Shown piece by piece: positions 1 through 64,000 of a stretch of DNA of 64,000 nt. The notes beneath the pieces were generated by a model. It was given only the letters and a program-made list of their open reading frames with translations, had not been told where the DNA came from and made no database searches. The position numbers and the translations under genes were made by a program. The number at the start of each line of letters is the position of its first letter. The first letter of the stretch is position 1. The DNA is from Closterium sp. NIES-65 (lineage: Eukaryota > Streptophyta > Zygnematophyceae > Desmidiales > Closteriaceae): assembly GCA_948144175.1 (NCBI GenBank), contig CANXME010001991.1, positions 124,001 to 188,000 on the forward strand, read 5' to 3'.

Positions 1-2223
1 ACCTTGGTGAGCACCCTGTTCCTAGCGACGGTAGCGTGCCGAACAGTATGGGGCCACATCAAGTTGCCCTGCCCAGATTCTATGAGCAGCGCCCTAGCTG
101 TCTCCAGAATTGTCCGGTTCGCCCGTTCTGCTACACCGCTAGACTGTGGGGTGTAAGCCGTGGTCAGCTCCCTCTGGATGCCCTGCTTCTTGAGCCAGGC
201 CGTCATCTCAGCTCCAAGGAACTCACCACCCCGATCTGTCCTAATCCGCTTCACCACACATTCCGCTTGCTTCTCCACGAATGGCAGCCAATCTTCCCTT
301 GTGTCCCTGAACCAGCAGCGACCCCACCAAGTCCATGTGGACCAGCTCCAACGGCTTCTTGCTCCTGCCAGCCACACTATGGAAGGGGAAACGGGTAAAT
401 TTTGAGAGCAAACAGATTTCACAATTCTCATCAGGTGGCTGTCCGTTCAGCTTCAGACCCTTAACGACTCCATCTTTCTCCAACTGCTTCAACAAGGGCA
501 TTGCCACATGCCCCAAGCGTCGATGTGCCATTGCCCAATCCGTCTCCCCAGATCTGGCCGACACTTTCACACCAACCCCTCCAACGGCATTGCACTCCCC
601 CTGGGATGCAGACCCCTCTCCAGCCTGCCCCCCACCATGCCACGCCAGCGCCGGCAGCTGCCACATCGATCTGTACACGTCCGTGCTCTCGTGTAGATCC
701 CAAAGCACCCGATTGCCCAGCTGCCCCTTGTAAGTGCGTGCCCCATCCGTGCTAGTGCTCACCCCAGCCTTGCCAAGCTTACGGAGGGAAATGAGGTTGG
801 CCTTGAGTTCAGGGACGAGAAGAACATCGTGCAGCACCACCGGCTTGCCATCCGCTCCCTTAAACGCAGCTCGTCCCGCACCAGCCACCTTCAGCGCGTG
901 TCTAGAGGCGGAGCACACCTCGTTGATCGGTGCAGCGCGTACGTGGTCCAGCAGGTCCTTGCGTGGCGTCATCGTCCAAGCAGCGCCCATGTCCAACACC
1001 CAATAATCCAGGGGGTGCAGCTCTGCTCCAACCTTGGCAGCTGTGTCTTCTTGCTCCCCCCGCTACCCTTGTTCTCCAAAATGGAAGAACTGGCCTGCGG
1101 TGCGCTCCTTCTTCTTTCCCGCACCGCCGTTGCTCTTCGGGTTGTTGTCGGACGAATCGGCGACCATGCTCGCGCCGTTTTTCTGGTTCCTCCGCGCGCC
1201 GCCATCCTGGTGACGATTCTGGGGGGTCCATTCATTGGGTTTCTTATAGCACAAGAACCAGGGGTGCCCCTCCTTCTCACAATACCAGCAACTCCCTTTC
1301 ATTTTTCCACCAGCACCCGACTTGCCCCCACGTCCAGATTTCGCACCGCGACCCCAACCGGTACCTCCTTGTTGGTCGTTGGAGTCGTCGTCCTTCTTTG
1401 CACCGCGTCCACCACCACCGAAGCCACGTCCTCTGCCACGTCGGCTTACTTGCATCCCATAGCCGCTGCTGCCGTCGTCTCCACCCCTCAGTTGGCGGCG
1501 ACGGAAGTCCTCCTCCAGAATCTTTGTCCGCACCCACTCGAGTGTCCACGAGCTCTGGTTCTACGGCAGGCTCAATCCGCTCGAGAATTGAAGCCACGAT
1601 TCCGGCAACAGCGAGAGCATCTTCAGTCACTTGGTCTGCTCCGGGTAGGAGATTCCCGCGGTCGCCAACTTCGTGTAGAGGTCGTCAATTTGTCCAGGAC
1701 AGGTTGCACCGCCTCTCCCTCGCTCAGGCGCAACGCGGACAGCTCCCTCTCCAGCATCAATGTTGCAACAACAGAGGTCGGGGCGTGCAGCTCCTTCAAC
1801 ACGGTCCACGCCTTCGGACCGCACTCATCCCCCGGCAGCAGGTGCATGACGTGGTGACGCTGGTTCAGCTCCAAACTCTGCGACATCAAATAGTAGCCAG
1901 CCGAGGAGAGCTTGTCCCAATCTTCGTGCAGCGCGGGGTCACTCGGTCTAGGCTCCTCCCCAATCATTAGTTTCAGCAATCCAATCTGACGGAAATAGAG
2001 TTGCATTTTCCAGGCCCAATCATCATAACCCTCACCATTGAACTTCTCGACGGTGAAATTCTTCAGCACCTCCTTGACCAGCGAGCCGTGGTTTGTTCGC
2101 GCTCCCCTTGGCGCTAAAACACCAGAATCATGGCTGCCGCTACGATCTTGGGCTGAAGATTCACCAGCTCCCGTCGAGGTGTTGCCCGCCATAGCTACCT
2201 ATATCGGGGATCACTATAACGCA

Positions 2224-2235
2224 GCTCTGATACCA
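2224..2235 (-). other. Primer-binding site of A1
   Basis: On the minus strand this reads TGGTATCAGAGC, which is complementary to the 3' end of plant initiator tRNA-Met, three bases inside the 5' LTR. It is the standard first-strand priming site of plant copia elements. The same 12-mer with the same spacing is found in the other A copies. Confidence 0.88.
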
Positions 2236-2238
2236 GCT

Positions 2239-3330
2239 TGTTGGTGTAAGGGCCTAATAAACTCAAGCTATTAAGACTTTATCACAGTTAAAACCTCTCC
2301 TCGGGGTCACCTCCACGGGTCCTTGGGTGCTTGGTACAAGACCAGCCCCTATCCTCGGGTTCGAGTTTGTAGAGAGAGGGATCAAGGACTTAGTCAAAAT
2401 AACAAGAGTACCTTGAACGTCGCGCAGCGTATCGTGCAGACCGTCGACCGGATTAAGCTGAGAATTTCCTATATCAAAGCTCACTCCAAGAGCTTTAAAG
2501 TAAGCCAAGTTGCCTCGCGAAAAGTTCTGCCATTACGAAGTTATGGCTCGGACAGCGTTTGCCTAGTGTTGGAGTGCTAGCGTACTAGCGTTGACTCGGG
2601 TAGCATTCCGCCGTCGCACCGCGTAGAAAAAAAATTCCAGGAAGGGAGGAATTCGCTTGAATTAAATTGACTATATTCAGGTACAAACAGAGAAGGAATA
2701 TATAGTTCTAGCTAGCAAGGACCTTGGGAATAAACCTGGGAACAACTAGGGATGATCCCAAATAATTCCAAGCAACAGAACCAACCTGGCTGGACAAAAC
2801 AGCAGGTGGTAGGTTGGTAAACAACCTCTGGTTCTGTTTTTCCAACCTGGGAAAACAACAACCAGGTTCAGGTCCTAAAAACACAGAACCTGATTTGTCT
2901 TTGCCCAACCAGCCAAATGCTGGTTCCACTGGTATCCCCTGGCCCTGTAGCAAGCAGATACAGACAAACAACATCAAACCTTCACCTAAATTGTACCCCT
3001 ATAGTGCTTGCCCTGCTACACTATAGTCAACCAAACAAAACAGTACAATTTCGAGTTGGATAGAACTGAATCTGCGCAATCAATTCAACCGAACCGCAAA
3101 GCTTCCATCTTGGGTTCCTTTGCGAGCTCGTCCTTTCTGCTTGTACTGTTCATAGCGCATACAATATTGTGCCGAAGCGCATAATGCGCGAGTACCCGCA
3201 AATGCTTCAAGCGAAAATTGCGAAAGCAAACAAACACACGAACATTCCATTCACACCCAAATGCATTCGCACACGCATACTCATACAAACAGACGGCAGG
3301 ATGTCGTGCAATGTGAAATTGCACCCAACA
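2239..3330 (-). repeat. 5' LTR of A1
   Basis: This is 1092 bp in reverse orientation: it starts TGTTGGTGTAAGGG and ends GCACCCAACA, the standard family A termini with TGTTGG/CCAACA inverted ends. It matches the LTRs of the complete A element at 51787-58726 along its whole length. The junction with GTGCTACTAG-type family B coding sequence at 3331 marks the insertion edge. Confidence 0.92.
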
Positions 3331-3422
3331 CGTGCTACTAGTCCTACTGTCACGCGTCTACTGGCCACTGTTGTCACTGACCCGTCGTTTGAGTCCAATG
3401 CTGGTCTCCCCTAATTGCTGAG

Positions 3423-4035
3423 TGTCAGTAGAGCTACACTGTGAGATCCTCGATAGATCCTAGGGGGGGTTACAGGCGCGTTTGCTCGGGGGGTTATGGG
3501 CGCACTGACCCGCTACTGAAACAAGCCCTTTTATCTCAATGGTCTAGTGGTTGGGATTTTGACATGGTATCAGAGCGGTCTCGGGTTCGAATCCCAGTGT
3601 ATGCACATGTTGGCCGTTGCCACTGTGCTCAGTCCTAGGCCTCCCAGTGTAGGGGGGGTGTTAGTAGAGCTACATTGTGAGATCCCCGATCGATCCTAGG
3701 GGGGGTTATAGGCGCGTTTGCTCGGGGGGTTATGGGCGCACTGATCCGCGACTGAAACAAGCCCTTTGATCTCAATGGTCTAGTGGTTGGGATTCTGACA
3801 TGGTATCAGAGCGGTCTCGGGTACGAATCCCAGTGTATGCACATGTTGGCCGTTGCCAATGTGCTCAGTCCTGGGCCTCCCAGTGTGGGGGGGTGTCAGT
3901 AGAGCTACACTGTGAGATCCCCGATCGATCCTAGGGGGGGTTACAGGCGCGTTTGCCTGGGGGGTTATGGGCGCACTGACCCGCTACTGAAACAAGCCGT
4001 TATATCCCAATGGTCTAGTGGTTGGGATTCTGACA
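3423..4035 (+). mobile_element. Tandem TRIM (LTR-internal-LTR-internal-LTR)
   Basis: Three copies of a 142-bp terminal repeat (3423-3564, 3659-3800, 3894-4035) are separated by two short internal segments (3565-3658, 94 bp; 3801-3893, 93 bp). The repeats begin TGTCAGTAGAGC (TGTTAG in the middle copy) and end TTCTGACA or TTTTGACA. Each internal segment starts with the primer site TGGTATCAGAGC and ends in a purine tract of G residues just before the next repeat. That is the anatomy of a terminal-repeat retrotransposon in miniature, here as a trimer of LTRs. There is no coding capacity. The whole block is flanked by a perfect 5-bp duplication CTGAG (3418-3422 and 4036-4040), so it inserted as one unit, or expanded after insertion, within family B pol. 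Confidence 0.88.
3533..3605 (+). promoter_or_regulatory. tRNA-like Pol III box A/box B pair across the LTR-primer site junction
   Basis: TGGTCTAGTGG at 3540-3550 fits a tRNA A box, and GGTTCGAATCC at 3584-3594 fits a B box. Their starts are 44 bases apart, as in a tRNA gene. The A box with the following GTTGGGATT resembles the 5' half of tRNA-Glu. The A box lies in the LTR, the B box lies in the internal segment, and the primer site sits between them. The second unit repeats the arrangement at about 3776-3840, with one change in the B box. Acceptor-stem pairing is poor, so it is not a functional tRNA. An alternative is that the B-box-like word is a drifted extension of the primer site, because the initiator tRNA-Met T arm reads similarly in complement. 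Confidence 0.55.
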
Positions 4036-5090
4036 CTGAGCTCGTTGACTTTGCTGCCGCCTGTCGTCTAGACTACGCCGCTAGTCTTGTTGCTGAGTCT
4101 GAGTCTGTCTGTCCTCCGTCCGTCGGGGGTGAGTGTGCTCTTGCAAAGGACGTCCTTGAGGACAGGCAGGAGGAGTTTGAGTGATTTGCCGCTACTTTAC
4201 CTCATCTTGTGTCCATGCCGATTGCCCCTGAGGGAGACCCGGATGCACCAGACATCCCGACCCCACGCTCTTACGCTGAGGAAATAGAAATCCCTACTCC
4301 TCTCAGTGGCAGATAGCCATGGACGCAGAGATGGCTTCCTGGAAGTCCTCAGGCACCTACGTCGACGATGTCCCCCTGCCTGAGGCGAACATCGTCATTG
4401 GCATGTGATTTCTAGGGTGAAGCGGCCGCCGGGTTTTCCGCCTGTCTTCAAGGCGCGTTACGTCGCACGAGGCTTCAGTCAGCGAGAGGGAGTTGACTTC
4501 TTCCAGACCTTCTCCCCCACCCCGAATATGACCACTCTTCGGGTTCTGCTGCACATAGCTGCTCACGGTGACTAGGAGCTGCACTCTCTTGACTTCAGCA
4601 CTGCTTTCCTATAGGGCAGCCTACACGAGGAGATCTGGCTGCGCCGCCCACCTGGCTTCACTGGGTCGTTTCCTCCTGGTACCCAGTGGAGCCTCCGACG
4701 GCCAGTCTACGGTCTCCGCCAGGCGCCCTGTGAGTGGCACGACACACTGAGGACGACCCTTGCGGCTCTTGGCTTCGCTCCTTCCACTGCTGATCTGTCG
4801 CTGTTTCTGTGCACCGACACCTCTCTGCCGCCGTTCTACGTCCTCGTGTACGTCGACGACTTGGTCTTTGCCACCTCTGACGCTGAGTGACTCGCCCACG
4901 TGAAGTCGGAGCTGCAGAAGAGACACACGTGCACAGACCTGGGTGAGCTGCGTAGCTATCTTGGCTTGCGGATCACCCGGGACAGAGCATAGTGCACCAT
5001 TACTTTGACTCAGTCACACATGGTGCAGCAGGTTCTTCAGCGCTTCGGCTTCACTTACTCCTTGCCTCAGCCCACTCCTCAGCCTACTCC

Positions 5091-8000
5091 AGATGGTAAC
5101 TGGAGTAAGTGCGTTACTTATCCATATCGGTGGCACCAAGAGTTAGTGCGTTACTTATATAAATAGATAGTACCAAAGATAATTGCGTTATATATACATA
5201 TGGATGGTACCAAGAGTAAGTGCGTTACTTACCTATATGTCTGGTACCTAAAGTAGATGTGTTACTTACCCATACGGATGGTACCAAAAGTAAGTGCGTT
5301 ATTATCCATATAGATGGTAACTGTAGTAGGTGCGTTACTTATCCATATCGGTGGCACCATGAGTAAGTCCGTTACTTACACAAAGGGATGGTATCAATAG
5401 TAAGTGCATTAGTTACCCATATGTCTGGTACCTAAAGTAGATGTGTTACTTACACATATGGATGGCACCACAAGTAAGTGCGTTATTACCCTTGTAGATA
5501 GTAATTGGAGTAAGTGCGTTACTTATTTGTATGAATAGTACGAAAAGTAAGTGCGTTACTTACACATATGGATGGAACCAAGAGTAAATGCGTTACTTAC
5601 CCATATGTCTGGTACCTAAAGTAGATGTGTTACTTATATATATGGATGGCACCACAACTAAGTGCGTTATTACCCTTATAGATAGTAATTGGAGTAATTG
5701 CGTTACTTATCTATATGGATAGTACGAAACGTATGTGCGTTACTTACACATATGGATGGTACCAAGAGTAAATGCGTTACTTTCCCATATGTCTGGTACC
5801 TAAAGTAGATGTGTTACTTACCCATATGGATGGTACCGAGGTATGTTACTTACCCATATGGATGGCACAAAAAGTAAGTGCGTTATTACCCATATAGATA
5901 GTAACTGGAGTAAGTGCGTTACTTATTCATACCGGTGACACCAAGAGTAAGTGCGTTACTTACACAAAGGGACGGTATCAAGAGTAACTACATTACTTAC
6001 CCATATTTCTCGTATCTCAAAAGATGTGTTACTTACACATTTGGATGGCACCAAAAGTAAGTGCGTTGTTACACTTATAGATAGTAATTGGAGTAAGTGC
6101 GTTACTTATCCATATAGATAGTACGAAAAGTATGCGCGTTACTTACACATATAGATGGTACCAAAAGTAAGTGCGTCTCTTACCCATATGTATGGTAGCT
6201 ACAGTAGATGTGTCACTTACCTATATGGATGGTACCAAGATTAAGTAAGTTAGTTGCCCATATGTATGGCACCAAAAGTAACTGTGTAATTACCCATATA
6301 GATGGTAACTGGAGTAAGTGCGTTACTTATCCATATTGGTGGCACCAAGAGTAAGTGCGTTACTTACACAAAGGGATGGTATTAAGAGTAAGTGCATTAC
6401 TTACCCACATGTCTGGTACCTAAAGTAGATGTGTTCCTTACACATACGGATGGCACCAAAAATAAGTGCGTTATTACTCTTATAGATTGTAATTGGAGTG
6501 AGTGCGTTACTTATCCATATAGATAGTACCAAAAGTAAGTACGTTATTTATACGTATGGATGGTACCAAGAGTAAGTGCGTTACTTACCCATATGTCTAG
6601 TACCTACAGTAGATGTGTTACTTACCCATATGGATCTCACCAAATATAAGTGCGTTATTACCCATATAGATGGTAACTGGAGCAAGTGCGTTACTTATCC
6701 ATATCGGTGGCACCAAGAGTAAGTGCGTTACTTATTTAAATAGATAGATCCAAAAGTAAGTGCGATATTTACACATATGGATGGTACCAAGAGTAAGTGC
6801 GTTACTTACCCATATGTCTGGTACCTAAAGAAGATGTCTTACTTGCCCATATGGATGGTACCGAGATTAAGTATGTTACTTACGCAAATGGATGGCACCA
6901 AAAGTAAGTGCGTTATTACCCATATAGATGGTAACTGGAGTATGTGTGTTACTTATCCATATCGGTGACACCAAGAGTAAGTGCGTTACTTACACAAAGG
7001 GATGGTATCAAGAGTAACTGCATTACTTACCCATATGTCTCGTACCTCAAGTAGATGTGTTACATTCACAAATGGATGGCACCAAAAGTAAGTGCGTTAT
7101 TACCCTTATAGATAGCAATTGGAGTAAGTGCGTTACTTATCTTTATAGATAGTACGAAAAGTAAGTGAGTTGCTTACACATATGGATGGTACCAAGAGTA
7201 AGTGCGTTACTTACCCATATGTCTGGTACCTAAAGTAGATGTGTTATTTACCCATATGGATGGTACCGAGATTAAGTATGTTACTTACCCATATGGATGG
7301 CACCAAAAGTAAGTGCGTTATTATCCATATAGATGGCAACTGGAGTAAGTGCGTTACTTATCCATATCGGTGGCAACAAGAGTAAGTGCTTTACTTACCC
7401 ATATGTCTGGTACCTAAAGTAGATATGTAACTTAGACATATGGATGGTACCAAAAGTAAGTGTGTTATTACCCTTATAGATAGTAATTGGAGTAAGTGCG
7501 TTACCTATCCATATAGATAGTACGAAATGTACGTGCGTTACTTACACATATGGATGGTACCAAGAGTAAGTGCGTTACTTACCCATATGTCTCGTACCTA
7601 CCGTAGATGTGTTACTTACCCATGTGGATGGTACCGAGATTAAGTATATTACTTACCCATATGGATGGCACCAAAAGTAAGTGCGTTATTACACATATAG
7701 ATGGTAACTGGAGTAAGTGCGTTACTTATCCGTATCGGTGGCACCAAAAGTAAGTGTATTACTTATCTTTATAAATAGTAGCAAAAGTAAGTGCGTTATT
7801 TATACATATGGATGGTACCAAGAGTAAGTGCGTTACTTATCCATATGGGTGGCACCAAGAGTGAGTGTGTTACTTACACAAAGGGATGGTATCAAGAGTA
7901 AGTGCATTACTTACCCACATGTCTGGTACCTAAAGTAGATGTATTACTTATACACTTGGATGGCATTACAAATAAGTGCGTTATTACCCTTATCGATAGT

Positions 8001-8688
8001 AATTGGAGTAAGTGCGTTACTTATCCATATAGATAGTACGAAAAGTAAGTGCGTTACTTACACATATAGATGGTACCAAGAGTAAGTGCGTTACTTACCC
8101 ATATGTCTGGTACCTACAGTAGATCTGTTACTTACCCATATGGATGGTACCGAGATTAAGTATGTTACTTACCCATATGGATGGCACCAAAAGTAAGTGC
8201 GATATTATCCATATAGATGGTAACTGGAGTAACTGCATTACTTATTCATATCCGTAGCACCAAGATTAAGTGTGTTACTTATCTAAATAGATAGTACCAA
8301 AAGTAAGTGCGTTATTTATACATATGGATGGTACCAAGAGTAGGTGCGTTACTTACCTATATGTTTGGTACCTAAAGTAGGTGTGTTGCTTACCCATACG
8401 GATGGTACCAAAAGTAAGTGCGTTATTGTCCATATAGATGGTAAATGGAGTAAGTCCGTTACTTATCCGTATCGGTGGCACCAAGAGTAAGCGCGTTACT
8501 TACACAAAGGGAAGGTATCAAGAGTAAGTGCATTACTTAACCATATTTATGGAACCTAAAGTAGATGTCTTACTTAGACATATGGATGGCACCACAAGTA
8601 AGTGCGTTATTACCCTTATCTAGTAATTGGAGTAAGTGCGTTACTTATCCATATAGATAGTATGAAAAGTAACTGCGTTACTTACACA
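5091..8688. repeat. 37-bp-unit minisatellite array, left block
   Basis: About 3.6 kb of imperfect tandem units close to 37 bp with a core like TAAGTGCGTTACTTACCCAT followed by ATGGATGGTACCAAGAG. Each typical unit contains three dyads: GTAAGT-N5-ACTTAC, CCATATGG and GGTACC. Variant units recur in order. For example, CTGGTACCTAAAGTAG is found at 5241, 5425, 5609 and 5793, exactly 184 bp apart, which points to a higher-order repeat of about five units. Short open frames in it are by-products of the repeat. No gene is seen. Confidence 0.93.
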
Positions 8689-9656
8689 TGTTGGTGTAAG
8701 GGCCTAATAAACTCAAACGATTAAGACTTAATCAAACTTAAAACCTCTCCTCGGGGTCACCTCCAAGGGTCCTTGGGTGCCTGGTACAAGACCAGCCCCT
8801 ATCCTCGGGTCCGAGTTTGTAGAGAGAGGAGTCAAGAATGACTTAGCCAAAATAACAAGAGTACCTTCAACGACGCGCAGCGTATCATGCAGACCGTCGA
8901 CCGGATAAAGCTGAGAGTTATTTATATCGAAGCTCGCTCCAAGAGTTAAAAAATGACAAGGTGCCTCGCGAAAAGTTCTGCCATTATAACGTTATGGCTC
9001 GGACAGCTTTTCCCTAGCGTTGGAGTGCTAGCGTATTAGCGTTGGAGTGCTAGCGTACTAGCGTTGACTCGGGTAGCATTCCGCCGTCGTACCGTGTAGA
9101 AACTAAATTCCAGGAAGGGAGGAATTTGCTTGAATCAAATTGACTATATCCAGGTACAAACAGAGAAGGAATAAATAGTTCTAGCTAGCAAGGACCTTGG
9201 GAATAAACCTGGGAACAACAAGGGATGATCCCAAATGATTCCAAGCAATGGAACCAACCTGGATGGACAAAACAACAGATGGTAGGTTGGTAAACAACCT
9301 CTGGTTCTGTTTTTCCAACCTGGAAAAACAACAACCAGGTTCAGGTCCTAGAAACCAGAACCTGTTTTGTCTTTGCCCAACCAGCCAAATGCTGGTTCCG
9401 CTAGTTTCCTGTGGCCCTGCAGCATGCAGATACAGATAAAGAACATCCAACCTTCACCAAAATTGTACCACTATAGTGCCTGCCCTGCAACACTATAGTC
9501 AACCAAACAGAACAGTACAATTTCGAGTTGGATAGAACTGAATCTGCGCAATCAATTCAACCGAACCACAAAGCTTCCATCTTGGGCTCCTTCGCGAGCT
9601 CGTCCTTTCTGCTTCTACTGTTTATAGCACGTACAATGTTGTGCCGAAGAGCCCAA

Positions 9657-9784
9657 TGAGAAGAAACGAGAATGAATGAACTATGAATGAATTGGGTACA
9701 AGTACTAACCCTAATTGGGTTGTACCCCTTATGGGCTACCCCACTATAGCCTACACAATATGCATGAGCTATAATAATCTGACA
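9657..9784 (-). repeat. 3' LTR of B1
   Basis: 128 bp, beginning TGAGAAGAAACGAG and ending AATAATCTGACA on the plus strand; in element sense it starts TGTCAG. It is adjacent to the polypurine tract of the element (9785-9796, purine-rich on the minus strand). Confidence 0.9.
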
Positions 9785-9996
9785 CACCCCCATAGGCAAA
9801 GTGGGGGAGAACAAGGGGTGACAAGGCCAGTCAAGCAAAGCAAAGCAAAGCAAGCTCAGGGTGGATCACAAAGTCACCACACATTCCGAGCACAAGTTCA
9901 AGGCCACAAGGCCAGTTCACATGCAGGAGTACATATATATAAAGAAGGCTAGACAAGCAAGAGCAGGTATATATATATGTAACAGTACAAGCAAGG

Positions 9997-12900
9997 TCAA
10001 GAGGTGAGCAACCGAGGCAAGGTAGGCACAAGGCCCAGCTGAGTACAGAAGCGCTGATGGTCACAAGGCGCAAGCGCCTTGGTGAAGATATCAGCAGTGT
10101 TGGCCTCAGAGGCCACGTACGCAAGACGCAGCTGACCACGCTGCTGCAGCTCACGAGCAAGAAAGTAGCGGAGAGCAATGTGCTTTGTTCTGTGCTCCAG
10201 GCGCTGCTCCCGACACAAGGCCAGCATGGCCTTGTTGTCTACGTACAGCACTGGAGGAGAACGAGGTGGCTCTCCGAGGTCACTCAGCAGGTAGGTGAGC
10301 CAGCAAAGCTCCTGTGCACCCATGGCTCCTGCGTAGATCTCAGCCTCACAACTGGAGCCGAGAACAAAAGACGAGCGAGTAGCCCACCACGAGACAGAGC
10401 CGGAACCAAGGCTGAAGGTGTAACCCTGTGACGACCGCTGCGTAGCCTGGTCGTCAGCCCAAGAAGCGTCTGCGTGCCCAGTGAGGACCACTGGACTCTG
10501 CCCTCCAAGCACAAGCCCCATGCCTGACGTACTGCACAAGTAGCGCAACGCCCTCTTCGCTGCAGCCATGTAATCCGGTCTGTGTCTCCCAAGAGCAACA
10601 TAGCGTGCAAGAATGCTAAGAGGGTATGCAAGGTTAGGTCGTATGCAGGTCATCAGGTACATGAGGCAGCCAACAAGCTCTGGGTACGGGCCACTTGACT
10701 CTACGGACTCATCCGAAGGCAGAGCTGAGAGCGAGTGGCGAGTAGGTAGAGGAGTGGCCTGAGGCGAGGAGTACGTGAAGCCGAAGCGCTGAAGGACCTG
10801 CTGCACCATGTGTGACTGAGTCAGGGTAATGGTGCGGCGTGCTCTGTCCCGAGTGATCTGCAAGCCAAGGTAGCTGCGTAGTTCACCCTGGTCAGTGCAC
10901 GTGTGTCTCTTCTGCAGCTCGGACTTCACGTGGGCGAGTCCAGCAGTGTCAGCTGTGGCAAAGACCAAATCGTCGACGTACACGAAGATGTAGAACGGCG
11001 GCAAAGAAGTGTCGGTGCGCAGAAACAGCGACGGGTCGGCAGTAGAGGGAGCAAAGCCAAGAGCCGCAAGTGTAGTCCTCAGTGTGTCGTGCCACTCACG
11101 CGGTGCCGGGCGGAGACTGTAGACTGGCCGCCAGAGGCTCCACTGGGTGCTAGGAGGAAAAGACCCAGTGAAACCAGGTGGGCGACGCAGCCAGATCTCC
11201 TCGTGCAGGCTGCCCTGCAAGAAAGCAGTGTTGAAATCAAGAGAGTGTAGCTCGTAGTCACGGTGAGCAGCTATGTGCAGCAGTACCCGAAGAGTGGTCA
11301 TCTTCGAGGTGGGAGAGAAGGTCTGAAAGTAGTCAACTCCCTGCCGCTGACTGAAGCCACGAGCCACGTAACGCGCCTTGAAGATAGGTGGAGAACCCGG
11401 CGGTCGCTTCACCCTGAAAATCCACATGCCATTGACGATGTTCGCCCCAGGAGGGGGAACAGCGTCAACGTAGGTGCCTGTGGACTTGCAGGAAGCCATC
11501 TCTGCATCCATAGCTGCCTGCCACTGAGAAGAGTAGGGACCCTCTATCGCTTCCGCGTAAGAGCGCGGAGTCGGGATGTCAAGTGCATCCGGGTCTCCCT
11601 CAGAGGTAAGCAGTACGGACACGAGATGAGGTGAAGTAGCGGCCAAGCACTGGAACTCCTCTTGCCTATCCTCAAGGACGTCCGTGCCAAGGGCACACTC
11701 ACCCCCGACGGACGGAGGACAGACAGACTTATACTCAGCAACAAGACTGGCGGCGTAGTCTAGGCGACAGCGAGCAGCAAAGTCGACGAGCTCAGCAACT
11801 AGGGCAGACGCAGCAGTGGAATCAAAGGAAGGGTCAGTGACAGCAGTAGCAAGGAGACGCGTGACAGTAGGACTAGCAGCACGAAGAGAGTCCGACTCCG
11901 GGTCGGCAAGAGCAGGAAGAAAGGACTTAGGAGGAGAAGGCAATGGGCACGCAGAGGAGCAGTGGACGGACGCAGAGACATCCGGTGCGTGCCAGGGACA
12001 GGAGGAGGACGCTGACGCGAACCGCGACCACTAATGCGAGCAGCACGGACAGGCTACGCAGGGCGAGACGCAGGCTCACAACGCTCAGCACCCCCACAGT
12101 CAGCACCCTCAGGCTCAGCACCCTCAGCAGCACCAGAGTCACCAGCGACCTCGACAGGCTCAACAGCGTCTACCTAGGACACACCTGAAGGGGCAGGACC
12201 CTGAGGGGGGAGGGGGTCTACCGGGGGGGGGACTGGCACAAGGAAGAGCGGTGGCCGGGGGAGGGACGGAGTGCGGTAGGGGAAGAGACGGTAGTAGGAC
12301 AGCTTGGGGTGACGTGACGTCCTGGGAGGACAGAACACGGCGAGAGGTGGGGTGGTAGAACTGCTACCCTGGCCCGTCAGGGGGGAAACCCAGGAAGACG
12401 CAAGGAGCAGCACGAGGGGACAGCTTGTCCGCAAACAAGTCGCGGACAAACGCCCGCGATCCCCAGACACGGAACGCAGACGCATCGCCAACCTTCCCCG
12501 TCCACAGCAAAGCTGGGGAGGTCTCCGGCATGGAGACCCTGGGCTGAAGGTTGATCTGATGCGCCGCGTACCAAACCGCAAACAGCCACAGAAAATGGGG
12601 GGCAGCCGCATGCATCATGGACGTACGGGCGACGTCCATGACCATGCCAATGTGGCGCTCAGCAATCCCATTTTGCTGTGGAGAGTCCGGAAGCGTGAAG
12701 GTCTGGCGGATGCCTCGTGCACGACAGTAGGCTCGCAGAAGGCCAGAGGAGAACTCCACGCCTCTGTCAGAGTGTAGACGCATAACAGGAAAGTCCGAGC
12801 CGAAGCTCTGCCTGAGCTGGACACGAGCTGCGCGGATCCAGCCGATCAACACCTCAGTGACATCACCCTTGCTGCGCAAGGGGAAGACCGTGGTGTAACG

Positions 12901-15193
12901 CGAGTAGTCGTCAACCGCCAGCAGGAAGTAGCGCTCGTGACCCTGTCCACGGACGCGGGCCGGGCCCCACACGTCCATGTGAAGCGTCTGCAGCGCAACC
13001 TCTGTCGGAGGAAACTGAGAGGAGTGAGGGGCAGCCCGCTGCCGCCCCTCGACAAAGGAGACGCAGGTAGGGCCAGGCCCCGGAGGAAGGGGAGGGAGGG
13101 ACCGGGGAAGACCAGAGACAAGGACACGGGAGGCCATACTTTGGAGACGAAGCAGGGAGGGGTGACCAAGGCGGTGGTGCCACAGGAGAGTCTCGTGAGA
13201 CAGGAGACGACACGAGCAGGGGGCAGACTCAGGACCAGACCTGGACGCTGCAGCAAACTCCTCACCCGACGCAGCTACCTGACCAGACGCACTGAGTGCA
13301 GGAGACGCAGTGGTCAGTGTGTACAGGCTCGACCCCAGCCAACGTGTAAACGTGGCCAGGTGTCGGCCTGTCCGAGCGTCCGTGCAGTGGGTCACCCGCT
13401 GATTCGCAGGAGTGAATTGGTGAACCCCTCCATCCTGTAGGTCAGCACCACTCACCAAGTTCGTAGAGATCGAGGGGAGGTAGAGACGAGACAGGGTGCC
13501 AGAGGGGGCCGCCGGACACGGGAGGACAGTGGAGAAGTGAGCTAGGAGAGGACCCCCAAAGGGGTCTGCCAGGGAGACTGCAACTGGCCGACCAAGCGGC
13601 GTGAGTGTGGTGCGGTCTCGAAAGAAGGAGCAAGAAGCCCCCGAGTCAAGTGTGAAGGTGTGGGAGGCCGAAGCCGACGCAGTACCTGAGAGCGCAGACT
13701 CACCAGTACCGGAGGAAGCAGACGCACTAGCACCTAGAGCAGCAGCCTCGGTAGCACCAAGAGCAGTAGCCTCACCAGTACCTAGAGCAGCAGTCGCAAT
13801 GCCCGGGTCGGGCGGGAAACACCGGTAACGGTCACCCTCCTCACTAATAGACACAGTATACATAGCAGCAAGAATAGTATCAAAGTCAAGGTCAAAGATA
13901 GCTACCCCTGCGCTAGACAGCTCGCCCCAGCGAGGGATCTCAGTGGCCTCAGGGAACTGGTGACGCCAAGCGTCCGTCAGGCGGCCAAAGCAGCGCTGGG
14001 TGGGGTGCGCACCCCCACACTGCTCACATGCACGGTTGCCGGTGCGCAGGACGTAGGTGCACGGACCGGTACCCCCACCCCGCTTGCGTGCAGCGTACCA
14101 CTCACGGAGCTGCTGAGGGGACAGGGTCTCCCGACTGCGCTGCTGCTGCTGGCGGTGACCACCACCGGAGCCACTCCTCTGCGAAGAGCCACGACCTCCT
14201 CCTCCTCCTCCTCCGCCACCGCCTCCTCCACCTCCGCCACCTCCACCACCTCCGCTCCCACCGCCACCGCCGCCGCCGCCTCCGCCTCCACTGCCGCCGC
14301 CGACACCTCCACCCCCGCCACCACTCCCACCACCACCCCCACCACCTCCACTGCCTCCAACGCCGCCTCGACCGCCCCCGCTAGCTCCTCCAGCGCCCCT
14401 GCCCCCCTTGCCCTTGCCAGAGCGGCGCTTCCCACTAGGGGTAGACGCCGCACCGACCGACTCCAGACCAACGAGGTCGGCCGCAGCAGAAGAGGCAACA
14501 GAGGGCAAAAGAGGGGAGGGGGAACACCCATAAAAGATGGGGGTGCGCGGGTCACCACGAGAGGCCCCTACAGCAACTATGCTCTTCTCCGCTGTTAGGA
14601 GGCCCTTCTCGAGGAGGTCAACAGTGAGAGTGGTGGGACAGACTGAGAGAAAGTGGTCCCTGACTACGCGAAGGGAGTCAGGGAGACGGGTGACTATGTA
14701 GTAGAGGGTGATGTACATGGGGGGGGGAGGTTCTTGGCGCAGAAGTCAGCAGGAAGTGCAGCGCGGTAGCGAGTGTCACTAGTGCGGAGGTGCGTAATGA
14801 GGTCAACGACTGTGGGAAAGGCAGCAAGGTCAGGGAAGAGGTATGGTAGCATGAGGCGGCTCAGTGCAGCATTGGCAGGGGAGGAGTAGCGTGCAACTAC
14901 AGCGTCGTACAAGGTCTGAGCACTCTTATACTGGCTAAAGTGCGCACGCTCAGAGGTAGGAAGGTGGCGATGCACAGCAAGACGTGCAGCAGCATCGCGG
15001 GTGGCCCACTATGAGCGAAAAGTAACGTCAGCATCAGCAGCAGGGGCAGGAGAGGCACCGGAGGTGAGGTCAAAGAGACAGAGAGTCCGTCTGCCCTATC
15101 GCACTGTAAGAAAAGCTGCAGGTCATCTATGCAGACGTCAAAGTCAATGGCCCGACCCTCAGCGTCAAAAGCAAGGACACTAGGGGTAGCCAT
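9997..15193 (-). pseudogene. gag-pol remnant of B1
   Basis: Extent of the B1 polyprotein fossil. Gag begins MATPSVLAFDAEGRAIDFDV near 15193. A serine/glycine segment with a long polyglycine run lies at about 14160-14420. It is followed by a knuckle-like CEQCGGAHPTQRC near 13990-14040, a DSG protease motif in LDSGASCSFF near 13640, and a GAG-pre-integrase histidine pair (HHRLGHPSLLRLQS) near 13140-13180. The integrase core is at about 13000-12600 with HMDVWGPARVRG, HSDRGVEFSS and SPQQNGIAERH. Reverse transcriptase is at about 11500-10800 with YVDD, and RNase H at about 10560-10050 ends near FTKALAP. The order protease-integrase-RT-RNase H is that of Ty1/copia. About two breaks; read as a fossil. 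Confidence 0.88.
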
Positions 15194-16447
15194 GACAGTA
15201 GTAGACCAGCAGCGCAAACAGTAGGGTAAGGGCAGTGCTGAGAAAGAGGCGCTGCTCTTACCAGACAGGGCGGCTCGGGCGGCTCGGCGGCACCGGCGGC
15301 TCGGCTGTTGGGCAGCTCGGCTGCTGGGCGGCTCGGCTGCTGGGCGGCTCGGCTGCTGGGCGGCTCGGCTGCTGGGCGGCTCGGCTTCTGGGCGGCTCGG
15401 CTGCTGGGCGGCTTGGCTGCTGGGCGGCTCGAATGCTGGGCGGCTCGGCTGCTGGGCGGCTCCGCTTCTGGGCGGCTCGGCTGCTGAGCGGCTGGGCTGC
15501 TCGGCGGTTCGGCTGCAGGGCGGCGCGGCAGTCGGCTGCTCGGCTGGGTATGGCGGCTGGGGCAGCTCGGGTGGCGGGCGGCGCTGCAGCAGGCGATGGG
15601 GCCGCAGGTAAGGGCGGCACGGCCGCAGTGAAGGGCGGCGAGGCCGCAGGTAAGGTGGCGGGGCCGCAGGTAAGGGTGGCGGGGCCGCAGGTAAGGTGGC
15701 GGGGCCGAAGCAGCAGTCGACGGGGCCGCAGCGAAGGGCGGCGGGGCCGCAGGTAATGTGGCGGGGCCGCAGGTAAGGGCGGTGGGGCCGCAGGTAAGGT
15801 GGCGGGGCCGCAGCAGCAGGCGACGGGGCCGCAGCGAAGGGTGGCGGGGCCGCAGGTAAGGTGGCGGGGCCGCAGGTAAGGGCGGCGGGTCCGCAGGTAA
15901 GGTGGCCGGGCCGCAGCAGCAGGCGACGGGGCCGCAGGTAAGGTGGCGGGGCCGCAGCGAAGGGCGGCGGGGCCGCGGGTAAGGTGGCGGGGCCGCAGGT
16001 AAGGTGGCGGGGCCGCAGGTAAAGGGCGGCGGGGCCGCAGGTAAGGTGGCGGGGCCGCAGCAGCAGGCGACGGGGCCGCAGGTAAGGTGGCGGGGCCGTA
16101 GCGAAGGGCGGCGGGGCCGCAGGTAAGGTGGCGGGGCCGCAGCGAAGGGGCGGCGGGGCCGCAGGTAAGGTGGCGGGTCTGCGGGTGAGGGCGGCGCAAG
16201 GGCGGCGACGGGCCGCTTAGGGTGGCGACGGGCCGCTTAGGGTGGCGACGGGACGAGTAAGGGCGGCGCGAGGGAGGCCGCTAGGGGCGACGCGACGGGG
16301 CCGAAGGAGGCCTAGGACGGGCGCGACGGTAGAGAGGGCACACGAGGCGCGACTCGAGCCTAAGCGAAGCGCGCTCCGGGCAGGAAAAAAAATTTCGACT
16401 TGGTGGGCCCTAGGAACAGTTCCCACGAGGGAACCTGCTCGATACCA
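15194..16447 (-). repeat. GC-rich tandem-repeat leader of B1
   Basis: The 1.25-kb stretch between the primer site and gag has no coding domain. It contains two repeat fields. At about 15290-15500 an 18-bp unit GGCGGCTCGGCTGCTGGG is repeated. At about 15600-16190 a ~20-bp unit GGGGCCGCAGGTAAGGTGGC is repeated with variants. Long frames across it encode only proline/alanine/arginine repeats. The B-type element at the right end of the window has similar repeats in the same place, so this is a family trait rather than a chance insertion. Confidence 0.8.
16434..16447 (-). other. Primer-binding site of B1
   Basis: On the minus strand this reads TGGTATCGAGCAGG, directly abutting the 5' LTR. It resembles the initiator tRNA-Met complement TGGTATCAGAGCCAGG with small differences, so the primer is probably the same tRNA. 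Confidence 0.65.
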
Positions 16448-16575
16448 TGAGAAGAAACGAGAATGAATGAACTATGAATGAATTGGGTACAAGTACTAAC
16501 CCTAATTGGGTTGTACCCCTTATGGGCTACCCCACTATAGCCTACACAATATGCATGAGCTATAATGTTCTGACA
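16448..16575 (-). repeat. 5' LTR of B1
   Basis: 128 bp, the same as 9657-9784 except for two bases near the TCTGACA end (AATGTTC versus AATAATC). Sequence from 16576 on is again family A LTR. Confidence 0.9.
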
Positions 16576-16726
16576 CCTAATGCGCGAGTACCTGCAAATG
16601 CTTCAAGTGAAAATTGCGAAAGCAAACAAACATACGAACATTCCATTCACACCCAAATGCATTCGCACACGCATACGCGTACAAACAGACGGCAGGATGT
16701 CGTGCAATGTGAATTTGCACCCAACA

Positions 16727-17113
16727 ACACATATGGATGGTACCAAGAGTAAGTGCGTTACCCATATGTCTCGTACCTACAGTAGATGTGTTACTTACCC
16801 ATATGGATGGTACCGAGATTAAGTTTGTTACTTACCCATATGGAGGCACCAAAAGTAAGTGCGTTATTACCCATATAGATGGTAACTGGAGTAAGTGCGT
16901 TACTTATCCATATCGGTGGCACCAAGAGTAAGTGCGTTACTTATTTAAATAGATAGCACCAAAAGTAATTGCGTTACTTACCCCTATGGATAGTACCAAG
17001 AGTAAGCGCATTACTTACCCATATGTATGGTACCAAAAGAAAGTGCTTTTCTTATATATATGGATGGCACCAAGAGTAAGTGCGTTATTTACCTATACGG
17101 ATGGTACCAAGAG
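16727..17113. repeat. 37-bp minisatellite, middle block
   Basis: The satellite resumes directly after the ACACA duplication, with the same CATATGGATGGTACC units as 5091-8688. About ten units, ending CCAAGAG at 17113 where an LTR-like TGTTGGGTGC begins. Confidence 0.9.
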
Positions 17114-18073
17114 TGTTGGGTGCAAATTCACATTGCACGACATCCTGCTGTCTGTCTGTACAAGTATACACGTGCGAATTCATTTGTGTATGAATGAAAT
17201 GTTCGTGTGCTTTTGCACGTTTTGGTGGTAGCATTTGTCAGTTCTCGCACAATGTGCGCTTCGGCACAACATTGTACGCGCTATGAACAGTGCAAGCAAG
17301 GGCGAGCTCGCAAAGGTGGAAGCTTTGCGGTTCGCTTCATTTGAATGAGCAGATTCAGTTATATCCAAATCGAAACTGTACTGTCTTGTTTGGTGGACTA
17401 TACTGTCGTAGGGCAGGCACTATAGGGGTACCATTTGGGTGAAGGTTGGATGTTGTTTGTCTGTATCTGCATACTATAGGGCCAGGGGAAACAAGCAAAA
17501 CCGGAATTTGGCTGGTTGGGCAAGGACAAAACAGGTTCTGTTTTCAGAACCTGAACCTGGTTGGTGTTATCCCAGGTTGGTAAACAACCTCAGTGTTTTT
17601 TTTTTTCCAACCTGGGATAACACCAACCAGGTTCAGGTTCTGAAAACCGAACATATTTCGTCATAGTGCAACCAGATAAAAGCTGGTTCTGCTGGTTTCC
17701 CCTGGCCCTGTAGCATGCAGATACAGACAAACAACATCCGACCTTCCCTTTAAATTGTACCCCTATAGTGCCTGCCCTAGTACACTATAAATAAACAAAC
17801 AAAATAGTACAATTCTGAGTTGGATAAAACAGAATCTGCATATTCAAATCAACCGAACTGGAAAGCTTCCATCTTGGGATCCTTTGCGAGCTTGTCCTTT
17901 CTGCTTGCACGGTACAATGTTGGGCTGAAGCGCAAATTGCGGGAGTACCTGCAAATGCTTCAAGAAAAAATTACAAAAGCAAACAAATATACGAACACAT
18001 CGCTCACGTGCAAATGCATTTGCACACGCATACTTGTACAAACAGACGGCACGATGTGATGCAAAGTGAATTT
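17114..18073. repeat. Inverted pair of family A LTR halves (foldback)
   Basis: Left arm: family A LTR read forward from its start TGTTGGGTGCAAAT at 17114. Right arm: the same LTR half in reverse, ending GTGAATTT at 18073. The arms meet in a perfect 41-bp inverted repeat (17540-17580 with 17607-17647) around a 26-base loop containing a T run. The centre shares a variant (GGTGTTATCCC) not seen in the ordinary LTRs, while the outer parts of the arms differ from each other more. The satellite lies on both sides. No coding sequence. It could be a foldback-type derivative or an inverted duplication within a former LTR. Confidence 0.82.
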
Positions 18074-18393
18074 GGATGGATGGTATCAAGAGTATGTGCG
18101 TACTTACTCTTACGAATGGTACCATCAGTAAGTGTGTTACCTAACCATATCAATGGCACCAAACGTAAGTACGTTACTTACCTATATGGATGGTACCAAT
18201 AGAAAATGCTTTGCTTATCCATATGGATGGTACCATGAGTAAGTGCGCTACGTACCAAAATCGATGGCACCAAAAGCAAGTACGTTGCTTACCCATATGG
18301 ATAGTTACGAGAGAGTAACTGTGGAATATACCTATAGGATAATAACAAGAGTATATCTGTTACGTACCCATATGGATGGTACCAGGAGTAAGT
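18074..18393. repeat. 37-bp minisatellite, right block (diverged)
   Basis: Degenerate satellite units with ATGGATGGTACCA and GTAAGTGTGTTAC words. They are more diverged than the other blocks, as expected for the edge of an array. They end at CAGGAGTAAGTG around 18393. Confidence 0.85.
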
Positions 18394-18762
18394 GTCAATG
18401 GGTATTGTGCTTGGCCTCGTCCTTGCTTGGGTAGAGCCGACTTCGTGGTCGGGAGTACAAGAGGTGCAGCCGACCCGCAGCAGTAGGCGACGCCGACTTG
18501 GCGCACTGGTCGACAGGACTAGGTCGACCTATACAGGGCCACTGAAAAGCCGCCGACTTTGGGGAGCCGGTGGCCGACTTCAACCTGGTGGTCGACGACT
18601 GGAGACGTCGACCCGGGTGGGGCGCCGACTTTGGGAGGCGCCGAGTTCGGACGATCGACCCGTCGAGCTCAACCTCGGAGGCGTCCGTTTTGGGATGCCA
18701 ACTTGGGGCAGCCAATTTGGCGTGGTCGGCTGATAGCTGGGCTGGTCGACCTGGAGTTGGTC
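18394..18762. other. GC-rich degenerate repeat tract, no gene seen
   Basis: About 370 bp rich in the words GTCGAC and GCCGACTT at irregular 15-30 bp spacing. It matches no coding domain I recognise. It resembles in style, but not obviously in detail, the GC-rich tract at 38840-39440 next to the family D remnant. It may be a retroelement leader or a decayed minisatellite. It ends exactly where a family A LTR begins. Confidence 0.5.
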
Positions 18763-19853
18763 TGTTGGGTACAAGTTCACATTGCACGACATCCTGTCGT
18801 CTGTTTGTACGAGTATGTGTGTGCGAATGTATTTGCGTGTGAATGGTGTGTTCGTGTGTTTGTTTGCTTTCACAATTTTTGCTTGAAGCATTTGCAGGTA
18901 CTCGCGCATTGTTAACTTCGGCACAACATTGTACGCGCTATCAACAGTACAAGCAGAAAGGACGAGCTCGCAAAGGAACCCAAGATGGAAGCTTTGCGGT
19001 ACGGCTTACTTGATTGAGCAGATTCAGTTCAATCCAACTCGAAATTGTACTGTTTTGTTTGGTTGACTCTGGTGTAGCAGTGCGGGCACTGTAGTGGTAC
19101 AATTTAGGTGAAGGTTGGATGTTGTTTATGTGCATCTGCATGCAACATGGCCAGGAGAAACCAACGGAACCAGCATTTGGCTGGTTGGGCAAAGACAAAA
19201 CAGGTTCTGTTTTTAGGACCTGAACCCAGTTGTTTTCCCAGGTTGGAAAAACAGAACCAGAGGTTGTTTACCAACCTACCATCTGGTGTTTCGTCCAACC
19301 AGGTCGGTTCTGTTGCTTGAAATTGTTTGGGATCATCCTTGGTTGCTCCCAGGTTGATTCCCAAGGTCCTTGCTAGCTACAACTATTTATTCCTTCTCTG
19401 TTTGTGAATGGATATAGTCAATTTGATTCAAATGATTTTCATCCCTTGCTGGAATCTCATTTCTACGCGGTGCGACGGCGGAATGCTACCCGAGTCAATG
19501 CTAGTACGCTAGCACTACGTTCCTAGGTCAACGCTGTCAAAACCATAACTTCGTAATTGCATAACTATTTGGGAGGAAACTTGGCATATTTTAAAGGTCT
19601 TGGAGGGAGCTTCGATATAGGGAATTCTCAGCTTAATCGGATTGACGGTCTGCACAATATGCTGCGCGACATTCAAGGTGCTTTTGCTATTTTGGCTAAG
19701 TCATTCTTGATCCCTCTCTCTACAAACTCGGACCCGAGGATAGGGGCTGGTCTTGTATCAGGCACCCAAGGACCCTTGGAGGTGACCCTGAGGAGAGGTT
19801 TTAAGTTTGATTAAGTCCTAATAGCTTGAGTTTATTAGGCCCTTACACCAACA
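18763..19853 (+). repeat. 5' LTR of A2
   Basis: 1091 bp, starting TGTTGGGTAC and ending CTTACACCAACA. It is followed by a 13-bp repeat of its own end (CCTTACACCAACA, 19854-19866) before the primer site. The sequence is family A throughout. Confidence 0.9.
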
Positions 19854-19869
19854 CCTTACACCAACAAGC

Positions 19870-19881
19870 TGGTATCAGAGC
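19870..19881 (+). other. Primer-binding site of A2
   Basis: TGGTATCAGAGC, the initiator tRNA-Met complement, three bases after the duplicated LTR tail. Confidence 0.85.
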
Positions 19882-19912
19882 TGCCTTATAGTGATCGTCA
19901 ATATACGTAGCT

Positions 19913-20942
19913 ATGGCGAGTAACACCTCGTCGTCACCTGGTGAATCTTCAGCCCAAGATCGTAGCGGCAGCCAAGATTCTAGTGTTTCAGCGCCAAGGG
20001 GAGCGCGAACAAACCAGGGCTCGCTGGTGAAGGAGGTGCTGAAACTTCATTGTCGAGAAGTTCAATAATGAGGGCTATGATAATTGGGCCTGGAAAATGC
20101 AACTAGATTTCCGTCAGATTCGATTGCTGAAACTAATGATTGGGGAGGAGCCTAGACCGAGTGACCCCACGTTGCAGGAAGATTGGGATGAGCGCTCCTC
20201 GGCTGGCTACTATTTGATGTCGTAGAGTTTGGAGCTGAACCAGTGTCACCACGTTATGCAGCTGCTGCCGGCGGTTCAGTGCGGTCCGAAGGCGTGGACC
20301 GTGTTGACGGAGCTGCGCGCCCCGACCTATGTTGTTGCAACATTGATACTGGAGAGGGAGTTATCCGCGTTGCGCCTAAGCGAGGGAGAGCCGGTGCAAC
20401 CTGTCCTCGACAAGATGCGCGACCTCTACGCGAAGTTGGCGACTGCGAGAATCACCTACCTGGAGCAGACCAAGTGCTTAAAGATGCTCTCGCTGCTGCC
20501 GCAATCGTGGCTTCAATTCATGAGCGGATTGAGCCTATCACAGAACAAGAGCTTGTGGACGCTCGAGTGGGTGCGGACAAAGATTCTGGACAACTTCCGT
20601 CGCCGCCAACTGAGGGGTCGAGACAGCTGTAGCAACGGCTATGGGTAGCAAGGGAGCCGACGTGGCAGAGGACGTGGCTTTGGTGATGCTTGACGCGGTG
20701 CAATGAAGGACGACGACTCCAACGACCAACAAGAAGGTACCGCTTGGGGTTGCGGCCCGAAATCTGGACGTGGGGGCAAGTCGGGGGCTGGTGGCAAAAT
20801 GAAAGGGAGTTGCTGGTATTGTGAGAAGGAGGCACATCGTTGGTTTCTGTGCTATAAGAAACCCGATGAATGAACCCCCAGAATCGTAACCTGGATGGCG
20901 GCGCAAAGAGAAACCAAAAAATGATTCAAACATGGTCGCCGA
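19913..20942 (+). pseudogene. gag remnant of A2
   Basis: Family A gag read forward: an N-terminal MASNTSSS-type start, the LMIGEEPRPSDP and YYLMS stretches typical of the family, and a zinc-knuckle region CWYCEKEAHRWFLC near 20810-20855. It stops at 20942, where copy A3 begins. Broken, several breaks. In intact relatives gag continues directly into protease. Confidence 0.8.
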
Positions 20943-22034
20943 TGTTGGTGTAAGGGCCTAATAAACTCAAGCTATTAAGACTTTATCAAACTTAAAACCT
21001 CTCCTCGGGGTCACCTCCAAGGGTCCTTGGGTGTCTGGTACAAGACCAGCCCCTATTCTCGGGTCCGAGTTTGTAGAGAGAGGGATCAAGAGGGACTTAG
21101 TCAAAACAGCAAGAGTACCTTGAATGTCGCGCAGCGTGTCATGCAGACCATCGACTGGATTAAGCTGAGAATTTCCTATATCGAAGCTCGCTCCAAGAGC
21201 TTTAAATGAACCAAGTTGCCTCGCGAAAAGTTCTGCCATTACGAAGTTATGGCTCGGACAGCGTTTGCCTAGCGTTGGAGTGCTAGCGTACTAGCGTTGA
21301 CTCAGGTAGCATTCCACCGTCGCACCGCGTAGGAAGGAAATTCCAGCAAGGAAGGAATTCGCTTGAATCAAATTGACTATATTCAGGTACAAACAGAGAA
21401 GGAATAAATAGCTCTAGCTAGCAAGGACCTTGGGAATCAACCTGGGAACAACCAGGGATGATCTCAAATAACTCCAAGCAACAGAACCAACCTGGCTGGA
21501 CAAAACAGCAGGTGGTAGGTTGGTAAACAACCTCTGGTTCTGTTTTTCCAACCTGGGAAAACAACAACCAAGTTCAGGTCCTAAAAACAGAACCTGTTTT
21601 GTCTTTGCCCAACCAGCCAAATGCTGGTTCCGCTGGTTTCCCCTGGCCCTGTAGCAAGCAGATACAGACAAACAACATCCAACCTTCACCTAAATTGTAC
21701 CTCTATAGTGCCTGCCCTGCTACACTATAGTCAACCAAACAAAACAGTACAATTTCGAGTTGGATAGAACTGAATCTGCGCAATCAAGTAAGTTGAACCG
21801 CAAAGCTTCCATCTTGGGTTCCTTTGCAAGCTCGTCCTTTCTGCTTGTACTGTTCATAGCGCGTACAATGTTTTGCCGAAGCGCACATTGCACGAGTACC
21901 TGCAAATGCATCAAGCGAAAAATGCGAAAGCAAACAAACACACGAACATTCCATTCATACCCAAGTGCATTCGCACACGCATACTCGTACAAACAGACGG
22001 CAGGATGTCGTGCAATGTGAATTTGTATCCAACA
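20943..22034 (-). repeat. 3' LTR of A3
   Basis: 1092 bp, TGTTGGTGTAAGG to GTATCCAACA, family A. The adjacent internal sequence ACTCCCCCTCAGCCTGCC is the complement of the purine tract used to prime plus-strand synthesis. Confidence 0.9.
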
Positions 22035-22091
22035 CACTCCCCCTCAGCCTGCCGGCTGCATCCCCGTCATTCCATACTAGTTCATGCTCAT

Positions 22092-25000
22092 TCAACTCAT
22101 GCGCACACAACGCCAATGAGGCTCATCTGCAAGCCTCTTGGTGAGGAAGTCTGCTGGCTGCTGGTGAGTCTTGATGTAGATCGGATTCACCGTCCCCCTC
22201 TTCACCTCCTTACGCAGCCAGTGCCACTTGATACGCATGTGCTTGTTCAGCCCATGAAGCACAGCGTTCCTGGCCATCCCAAGAGCTCCCTTGCTATCAC
22301 AAAACAGTGGCATAGCAACCTTCTGCTCCTGGCCAATCTCTTCCAACAGCCTCTTCAGCCAAATCACCTCCTTCACCCCATGAAACATTGCCATGTACTC
22401 TGACTCCACGGAAGAGAGTGCTGTCTCCGTCTGCTTCTTTCACCTCCAACTAACCGGTCCTCCCCCAACTACGCAGATGTATCCTCCCACAGATGAGGAA
22501 TCCTCCTTCTCAGAGGCCCACGTAGCATCGGTAAAGCAAGTGAGAAAGAGCTTGCCTTCTCCAAGCCTCTCCCCCTTCTCTTTCAGCACCTCAATCCCTT
22601 TCTGCTTCACATGTGCCAACAAGACACGGAGGGTAGGGGGTTTGGCAGTGGGAGCAAAGATCTCATTGAAGTCCCGCTTCTCCTTCTGCATAAACCCCTT
22701 AGCCACCAGCCTACTCTTGTAGATGGTGACCTGTCCCTTGTCATCGGTCTTGATCCTTAGCACCCACTTGCACTGTACGGCTTTCTTCCCCTCAGGCAGC
22801 ACCACCAGCTCCCATGTCCCATTCTCTAGCAGGCTCTGGTACTCAGCATCCCTGGAAACCAGCCACTTCTCCCTATCTGGTCCAGCTAATGCCTCCTCCA
22901 TGCTAGCTGGTTCCTCTGGTGCAGGGGCAAGAAAACAGTAGGCAGGTTCATCCTCTTCCTCTGGATCATAGCCATGCGGTAGAATCAGCAATGCCTCCTC
23001 GGTCCCAAGCTGCTGCTCCGCTACATCAGCTCCTGCAATCAGCTTCTTAGTAGCCATACGGGTACGTCCTGGCCTGGAGACGGGTGTCTCCCATCCCTTC
23101 ATAACAACACCCTTCGGCTTCTTAGTTTTTCCCTGCTGCTGCTCTCCTCCCTCGGATCCAGCAGCTCCACTAGTGCTACCGCTAGTCTCTACACCATCAC
23201 CTCCACCAGCAGGTGCCTCCTGCACCTTCTCTCCATCACCACCCTCTGCAGCTACCTCCTCTCCCTCCTCCCATACACTAGGAGTCAGGTCCAACTGAAT
23301 GGTGATCTGCTCCATCTGCTGGGGCACCCTGGCCTCCGGCTGTTTCTCCCAGCTCCCATACATCATGCCCTCAACAAACTTCACATCCCTGCTGTCAAAC
23401 AACACACCCTTGGAAGGTTCCAACAGCAGCCATCCCTTGCTCTCAGCAGCCAGCCCCAAATGCACACATCAGATTGCACTCGCCCCCAACTTACTGCGGT
23501 AGGTCTTGGGGACGTGGGCGACTGCCATGCAACCGAACACCCTCAGCATGTCCACCGGCGGCTTCCTCCCAAGCCACCTCTCCAACGGCACCCACGAGTC
23601 ATCCCCAACCTTTGTGAGTACCCTGTTCCTAGCGACGGTAGCGTGCCGAACAGCATGGGGCCACATCAAGTTGCCCAGACCAGATTCTATGAGCAGCGCC
23701 CTAGCTGTCTCCAGAATTGTCCGGTTCGCCCGTTCTGCTACACCGTTAGACTATGGGGTGTAAGCCGTGGTCAGCTCCCTCTGGATGCCCTGCTTCTTGA
23801 GCCAGGCCGTCATCTCAGCTCCAAGGAACTCACCACCCCGATCTGTCCTAATCCGCTTCACCACACACTCCACTTGCTTCTCCACGAATTGCAGCCAATC
23901 TTCCCGTATCGTAGAGGCGGCATGGTCCTTCTGCTTCAGCGGATATGCCCACATATACCTGCTCCAATCAACCACTATGGTCAGAAAGTACTGCTCCCCC
24001 TTGTGCCCCTGAACCGGCAGCGGCCCCACCAAGTCCATGTGGACCAGCTCCAATGGCTTCTTGCTCCTGCCAGCCACACTACGGAAGGGGAAACGGGTAA
24101 ACTTTGAGAGCAAACGGATTTCAAAATTCTCATCAGGTGGCTGTCCGTTCAGCTTCAAACCCTTAACTGCTCCTTCCTTCTCCAACTGCTTCAACAAGGG
24201 CATTGCCACATGCCCTAAGCGTCGGTGTGCCATTGCCCAATCCGTCTCCCACAATCTGGCCGACACTTTCACACCAACCCCTCGAACGGTGTTGCACTCC
24301 TCCTGGGATGCGGACCCCTCTCCAGCCTGCCCCCCACCATGCCACGCCAACGCCGGCAGCTGCCACATGGATCTGTACACGTCCGTACTTTCGTGCAGAT
24401 CCCAAAGCACCCGGTTGCCCAGCTGCCCCTCGTAAGTGCGTGCCCCATCCGTGCTAGTGCTCACCCCAGACTTGCCAAGCTTACGGAGGGAGATGAGGTT
24501 GGCCTTGAGTTCAAGAACAAGGAGAACGTCGTGCAGCACCACCGGCTTGCCATCCGCTCCGTTAAACGCAGCTCGTCCCGCACCAGCCACCTTCAGCGCG
24601 TGTCCAGAGGCGGAGCACACCTCGTTGATCGGTGCAGCTTGTACGTGGTCCAGTAGGTCTTTTCGCGGCGTCATCGTCCAAGCAGCGCCCGTGTCCAACA
24701 CCCAATAGTCCAGGGGGTGCAGCTCTGCTCCAACCTTGGCACAGGCGTCTCCTAGCTCCCCGTGCTCTCCAATATGGAAGAACTGGCCCGCGGTGCGCTC
24801 CTTCTTCTTTTCCGCACCGCCGTTGGTCTTCGGGTTGTTGTCGGACGAATCGGCGATCATGTTCGCGCCGTTTTTCTGGTTCCTCCGCGCGCCGCCATCC
24901 TGGTGACGATTCTGGGGGGTCCATCCATCGGGTTTCTTATAGCACAAAAACCAGGGGTGCCCCTCCTTCTCACAATACCAGCAACTCCCTTTCATTTTGC

Positions 25001-25886
25001 CACCGGCACCCGACTTGCCCCCACGTCCAGATTTCGCACCGCGACCCCAACCGGTACCTCCTTGTTGGTCGTTGGAGTTGTCGTCCTTCTTTGCACCGCG
25101 TCCAGCACCACCGAAGCCACATCCTCTGCCACGTCGGCTCCCTTGCATTCCGTAGCCGCTGCTGCCGTCGTCTCCACCCCTCAGTAGACGGCGACGGAAG
25201 TCCTCCTCCAGAATCTTCGTCCGCACCCACTCGAGTGTCCACGAGCTCTGGTTCTGCGGTAGGCTGAATCCGCTCGTGAATTGAAGCCATGATTCCGGCA
25301 GCAGCGAGAGCATCTTAAGGCACTTGGTCTGCTCCGGGTAGGTGATTCCCGCGGTCGCCAACTTCGCGTAGAGGTCGCGCAATTTGTCCAGGACAGGTTG
25401 CACTAGCTCTCCCTCGCTCAGGCGCAACGCGGACAGCTCCCTCTCCAGCATCAACGTTGTAACAACGGAGGTCGGGGCGTGCAGCTCCTTCAACACGGTC
25501 CACTCCTTCGGACCACACTCAACCTCCGGCAGCTGGTGCATGACGTGGTGACGCTGGTTCAGCTCCAAACTCTGTGACATCAAATAGTAGCCAGCCAAGG
25601 AGCGCTCATCCCAATCTTCCTGCAGCGCGGGGTCACTCGGTCTAGGCTCCTCCCCAATCATTAGTTTCAGCAATCCAATCTGACGGAAATATAGTTGCAT
25701 TTTCCAGGCCCAATCATCATAGCCCTCACCATTGAACTTCTCGACGGTGAAGTTCTTCAGCACCTCTTTCACCAGCGAGCCCTGGTTTGTTCACGCTCCC
25801 CTTGACGCTGAAACACCAGAATCATGGCTGCCGCTACGATCTTGGGCTGAAGATTCACCAGCTCCCGTCGAGGTGTTGCCCGCCAT
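22092..25886 (-). pseudogene. gag-pol remnant of A3
   Basis: Gag starts at 25886 with the family N terminus. The zinc knuckle CWYCEKEGHPWFLC is near 24940-24990, protease LDTGAAWTMTP near 24690, and the GAG-pre-integrase HRRLGHVAMPLLKQL and CEIR-type finger near 24120-24240. The integrase core is at about 23650-24070 with VHMDLVGPLPVQG and RTDRGGEFLG. A linker is followed by the start of reverse transcriptase near 22640-22860, and RNase H at about 22100-22560 includes FTDATWASE and THQQPADFLTKRL. A fossil with several breaks. Confidence 0.85.
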
Positions 25887-25917
25887 AGCTACCTATATCG
25901 AGGATCACTATAACGCA

Positions 25918-25929
25918 GCTCTGATACCA
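25918..25929 (-). other. Primer-binding site of A3
   Basis: TGGTATCAGAGC on the minus strand, three bases inside the 5' LTR that begins at 25933. Confidence 0.85.
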
Positions 25930-25932
25930 GCT

Positions 25933-26290
25933 TGTTGGTGTAAGGGCCTAATAAACTCAAGCTATTAAGACTTTATCAAACTTAAAACCTCTCCTCGGGG
26001 TCACCTCCAAGGGTCCTTGGGTGCCTGGTACAAGACCAGCCCATATCCTCGGGTCCGAGTTTGTAGAGAGAGGGATCAAGAGGGACTTAGTCAAAACAGC
26101 AAGAGTACCTTGAACGTCGCGCAGCGTGTCGTGCAGACCGTCGACCTGATTAAGCTGAGAATTTCCTATATCGAAGCTCGCTCCAAGAGATTTAAAATGA
26201 ACCAAGTTGCCTCGCGAAAAGTTCTGCCATTACGAAGTTATGGCTCGGACAGCGTTTGCCTAGCGTTGGAGTGCTAGCGTACTAGCATTT
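25933..26290 (-). repeat. Partial 5' LTR of A3
   Basis: The first ~358 bp (plus-strand order) of a reverse family A LTR, from TGTTGGTGTAAGG to about CTAGCATTTACT. It then gives way to integrase sequence of copy A2. Confidence 0.85.
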
Positions 26291-28026
26291 ACTCGTTTCC
26301 CTTTCCATAGTATGGCTGGCAAGAGCAAGAAGCCTTTGGAGCTGGTTCATATGGACTTAATCGGGCCGTTGCCAGTGCAAGGGCACAAGAGGGAGCGATA
26401 TTTCCTAACTACTATGGATGATTGGAGCAGACTCATGTGGGCGTATCCTCTGAAACAGAAGGACCACGCAACCTCCACAGTGCAAGATGATTGGTTGCCG
26501 CTCGTGGAGAAACAAGCGGAGTGGGTGGTGAAGCGTATTAGGACAGATCGGGGTGGCGATCTCCTTGGAGCTGAGATGACGGCCTGGCTAAAGAAGCAGG
26601 ACATCCAGGGAGGTGACCACGGCTTACACCCCACACTCCAACGGTGTAGCAGAACGGGAGAACCGGACAATTCTGGAGACAGCCAGAACACTGCTTTCGG
26701 CTGGGCAACTCAATGTGGCCCCATGCTGTTCGGCACGCTACCGTTGCTAGGAACAGGGTGCCCACCAAGGTTGGGGATAACTCGTGGGTGCCGTTGGAGA
26801 GGTGGCTTGGGAGGAAGCCGCCAGTTAATATGCTGAGGGTGTTCGGTTGCATGGCAATCGCCCACGTCCCCAAGACCAACCGTAGTAAGTTGGGGGCGAG
26901 TGCAATCTAGTGTGTGCATTTGGGGCTGGCTGCTAGGAGCAAGGGATGGCTGCTGGGGGAACCATCTAAGAGTTTGTTGTTTGATCCAGGGATGTGAAGT
27001 TTGTTGAAGGCATAATGTATGGGAGCTGGGAGAAACAACCGGAGGCCAGGGTGTCCGAGCAGATGGAGCAGATCACCATGCAGCTGGACCTGACTCCTAG
27101 TATATGGGAGGAGGGAGAGGAGGCAGCTGCAGAGGGTGGTGATGGAGAGAAGGTGCACGAGGCACTTGCTGGTGAAAACAATGGTTTAGAGACTAGCGGT
27201 AGCACTAGTGGAGCTGCTTGATCCGAGGGAGGAGAGCAGCGGCAGGGGAAAACTAAGAAGTTGAAGGGTGTTGTTATGAGGGGATGGGAGACACCTATCT
27301 CCAGGCCAGGACGTACCCGTATAGTTACTAAGAAGCTGACTGCAGGAGCTGATGTAGCAGAGCAGCAGCTTCGGACCGAGGAGGCATTGCTGATTCTACC
27401 GCATGGCCATGATCCGGATAGGGAGGATAAATCTGCCTACTGTTTTCTTGCCCTTGCACCAGAGGAACCAGCTAGCATGGAGGAGGCATTAGCTGGACCA
27501 GATACGGAAAAGTGGCTGGTTTCTAGGGATGCTGAGTAGCACAGCCTGCTAGAAAATGAGACATGGGATCTGGTGGTGCTGCCTGAGGGGAAGAAAGCCG
27601 TACAGTGCAAGTGGGTGCTAAGGATCAAGACCGATGACAATGGACAGGTCACCATCTACAAGAGTAGGCTGGTGGCTAAGGGGTTTATGCAGAAGGAGAA
27701 GCAGGACTTCATTGAGATCTTTGCTCCCACTGCCAAACCCCCTATCCTCCTTGTCTTGTTGGCAGATGCAGCCATTAGTGGGAAATTCATCATTCAGATG
27801 GATATATCAACGGCATTTCTCAATGGGATTTTAGAGAAGGAAGTGTACATGACGCAGCTGCCTGGGTATGAGGATGGTACGGACATTGTGTGCAAGTTTA
27901 AAAAGCCCATCTACGGCTTGACGCAGGCGCTGCTGGTACCAGAAGTTGGTAGCTGATTTAGAGGAGATGGTATTCAGGACCAGCAGCTATGATGAGAGCC
28001 TCTTTCTCAAGGGGGAGGGAGAGAAG
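26291..28026 (+). pseudogene. pol remnant of A2 (integrase to RT)
   Basis: Plus-strand family A pol: integrase (LELVHMDLIGPLPVQGHK, YFLTTMDDWSRLMWAYPLKQ), the KPPVNMLRVFGCMAIAHVPK segment near 26810-26880, the acidic linker, then reverse transcriptase through KWVLRIKTDDNGQVTIYKS near 27600-27660, MDISTAFLNGIL near 27800 and YDESLFLKGEGEK near 27985. Broken, several breaks. It ends against an LTR-like sequence at 28027. Confidence 0.8.
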
Positions 28027-28641
28027 TATTGGGTGCAAATTCACAATGCACGACATCCTGCTGTCTGTTTGTACGAGTATGCATGTGCGAATGCATTTGG
28101 GAATGAATGGAAGGTTCGTGTGTTTGTTTGCTTTCGCAATTTTCACTTGAAGCATTTGCAGGTACTCGCGCATTAAGCGCTTCGGCACAACATTGTACGC
28201 GCTATGAACAGTACAAGCAGAAAGGACAAGCTCGCAAAGGAACCCAAGATGGAAGCTTTGCGGTTCGGTTGAATTGATTGTGCAGATTCAGTTCAATCCA
28301 CCTCGAAATTGTACTGTTCTGTTTGGTTGACTATAGTGTAGCAGGGCAGGCACTATAGGGGTACAATCTAGGTGAAAGTTGGATGTTGTTTGTCTCTATC
28401 TGCTTGCTGCAAGTTCTGTTTTTTAGGACCTGAACCTGGTTATTGTTTTCCCAGGTTGGAAGAACAGAACCAGAGGTTGTTTACCAACCTACCACCTGCT
28501 GTTTTGTCCAACCAGGTCGGTTCTGCTGCTTGGAATTATTTGGGATCATCCCTGGTTGTTCCAAGGTTTATTCGCAAGGTCCTTGCTAGCTAGAACTATT
28601 TATTCCTTCTCTGATTGTACCTGGAAATAGTCAATTTGATT
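28027..28641 (+). repeat. Partial family A LTR
   Basis: Starts TATTGGGTGCAAAT (family TGTTGGGTGC) and runs to GTCAATTTGATTC at 28641, short of a full LTR, where family D sequence begins. It probably represents the 3' side of copy A2 or a separate LTR piece. Confidence 0.8.
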
Positions 28642-28649
28642 CGCTGCTG

Positions 28650-30406
28650 CCTGCACCCCTGTCAGCTGCTGCTCTGGAGACGTCTCCTTTACCGGCTTCA
28701 CCGAAGTTGGCTGCACCACCTGCTGCCTCCCGGTCGGTGTCAGCTTCGCTCCCATGCTGCCTTGCACAGCAGCATGTCGGCCACCGGCGATGCTTGGGAC
28801 CGGCGCCACAGGTGACGCACCACTTCTCCCCTCATCGTCGGAGGCCGACGACGGGGTCAGTTCATGCAAGTCGGCGTCCAAGGGAGGGGCAGGTGAAGGG
28901 TAGGGACCGGGGACGTCCTCAGCGTCCTCACCAGCAAGCGCACCGACCTTGGCGAATAGAGGCACCGACGCCATCGAGGTGTCCGTTGGCGGGTGAAACG
29001 GCATCCGCCCTGACGCCGGCCCGTGCGCCGACGTCCACATGTCCAGCGACATGCTCTCGTAAAACACCACGTCCGACGTGGTGACCACCCGGTTGTCGGA
29101 GATGTCGAGGAGCTCCCAGCCCTTGCTCTCCTCCGACACGCCGAGGTGAAGGCCCCACCGTGCCTTCGGCTGCAGCTTCCCACCACGCTGCTGCTCGGGA
29201 ACTAAGAACTGCGCCATGCAGCCTCACACCCACGCCAGCGACAAGTCGTGCTTCTTCCCGGTCAGCAGCTGGTACGGCGTCGTCCCCGGCGGCAACACCG
29301 ACCTCTCAAGGCAGTTGCGAACCCAGACGGCCTGCCGGAGAGCGAGGTGCCACCAGTGGTGCTGCACGCCCATGTGCAGCAGCATCGTCCGCACCGACTC
29401 CACCACTGTCCTCATCTTCCGCTCCGCCATGCCGTTCTGCAGCAGGGTGTATGGGCAGGTCAGATCGTGGACGATCCCCTTGCCGTTCACGAAGTTGGTG
29501 AACTTCTTCCCGAGGAACTCCCCTCCCCGGTCAGAGCGCAGCATCAACACCGACTTTCTCGTCTGCCGCTCAGCCACTGCTAGCCACTGCACGAACACCG
29601 GCAACGCATCTGACTTCTTGGCGACCGGCTTCACCCACACGTAGCGGGTCTTGCGGTCCTTCAGCAGCAAGAAGTACAGGCTGCCATCCTTGGCAGCCAC
29701 GCGGAACAGCCCGCACAAGTCGATGTGCACGACGGCCAGCACGTCGTCGGCGTCGGAGCCTTGGTCGGGGAAGGTGTGCCGCGCCAGCTTCCCGCCGACG
29801 CACGAGACACACGGTGAGTCGGCGCCCGTCGCCGACTTGAGGTCCAGCCCAATGGCGACCTTGTTCTTTGCCGAGTTCCTGATGGTGTCCATGCCGACGT
29901 GCGCAAGCCTTGCGTGCATCCTGTCCGGCGATGCCTTCGTCGCCGAGACGATCGCGCGCAGGGCCACTACCTCCGTGGTAGGCTTTGTCGGCGTGGCCGA
30001 GCAGGGGCGCAGGTCGGTGCAGAGGACATGCCTGGTGTACGTCGCCCGACCGAGCACCTCCCCTGCTGCCGAGACGAGCAGCATCCCGTCACCGTCCTCC
30101 TGCAGCTTCACGCCGTGCTCCTTCAGCTGGCCGGCTGAAAGCAAGTTTTCCCGCACACCCAAGACGTACAGCACGTCGGGGATGAGCACCTGCTTCCCGG
30201 CCTCCCCTTGCAAAGCGACGGTGTCGCGGCCCTGGACGTCTAGCAGTGCCCCATTGAAGCCGCGCACGTGCTTGATGGAGCTGCTCGGCTGCAGGTCGAC
30301 GAAAACTTCCTTCGTCCCCATCAGGTGGTGGGAGCAACCGCTGTTGAGCAGGACCACCGCTGGGTTTGCCTGCACAGCTGCCGCCACCGCCTGGAAGTCC
30401 TCCCCG
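28650..30406 (-). pseudogene. Protease-integrase remnant of D1
   Basis: Minus-strand copia pol: a protease region with SGCSHHLMGTKEVFVDL near 30300-30350, the core VALQGEAGKQVLIPDVLYV near 30150-30210, a GAG-pre-integrase zone MHARLAHVGMDTIRN near 29870-29920 with CVSCVGGK near 29790, integrase HIDLCGLFRV near 29710 and RSDRGGEFLGKKF near 29515-29550, then QNGMAERKMRTVV near 29410-29440. A proline/aspartate-rich linker continues to about 28650. The family differs clearly from A, B and C in these motifs. A fossil with several breaks. Confidence 0.8.
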
Positions 30407-31179
30407 TGTTGTTCAGGATCCGTCACTTTGAGAACTTACGACGAACTCATTACTCAACTAAACGCAAATCCGCTCGGTAGGATTGTGCGCCTTAAGCTTA
30501 GCTACCATCTCCAAGTTGAATCAGTCGTTAAGATGGTCTAGAGAGTGAGAACCATGTAAAAACGTCCAGCAGCCGCATAACTAGAATGGTAGAGGAAGTA
30601 CAAGCATGTAGGCATAGGAAGTTGGAGTTGGGAACCTCCAAGAGAACCATGAGAGGGAAGGGGTTCTCCAAGAGCTAGGGAAGGATGGTAGGAACCTTCC
30701 TAGCAGCAAGGATGCAACCCTCATCATGAGGTCCTTGAGGTGTCACATGCAAAATCCAATCTAGTTGGATTTTGCCTAGGTGTTGCAACATTTGCAACCC
30801 ATGCTAGAAACTTCTAGCCACCCCAATCCAAAAGTCAAAGTTGCCTTCCCTAACCACCCAACCAAAGATCCCTTTATAGTCATGTCCCAAGAAATCACCC
30901 AAGTTGGATATAACCCCAAAGGTAAATAAGAAATCCAAGTCTTGGAAATCTTGTAACTTGGGCGATCTTGGTCGGAATAAGGCGATCTTGGTATCGTTGG
31001 AAAGCTCTGGATTTCTCCTGCATGGTCAAGCATTTAGACTTGGAGAAAAACACAGAGATGACAATATCCAACAGCCATGCATAATGACATATGCTCATGC
31101 AAATCATGCAAGCACAAATAGCACGAGCACTTGGCAGGACGTTAGGATGACATGCACTCAGAATGACGTGCATCCAACA
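30407..31179 (-). repeat. 3' LTR of C1
   Basis: 773 bp, TGTTGTTCAGGATCC to GTGCATCCAACA, with TGTTG/CAACA ends. Confidence 0.92.
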
Positions 31180-31279
31180 AACTCCCCCTCAGACTAACGG
31201 ACTGCATGCACATATACTCACACAAATGCTAACTCTCATGCACACAATCACACATGCACTCATGACACTGCTGCCCACA

Positions 31280-34200
31280 CTAGTGCAATGCCATGCCACA
31301 CATCTTAGCACACTTCCAATGTGCGCTCTCCGGAAGTCTCTTGGTGAGAAAATCTGCCGCCTGCTTGCTAGCCTTCACATGATGAAGCTCAACAATCCCC
31401 TCCTTCACCATCTGCCTCACCCAATGCCACTTAATCTTCATGTGCTTGTTCAGCTCATTGAGGATAGAATTATTTGCCATGCCAATAGCAGCCTCACTGT
31501 CGGAGAAAAGTGGTGTAGGTCCCTCCTGTTCTGCTCCCATGTCCTCCAGCAGCTTCCTCAGGAGCACGATCTCCTTGATGGCATGGTACATCGCCATGTA
31601 CTCTGCCTCTTCGGAAGACTGAGCAATCTCACTCTGCTTCTTGGACATCCAGCTCACTGGTCCACCTCCGACCATGCACACAAAGCCGCCAACCGATGAC
31701 TGATCCTCATCCTCTGAGGCCCATGTGGCGTCGGTGAAGCACGACAACTTCAAGGTTCCAGGCGTGACCCCATTTGCTCCAATCTGTTTCAGCTGGCCGC
31801 CAGCTGAAAACTGAACACCAGCAGATGCCGTTGATCCGAGGTAGCGCACCAAGCGCTTTGCCACCTCCAACTGCTCCTCAGTGGGCCGCTGCACAACTCT
31901 GGCCAGCTGCCCCACTCTGAATGAAGCATCAGGTCGCGTATGCACAGCTGCATACATCACACTCCCAATGAGTGACTGGTACTCAGTCTGCTGCTCATCC
32001 TCGAATACATCATCCTCCTCAGCTGCCTTCTTCAGTTTGAAGCCCGCAGGGAACGGTGTCATCACAGTGCGACCCCTAGTCACACCATAGCGCTCCATGA
32101 CACCAGAGATGTAGTGTGACTGATGCACCTTCAGCCACCTCCTCTCAACATCCCTGTCAATCTGCAGCCCCAAGTAGTAATGGACATCCCCCGGCATCTT
32201 GCACTTGAAGTTGTCCATCAACAGCTTCTGTGTCCTCTCAATCTGCTCCACGGAGGGTGAGAACAGCAGTATGTCATCGACATACACCAGCAGCAAGAGC
32301 AGCTGCTCCCCCTCTCCAAGCAGAAACAAACTGTGATCCGCCTGGGATGTCTTGAAGCCTCCACTCAGCAGCACCTCCTCCAGCTTCTCGTACCAGCACC
32401 TGGGCGCTTGCTTTAGGCCATAGATGGCCTTCTTAAGCTTGCACACCCGGCTGATCCCATCCTCATAGCCGTTGGGCTGCGCCATGTAGATATCCTCCAG
32501 CAGTATTCCATTGAGGAACGCAGTGGTGATATCCATCTACTTCACGTGCCATCCCTTCACAGCTGCGCCAGCCATCAAAGTCCTCAGTGTTACTGGCTTA
32601 GCAACGGGAGCGAAGATCTCTCCAAAGTCGACCTTCTCTTTCTGCTAAAACCCCTTGGCGACCAAGCGGCTCTTGAACCGCTCCAACGCACCATCAGCTC
32701 CACTCTTCACCTTGAAGACCCACTTGCTGCTGATTGGCCGTCGCCCCTCGGGTAACTCAACAAGCTCCCAAGTCCCATTCTCAATGAGACTGTTGAACTC
32801 CGCATCCATGGCAGCCTTCCACTCCTCCTTCTGGGGTCCACTGAGTGCCTCCTCCACTGTGGCTGGTTCTCCAGGCAAGGGTGTGAAGAAACAGAATGCC
32901 ATCTCCTCATCCTCCCCCTCATCCGCCTGAACCGCCATGGCACCTTGATTGGGTCCACCCAAACGGCTATACTTCAGCCTTGAGGGTGCTGCTACCACTC
33001 TCTTCTCGCGTGTTGCAATCTGCTGCCCATGTGGTGAAGCTCCTCTCTGCACATTCCTCTTGGTGACCTTGGCGTTTGCAGCAAGCTCGGGCTGAGTTGG
33101 TGAGTCCACACGTGCCGACTCATCCTCCAACCCCTCCTCTCCGGCAGGACCAGAAACTTGCTGCTCACCACCGCCACTGTGGTCACTGGTCAGCTCTGAC
33201 CCAGGGAGATCCTCAAGGTGCAGGTGAACCTCCTCCACTGCAGACCGCTCAATCTCCTGCAAACGCAAGCCAATTTGCACCTGCTGCTGCTGCTGCCAAT
33301 CCTTGTACATGACGTCCTCCACAAACTTGACATCACGACTGACCAGCGTCCTCTTGCTTTTGGAGTCCCACATCAGCCACCCTTTCGAGTCACGAGCCAT
33401 CCCAAGATGGACAGCCCACACAGCAGCAACTTCCAGCTTGTGCCTCTGCTCCTTAGGCACCATCACAAGCCCCATGCAGCCCCATACCCGCAGCATGTCA
33501 ATAGATGGCTTCTTCCCAAGCCAACGCTCGTACGGCACCCAATGCTTGTCGCCAACATGAGTCAAGACCCTGTTCTTGACCGTGATGACATGGCGAACAG
33601 CATCAGGCCAGAACTTGTAGGGCATCCCAGCAGCCCCCAACAAGGTCTTAGCCGCCTCGCCAATGGTCCGGTTGGCACGCTCAGCAATGCCGTTCTGCTG
33701 CGGTGTTCTAGGGCAGGTCAGCTGATGTCGGATGCCATTTCTCTTGAGGAACTTGGTGAATTCCGCTCCAATGAACTCTCCACCTCGGTCGCTCCTCAGC
33801 ACCTTCACCAGCCGCATCGCTTGCCGCTCCACCATCGGCAACCAATCCTCCTTGATCGCCGCTGCAGCATCGCTCTTCTTGGACAAGGGACGCGCCCACG
33901 TGAAACGGCTCCATTCGTCCACCATGGTAAGGAAGTACAGCACTCCCCCAGTCCCCTCAGTCCTCATAGGACCCACCAGGTCCATGTGCACTACCTCCAA
34001 TGGTGCCTTGGCTGATCCCTCTGCACGTGGAAACGGGAACCGCGCAAACTTGTATTGCATGCACGCCTCGCAGCTGCCATAGTGAGCGCCATCTCCTTGT
34101 AGTTGCAGCCCATGCACGCACTTCTCCTTATGCATCACCTCCAGTGTTGAAACAGCCACGTGTGCGAGCCGCCGATGCCAAGTCTCCCAATCTGCTTGGC

Positions 34201-35800
34201 CCGAGTTAGCCGACGCCTTCACCGCCGCGCTTCCTCCAATCAGCTCCTCTCCTTGCACACCTTGCTGCTCCTCCTCGGTGACACTCTCCTCCATAGATGC
34301 CGCCGCTGCCGCCTTGCCCGATTTCCGCCAAGGGAGGACCAGGATCTGCCACATCCGCTTGTGGACATCTCCCTTCCACTGCAGGTCCCAAATGAGGCGC
34401 TCATCGTTGTAAGCACGATAGCGCTCCGAGCCAATCGTCTCGGTGTTCACACCCGCATCTCCCAACCGGCCGGTAGAAATCAGGTTCGCGCACAAGTCCG
34501 GCACCCACAGCACATTCTTCAGCCCCACGAGCTCTCCATCCGCTCCCATGAACTTGGCGCATCCCATGCCCATGACCTTGGCCTTGGCGCCCGTCACGGA
34601 TGTGACCGTAGAGATAGGTGTGGGCTGAATCTCATCGAGTAGGTCCGCACGAGGAGTCATGTGCCAGGAGCTTCCCGAGTCAATCACCCAATGGGTGAGG
34701 GGGTGTAGGAGAACCTTGGCAGCCATAGCAAGGCCGGTTGCGCCTTCGTTTACGAAAAAGAAGAACCCGGCCTTCCGCTCCTCAGATTTGCCGCCTTTCT
34801 CCTCCTCCTTCTCCTCTCCACTAGCTCCCATGACTCCCCCACTCCTCTTGCCACCATGCAGGTTCCTCGATGAAGGCGGGGTCCAATCCTTGGGTCGTTG
34901 GTAGCACTTCCGCCAACGATGTCCGCGCTTCTTGCAGTAGAAGCACACCTCCCCTTGGCCCCCGCCGCCATCCTCCTTAGGGTTGTCCTCGTTTTTGCCC
35001 TTCCATTTCTTCTTGAAGCCACTCTTTCCACCTCCAACTCCATAGCCAGCCCCCTCCTCCGAGCGCTCCACACTCCGCCGCCGCAAGTCCTCCTCTAGGA
35101 TGCGCGCGCGAATGTAATCCACGCTCCATTGAGGTTGTTGGGAGTTGAGCTTGATCGCTAGGGCAGACCACGACTCCGGCAGCCGTATCACAATCTCCAC
35201 GCATTGCACGAGCTCCGGGTACACCACACCGCCTCCTTGGAGCTTCGTGAAGATGTCCCGCGTCTCATCCAACACCGCTTGTATCGGCTCTCCATCAACG
35301 AACTTGATGTCGCGCAGCCGCCGCGCGAGTAGCACGATGCCGGTAGCATGTGTCGGTGAGTGCACATCCACAAGCTTCCTCCAAGCCTTGGGGCCACACT
35401 CTGGATCACCCAAGAGGTCCTTGATGTGGTCAAGTTGTCGTCCGCCAACCGCTTGCACCATGAGCATGTACGCATCGAATGATCGCTTCATCCACGCTCC
35501 TTTCAGCTCCCCGGCCTCCGACATCTTCTCCTTCCCCTCCACCAGATCCAATAGCTTGTATTGCGTGTACATCAGCCTCATGCGGAAGCTCCAGTGCTTG
35601 TAGTCCTCCCCCATGAATTTCTCAATAGAGAACGCCTTCACGGGATCCACGGTTGTTGGAGATGGTGTAGTAGACGTAGGTAGCGTAGGGCTGGCTGGTT
35701 GGTGAGTCCCCACTCCTCCACCAGCAACTCCCCCCTGCTCTCCAGCCTCTCTACTTCTATCCATCTCGCCACTAGCACCTCCGGAGTTCGTACCAACCAT
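31280..35800 (-). pseudogene. gag-pol region of C1
   Basis: Gag starts MVGTNSGGASGEMDRS at 35800, about 220 bp from the primer site. The zinc knuckle CFYCKKRGHRWRKC is near 34905-34950, protease VIDSGSSWHMTP near 34655-34690, the GAG-pre-integrase WHRRLAHVAVSTLEV with CEACMQYKF near 34040-34190, and the integrase core at about 33570-33990 (VHMDLVGPMRTEG, RSDRGGEFIG, TPQQNGIAERANR). The linker lies at about 32900-33300, and reverse transcriptase at about 32800-31900 has KWVFKVKSGADG, MDITTAFLNGILL and YVDDILLFS. RNase H at about 31750-31290 has FTDATWASEDEDQ, SSEEAEYMAM and ADFLTKRLPE. Nearly complete, about one or two breaks. Confidence 0.9.
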
Positions 35801-36022
35801 ATTGAGGCCTTATGAACGGTGGAAACTTGAGAAATCGTTTGGGGAGAATTCTGCCAGAAATTTCGTTTCTACGAAAAACGCCGTCGCGGACTTGATACTT
35901 CGAATTAGAACGCAGTTGGACCACCAATCGAACTTTCGCGAGCAGAGCTACTAGAAAATGGTCTCACTTGACACCATTGGTTGAGAATTCATGACTATTC
36001 CTCGTCTCGAAGTCGACTACCC

Positions 36023-36034
36023 GCTCTGATACCA
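36023..36034 (-). other. Primer-binding site of C1
   Basis: TGGTATCAGAGC on the minus strand, two bases from the 5' LTR at 36037; initiator tRNA-Met type. Confidence 0.85.
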
Positions 36035-36036
36035 CT

Positions 36037-36807
36037 TGTTGTTCAGGATACGTCACTTTGAGAACTTACGACGAACTCATTGCTCAACTAAACGCAAATC
36101 CGCTCGGTAGGATTGTGCGCCTTAGGCTTAGCTACCATCTCCAAGTTGAATCAGTCGTTAAGATGGTCTAGAGAGTGAGAACCATGTAAAAACGTCCAGC
36201 AGCCGCATAACTAGAATGGTAGAGGAAGTACAAGCATGTAGGCATAGGAAGTTGGAGTTGGGAACCTCCAAGAGAACCATGAGAGGGAAGGGGTTCTCTA
36301 AGAGCTAGGGAAGGATGGTAGGAACCTTCCTAGCAGCAAGGATGCAACCCTCATCATGAGGTCCTTGAGGTGTCACATGCAAAATCCAATCTAGTTGGAT
36401 TTTGCCTAGGTGTTGCAACATTTGCAACCCATGCTAGAAAATTCTAGCCACCCCAATCCAAAAGTCAAAGTTGCCTTCCCTAACCACCCAACCAAAGATC
36501 CCTTTATAGTCATGTCCCAAGAAATCACCCAAGTTAGATATAACCCCAAAGGTAAATAAGAAATCCAAGTCTTGGAAATCTTGTAACTTGGGCGATCTTG
36601 GTCGGAATAAGGCGATCTTGGTATCGTTGGAAAGCTCTGGATTTCTCCTGCATGATCAAGCATTTAGACTTGGAGAAAAACAGAGATGACAATATCCAAC
36701 AGCCATGCATAATGACATATGCTCATGCAAATCATGCAAGCACTAATAGCACGAGCACTCGGCAGGACGTTAGGATGACATGCACTCAGAATGACGTGCA
36801 TCCAACA
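36037..36807 (-). repeat. 5' LTR of C1
   Basis: 771 bp, TGTTGTTCAGGATAC to GTGCATCCAACA, nearly identical to 30407-31179. Confidence 0.92.
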
Positions 36808-38289
36808 CCCCGGCCTCTGGCGCCAGCGAGACGGTCGGCTCCAAGACGCCGACCAGCGGGCACGACGCCGTCTTGTCGTCCCGCCCCTTGCCGCCTGCAG
36901 AGGAGTCGGCTTCCTTTGGCGAGGTCAATGTCGTCGACTGCTTCTCCTTGCGCGGCTTGTTTCCTCCTCGACGAGGGCGACGACTGCCAGACCTCCCGCG
37001 GCCTCCCTTGGCGTCGTCGTCGTCGGAGTCACTGCGGTCGGGGCACTCGTAGAAGAGGTGGTCGGGGTCGCCACACAGCCAGCACTCCCGTCGTCGACCT
37101 CCTCCTCTACCGCTGTCTTTGGCCGACTTCTTCTTGTCGGCGTCCTTGCTCAGCTTCCAGCCACTGCTACCGCCACCGCTCGACTGCCCACACTGCCCTA
37201 GTCGGCCTCCTTGCTTTGTCGGGGCGACAAAGTTGGCCTGTGCCAAGAGCTCCTGGGATCGCTTGGCCTCCTACATCGCCTCGTCCTGCAGGATATACGA
37301 GGTCAAGTTGTCCTCATTGAGAGTCCCCCTCGTGCTCGGCACCATGGAGAGCCGCTTCAGCAGGTTGTAGCTGCTCCATAGTCCTTGCATGACGTGGGTG
37401 ACGTACGACGCCGTCGAGTACTGCGCGCCGGCCATCCTGATGGTGGCGAGAATTCGCCGGGCCCGGTTGCAGTAGTCGGTCGCCGTCTACTCGTCGCCCA
37501 TGCGCAGATGCGTCAGCTGTCCCTCTAGCTGAGCGATGAACAAGTCGTCGGTGACTTGATAGGTCGACTCGATGAAGTTCCACGCCCAGTGGCCGGCGTC
37601 GAGGTACTCTCGGCACCACTTCAAGGCAATCTGCACGCCCGGTGAGCAGCACCGCGAGATGACCGTGAAGGTCAACAACTGCACGGCGCGAAACTCAGCA
37701 CGCAGGTCGCGGTGGTGCTCCCCCGGCGTCGCCACGGTCCCTCGGGCAAAGCCGATCAGCCCGGCCATCTCCAGCTGGAGCTCGATGGCTTCCTTCTAGG
37801 TGAGGATTTCTTGTCGACCAACGAGCGGCGAAGTGACCGAGATCCTGTCCGGCGTAAACTTGAAGTAGCCGTAGCTCGGTGCGATCCCGCCCGCCGTCAC
37901 GTGGGTTGCCGACATCGGCGACAATCCACTTCGACGCCTACCGGCGTCGCCCTGCGAGGAGCCTGCAGCCGCCGACGACTGCATCCCTTGCGCCTGAAGG
38001 CCGCCGGCTTCACGGGCGTGTATCACACCTCGTCTCTTGACGTGTCTCCCGCACTGCTGCCGACTTGGCCACCTCCGGCGTTGACGCCCACGTCGACGCC
38101 GCCTTGGTTGGTCACCGGTTGAGGAGAAGCTAGTCGTGAAGAGGGATGTTCCGTCGCCCACATGGAGCGGAGTCCTGCCTCGACGACTGCCCAGGGTATC
38201 GCCCCGTACTCCTGTGCCTCATGGAGTCTCCTCGCATCCTCCAGCCGTCCCTCCAGGGTGTCCATCACCTCGGCGTCGCCTACGCGCAC
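36808..38289 (-). pseudogene. gag remnant of D1
   Basis: Minus-strand gag. The N-terminal stretch VGDAEVMDTLEGRLEDARRL near 38230-38289 matches the plus-strand copy D2 (GDAGVTDTLEAWLED). A central gag domain follows, then a basic Gly/Ser/Lys segment and the CX2CX4HX4C knuckle CWLCGDPDHLFYEC near 37040-37090 with an acidic serine/aspartate run after it. It ends at 36808, where element C1 is inserted. A fossil with several breaks. Confidence 0.75.
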
Positions 38290-38839
38290 GCTAGTGACTG
38301 CACGGCTGCCGGTCTACGAACACGATCGGTAAGTGCGAAGTCGGCTAGACTGAACTACGTCGCGGTGTCGTCCACGCTCACCGCACCATGCGGAGATAAC
38401 TGCTGCAACGGGAGCTAGACTACGGGCTAGGCACGTGTGCTCGTGTGATCTCTGCGTTCGTTCACTTAGTCGTTTACTTGTGTTCACGCTTCTTGCTAGT
38501 TCACGGGGAGAATTGGCAAGAGTTTCACTAGGAAAACATGACAACAATGATAGCAACAACATTGGCAGCATTGACTACATCAGAGCTAGCTAGGCTGCTG
38601 GTCGACCTCCAGCGCAGCACGGTCAACCGCACTCTAGCGCAGCAGCGCTCGCACCGCTCCAGTGTAGCAGAGTAGCGGTTCGCCAATGTTGCAAGTCCAC
38701 GGTGTGCCAGCGCTGCACCAAGTCGGCTGCAGAGCGTTGCACCCGCAGGACAACGGTGAACCTGCTTTGCAGGTGCGCGCAGCCGGTTGGCGCTCCACAC
38801 CTTGTCACGAGCACAGCGCAGACGCCTGGCAGACTTCAC

Positions 38840-39440
38840 GCCAGCGACTACGCCCACCAGCCACGTCGACCTCGGGATACCACCCCCGAGGTCGGCCTCG
38901 CAGACTCCACCCTGGCGACACTTGCGCACGTCGCCCGGGTATCCCGGTCGACCTGGCAACCACGCCTGGCCGACCTGCGCAGTCCGTAGACGGCCACGCA
39001 TGCCCGGCGTCCAGGCGCCCAGGACACCTTCCGAACCCCTCGGTCGGCGTCCCTCCTCCCAGGACGCAGACCAGATGCCGAGGTCGGTGTGTGGGCCCCC
39101 CGGGACGCCCAGGTCGGCGTCCGGACCCCAGGGCGCCGTGCAGACGCCTAGGTCGGCGTCTGGCCTTCCAGAAGGCCGTGCAAGCGCCCAGGACGCTGAC
39201 TAGGCGCCCGGGTAGTCGTGGCGACGCCCAGCTCGGCGTCCAGCTTCCGAGGATGCCGTCCAGGCGTCCGGGACGCCAACCAGGCGTCCAGGGCGGCGTC
39301 CTCCTGCTCGGCGCCCTCCAATCAGGCGCCCTCCAGCTGGGCACCCTTGAAGTGGCCCCCGTGCCCACTGCTGCAGGTCGGCTGCAACCCCCGCACATCC
39401 GACCACAAGGTTGGCTCCGCCCAAGCGAGGAAGGGGCCTT
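38840..39440. other. GC-rich degenerate repeat tract beside D1, no gene seen
   Basis: 600 bp of CG-rich sequence with the word GGTCGGCGTC and CGCCCAGG recurring about every 20-40 bp. Long open frames are present on both strands but encode only Arg/Pro/Gly-rich repeats without any domain, so I do not call a gene. It may be the outer leader or LTR of family D, or a decayed minisatellite. Confidence 0.5.
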
Positions 39441-39638
39441 ACAACGCTCCCGTTGACATGTAAGGAGGTAAACAGGGGGACGTTGAATCCGACTTACATC
39501 AAGACTCACCAGCAGCCAACAGACATTCTCACCAAGAGGCTTGTGGAATGGGCCTCATTGGCGTTGTGTGCGCATGAGTTGAATGAGCATGAACTAACAT
39601 AGAATGATGGGATGCAGCCTGCATGCGGAGGGGGAGTA

Positions 39639-40592
39639 TGTAGGGTGCAAATTCACATTGCACGACATCCTGCCGTCTGTTTGTAAAAGTATGCATGCGC
39701 GAAAACATTTGTGTGTAAACGGTGAGTTCGTGTGTTTGTTTGCTTTTGCAAATTTTGCTTGAAGCATTTGCAGGTACTCGCCCATTGTGCGCTTCGGCAC
39801 AATATTGTACGCACTATGAACAGTACAAGCAGAAAGGACGAGCTCGCAAAGGAATCCAAAAAAAAGCTTTGCGGTTCGGCTTATTTGATTGCGCGGATTC
39901 AGTTTTATCCATCTCGAAATTGTACTGTTTTGTTTGGCTGACTATAGTGTAGCAGGGCAGGCACTATAGAGGTACAATTTAGGTTAAGGTTGGATATTGT
40001 TTGTCTGTAAAAACAGAACCAGAGGTTGTTTACCAACCTACCACCTGCTGTTTTGTCCAGCCAGGTTGGTTCTGTTGCTTTGAATTACTTGGGATCATCC
40101 TCGGTTGTTCCCAGGTTGATTCCCAACGTCCTTGCAAGCTATAACCATTTATTCCTTCTCTGTTTGTACCTGGATATTGTCAATTTGATTCAAGCGAGTT
40201 TCCTCCCTAGCTGGAATCTCGTTTCTGCGGGGTACGACGGCGGAATGCTGCCCGAGTCAACGCTAGTACGCTAGCACTATGACGCTAGGTCAACAGAATC
40301 CGAGCCATAACTTCGTAATAACTTGGTTCATTTTAAATATTTTGAAACGATCTTCGATATAGGAAACTCTCAGCTTAATCTGATCAACGGTCTCCACGAT
40401 ACGTTGTGCAACGTTCAAGGTGCTCTTCCTAATTTGGCTAAGTCATTCTTGATTCCTGTCTCTACATACTCTGACCCGAGGATAGGGGCTGGTCTTGTAC
40501 CAGGCACCCAAGGACCCTTGGAGGTGACCCCGAGGAGAGGTTTCAAGTTTGATTAAGTCTTAGTAGCTTGATTTTGTTAGGCCATCACACAA
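39639..40592 (+). repeat. Shared family A LTR of A4
   Basis: 954 bp, starting TGTAGGGTGCAAAT and ending ATCACACAAACA. It is shorter and more diverged than the standard 1.09-kb A LTR. Confidence 0.85.
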
Positions 40593-40641
40593 ACAAGCTG
40601 GTATAAGAGCTGTGTTATAGTGACCCTCGTTATAGGTAGCT

Positions 40642-42325
40642 ATGGCGGGCAACACCTCGACAGGAGCTGGTGAATCTTCAGCCCAATATCGTAGCGGCAG
40701 CCAAGATTCTGGTGTTTCAGCGCCAAGGGGAGCGCGAACAAACCAGGGCTCGCTTATCAAGGAGGTGCTGAAGAACTTCACTGTCGAGAATTTCAATGGT
40801 AAGGGCGATGATGATTGGGCCTGGAAAATGCAATTGTATTTCCGTCAGATCAATTTGCTGAAACTAATGATTGGGGAGGAGCCTAGACCGAGTGACCCTA
40901 TGCTGCAGGAAGATTGGGACGAGCGCTCCTCGGCTGGATACTATTTGATGTCGCAGTGTTTGGAGCTGAACCAGCGTCACCACGTCATGGACATGCTGCC
41001 GGAGGTTGAGTGCGGTCCAAAGGCGTTAACCGTCTTGAAGGAGCTGCATGCCCCTACCTCCGTTGTTGCAACGTTGATGCTAGAGAGGGAGCTGTCCGCG
41101 TTGCGCCTGAACGAGGGAGAGCGGGTGCAACCTGTCTTGGACAAGATGCGTGACCTCCACCGTGAGAATCACCTACCCGGAGCAGACCAAGTGCTTGAAG
41201 ATGCTATCGCTGGTGCCGGAATCGTGGCTTCAATTCACGAGCAGATTGATCCTGCCGCAGAACCAAAACTCGTGGACACTCAACTCGGTGCCGACAAAGA
41301 CTCTGGAGGAGGAATCCGTCGCCGCCAATTGAGGGGTGCAGACGTCGGCAGCCGCGGCTATGGGATGCAAGGGAGCCGATGTGGCAGATGACGTGGTTTT
41401 GTTGGTGCTGGATGCGGTGCAAAGAAGGACGACGACTCCAACGACCGACAAGGAGGTACCGGTTGGGGTCGCGGTGCGAATTCTAGACGTGGGGGCAAGT
41501 CGGGTGCTGGTGGCAAAATGAAAGGGAGATGCTGGAATTGTGAGAAGGAGGGGCACCCCTGGTATTTGTGCTATAAGAAACCCAATAGACGGACCCCCCA
41601 GAATCGTCACCAAGATGGCGGCGCGCGGAGGAACCAGAAAAACTGCGCGAACATGGTCGCCGATTCGTCCGACAACAACCCGAAGAGCAACGGAGGTGCG
41701 GTGAAGAAGAAGGAGCGCACTGCGGGCCAGTTCTTCTAGATTGGAAAGCAGGGGGAGCAAGGAGACGCCTCTGCCAAGGTTGGAGCAAAGCTGCACCCCC
41801 TGGACTATTGGGTGTTGGATACGGGCACTGCGTGGACGACGTACGCGCTGCACCGATTAACGAGGTGTGATCCGCCTCTGGTGCGGGACGAGCTGCGTTT
41901 AAGGGAGCGGATGGCAAGCCGGTCGTGCTGCACGACATTCTCCCCGTTCCTGATCTCAAGGTCAACCTCATCTCCTTCCGTAAGCTTTCCAAGGCCGGGG
42001 TAAGCTCTAGTACGGATGGGACACGCACGTACAAGGGGCAGCTGGGCAATCGGGTGCTTTGGGATCTGCACGATAGCAGGGACGTGTACAGATCCATTTG
42101 GCAGCTGCCGGCATTGGCGTGGCATGGTGGGGGTCAGGTTGTAGAGGGGTCTGCATCCCAGGGGGAATGCAACGCCGTTGGAGGGGTTGGTGTGAAAGTG
42201 TCGGCCAGATGTGGGGAGACGGATTGGGCAACAGCACACCGACGCTTGGGGCATGTGGCAATGCCCTTGTAGAAGCAGTTAGAGAAAGATGTGGGCGTTA
42301 AGGGTCTGAAGCTGAACGGATTGTG
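40642..42325 (+). pseudogene. gag to pre-integrase remnant of A4
   Basis: Gag begins MAGNTSTGAGESSAQY at 40642, the usual distance from the primer site, with LMIGEEPRPSDP and the knuckle CWNCEKEGHPWYLC. The protease zone follows near 41810 and HRRLGHVAMPL near 42240. It ends at about 42325, where family A sequence of opposite strand begins. A fossil with several breaks. Confidence 0.8.
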
Positions 42326-42904
42326 AGGTGTAAGCCGTGGTCAGCTCCCTCTGGATGCCCTGCTTCTTAAGCCAGGCCGTCATCTCAGCTCCAAGGAGCT
42401 AACCACCCCAATCTGTCCTAATCCGCTTCACCACACACTCCGCTTGCTTTTCCACGAATGGCAGCCAATCCTCCCGTATCGTAGAGGCGGCGTGGTCCTT
42501 CTACTTAAGCAGATACGCCCGCATGAGTCTGCTCCAATCATCCACTATGGTCAGAAAGTACCGCTCCCCCTTGTTCCCCTGAACTGGCAGCGGTCCCACC
42601 ACGTCCATGTGGACTAGCTCCAAAGGCTTCTTGCTCCTGCCAGCCACACTATGGAAGGGGAAACGGGTAAACTTTGAGAGCAAACAGATTTCACAATTCT
42701 CATCAGGTGGCTGCCCGTTAAGCTTTAGCCCCTTAACGGCTCCATCATTCTCCAACTGCTTCAGCAAGGGCATTGCCACATGCCCCAAGCGTCGGTGTGC
42801 CGTTGCCCAATCCGTCTCCCCAGATCTGGCCGATACTTTCACGCCAACCCCTCCAACGGCGTTCCACTCCCCCTGGGATGCAGACCCCTCTCCAACCTGC
42901 CCCT
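42326..42904 (-). mobile_element. Family A pol fragment A5
   Basis: Minus-strand piece covering the integrase N-terminal half and the GAG-pre-integrase zone: HRRLGHVAMPLLKQLEN near 42755-42810, CEICLLSKFTRFPF near 42660-42700 and ELVHMDVVGPLPVQG near 42580-42630. It abuts plus-strand copy A4 head to head on the left and a plus-strand LTR on the right. Broken fragment. Confidence 0.82.
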
Positions 42905-43998
42905 TGTTGGGTGCAAATTCAGATTGCACAGCATCCTGCCGTCTCTTTGTACGAGTATGCGTGTGCGAATGCATTTGGGTGTGAAGGAAATGTTCGTGCG
43001 TTTGTTTCTTTTCGCAATTTTCGCTTGATGCATTTGGAGGTACTCGCGCAATGGTCGCTTCGGCACAACATTGCACGCGTTATGAACAGTACAACTAGAA
43101 AGAACGAGCTCACAAAGGAGCCCAAGACGGAGGCTTTGCGGTTCGGTTGAATTGATTGCGTAGATTCAGTTCTATTTAACTTGAAATTGTAGTGTTCTGT
43201 TTCGTTGACTATAGTGTAGCAGGGCACGCACTCTAGGGGTACAATTTAGGTGAAGGTTGGATATTGTTTGTCTGTCTCTGCATGCTACACGGCCAGGGGA
43301 AACCAGTGGAACCAGCATTTGGCTGGTTGGGCAAAGGCAAATCAGGTTCTTTTTTTAGGACCTGAACCTGGTTTTTGTTTTACGAGGTTGGGAAAACAGA
43401 ACCAGAGGTTGTTTACCAACCTACCACCTGCTGTTTTGTCCAGCCAGGTTGGTTCTGTTGCTTGGAAGTATTTGGGATCATCTCTGGTTGTTCCCAGGTT
43501 GATTCCCAAGGTCATTGCTAGCTAGAGCTATTTATTCCTTCTTTGTTTGTACCTGAACATAGACAATTTGATTCAAGCAAATTCCTCCTTTCCTGGAATT
43601 TTGTTTCTACGTGGTACGACGGCGGAATGCTACCTGAATCAACGCTGGTACGCTAGTACTCTATTGCTAGGCAAACGCTGGCCGAGCCATAACCTCGTAA
43701 TGGCAGAACTTTTCGCGAGGCAACTTGGTTCATTTTTAAGCTCTTGAAGCGAGCTTCGATATAGAAAATTCTCAGCTTAATCTGATCGATGGTCTGCACG
43801 ATACGCTGCGCGACATTCAAGGTGCTCTTGCTATTTTGGCTAAGTCATTCTTGACTCCTCTCTCTACAAACTCGGACCCGATGATAGGGGGCTGGTCTTG
43901 TACCAGGCGCCCAAGGACCATTGGAGGTGACCTCGAAGAGAGGTTTTAAGTTTGATTAAGTCTTAGTAGCTTGAGTTTATTAGGCCCTTGCACCAATA
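42905..43998 (+). repeat. Family A LTR, plus strand, without partner
   Basis: About 1.09 kb, starting TGTTGGGTGCAAATTC and ending CTTGCACCAATA. It is flanked by A pol (minus) on the left and family D on the right. The flanking 5-mers (CCCCT and GACGT) do not match, so it is either a solo LTR whose surroundings were rearranged or the relic of a larger element. Confidence 0.85.
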
Positions 43999-46900
43999 GA
44001 CGTGGCTGATCAGATGCTTTAGCACAAGGACGATCTGGTGTCTGCGCTGTGCAGGTGACAAGAAACGGCACGCCGATTATCTGTGAGCACCTACGAAGCG
44101 GGTGCACTGCTGTCTTGCGGGTGCAACGCTCTGCAGTCGTCTTGCTGCAGCGTTGGCATGCCGTCAACTTGCAGCGTTGGCAGGCCGTGACTATGCACTG
44201 CTGGAGCGCGGTCGACCAAGCCGTGCTGGACCGCAGTCGACCGCGGTGTGCTGGCAGTCGTCCTCTGATGTAGTGAGTCTAGCCAAATTTGTTGTTACCA
44301 TTGTTGTGAATTGTTGCTATTGAAATTGTTGCTAAATCTCCCCGTGAATGTGCAAGTAGTAAGAGCATAAGTAAACGACTACGATCACTCCTACCCCATG
44401 CCTAGACCGTTAATTAGCTCCCGTTGCTATAGTTATATCCGCATGGTACAATTATTGCGGATCCAACATGCGACTTACCTTCAGCCTAGTCAAATTAGTT
44501 ACCTACCTATCGTATTCGTGGGCCGGCAGCTGTGCGATTGTCACCATGGTGGGCATAGGTGACGCAGGTGTGACTGACACCTTGGAGGCATGGCTGGAGG
44601 ACACGGGGAGACGCCACAAGGATGGCGAGTACGGAGAGACTCTCCCCTTGACGGTCGTCGAGGCGGGTATCCGCACCGTGTGGGCGGAGAAGCACCCCCC
44701 TCAACCTGCCTCTCCTCGACCAGTGAACAACAAAGGCAACGTCGACAAGGGATTCAACACCGGTGATTAATTCGGCAGCAGCATGAGAGGCACGTCAATG
44801 CAGAGAGGAATGATACACGCCGATGAAGTCGGCGGCGTTTAGGCGCGAGAGCTGCAGTCATCGGCGGCAGCGTGTTCCTCGCAGGGCGATGTCGGAGGAT
44901 ATCAAAGGAGTGCTACGCCGTCGTCGACGACCCACGTCACATCAGGGATCTCACCGACCTACGGCTACTTCAAATTCACGCCGGACAGAATTTTCGTCAC
45001 CCCTCTGCTGCTCGGCCGCCCCGACATCCTCACGTGGAAGGAGGCCATCGAGCCAGCTAGAGATGGCAGTCTTGATGTGATTTGCCGAAGGCAGCGTGGA
45101 GAGGCCGCCTGCGAGCAACGCCCCACTACTCGCGGAATTCTGAGCCGTGCATCTGCTCACCTTCACGGTCATGTCGCGGTGCTGCTCGTCGGGCGTGCAG
45201 ATCACCTTGAAGTCATGCAGGAGCTACTTGGACCCCGGCCACCAGGAGTGGGAGTTCATCACGTCGACGTACCAGGTGATCAGCGACCTGTACATCAGCC
45301 AGCTGGAGAACCAGATGACGCACCTGTGGATGGGCAAGCAGGCGACAACGATTGACTACTAAAACTGTGCACGACGACTGCTCGCCACCATGCGGATGGC
45401 CGGCGTGGAGTACTCGACGGCGTCCTACGTCACGCACGTCCTGAAAGGGCTCCCGGGCAGCTACAACCTGATGAAGCGGCTTTCGGTGGTGCCGGTCATG
45501 CGGGAGTCGCTGAATGAAAACTCCCTAACCTCGTACATCCTCATGGATGAGGCGATGTAGGAGGCCGAGCGGTCCACAGAGCTCCTGCCACAAATCAACT
45601 ACGCCGCCCCGATGAAGCAAGGTGGACGACCGGGGCAGCGCGGAAGGCCTGGCAGGAGTAGTAGCGTAGGCGGAAGGCCGCCAAGGACACCGACAAGACG
45701 ACGTCGACCAAGGACGAGGACTAGGAAGTCGGCGTCGGAAGTGCTGGCTGTGCCACAGCCCCGACCACCTCTCCTTCGAGTGCCCCGACCGCAGTGACTC
45801 CGACAACGACGACACCAAGGGAGGCCGAGGGAGGTCGGCCGGGCGTCGTCCTCGTTGGGAGAGTAAGCCGCGCAAGCAGAAGCAGTCGACCAATCATCGA
45901 CCACGGCGAACGACACCAACTCTTCCTCTGGCGGCAAGGGGCGAGGCAACCAAGAGGTGTCGTGCTCGCTGGTCGGTGTCGTGGAGCCGATCGTCTTGGT
46001 GGCGTCGGAGGCCGGCGAGGACTTCCAGGCGATGGCGGCAGCTGTGCAGGCAAACCCAGTGGTGGTCCTGCTCGACAGCGGCTGCTCGCACCACCTGATG
46101 GGGACGAAGGAGATCTTTGTCGACATGGGCCGAGCGGTGACGTCAAGCACGTGCGCGGTTTCAACAGGGCGCTGCAGGACGTCTAAGGCCGGGGCAAAGT
46201 CACCTTGCAAGGGGAGGGCGGGAAGCAGGTGCTCATCCCCGACGTCCTTTAGGTTCCGGGCGTGCAAGCGAACCTGCTGGCAATCAATCAGCTGAAGGAG
46301 AGCGATGTCAAGCTTGCAGGACGATGGCGACGGGATGCTAATCGTCTCGGCGGCGGAAGATGTGCTCGGTCTCGGGCGTCGTACGCCGGCCGGGTCCTCT
46401 GCACCAACCTGTGTCCCTGCTCGGCGACGTCGACGACGGCAACGACGGAGGTGGTGGCTCTGTGGGCTATAGTCTCGGTGACGAAGTCGACACCGGCCAG
46501 GTGGCATGCCAGCCTTGCGCGTGTCGGCGAAGCATGAGGTCGCCACCGGCCTTGACATCAATCTGTCTCCCAGCACTGACTCTCCGTGTGTCTCGTGTGT
46601 CGGCGGGAAGCTGGCGCGGCACACTTTCCCCGACAAGGGCTCTGAGGCCGACGACGCCCTGGTTGTCGCGCACATCGATCTGTGTGGGCCGTTCCCGATG
46701 CTGCCAAGGAGGGCAGCCTTTACGTCTGAAGGACCGCAAGACATGCTACATGTGGGTGAAGACGGTCGCCAAGGAGTCCGACATACTGCGAGCGTTCGCG
46801 CATGCCAGAGCGGGAGATGCGGACGGTGGTGGAGTCGGTGCAGACGATGATGCTGCACATGGGCGTGCAGCACCACTGGTGGCAATTCGCTCTGCGGGAG

Positions 46901-47316
46901 GCCGTCTGGGTCTGTAAATACCTTGAGAGGTCAACGCTGCCACCAGGGGACGATGTTGTACCAGCTGCTTACTGTGAAGAAGCCTGACTTGTCATAGGCA
47001 TACGTGTGGGGCTGCATTGTGCAGGTTCTGGTCCCTGAGCAGCAGAGTGGAGTAAGCCGAAGGTCAGGTGGGGCCTTCATCTCGGTGTGTCAGAGGGGAG
47101 CAAAGGTTGGGAGCTCCTCGACTTCACCGACAACAGGATGGTCACCACGTCGAACGTGATGTTCTACGAGACGATGTCGCTGAAGGTGTTGAAGTCGGAG
47201 TACGGGCCGTCCTCGGGGCGGACGAAGGCCAGCCTGTCGACGGACACCTCGACTGCTTCGCTCCCTCTACTCGCTAAGGTCAGTGAGCTTGCAGATCCTC
47301 CCCCAAGTACTCTGAC
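43999..47316 (+). mobile_element. Family D copia remnant, copy D2
   Basis: Plus-strand copia remnant. The leader at 43999-44470 resembles 38290-38839 reversed. Gag runs from about 44546 (MVGIGDAGVTDTLEAWLED) to about 45900, with a CWLCHSPDHLSFEC-type knuckle near 45745-45785. Then come the protease (LLDSGCSHHLMGTKEIFVDM near 46060-46130), a pre-integrase zone with CVSCVGGK near 46590, the integrase start HIDLCGPF near 46670-46700, a later integrase part near 46800-46980 and the linker to 47316. No reverse transcriptase or RNase H follows, because family A sequence starts at 47317. Broken, many breaks. Confidence 0.78.
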
Positions 47317-50300
47317 TTGCCATGTACTCTGACTCCACGGAAGAGAGTGCTGTCTCCGTCTGATTCTTTGACCTCCAACTAACAGGTCCTCCCCCAACTT
47401 TGCAGATGTATGCTCCCACAGATGAGGAAACCTCCTTCTCAGAAGCCCAAGTAGCATCGGTAAAGCAAGTAAGAAAAGCTTGCCTTCTCTAAGCCTCTCC
47501 CCCTTCTCTTTCAGCACCTCAACCCCTTTCTGCTTCACCTGTGCAGATGCGGAATATTGAACTCCAATGCTTGGTTGAGAGTTCAAGTACTTCACCACAT
47601 GCTCAGCTGCATCCACCTGCTCCTCAGATGGATTCTGCACCACATTAGCGAGCTGCCCAACCGAGAAAGAGATGTCGGGCCTCGTGTGAACCGCTGCATG
47701 AAAGAGGCTGCCCACCAAGGACTGAAATCGCTGCTGCTCCTCGGCTTCAACCCTTTCTACCTCTGCAGCCTTCACAAGCTTGAATTCTGCTGGCAGGGGA
47801 ATTGCAACCTTGCGCTCATTCTCAATCCCATACTTCTCCCCCAGCTCCTTGATAATTTTCTCCTGGTGCAGCTTCAACCACCTGTGATCTGAAACTCTCC
47901 CACGTGCATCCCGAGGTAATAATTTAGGTTTTTGAAGTTAAAGCTCCCCATCAGCTGCTGCTGCACATTCAGGATCTCCTTCATGCTGCTGCTAAAGAGA
48001 ATAATATCATCCACGTAGACCAGAAACATCACCAGCTTCTCTCTCTCCCCCTTGAGAAAGAGACTCTCATCACAGCTGCTGGTCCTGAATCCCATCTCCT
48101 CTAAAACAGCTACCAACTTCTGGTACCAGCAGCGTGGCACCTGCTTCAAGCCGTAGATGGATTTTTTCAGCTTGCACACCCTGCCCGTACCATCCTCATA
48201 CCCAGGCGGCCGCGTCATGTACACATCTTCCTCTAAAATCCCATTGAGAAATGTCGTTGATGTATCCGTCTGAATGATGAATTTCCCAAAATGACATGGG
48301 GGATAGGGGATTTGGCAGTGGGAGCAAAGATCTCATTGAGGTCCTACTTCTCCTTCTACATAAACCCCTTAGCCACCAGCCTACTTTTGTAGATGGTGAC
48401 CTGTCCCTAGTCATCGGTCTTGATCCTTAGCACCCACTTGCACTGTACGGCTTTCTTCCCCTCATGCAGCACCACCAGATCACATGTCCCATTCTCTAGC
48501 AGGCTCTGGTACTCAGCACCCCTAGAGACAAGCCATTTCTCCCTATCTAATCCAGCTAATGCCTCTTCCATGCTAGCTGGTTCTTCTGGTGCAGGGGCAA
48601 GAAAACAGTAGGCAGGTTCATCCTCCTCATCCGGATCATAGCCATGCGGTAGAATCAGCAATGCCTCCTCGGTCCTAAGCTGCTGCTCTGCTACACCTGA
48701 TCCTTCAGTCAGCTTCTTAGTAGCCATACGGGTATGTCCTGGCCTGGAGACGGTTGTCTCCCATCCCCTCATAGCAACACCCTTCAGCTTCTTAGTTTTG
48801 CCCTGCTGCTGCTCTCCTCCCTCGGATCCATTAGCTCCACTAGTGCTACCGCTAGTCCCCACTCCTTTGTTTTCACCAGCAGGTGCCTCCTGCACCTTCT
48901 CTCCATCAGCACCCTATTTAGCTGCCTCATCTCCCTCCTCCCATACATCAGGAGTCAGGTCCACCTGCATGGTGATCTGCTCCATCTGCTGGGACACCCT
49001 GGCCTCCAGCTATTTCTCCCAGCTCCCATACATCATACCTCAACAAACTTCACATCTCTGCTGTGAAACAACAGACCCTTAGATGGTTCCCACGGCAGCC
49101 ATCCCTTGCTCTCATCAGTCAGCCCCAACCGTACACACCAGATTGCATTCGCCCCCAACTTACTACGGTAGGTCTTGGGGACGTGGGCGACTGCCATGCA
49201 ACCGAACACCATCAGCATGTCCACTGGCGGCTTCCTCGCAAGCCAACTCTCCAACGGCACCCATGAGTCATCCCAAACCTTGCTGGGCTCCCTGTTCCTA
49301 GTGACGGTAGCGTGCCGAACAACATGGGGCCACATCGAGTTGCAAAGCCCAGATTCTATCAGCAGCGCTCTAGCTGTTTCCTGAATTGTCCGGTTCGCCC
49401 ATTCTGCTACACCGTTAGAATGTAGGGTGTAAGCCGTGGTCAGCTCCCTCAGCTCCAAGGAACTCATGTTGGTGTAAGGGCCTAATAAACTCAAGCTATT
49501 CAGTCTTAATCTAACTTAAAACCTCTCCTCGGGGTCACCTCCAAGGGTCCTTGGGTGCCTGATACAAGACCAGCCCCTGTCCTCGGGTCCGAGTTTGTAG
49601 AGAGAAGAGTCAAGAATGACTTAGCCAAAAATAACAAGAGTACCTTGAACGCCGCGCAGCGTATCGTGCAGATCGTCGATCGGATTAAGCTGAGAATTTC
49701 CTATATCGAAGCTGGCTCTAAGAGCTTTAAAATGAACCAAGTTGCCTTGCAAAAAGTTCTGCCATACAAAGTTATGGCTCGGACACCGACAGCGTTTGCC
49801 TAGCGTTGGAGTGCTATCGTACTAGCATTGACTCGGGTACTATTCCGCCGTCGCACCGCGTAGAAACCAAATTTCAGGAAGGGATGAATTCGCTTGAATC
49901 AAATTGATCATATCCGGGTACAAACAGAGAAGGAATAAATAGTTCTAGCTAGCAAAGACCTTGAGAATAAACCTGGGAACAACCAGGGATGATCCCAAAT
50001 AATTCCAAGCAACAGAACCAACCTGGCTGGACAAAACAGCAGGTGGTAGGTTGGTAAACAACCTCTGGTTCTGTTTTTCCAACCTGGGAAAACAACAACC
50101 AGGTTCAGGTCCTAAAAACAGAACCTGTTTTGTCTTTGCCCAACCAGCCAAATGCTGGTTCCGCTGGTTTCCCCTGGCCCTGTAGCATGCAGATACAGAC
50201 AAACAACATCCAACCTTCACCGAAATTGTACCCCTATAGTGCCTGCCCTCCTACACTATAGTCAACCGAAAAAGACAGTACAAATTTGAGTTGGATAGAA

Positions 50301-51786
50301 CTGAATCTCCACAATCAATTCAACCGAACCGCAAAGCTTCCATCTTGGATTCCTTTGCGAGCTCGTCTTTTCTGTTTGTACTGTTCATAGCGCGTACAAT
50401 GTTGTGCCAAAGCGCACGATGCGCGAGTACCTGCAAATGCTTCAAGCAAAAATTGCGAAAGCAAACAAACATACGAACATTCCATTCATACCCAAATGCA
50501 TTCGCACATGCATACTCTTACAAACAGACGGCAGGATGTCGTGCGATGTGAATTTGCACCCAACAACTCACCACCCCGGTCTGTCCTAATCCGCTTCACT
50601 ACACACTCCGCATGCTTCTCCACAAGCGGCAGCCAATCATCCTTCACTGTGGAGGTTGCGTGGTCCTTCCGTTTCAGCGGATAGGCCCACATGAGTCTAC
50701 TCCAATCATCCACAATAGTTAGGAAATACCGCTCCTCCTTGTGCCCTTGCACCAGCAGCGGACCCACCAAGTCCATGTGGACCAGATCCAAAGGCTTCTT
50801 GCTCCTGCCAGTCACACTATAGAAGGGAAAACGGGTCTACTTAGACAGCAAACATACTTGACAGCTATCATCGGGTGGCTGTCCATTCAGCTTTAGACCC
50901 TTAACGGCTCCATCTTTCTCTAACAGCTTCAACAAGGGCATTGCTACATGCCCCAAGCGTTAGTGTGCCGTTGCCCAATCCGTCTCCCCAGATCTGGCCG
51001 ATACTTTCTCCCCTGATCTAGCGTTGCACCCCCCCTGGGATATGGACCCCTCTCCAGCCTGCCCCCCACCGTGCCACGCCAACGCCGGCAGCTGCCACAT
51101 GATTCTGTACACGTCTTTGCTCTCGTGCAGATCCCAAAGCATCCGATTGCCCAGCTGCCCTCTATAACTGCGTGCCTCATCCACGCTAGTGCTCATCCCA
51201 GCCTTGCCAAGCTTACGAAGGGAGATGAAGTTGGCATTGAGATCAGGAACGAGGAGAATTTCGTGCAACACCACCGGTTTGCCGTCCGCTTCATTAAACA
51301 CAGCTCGTCCCGCACCAGCCACCTTCAGCACGTGTCCAGAGGCGGAGCGCAACTCATTGATCGGTGCAGCGCGTATGTTGTCGAGCAGGTCGTTGTGCGG
51401 CGTCATCGTCCAAACAGCGCCCGTGTCCAACACCTAATAGTCCAGGGGGTACAGCTCTGCTCCAACCTTGGCAGAGGCGTCTCCTTGCTACCCCTGCTCT
51501 CTAATATGGAAGAACTGGCCCGCGGTGCGCTCCTTCTTCTTCTCCACACCGCCGTTGCTCTTCGTGTTGTTGTTGGACGAATCGGCGACCATGTTCGCGC
51601 CGTTTTCCTGGTTCCTCTTTATGCTGCCATCCTGGTGACGATTCTGGGGGGTCCATCCATCGGGTTTCTTATAGCACAAAAACCAGGGGTGCCCCTCCTT
51701 CTCACAATACCAGCAACTCCCTTTCATTTTGCCACCAGCACCCGACTTGTCCCTACGTCCAGATTTCGCACCGCGACCCCAACCAG
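47317..51786 (-). pseudogene. pol remnant of A6
   Basis: Minus-strand family A pol: RNase H (SSVESEYMA zone near 47320), reverse transcriptase at about 47880-48450 with FLVYVDDIILFSSS and VHD/AAAWV-type neighbourhood, KWVLRIKTDD near 48410-48440, the linker near 48550-49000 and the KPPVDMLMVFGCMAVAHVPK zone near 49170-49250. Beyond the solo LTR (49467-50565) come integrase at 50570-50815 (ELVHMDL-like LDLVHMDLVGPLLVQG), protease LDTGAVWTMTP near 51390-51433 and the knuckle CWYCEKEGHPWFLC near 51680-51720. A fossil with many breaks. Confidence 0.8.
49467..50565 (-). mobile_element. Family A solo LTR in A6
   Basis: 1099 bp, TGTTGGTGTAAGG to GCACCCAACA, reverse orientation, with a perfect 5-bp target duplication ACTCA at 49462-49466 and 50566-50570. 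Integrase sequence of copy A6 continues on both sides. No internal region, so it is a solo LTR left by LTR-LTR recombination. Confidence 0.93.
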
Positions 51787-52879
51787 TGTCGGGTGCAAAT
51801 TCACATTGCACGACATCCTGCCGTCTGTTTGTACATGTATGCGTGTGCGAATGCATTTGGGTATGAATGGAATGTTCGTGTATTTGTTTGCTTTCGCAAT
51901 TTTCGCTTGAAGCATTTGCAGGTACTCGCGCATTGTGCGCTTCGGCATAACATTGTACGCGCTATGAACAGTACAAGCAGAAAGGACGAGCTTGCAAAGG
52001 AACCCAAGATGGAAGCTTTGGGGTTCGGCTTTCTTGATTGCGCAGATTCAGTTCTATCCAACTCGAAATTGTACTGTTTTGTTTGGTTGACTTTAGTGTA
52101 GCACGGCAGGCACTATAGGGGTACAATTTAGGTGAAGGTTGGATGTTGTTTGTCTGTATCTGCATGCTACAGGGCCAGGGGAAACCAGCGGAACCAGCAT
52201 TTGGCTGGTTGGGCAAAGACAAAGCAGGTTCTGTTTTTAGGACCTGAACCTGGTTGTTGTTTTCCTAGGTTGGAAAAACAGAACCAGAGGTTGTTTACCA
52301 ACCTACCACCTGCTGTTTTGTCCAGCCAGGTTGGTTCTGTTGCTTGGAATTATTTGGGATCATCCTTGGTTGTTCCCAGGTTTATTCCCAAGGTCCTTGC
52401 TAGCTAGAACTATTTATTCTTTCTCTGTTTGTACCTGGATATAGTAAAATTGATTCAAACGAATTCCTTCCTTGCTGGAATTTCCTTTCTACGCAGTGCG
52501 ACGGCGGAATGCTACCCGAGTCAACGCTAGTACGCTAGCACTCCAATGCTAGGCTAACGCTGTCCGAGCCATAACTTCGTAATGGCAGAACGTTTTGCGA
52601 GGCAACTTGGCTTATTTTAAAGCTCTTAGAGTGAGCTTCGATATTGGAAATTCTCAGCTTAATCCGATCGATGGTCTGCACGATACGCTGCGCGATGCTC
52701 ATGGTACTCTTGCTGTTTTGACTAAGTCCCTCTTGATCCCTCTCTCTACAAACTCGGACCCGAGGATAGGGGCTGGTCTTGTACCAGGCACCCAAGGACC
52801 CTTGGAGGTGACCCCGAGGAGAGGTTTTAAGTTTGATAAAGTCTTAATAGCTTGAGTTTATTAGGCCCTTACACCAACA
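51787..52879 (+). repeat. 5' LTR of A7
   Basis: 1093 bp, TGTCGGGTGCAAAT to CTTACACCAACA. It contains a stem-forming pair GGTTCTGTTTTT (52228-52239) and AAAAACAGAACC (52274-52285), and a TATA-like CTATTTATTC near 52409. Which of these set the transcript start or end is not provable here. Confidence 0.93.
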
Positions 52880-52985
52880 TGGTCTTGTACCAGGCACCCA
52901 AGGACCCTTGGAGGTGACCCCGAGGAGAGGTTTTCAGTTTGATAAAGTCTTAATAGCTTGAGTTTATTAGGCCCTTACACCAACA
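52880..52985 (+). repeat. 106-bp tandem duplication of the A7 LTR tail
   Basis: 52880-52985 repeats 52774-52879 almost exactly (one base differs: GGTTTTCAG versus GGTTTTAAG), including the CCTTACACCAACA end. It lies between the LTR and the primer site. The 3' LTR lacks it. Confidence 0.92.
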
Positions 52986-52988
52986 AGC

Positions 52989-53000
52989 TGGTATCAGAGC
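52989..53000 (+). other. Primer-binding site of A7
   Basis: TGGTATCAGAGC, initiator tRNA-Met complement, three bases after the duplicated tail. Confidence 0.9.
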
Positions 53001-53031
53001 TGCGTTATAGTGATCCTCCTTATAGGTAGCT

Positions 53032-56000
53032 ATGGCGGGCAACACCTCGGGGGTAGCTGGTGAATCTTCAGCCCAAGATCGTAGCGGCAGCCAAGATTCT
53101 GGTGTTTCTGCGCCAAGGGGAGCGCGAACAAGCCAGGGCTCGCTGATCAAGGAGGTGCTGAAAAACTTCACCGTCGAGAAGTTCAATGGTGAGGGCTATG
53201 ATGATTGGGCCTGGAAAATGCAACTTTATTTCCGTCAGATCGGTTTGCTCAAACTAATGATTGGGGAGGAGCCTAGACCGAGTGACCCCGCCCTTCAAGA
53301 AGATTGGGACGAGCGCGCCTCGGCTGGCTACTATTTGATGTCGCAGAGTTTGGAGCTGAACCAGCGTCACCACGTGATGCACCTGCTGCCGGAGGTTGAG
53401 TGCGGTCCGAAGGCGTGGACCGTGTTGAAGGAGCTGCACGCCCCGACCTCTGTTGTTGCAACATTGATGCTGGAGAGGGAGCTGTCCGCGTTGCGCCTGA
53501 GCGAGGGAGAGCCGGTGCAACCTATCCTGGACAAATTGCGCGACCTCTACGCGAAGTTGGCGACCGCGGGAATCACCTACCCGGCGCAGACCAAGTGCCT
53601 GAAGATGCTCTCGCTGCTGCCGGAATCGTGGCTTCAATTCACAAGCGGATTGAGCCTGCCGCAGAACCAGAGCTTGTGGACGCTCGAGTGGGTGCGGACA
53701 AAGATTCTAGAGGAGGACTTCCGTCGCCGTCAACTGAGGGGTGGAGACGACGGCAGCAGCGGCTACGGGATGCAAGGGAGCCGACGTGGCAAAAGACGTG
53801 GCTTCGGTGGTGCTGGACGCGGTGCAAAGAAAGAGGAAGACTCCAACGACCAACAAGGAGGTACCGGTTGGGGTCGCGGTGCGAAATCTGGACGTGGGGG
53901 CAAGTCGGGTGCTGGTGGCAAAATGAAAGGGAGTTGCTGGTATTGTGAGAAGGAAGGGCGCCCCTGGTTTTTGTGCTATACGAAACCCGATGGATGGACC
54001 CCCCTGAATCGTCACCAGGATGGCGGCGCGCGGAGGAACCAGAAAAACGGCGCCAACATGGTCGCTGATTCGTCCGACAACAACCCGAAGGGCAACGGTG
54101 GTGCGGAAAAGAAGAAGGAGCGCACCGCGGGCCAATTCTTCCATGTGGGAGACAAGGGGGAGCAAGGAGACGCATCTGCTAAGGTTGGAGCAGAGCTGCA
54201 CCCCTTGGACTATTGGGTGTTGGACACAGGCGCTGCTTGGACAATGACGCCGCGCAAGGACCTGCTGGACGACGTACGCGCTGCACCGATTAATGAGGTG
54301 TGCTCTGCCTCTGGACACATGTTGAAGGTGGCTGGTGCGGGACGAGCTGCGTTTAAGGGAGCGGATGGCAAGCCGGTGGTGCTGCACGACGTTCTCCTCG
54401 TCCCCGACCTGAAGGCCAACCTTATCTCCCTCCGTAAGCTTGGCAAGGCTGGGGTGAACACCAACACAGATGGGGCTCGCACTTATAAGGGGAAGCTGGG
54501 CAATCGGGTGCTTTGGGATCTGCACGAGAGCAAGGACGTGTACAGATCTATGTGGCAGCTGCCGGCGTTGGCGTGGCATGGTGGGGGGCAGGCTGGAGAG
54601 GGGTCTGCATCCCAGGGGGAGTGCAACGCCGTTGGAGGGGTTGGTGTGAAAGTGTCGGCCAGATCTAGGGAGACGGATTGGGCAACTGCACACCGACGTT
54701 TGGGGCATGTGGCAATGCCTTTGCTGAAGCAGCTGGAGAAGGATGGAGCCGTTAAGGGCTTGAAGCTGAACGGACAACCACCCGATGATAACTGTGAAAT
54801 TTGCCTCCTTTCAAAGTTCACCCGTTTCCCCTTCCATAGTGTGGCTGGCAGGAGCAAAAAGCCGTTGGAGCTGGTCCACATGGACTTGGTGGGGCCGCTG
54901 CCGGTGCAAGGGCACAAGGGGGAGCGGTACTTCCTAACCATAGTGGATGACTGGAGCAGGCTAATGTGGGCGTATCCACTGAAGCAGAAAGATTACGCCG
55001 CCTCTACGATTCGGGACGATTGGCTGCCGTTAGTGGAGAAGCAAGCGGAGTGTGTGGTGAAGCGGATTAGGACAGATCGGGGTGGTGAGTTCCTTGGAGC
55101 TGAGATGACGGCCTGGCTCAAGAAGCAGGGCATCCAGAGGGAGCTGACCACGGCTTACACCCCACAGTCCAACGGTGTAGCAGAACGGGCGAACCGGACA
55201 ATTCTGGAGACAGCTAGGGCGCTTCTCATAGAATCTGGGCTGGGCAACTTGATGTGGCCCCATGCTGTTCGGCACGCTACCGTCGCTAGGAACAGGGTAC
55301 TCACAAAGGTTGGGGATGACTCGTGGGTGCTGTTGGAGAGGTGGCTTGGGAGGAAGCCGCCGGTGGACATGCTGAGGGTGTTCGGTTGCATGGCAGTCGC
55401 CCACGTCCCCAAGACCTACCGCAGTAAGTTGGGGGCGAGTGCAATCTGGTGTGTGCATTTGGGGCTGGCTGCTGAGAGCAAGGGATGGCTGCTATGGGAA
55501 CCTTCCAAGGGTGTGTTGTTTGACAGCAGGGATGTGAATTTTGTTGAGGGCATGATGTATGGGAGCTGGGAGAAACAGCCAGAGGCCAGGGTGTCCCAGC
55601 AAATGGAGCAGATCACCATGCAGCTGGACCTGACTCCTAGTGTGTGGGAGGAGGGAGAGGAGGTAGCTGCAGAGGGTGGTGATGGAAAGAAGGTACAGGA
55701 GGCACCTGATGGTGGAGAAAATGATGTGGAGACTGGCACTAGTGGAGCTGCTGGATCTGAGGGGAAAGAGCAGCAGCAGGGGAAAACTAAGAAGCCGAAG
55801 GGTGTCGTTATGAAGGGATGCGAGACACCCGTCTCCAGGCCAGGACGTACCCGTATGGCTACTAAGAAGCTGATGTAGCTGAGCAGCAGCTTGGGACTGA
55901 GGAGGCATTGCTGATTCTATTGCATGGCTATGACCCGGATGAGGAGGAGGAGCCTGCGTACTGTTTTCTTGCCCCTGCACGAGAGGAACCAGCTAGCATG

Positions 56001-57593
56001 GAGGAGGCATTAGCTGGACCAGATAGGGACAAATGGCTAGCTTCTAGGGATGCTGAGTACCAGAGCCTGCTGGAGAATGGGACTTGGGAACTAGTGGTGC
56101 TGCCTGAGGGAAAGAAAGCGGTACAATGCAAGTGGGTGCTAAGGATCAAGACTGACGACAAGGGGCAGGTCACCATCTACAAGAGTAGGTTGGTGGCTAA
56201 GGGGTTTATGCAGAAGGAGAAGCGGGACTTCAATGAGATCTTTGCTCCCACTGCCAAACCCCCTACCCTTCGTGTCTTGTTGGGAGATGCAGCCGTTAGT
56301 GGGAAGTTCATTATCCAGATGGACATATCAACGGCATTCCTCAACGGGATTTTAGAGGAGGAGGTGTTCATGACGCAGCCACCTGGGTATGAGGATGGTA
56401 CGGGCAGGGTGTGCAAGCTGAAAACGTCCATCTACGGCTTGAAGCAGGCGCCACGCTGCTGGTACCAGAAGTTGGCAGCTGTTTTAGAGGAGATGGGATT
56501 CAGGATCAGCAGCTGTGATGAGAGCCTCTTCCTCAAGGGGGAGGGGGAGAAGCTGGTGCTGTTTCTGGTCTATGTGGACGACATTCTTCTCTTTAGCAGC
56601 AGCATGAAGGAGATCCAGAAGGTGCAGCAGCAGCTGATGGAGAACTTCAAGTGCAAGAACCTTGGGGAGGTAAAGTACTATCTCGGGATGCACGTGGAGA
56701 GGGATCTGGATCACAGGTGGTTGAAGCTGCACCAGGAGAAGTTCATCAAGGAGCTTGGGGAGAAGTACAGAATTGAGAATGAGCGCAAGGTTGCAACTCC
56801 CCTGCCAGCAGAATTCAAGCTTGTGAAAGCTGCAGAGGATGAAGGGGTTGAAGCCGAGGAGCAGCAGCAATTTCAGTCCTTGGTGGGCAGCCTCTTGTAT
56901 GCAGCAGTTCACACGAGGCCCGACATCTCTTTCTCGGTTGGGCAGCTGGCTAGGGTGGTGCAGAATCCATCAGAGGAGCAGGTGGATGCAGCTGAGCGTG
57001 TGGTGAAGTATCTGAACTCTCACCCAAGCATTGGAGTTCAATACTCCGCATCTGCACAGGTGAAGCAGAAAGGGGTTGAGGTGCTGAAAGAGAAGGGGGA
57101 GAGGCTTGGAGAAGGCAAGCTCTTTCTCACTTGCTTTACCGATGCTACGTGGGCCTCTGAGATGGAGGATTCCTCATTAGTGGGAGGATACATCTGCGTA
57201 GTTGGAGGAGGATCTGTTAGTTGGAGATCAAAGAAGCACACGGAGACAGCACTCTCTTCTGTGGAATCAGAGTACATGGCGATGTTACATGGGGTGAAGG
57301 AGGTGATTTGGCTGAGGAGGCTGTTAGAGGAGATTGGCCAGGAGCAAAAGGTTGCTACGCCGCTATTTTGTGATTGCAAGGGAGCTCTTGGGATGGCCAA
57401 AAACGCTGTGCTTCATGGGCTGAACAAGCACATGCTAATCAAGTGGCACTGGTTGCGTAAGGAGGTGAAGAGGGGGACGGTGAATCCGATCTACATCAAG
57501 ACTCACCAGCAGCCAGCAGACTTCCTCACCAAGAGGCTTGCAGATGAGCCTCATTGGCGTTGTGTGCGCATGAGTGGAATGAGCATGAACTAG
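53032..57593 (+). pseudogene. gag-pol region of A7
   Basis: Gag starts MAGNTSGVAGESSAQD at 53032. The gag core is at about 53150-53750 (LMIGEEPRPSDP), followed by a Gly/Arg-rich segment and a CX2CX4HX4C-type knuckle near 53935-53975. Protease LDTGAAWTMTP is near 54217-54250, the GAG-pre-integrase HRRLGHVAMPLLKQL with CEICLLSKF near 54690-54820, and the integrase core at about 54865-55200 (VHMDLVGPLPVQG, RTDRGGEFLG, TPQSNGVAERANR). The linker with acidic residues is at about 55560-55900. Reverse transcriptase at about 56050-56720 has KWVLRIKTDDKGQ, MDISTAFLNGILEEE and YVDDILLFSSS. RNase H at about 57120-57560 has FTDATWASE, VESEYMAM and THQQPADFLTKRLADE. Nearly complete, about one break. Confidence 0.92.
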
Positions 57594-57620
57594 TAGGGAA
57601 TGATAGGGATGCAGCCGGCA

Positions 57621-57635
57621 AGCTCAGGGGGGGTG
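57621..57635 (+). other. Polypurine tract of A7
   Basis: AGCTCAGGGGGGGTG immediately before the 3' LTR at 57636; a G-run of this kind primes plus-strand synthesis in copia elements. Confidence 0.8.
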
Positions 57636-58726
57636 TGTTGGGTGCAAATTCACATTGCACGACATCCTGCCGTCTGTTTGTACGAGTATGCGTGTGCGAA
57701 TGCATTTGGGTATGAATGGAATGTTCGTGTGTTTGTTTGCTTTCGCAATTTTCGCTTGAAGCATTTGCAGGTACTCGCGCATTGTGCGCTTCGGCATAAC
57801 ATTGTACGCGCTATGAACGGTACAAGCAGAAAGGACGAGCTTGCAAAGGAACCCAAGATGGAAGCTTTGCGGTTCGGCTTACTTGATTGCGCAGATTCAG
57901 TTCTATCCAACTCGAAATTGTACTGTTTTGTTTGGTTGACTATAGTGTAGCACGGCAGGCACTATAGGGGTACAATTTAGGTGAAGGTTGGATGTTGTTT
58001 GTCTGTATCTGCATGCTACAGGGCCAGGGGAAACCAGCGGAAACAGCATTTGGCTGGTTGGGCAAAGACAGAACAGGTTCTGTTTTTAGGACGTGAACCT
58101 GGTTGTTGTTTTCCCAGGTTGGAAAAACAGAACCAGAGGTTGTTTACCAACCCACCACCTGCTGTTTTGTCCAGCCAGGTTGGTTATGTTGCTTGGAATT
58201 ATTTGGGATCATCCTTGGTTGTTCCCAGGTTTATTCCCAAGGTCCTTGTTAGCTATAACTATTTATTCTCTCTGTTTGTACCTGGATATAGTAAAATTGA
58301 TTCAAACGAATTCCTTCCTTGCTGGAATTTCGTTTCTATGCGGTGCGACGGCGGAATGCTACCCGAGTCAACGTTAGTACGCTAGCACTCCAATGCTAGG
58401 CTAACGCTGTCCGAGCCATAACTTCGTAATGGCAGAACTTTTAGCGAGGCAACTTGGCTTATTTTAAAGCTCATAGAGTGAGCTTCGATATAGGAAATTC
58501 TTAGCTTAATCCGATCGACGGTCTGCACAATACGCTGCGCGACGTTCAAGGTACTCTTGCTGTTTTGACTTAGTCCCTCTTGATCCCTCTCTCTACAATC
58601 TCGGACCCGAGGATAGGGGCTGGTCTTGTACCAGGCACCCAAGGACCCTTGGAGGTGACCCTGAGGAGAGGTTTTAAGTTTGATAAAGTCTTAATAGCTT
58701 GAGTTTATTAGGCCCTCACACCAACA
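57636..58726 (+). repeat. 3' LTR of A7
   Basis: 1091 bp, TGTTGGGTGCAAAT to CTCACACCAACA, followed by the ACCAG duplication. Confidence 0.93.
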
Positions 58727-58731
58727 ACCAG

Positions 58732-59555
58732 TACCTCCTTGTTGGTCGTTGGAGTCATCATCCTTTGTTGCACCGCGTCCAGCACCACCGAAGCGACGTC
58801 CTCTGCCACGTCGGCTCCCTTGCATCCCATAGCCGCTGCTGCCGTCGTCTCCACCCATCAGTTGGCGGCGATAGAAGTCCTACTCCAGAATCCTCTTCCG
58901 CACCCACTCGAGTGTCAATAAGATATGGTTCTGCAGCAGGCTCAGTCCGCTCGTCAATTGAAGCCACGATTGCGGTAGCAGCGAGAGCATCTTCAAGCAC
59001 TTGGTCTGCTCCGGGTAGGTGATTCTCATGGTCGCCATCTTCGCGTAGAGCATCTTGTTTAGGACAGGTTGCACCGGCTCTCCCTCGCTCGGGTGCACAC
59101 GGACAGCTCCCTCTCCAGAATCAACGTTGCGACAACGGAGGTCGGGCGTACTGCTCATTCAACACAGTCCATGCCTTCGGACCGCACTCAACCACTGGCA
59201 GCAGGTGCATCACGTGGTGACGCTGGTTCAGCTCCAAACTCTGCGACATCAAATAGTAGCCAGCCGAGGAGCGCTTGTCCCAATCTTCCTGCAGCGCGGG
59301 GTCACTCGGTCTAGGCTCCTCCCCAATCATTAGTTTCAGCAATCCAATCTGACGGAAATAGAGTTGCATTTTCCAGGCCCAATCATCATAACCCTCACCA
59401 TTGAACTTCTCGACGGTGAAATTCTTCAGCACCTCCTTGACCAGCGAGCCGTGGTTTGTTCGCGCTCCCCTTGGCGCTGAAACACCAGAATCATGGCTGC
59501 CGCTACGATCTTGGGCTGAAGATTCACCAGCTCCCGTCGAGGTGTTGCCCGCCAT
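58732..59555 (-). pseudogene. gag remnant of A6
   Basis: The N-terminal and middle gag of copy A6, starting MAGNTSTGAGESSAQD at 59555 on the minus strand. LMIGEEPRPSDPALQEDWD follows near 59280-59340, and the sequence runs down to the glycine/arginine zone at 58732 where element A7 is inserted. A fossil with several breaks. Confidence 0.85.
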
Positions 59556-59586
59556 AGCTACCTATATCGAGGATCACTATAACGCA

Positions 59587-59598
59587 GCTCTGATACCA
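59587..59598 (-). other. Primer-binding site of A6
   Basis: TGGTATCAGAGC on the minus strand, three bases inside the partial 5' LTR. Confidence 0.85.
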
Positions 59599-59601
59599 GC
59601 T

Positions 59602-59849
59602 TGTTGGTGTAAGGGCCTAATAAACTCAAGCTATTAAGACTTTATCAAACTTAAAACCTCTCCTCGGGGTCACCTCCAAGGGTCCTTGGGTGCCTGGTAC
59701 AAGACCAGCCCCTATCCTCGGGTCCGAGTTTGTAGAGAGAGGGATCAAGAGGGACTAAGTCAAAATAGCAAGAGTACCTTGAACGTCGCGCAGCGTATCG
59801 TGCAGACCGTCGATCAGATTAAGCTGAGAATTTCCTATGTCGAAGCTCG
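59602..59849 (-). repeat. Partial 5' LTR of A6
   Basis: The first ~248 bp in plus-strand order of a reverse A LTR, TGTTGGTGTAAGG to GTCGAAGCTCG. Family B-like sequence follows. Confidence 0.85.
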
Positions 59850-59940
59850 TCCTTGCTCCTGCCGCTGCGTCTGCTCCTAGTGGGAGGCGCCGCAGCGGCA
59901 GGAGCAAGGGGGGCAAGGGTGCTGGAGGAGATGGCGGGGG
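59850..59940 (+). other. Hairpin junction plus family B gag scrap
   Basis: A perfect 19-bp inverted repeat (59851-59869 and 59891-59909) surrounds a 21-base loop. The loop and right arm match family B gag (SAPSGRRRSG zone, compare about 62005-62055). The left arm is an inverted copy of the right arm and separates it from the broken A6 LTR. The rest, to 59940, is glycine-codon-rich B gag ending in a G run against the LTR at 59941. Confidence 0.7.
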
Positions 59941-60170
59941 TGTCGCAGTATATATTTATATATGTTTATAACTGCCTGTAGCTTTAGCTCTGGTGTAGTT
60001 ATGTTTCCTTGTTGTTGGTGGTGCACCCTTGCTAGTTTGCTATTTGTACCTTGTGTGCTATAGTGAACAACACCCATTCTCGATTCTCACTTGGCACAAC
60101 TCTTTCGACACCCGCATGGCCTAGGCTTCTAAGCCTATGCCCTCCTTAAACCCGGTTACCAGTTAAGACA
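59941..60170 (+). repeat. Probable 5' LTR of B3
   Basis: Starts TGTCGCAGTATATA after a G run and ends AGTTAAGACA about ten bases before the primer site. The partner LTR is outside the window, so the ends are inferred from TGTC/GACA termini and the primer site position. Confidence 0.6.
59949..59964 (+). promoter_or_regulatory. TATA-rich promoter candidate in the B3 LTR
   Basis: TATATATTTATATATG, the only strong TATA-like run in this GC-rich neighbourhood, placed in the LTR upstream of the leader, where Pol II transcription of an LTR element would start. Confidence 0.45.
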
Positions 60171-60181
60171 CTATCGTAACT

Positions 60182-60193
60182 TGGTATTAGAGC
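60182..60193 (+). other. Primer-binding site of B3
   Basis: TGGTATTAGAGC, one base different from the initiator tRNA-Met complement TGGTATCAGAGC. Confidence 0.75.
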
Positions 60194-61278
60194 TAGACCG
60201 TCGTATGGGCCCCCCGCCCCGTGCCCCGATCTAGTCCGTAGCGCCCGTTTTGCCCCGCTCGCGTCACCTGTTTTGCCTCGTGCGTCACCAGTTTTCTCAA
60301 CCGCGCTTCACCCGTTCTCTGCCCCGTGCGTAGCTCGCCAGCCCACTAGCGCGCAGCATACGCATGCGTACGTGGAACCGTAGCCGCACATGCGACCGAG
60401 CTCACGCGCATCATTAGCCGCATGCACGTGCATCATTAGCCGCACGCACGCGCGGCATTAGCAGCACGCACGCGCGGCTATAGCTGCACGCACGCGCAGC
60501 AATAGCCGCACGCACGCGCAGCTCGATAGCTGCGTTACTGTCTCACCCGTCCCCGCTGACCCACCCGGTGTCCGCTGTACCACCCGTTCCAGTCACCATA
60601 CCCTGAAGTCACCCGCCCCACCAGCTACTTTACCCCGCCCAGAACTGTACAGCACCGCGGAGAATCGGGAATGAAGGGGACGGCGTCCGTGGCGGTCGTC
60701 GCGGCCCTTCCCCCCCCTGTCCTGCTTTCTTCCCTCACGTCGCCTCACTCCGCTCGTCGCTCGTCCCTAACGGCCCGTCGCGGCCCTGACCTAGCCGCCC
60801 GTCGCGGCCCTGACCTGGCGCCGCGCGCCACAGCCCTGCCCTACTGCCGCCCCGTTGCGGCCCTGCTCTACTGCCGCCCCGTCGCAACCCTGCCCTGCAG
60901 CCGCCCTGTTGCGCCCCTGCCCCGCTGCCGCCCTGTCGCGGCCCTGCTCTACCGCCGCCTCGTCGCGGCCCTGCCCGCTGCCGCCCCGTCACGGCCGTGC
61001 TCTACCGCCGCCTCGTAGCGGCCCTACCATGTTGCCGCCCTGTCGCGGCCCAGCTCTACCGCCGCCTCGTCACAGCCCTACCCTACCCGCCAGTCGCGAC
61101 CCTCCCCTGCACCATCGCCCTGCCAAGCGCGCCGCTGCGCCCGCCTGCCTGCCACGCCGCGCCGCCCAGCCGAGCCGCGCCGCCATGCTGAGCCGCGCCG
61201 CCCTGCCGAGCCGCGCTGCCCTGCCGAGCCGCGCCACCCTGCCGAGCCGCGCCGCACTGCCCTACTGCTACTACCACC
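60194..61278 (+). repeat. GC-rich repeated leader of B3
   Basis: About 1.1 kb with no coding domain. First there is a field of GCACGCACGCGC-type words (about 60360-60530). Then CCGTCGCGGCCCTG-type units with CTACCGCCGCC recur (about 60740-61110). Then GAGCCGCGCCGCCCTGCC units recur (about 61150-61265) up to the gag start. The last two fields match the order seen in the leader of copy B1 when read in element sense. Confidence 0.75.
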
Positions 61279-63870
61279 ATGGCTAGTCCTACTGTTCTTA
61301 CCTTCGAAGCTGAGGGTCGTGCGGTCGATTTCGACGTTTGGGTAGATGATTTGCAGTTCTATCTACAGTGCGACTCTAGGGACGGAGTCTCGCTTTTCGA
61401 TGACACGTCCGGCGCCTCTGTTGCACCTGCTGTGGATGCTGACAGTACGGTTCGCTCGCAGTGGACTACTCGTAACGTTGTTGCTCGCCTTGCTGTTCGT
61501 AGTCACCTGCCGTCTGCTGAGCGCGCGCACTTTGGCCAGTACAAGACTGCTAAGTCTTTATATGACGCTGTCGTCGCACGCTACTCCTCCCCTGCCACTG
61601 CTGCCCTCAGCCGCCTCATGCTGCCGTACTTGTTCCCTGACCTGGCCGCTTTTGCCACTGTCGCTGACCTCATCACTCACCTCCGCACTAGTGACACCCG
61701 CTACCGCGCTGCGCTTCCCTCCGAGTTCTCCCCCCACCCCCCATATACATCACCCTCTTCTACCTCGTCACCCATCTCCTTGACTCTCTTCGCTCGGCCA
61801 GGGACCACTTTCTCTCCCTTTGCCCCACCGAGATCACCGTCGACATGCTCGAGGAGCGCCTCACTACACCTGAGACTAGCAGAGTCGCTGTAGGAGCTTC
61901 TCGCGGCAACCCTCACGCCCCTTTCTTTGAGGGGTGTTCCCCCGTTCCCCTTTTGCCCTCTGTTGCTTCTACTGCTGCTGTCGACCTCGTTGGCACCGAG
62001 GCGGTCAAAGCTGCGTCTGCTCCTAGTGGGAGGCGCCGCAGCGGCAAGGGCAAGGTGGGCAAGGGTGGTGGAGAGGACGGCGAGGGCGGCGGTGGTGGCG
62101 GTGGAGGAGGTGGAGGGGGTGGGGGAAGAGGTGGGGGTGGTGGCGGGAGTGGAGGTGACGGTGGCGGCAGTGGAGGTGGGGGCAGCGGCGGCAGCGGAAG
62201 TGGAGGTGGCGGCGGCGGTGGTGCTGGTCGGGGTGGAGCGTGGAGGATTTTGCGGTGGTCAGCGCCAGCAGCAGCCGCGTTCCCGTGAGACCCCGTCGCC
62301 CCAGCAGCTTCGTGAGTGGTATGCTGGGCGTGGGAGGTCGGGGGGGTGCTGGTCCCTGCGCTTACGTTCTTCGCACCGGCGGGCGCCGTGGGGAGACGTG
62401 CGGGCTGCCACTTGCAACGCAGCAATGTTTCGGTCGCGTGACTGACGCCTAGAGTGCACAGATTCCTGACGCTACTGAGCTCCCTCGCTGGGCTGATCTT
62501 GATTAGGATGCTATCCTTGCTGCCATGTATGCTGTGACTATTACTAGTGAGGGTGACTGTTACCTGTGTGTGCCGCCCGACCCAGGTATAGAGGCCACTG
62601 CCCTAGGTGCTAGTGACTCTGCTGCTCCAGGTGCTAGTAAGTCTGCTGCTCCAAGTACTGGTGAGTCAGCTCTCTCAGGTACTGTGCCTGCTGAGGCCTT
62701 GCACACCTTCACGCTTGACTCAGGAGCTTCCCGCTCCTTCTTTCGCGACAGCACCACACTCACGCCGCTCAGTCGGCCCGTTGCAGTCTCCTTGGCGGAC
62801 CCCTCTGGGGGCCCAATCCTTGCGCACTTCTCTACGGTACTGCCGTGTCCGACGGTCCCGTCTGGCTCACTGTCGGGTCTTCACCTCCCCTCGTTCTCTA
62901 TGAACTTGGAGAGTGGAGCTGACCTCCAGGACCTGTGGGTTGATCAGTTCACTCCTCGAGGTCAGAGAGTGACCCACTGTACGTGTACTCGGACAGGCCG
63001 CCACCTGGCCAAGTTCACCCGTTGGCTCGGGTCGAGCCTGTACACATTGACTACTGAGTCTTCTTCAGTTACTCCATCTGGTCAGGTAGCCGCATCTGGT
63101 TAGGTGTTTGCTGTTGCGTCCAGGTCTGGTCTGGAGTCTGCCCCCTGCTTGTGTCGTCTCTTGTCACACCATACTCTCCTTTGGCACCACCGCCTTGGTC
63201 ACCCCTCCCTGCCTCGTCTCTGAGGTATGGCCTCCCGTGTCCTTGTCACTGGTCTTCCCAGGTCTCTTCCTTCCCTCCCCCCGGGGCGTGCCCCTACCTG
63301 CATTCCTTGCGTCGAGGGACAGCGGCGCGCCGCTCCTCACTCCTCCAAGTTCCCTTCGACGGAGGCTCTCCTGCATACTCTCCACATAGACGTGTGGGGC
63401 CAAGCCCGCGTCCGTGGACAGGGTCACGAGCGTTACTTTCTGCTGGTCGTTGACGACTACTCGCGTTACACCTCAGTCTTCCCCTTGCGCCGCAAGGGTG
63501 AGGTCACTGAGGTGCTGATCACCTGGATCTGCGCTGCTCGTCACCAGCTCAGCGAGATTTTCGGCTCGGAATTTCCTATTCTGCATCTACACTCCGACAG
63601 AGGTGGAGAGTTTTCCTCCGACCTTCTGCGAGCCTTCTGTCGTGTGGAGGGCATCCGCCAAACGTTCATGCTTCCGGCATCCCCACAGCAAAATGGGATT
63701 GATGAGCGCCGTACGTCCATGATCTATGCGGCTGCTCCCCATTTTCTGTGTCCGTTCACGGTCCAGTACGCTGCGCATCAGCTCAACCTCCAGCCCCGTG
63801 TCTCCATGCCGGAGACCACACCTACTCTGCGGTGGACCGGGAAGGTTGGCGATGCGTCTGCGTTCCGTGT
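61279..63870 (+). pseudogene. gag-pol remnant of B3 (partial)
   Basis: Gag starts MASPTVLTFEAEGRAVDFDV at 61279 directly after the repeated leader. The gag core (HLPSAERAHFGQYKTAKSLYDAVVARYSS) is at about 61505-61600. A polyglycine tract lies at about 62070-62240 and a knuckle-like zone near 62370-62420. The protease DSG is near 62718, the pre-integrase zone near 63170-63230, and integrase at about 63380-63720 with LHIDVWGQARVRGQGHE, YFLLVVDDYSRYTSVF and HSDRGGEFSSDLLRAF. Several breaks; a fossil that continues past the window. Confidence 0.82.
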
Positions 63871-64000
63871 CTGGTGATCTCAAGCTTTTGTCCGTGATTC
63901 TTCCGCGGACAAGCTGTCCTCCCGTGCTGTTCCTTGCGTATTCCTTGGCTTCCCTCCTGACGCGCCTGGTTGGCAGTTTTACCACCCCACCTCGCGTCGT

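Follow-up and report, generated by a model that had tools for sequence, protein, structure and literature searches.

A family of TRIMs in the genome of Closterium sp. NIES-65 was found to carry a tRNA-type A box near the end of its LTR and a tRNA-type B box in the internal segment, with the primer site (PBS) for initiator tRNA-Met between them. In the window (the whole stretch of 64,000 nucleotides analysed here), the two boxes start 44 bases apart in both units of a TRIM array and are exact in the first unit, which agrees with what an earlier note on this DNA had read from the sequence. Judged by the published descriptions compared, a layout with tRNA-type boxes on either side of the PBS looks new; TRIMs with tRNA-type boxes have already been published. 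We suggest, tentatively and at somewhat below an even chance, that this TRIM may work like the TRIMp3 group, through a tRNA-type promoter split across the PBS.

The TRIM array and its family

The array occupies positions 3423–4035 of the window on the forward strand, to which all the features below belong. It consists of three LTRs of 142 bp each, arranged head to tail as LTR-internal-LTR-internal-LTR, and is bounded on both outer sides by the 5-bp TSD CTGAG (3418–3422 and 4036–4040). LTR 1 (3423–3564) runs from TGTCAG to TGACA, its end being placed by the PBS at 3565. Its tail contains a TTTT run (3529–3532), 8–11 nt 5' of the A-box-like word TGGTCTAGTGG (3540–3550, an exact word match), and a further TTTT between box A and the PBS (3557–3560). 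Internal segment 1 (3565–3658, 94 bp) opens with the PBS TGGTATCAGAGC (3565–3576), followed after 7 nt by the exact B-box-like word GGTTCGAATCC (3584–3594), and ends by eye in a G-run (polypurine tract); in the copies, too, a G-run stands just before the following LTR. The PBS is complementary to the 3' end of the host initiator tRNA with CCA added, the genes of which end in GCTCTGATA. LTR 2 (3659–3800) starts with TGTTAG and contains an exact box A (3776–3786), and internal segment 2 (3801–3893, 93 bp) contains the PBS (3801–3812) and an altered B box, GGTACGAATCC (3820–3830), with one mismatch (10 of 11 positions identical). LTR 3 (3894–4035) also has an exact box A (4011–4021), with no internal segment or B box behind it. 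The earlier note had the pair repeated in the second unit; this held for the exact box A and the spacing of 44, but not fully for the B box. Given the TTTT between the boxes of unit 1 and the mismatch in the B box of unit 2, neither pair in the window looks intact, and both are probably damaged as Pol III promoters. The further statement that the boxes pair only where an internal segment follows an LTR was borne out as anatomy.

The surrounding sequence was also inspected. Window positions 1903–5194 are 97% identical to another locus (L002) over 3.3 kb, with the TRIM array and the same TSD included, which indicates that the TRIM was copied along with its host sequence. Ty1-copia reading frames, some of them divided between two frames, lie at 53032–57593, 31280–35800, 23751–25772 and 12364–14718 (Pfam: gag, integrase and RVT_2), and several initiator-Met primer sites occur in the window.

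In the source genome of 874 Mb, the LTR-end/PBS junction with an A-type LTR end was found at 5,014 sites (up to 3 mismatches), its exact 28-mer at 2,447 sites and a 24-bp internal word at 2,811 sites (up to 2 mismatches; 98 of 100 listed places were fetched). The PBS followed after 7 nt by an exact B box occurred at 895 sites, and the reversed-pattern control at none. Among the fetched loci, 39 complete two-LTR elements, selected by an exact 5-bp TSD, measured 342–377 bp with 5' LTRs of 138–142 bp and an internal segment that in this family is about 93 or 62 bp long. The identity between their LTRs had a median of 98.6% and reached 100% in 10 of the 39. When the TSD rule was not applied, 32 of 42 groups with two LTR starts and two ends had a TSD of 5 bp or more. 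A perfect A box, PBS and B box were all present in 30 of the 39 complete TSD-flanked elements, a count biased for the PBS and B box, for which many of the loci had been preselected as exact, and not for the A box. The family is almost certainly a non-coding TRIM of thousands of copies with an initiator-tRNA PBS and 5-bp TSDs. Its classification as a TRIM, made from the sequence at the outset, was supported by the element length of up to 377 bp, the 5-bp TSDs, the PBS and the G-rich tract.

Box words, chance and conservation

The tRNA-type consensus used here was TRGYNNARNGG for the A box and GGTTCGANNCC for the B box, 30–60 apart. When the 238-nt unit was shuffled 60,000 times with its dinucleotides preserved, this degenerate consensus yielded a pair at the required distance once; singly, an A-type word arose in 3,818 of the shuffles and a B-type word in 41. 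The window contains one strict pair, and a chance origin of the pair is rejected. Taken singly and with one mismatch allowed, the box words are unremarkable in the 64 kb, since 14 and 16 of 100 shuffles equalled their counts. Eleven PBS-like sites with up to 2 mismatches were present in the window, and at the nine outside the TRIM neither box was found within 60 nt.

The B box was also sought in junctions sampled without requiring it. From 100 listed LTR-PBS places, 20 junctions were chosen as absent from the places listed for the PBS with an exact B box after 7 nt, so that perfect cases of this spacing are under-represented. With up to 4 mismatches allowed, a B-like word was present in all 20, standing 10 nt after the PBS in 13, which have three inserted bases, and 7 nt after it in 7. 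The A–B spacing is therefore 44 or 47 bases, not a constant 44. The B word of 13 of the 20 junctions fits the consensus. The commonest variant, GGTTCGATTCC (four junctions), alters a position that the consensus leaves free, and a recurrent change of the last C to T (three junctions) alters a fixed one.

Relation to a particular tRNA was less clear. ARAGORN found no tRNA gene in the window, and Rfam gave no match at 3300–4200 with E up to 10, either to tRNA or to 5S rRNA. The earlier note had described the promoter as tRNA-Glu-like; the box A region does resemble the D arm of host tRNA-Glu, but by eye the two differ by one indel and about three bases, and no tRNA model matched. A search with a tRNA-Glu query gave three genes with the sequence TAGTCTAGT(C/T)GGTTAGGAT, and a pattern for the tRNA-Glu anticodon arm had no match. 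The initiator tRNA and tRNA-Glu genes of the host look plant-like. Direct capture of tRNA-Glu was considered as a source and set aside: the exact word TGGTCTAGTGGTTAGGAT occurs at 41 genomic sites, and the four of these that were read proved to be TRIM LTR copies and not tRNA genes.

At the subfamily level, 70 units with a recognisable leader, picked by a loose leader match (subfamily A, 48; B, 9; C, 13), were compared by majority base. Over LTR positions 1–60, the subfamilies differ in 11 (A–B), 8 (A–C) and 13 (B–C) of the 60 columns, over positions 61–95 in 1 of 35, and over the 15 columns just 5' of the stem in 1, 0 and 1, respectively. From the stem 5' of box A onward, there is no difference among the three over 74 columns, which comprise this stem, the A box, the second stem, the LTR end, the PBS, the spacer, the B box and 12 columns beyond. 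The comparison supports, with its selection bias, that tRNA-type boxes across the PBS have been kept at the subfamily level. On the same alignment, the whole U5-PBS-B stretch is to be regarded as under constraint or homogenisation, with the boxes not singled out within it.

Individual copies were sampled without conditioning on the A box, PBS or B box (98 places, yielding 76 unique 110-nt sequences). Substitutions were counted in the 67 copies with a TRIM LTR, the other nine (eight joins to other LTRs and one hybrid) being set aside, and amounted to 12/737 in box A, 15/737 in box B, 36/804 in the PBS and 80/3417 in all other columns. That the boxes should be more conserved than their flanks, as the note had expected, was not significant in these copies (p = 0.27 for A and 0.69 for B, each versus the rest); with the PBS counted among the rest, the two boxes together gave p = 0.053. 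In an alignment of 159 LTRs, which includes a few damaged rows and two hybrids from locus L040 (four of 163 LTR-body matches were unclassified), 27 of 137 eleven-column windows were less diverged than box A. Variants common to both LTRs of an element were already in the template. Their ratio to private variants was 10:23 after the T-run versus 102:88 in the rest of the LTR (p = 0.015, with rows from the complete elements that are not independent). Counted by sites (5/32 versus 32/110), this deficit was not significant (p = 0.17), and box A alone had three shared and three private variants.

A putative promoter split by the primer site

A more detailed version of the proposal is put forward with somewhat greater reserve. 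Only a complete element would carry the promoter, the T-run would set a minimal terminal repeat (R), and an element of 377 bp would yield an RNA of about 250 nt that could be replicated. Pol III would read a promoter made up of the A box in the LTR tail and the B box in the internal segment. Since transcription by Pol III usually begins some 10–20 nt before box A, the start would lie at or just before the T-run; in the 5' LTR, the start is predicted about 12–20 nt 5' of box A. The transcript would then pass through the PBS, the internal segment and the 3' LTR, ending at the TTTT just 5' of box A there. The run at 3529–3532 in LTR 1 marks the position that is proposed as the terminator in a 3' LTR and as the end of the short R. 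The resulting R at both RNA ends could serve the first strand transfer. In the 3' LTR and in solo LTRs, which have no B box, the promoter would be incomplete. Mobilisation of the TRIM would be in trans, by an LTR retrotransposon that probably belongs to the Ty1-copia kind, as the PBS type, the 5-bp TSD and the copia-rich window suggest. If true, such a promoter would make transcription depend on an intact element, would deprive solo and 3' LTRs of it, and would offer a clean natural test of LTR retroelement replication from a Pol III transcript. The large family and its near-identical LTR pairs make the proposal directly testable.

The T-run pattern is in keeping with these predictions in most elements. 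T4 stands at the T-run place in both LTRs, with none between, in 29 of the 39 complete elements; it occurs between the two T-runs in 4, and the T-run T4 is absent from both LTRs in 4 and from one in 3. Three elements have TTCT at the T-run place in both LTRs. A T4-free stretch of such length is expected in 73% of shuffles and is thus weak evidence. The motif TATAWW was not found in any of the 159 TRIM LTRs, and was present in 6 of 19 stretches of about 150 nt preceding the PBS in a second LTR family, X, where part of the sequence is possibly flank. No copy beginning at the predicted Pol III start, as a SINE-like copy would, was found among the 76 unique copies. Among 88 units bearing a B box, the start of L070 falls within the box A region and not at the predicted start. 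In L098 (about 770–800), the LTR sequence that should precede the box A region has given way to some 11 T in a row, again not at the predicted start.

Among known systems, tRNA-derived SINEs have A and B boxes at tRNA spacing, as found here; unlike them, the present element has LTRs, a PBS and 5-bp TSDs, which point to LTR-type integration. Ordinary Pol II plant TRIMs and SMARTs are similar in size, with two LTRs and a short internal segment, but tRNA-type boxes are not mentioned for them in the available portions of their descriptions (PMC3281118, PMC4717578), and the TRIM LTRs studied here lack TATAWW. Cassandra, according to the accessible part of the literature, shares with this family the TRIM structure, a Pol III-type promoter (here putative), a methionine PBS and tandem LTR-internal-LTR arrays (PMC7215508, PMC10853983). 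Both ends of its RNA lie in the LTRs and share an 18-bp repeat, which resembles the short terminal repeat predicted here, and it is given as the only validated TRIMp3 in the sections available (PMC10886601). In contrast to Cassandra, in which a 5S rRNA promoter is described as complete in each LTR, Rfam found no 5S rRNA in the LTR here. Helenus, a group of TRIMs with a tRNA-like sequence in the LTR, was described in 2024 and grouped with Cassandra and Ajax as TRIMp3 (Kojima 2024, PMC10886601). It occurs in fungi, where mobilisation by copia elements is considered probable, and in plants, where the only case given is Helenus-1_SMo of Selaginella moellendorffii, whose LTR measures 120 bp and whose internal part measures 85 bp (PMC10886601). 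Like Helenus, the present family is a TRIM with tRNA-like A and B boxes, a PBS, a PPT and a 5-bp TSD (PMC10886601, in part). However, by description, both Helenus boxes lie inside the LTR, whereas here box A is in the LTR and box B in the internal segment past the PBS. With box B outside the LTR, the element lacks the defining feature of Helenus and was not filed there, although it may work in the same way. In the accessible part of the same source, the promoter of the Pol III-type TRIMs so far is said to be in the LTR (PMC10886601), and no report of boxes split by a primer site was found in the literature searched, which was mostly without subscription papers and preprints.

For the reading by Pol III, we counted the rarity of the box pair (1 in 60,000 shuffles), its intactness in 30/39 elements, the absence of subfamily differences and the B-like word in 20/20 junctions, together with the shared-variant deficit, the T4 pattern in 29/39, the absence of TATAWW, the rarity of an A-less hybrid and the precedent of Cassandra and Helenus. 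Against it stand the lack of slower decay in the boxes, conservation over the whole stretch, the near invariance of LTR 61–95 and a shared-variant deficit that is not significant by sites, as well as the fixed-position B change in 3/20 junctions, the T4 exceptions, the lack of a copy starting at the predicted Pol III start, the failure to recognise a tRNA and the defects in both window units. On a rival reading, which we consider possible but somewhat less likely, the U5-PBS-leader is conserved because a helper's machinery needs its RNA or cDNA for priming by tRNA, for packaging or for strand transfer, with transcription by Pol II and the boxes incidental. No LTR element can do without its LTR termini and PBS, the conservation extends over the whole stretch including the spacer, and box A lies between the 7-bp arms ATCCCAA and TTGGGAT. 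The hairpin around box A was nevertheless judged weak and rejected as an RNA structure, since the fold energies of 12 copies averaged z = -0.4 against shuffles. In the 159 rows, the closing pair of the arm was A-T in 142, G-C in 4, A-C in 8 and G-T in 3, so that two-sided changes occurred in four rows, three of one lineage, and the commonest variant was A-C. Such constraint would also leave unexplained why canonical A and B words stand at the distance usual in tRNA genes, and a B-like word (2 mismatches allowed) is absent from 14 of 16 sampled X-type leaders. As a separate observation, the closing pair is changed from A-T to G-C on both sides in L081, L095 and L052, of which L081 and L095 lack one base inside box A.

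It is unlikely that the boxes are functionless remains of a SINE or tRNA fragment that an ancestor of the element once took up. Near-neutral decay in the copies and the lack of a recognised tRNA would fit this origin, and a SINE insertion into a TRIM LTR has been proposed for Helenus in the part of the source available (PMC10886601); however, neither box has a majority-base change between subfamilies, and 30/39 TSD-flanked elements are intact, with the selection bias given above. Very improbable is the competing reading offered in the earlier note, namely that the B-box word derives by decay from a longer primer site for initiator tRNA-Met. In the GAA-bearing subfamily, the PBS is followed by GAAGGTCTCG, which by eye is similar to the complement of the host tRNA, GAGGTTTCG, but this similarity covers the spacer and not the B box. 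The extension is not favoured: the host initiator tRNA would continue the PBS as GAGGTTTCGATCC, but the B box stands 7 or 10 nt after the PBS; box A would also be unaccounted for.

X-type LTRs and chimeric copies

LTR family X ends in CATTCCTCATTTCTTCACA before the same PBS at 571 genomic sites. Sixteen of these sites were read: 14 had other leaders without a B-like word, as noted above, and two had the TRIM leader with an altered B word. An X-like LTR is joined exactly at the PBS in 8 of the 76 unique copies, including L192 and L193, which share flanks and probably represent one event; in L040, an X tail follows the body of a TRIM LTR. Seven X–TRIM joins were present in longer loci (L011, L020, L023, L063, L065, L072 and L009), and joins were also seen in L195–L197. 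Locus L065, bounded by the TSD GTAAT, consists of an X-type LTR, a TRIM internal segment and a TRIM LTR. Past the TRIM LTR, five of the seven chimeras run into another PBS-like leader, and L063 has neither this nor the TSD-bounded form. Template switching between elements, a published mechanism (PMC1950507), would explain the X–TRIM chimeras; ordinary recombination may be an alternative source. In each of five X chimeras, the two longest open frames downstream of the TRIM LTR were compared with Pfam; none of the 10 matched a family, and X is therefore not established as copia, nor as autonomous. X may be a helper of the TRIM.

Copies without box A that keep the PBS, which the earlier note had named as evidence against its reading, do exist but are rare: an A-less hybrid TRIM-type LTR word was found at four sites in two loci (up to 3 mismatches), which together with the 8/76 joins compares with 5,014 junctions. 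No amplified A-less TRIM lineage was found with this pattern, whose reach, with up to 3 mismatches, is a single hybrid. The hybrid LTR of L040 matches the subfamily-B LTR without gaps over positions 1–91 and is X sequence by about 96. In the matched subfamily-B LTR, T4 lies at 103 and box A at 114; the switch out of TRIM sequence thus falls about 12 to 6 nt before the T-run position, near the predicted R. In L040 (1300–1900), both outer LTRs have the subfamily-B-type TRIM body and X tail and enclose an inner A-type LTR, and by eye the element has the TSD TAGCT. The hybrid word pair recurs at C2096:19951 and 20373. Finally, L122–L124 are X-type elements with an altered primer site, TGCTATCAGAGC, followed by a different leader, and this sequence is a recurrent one-mismatch form of the PBS among X-type sites.
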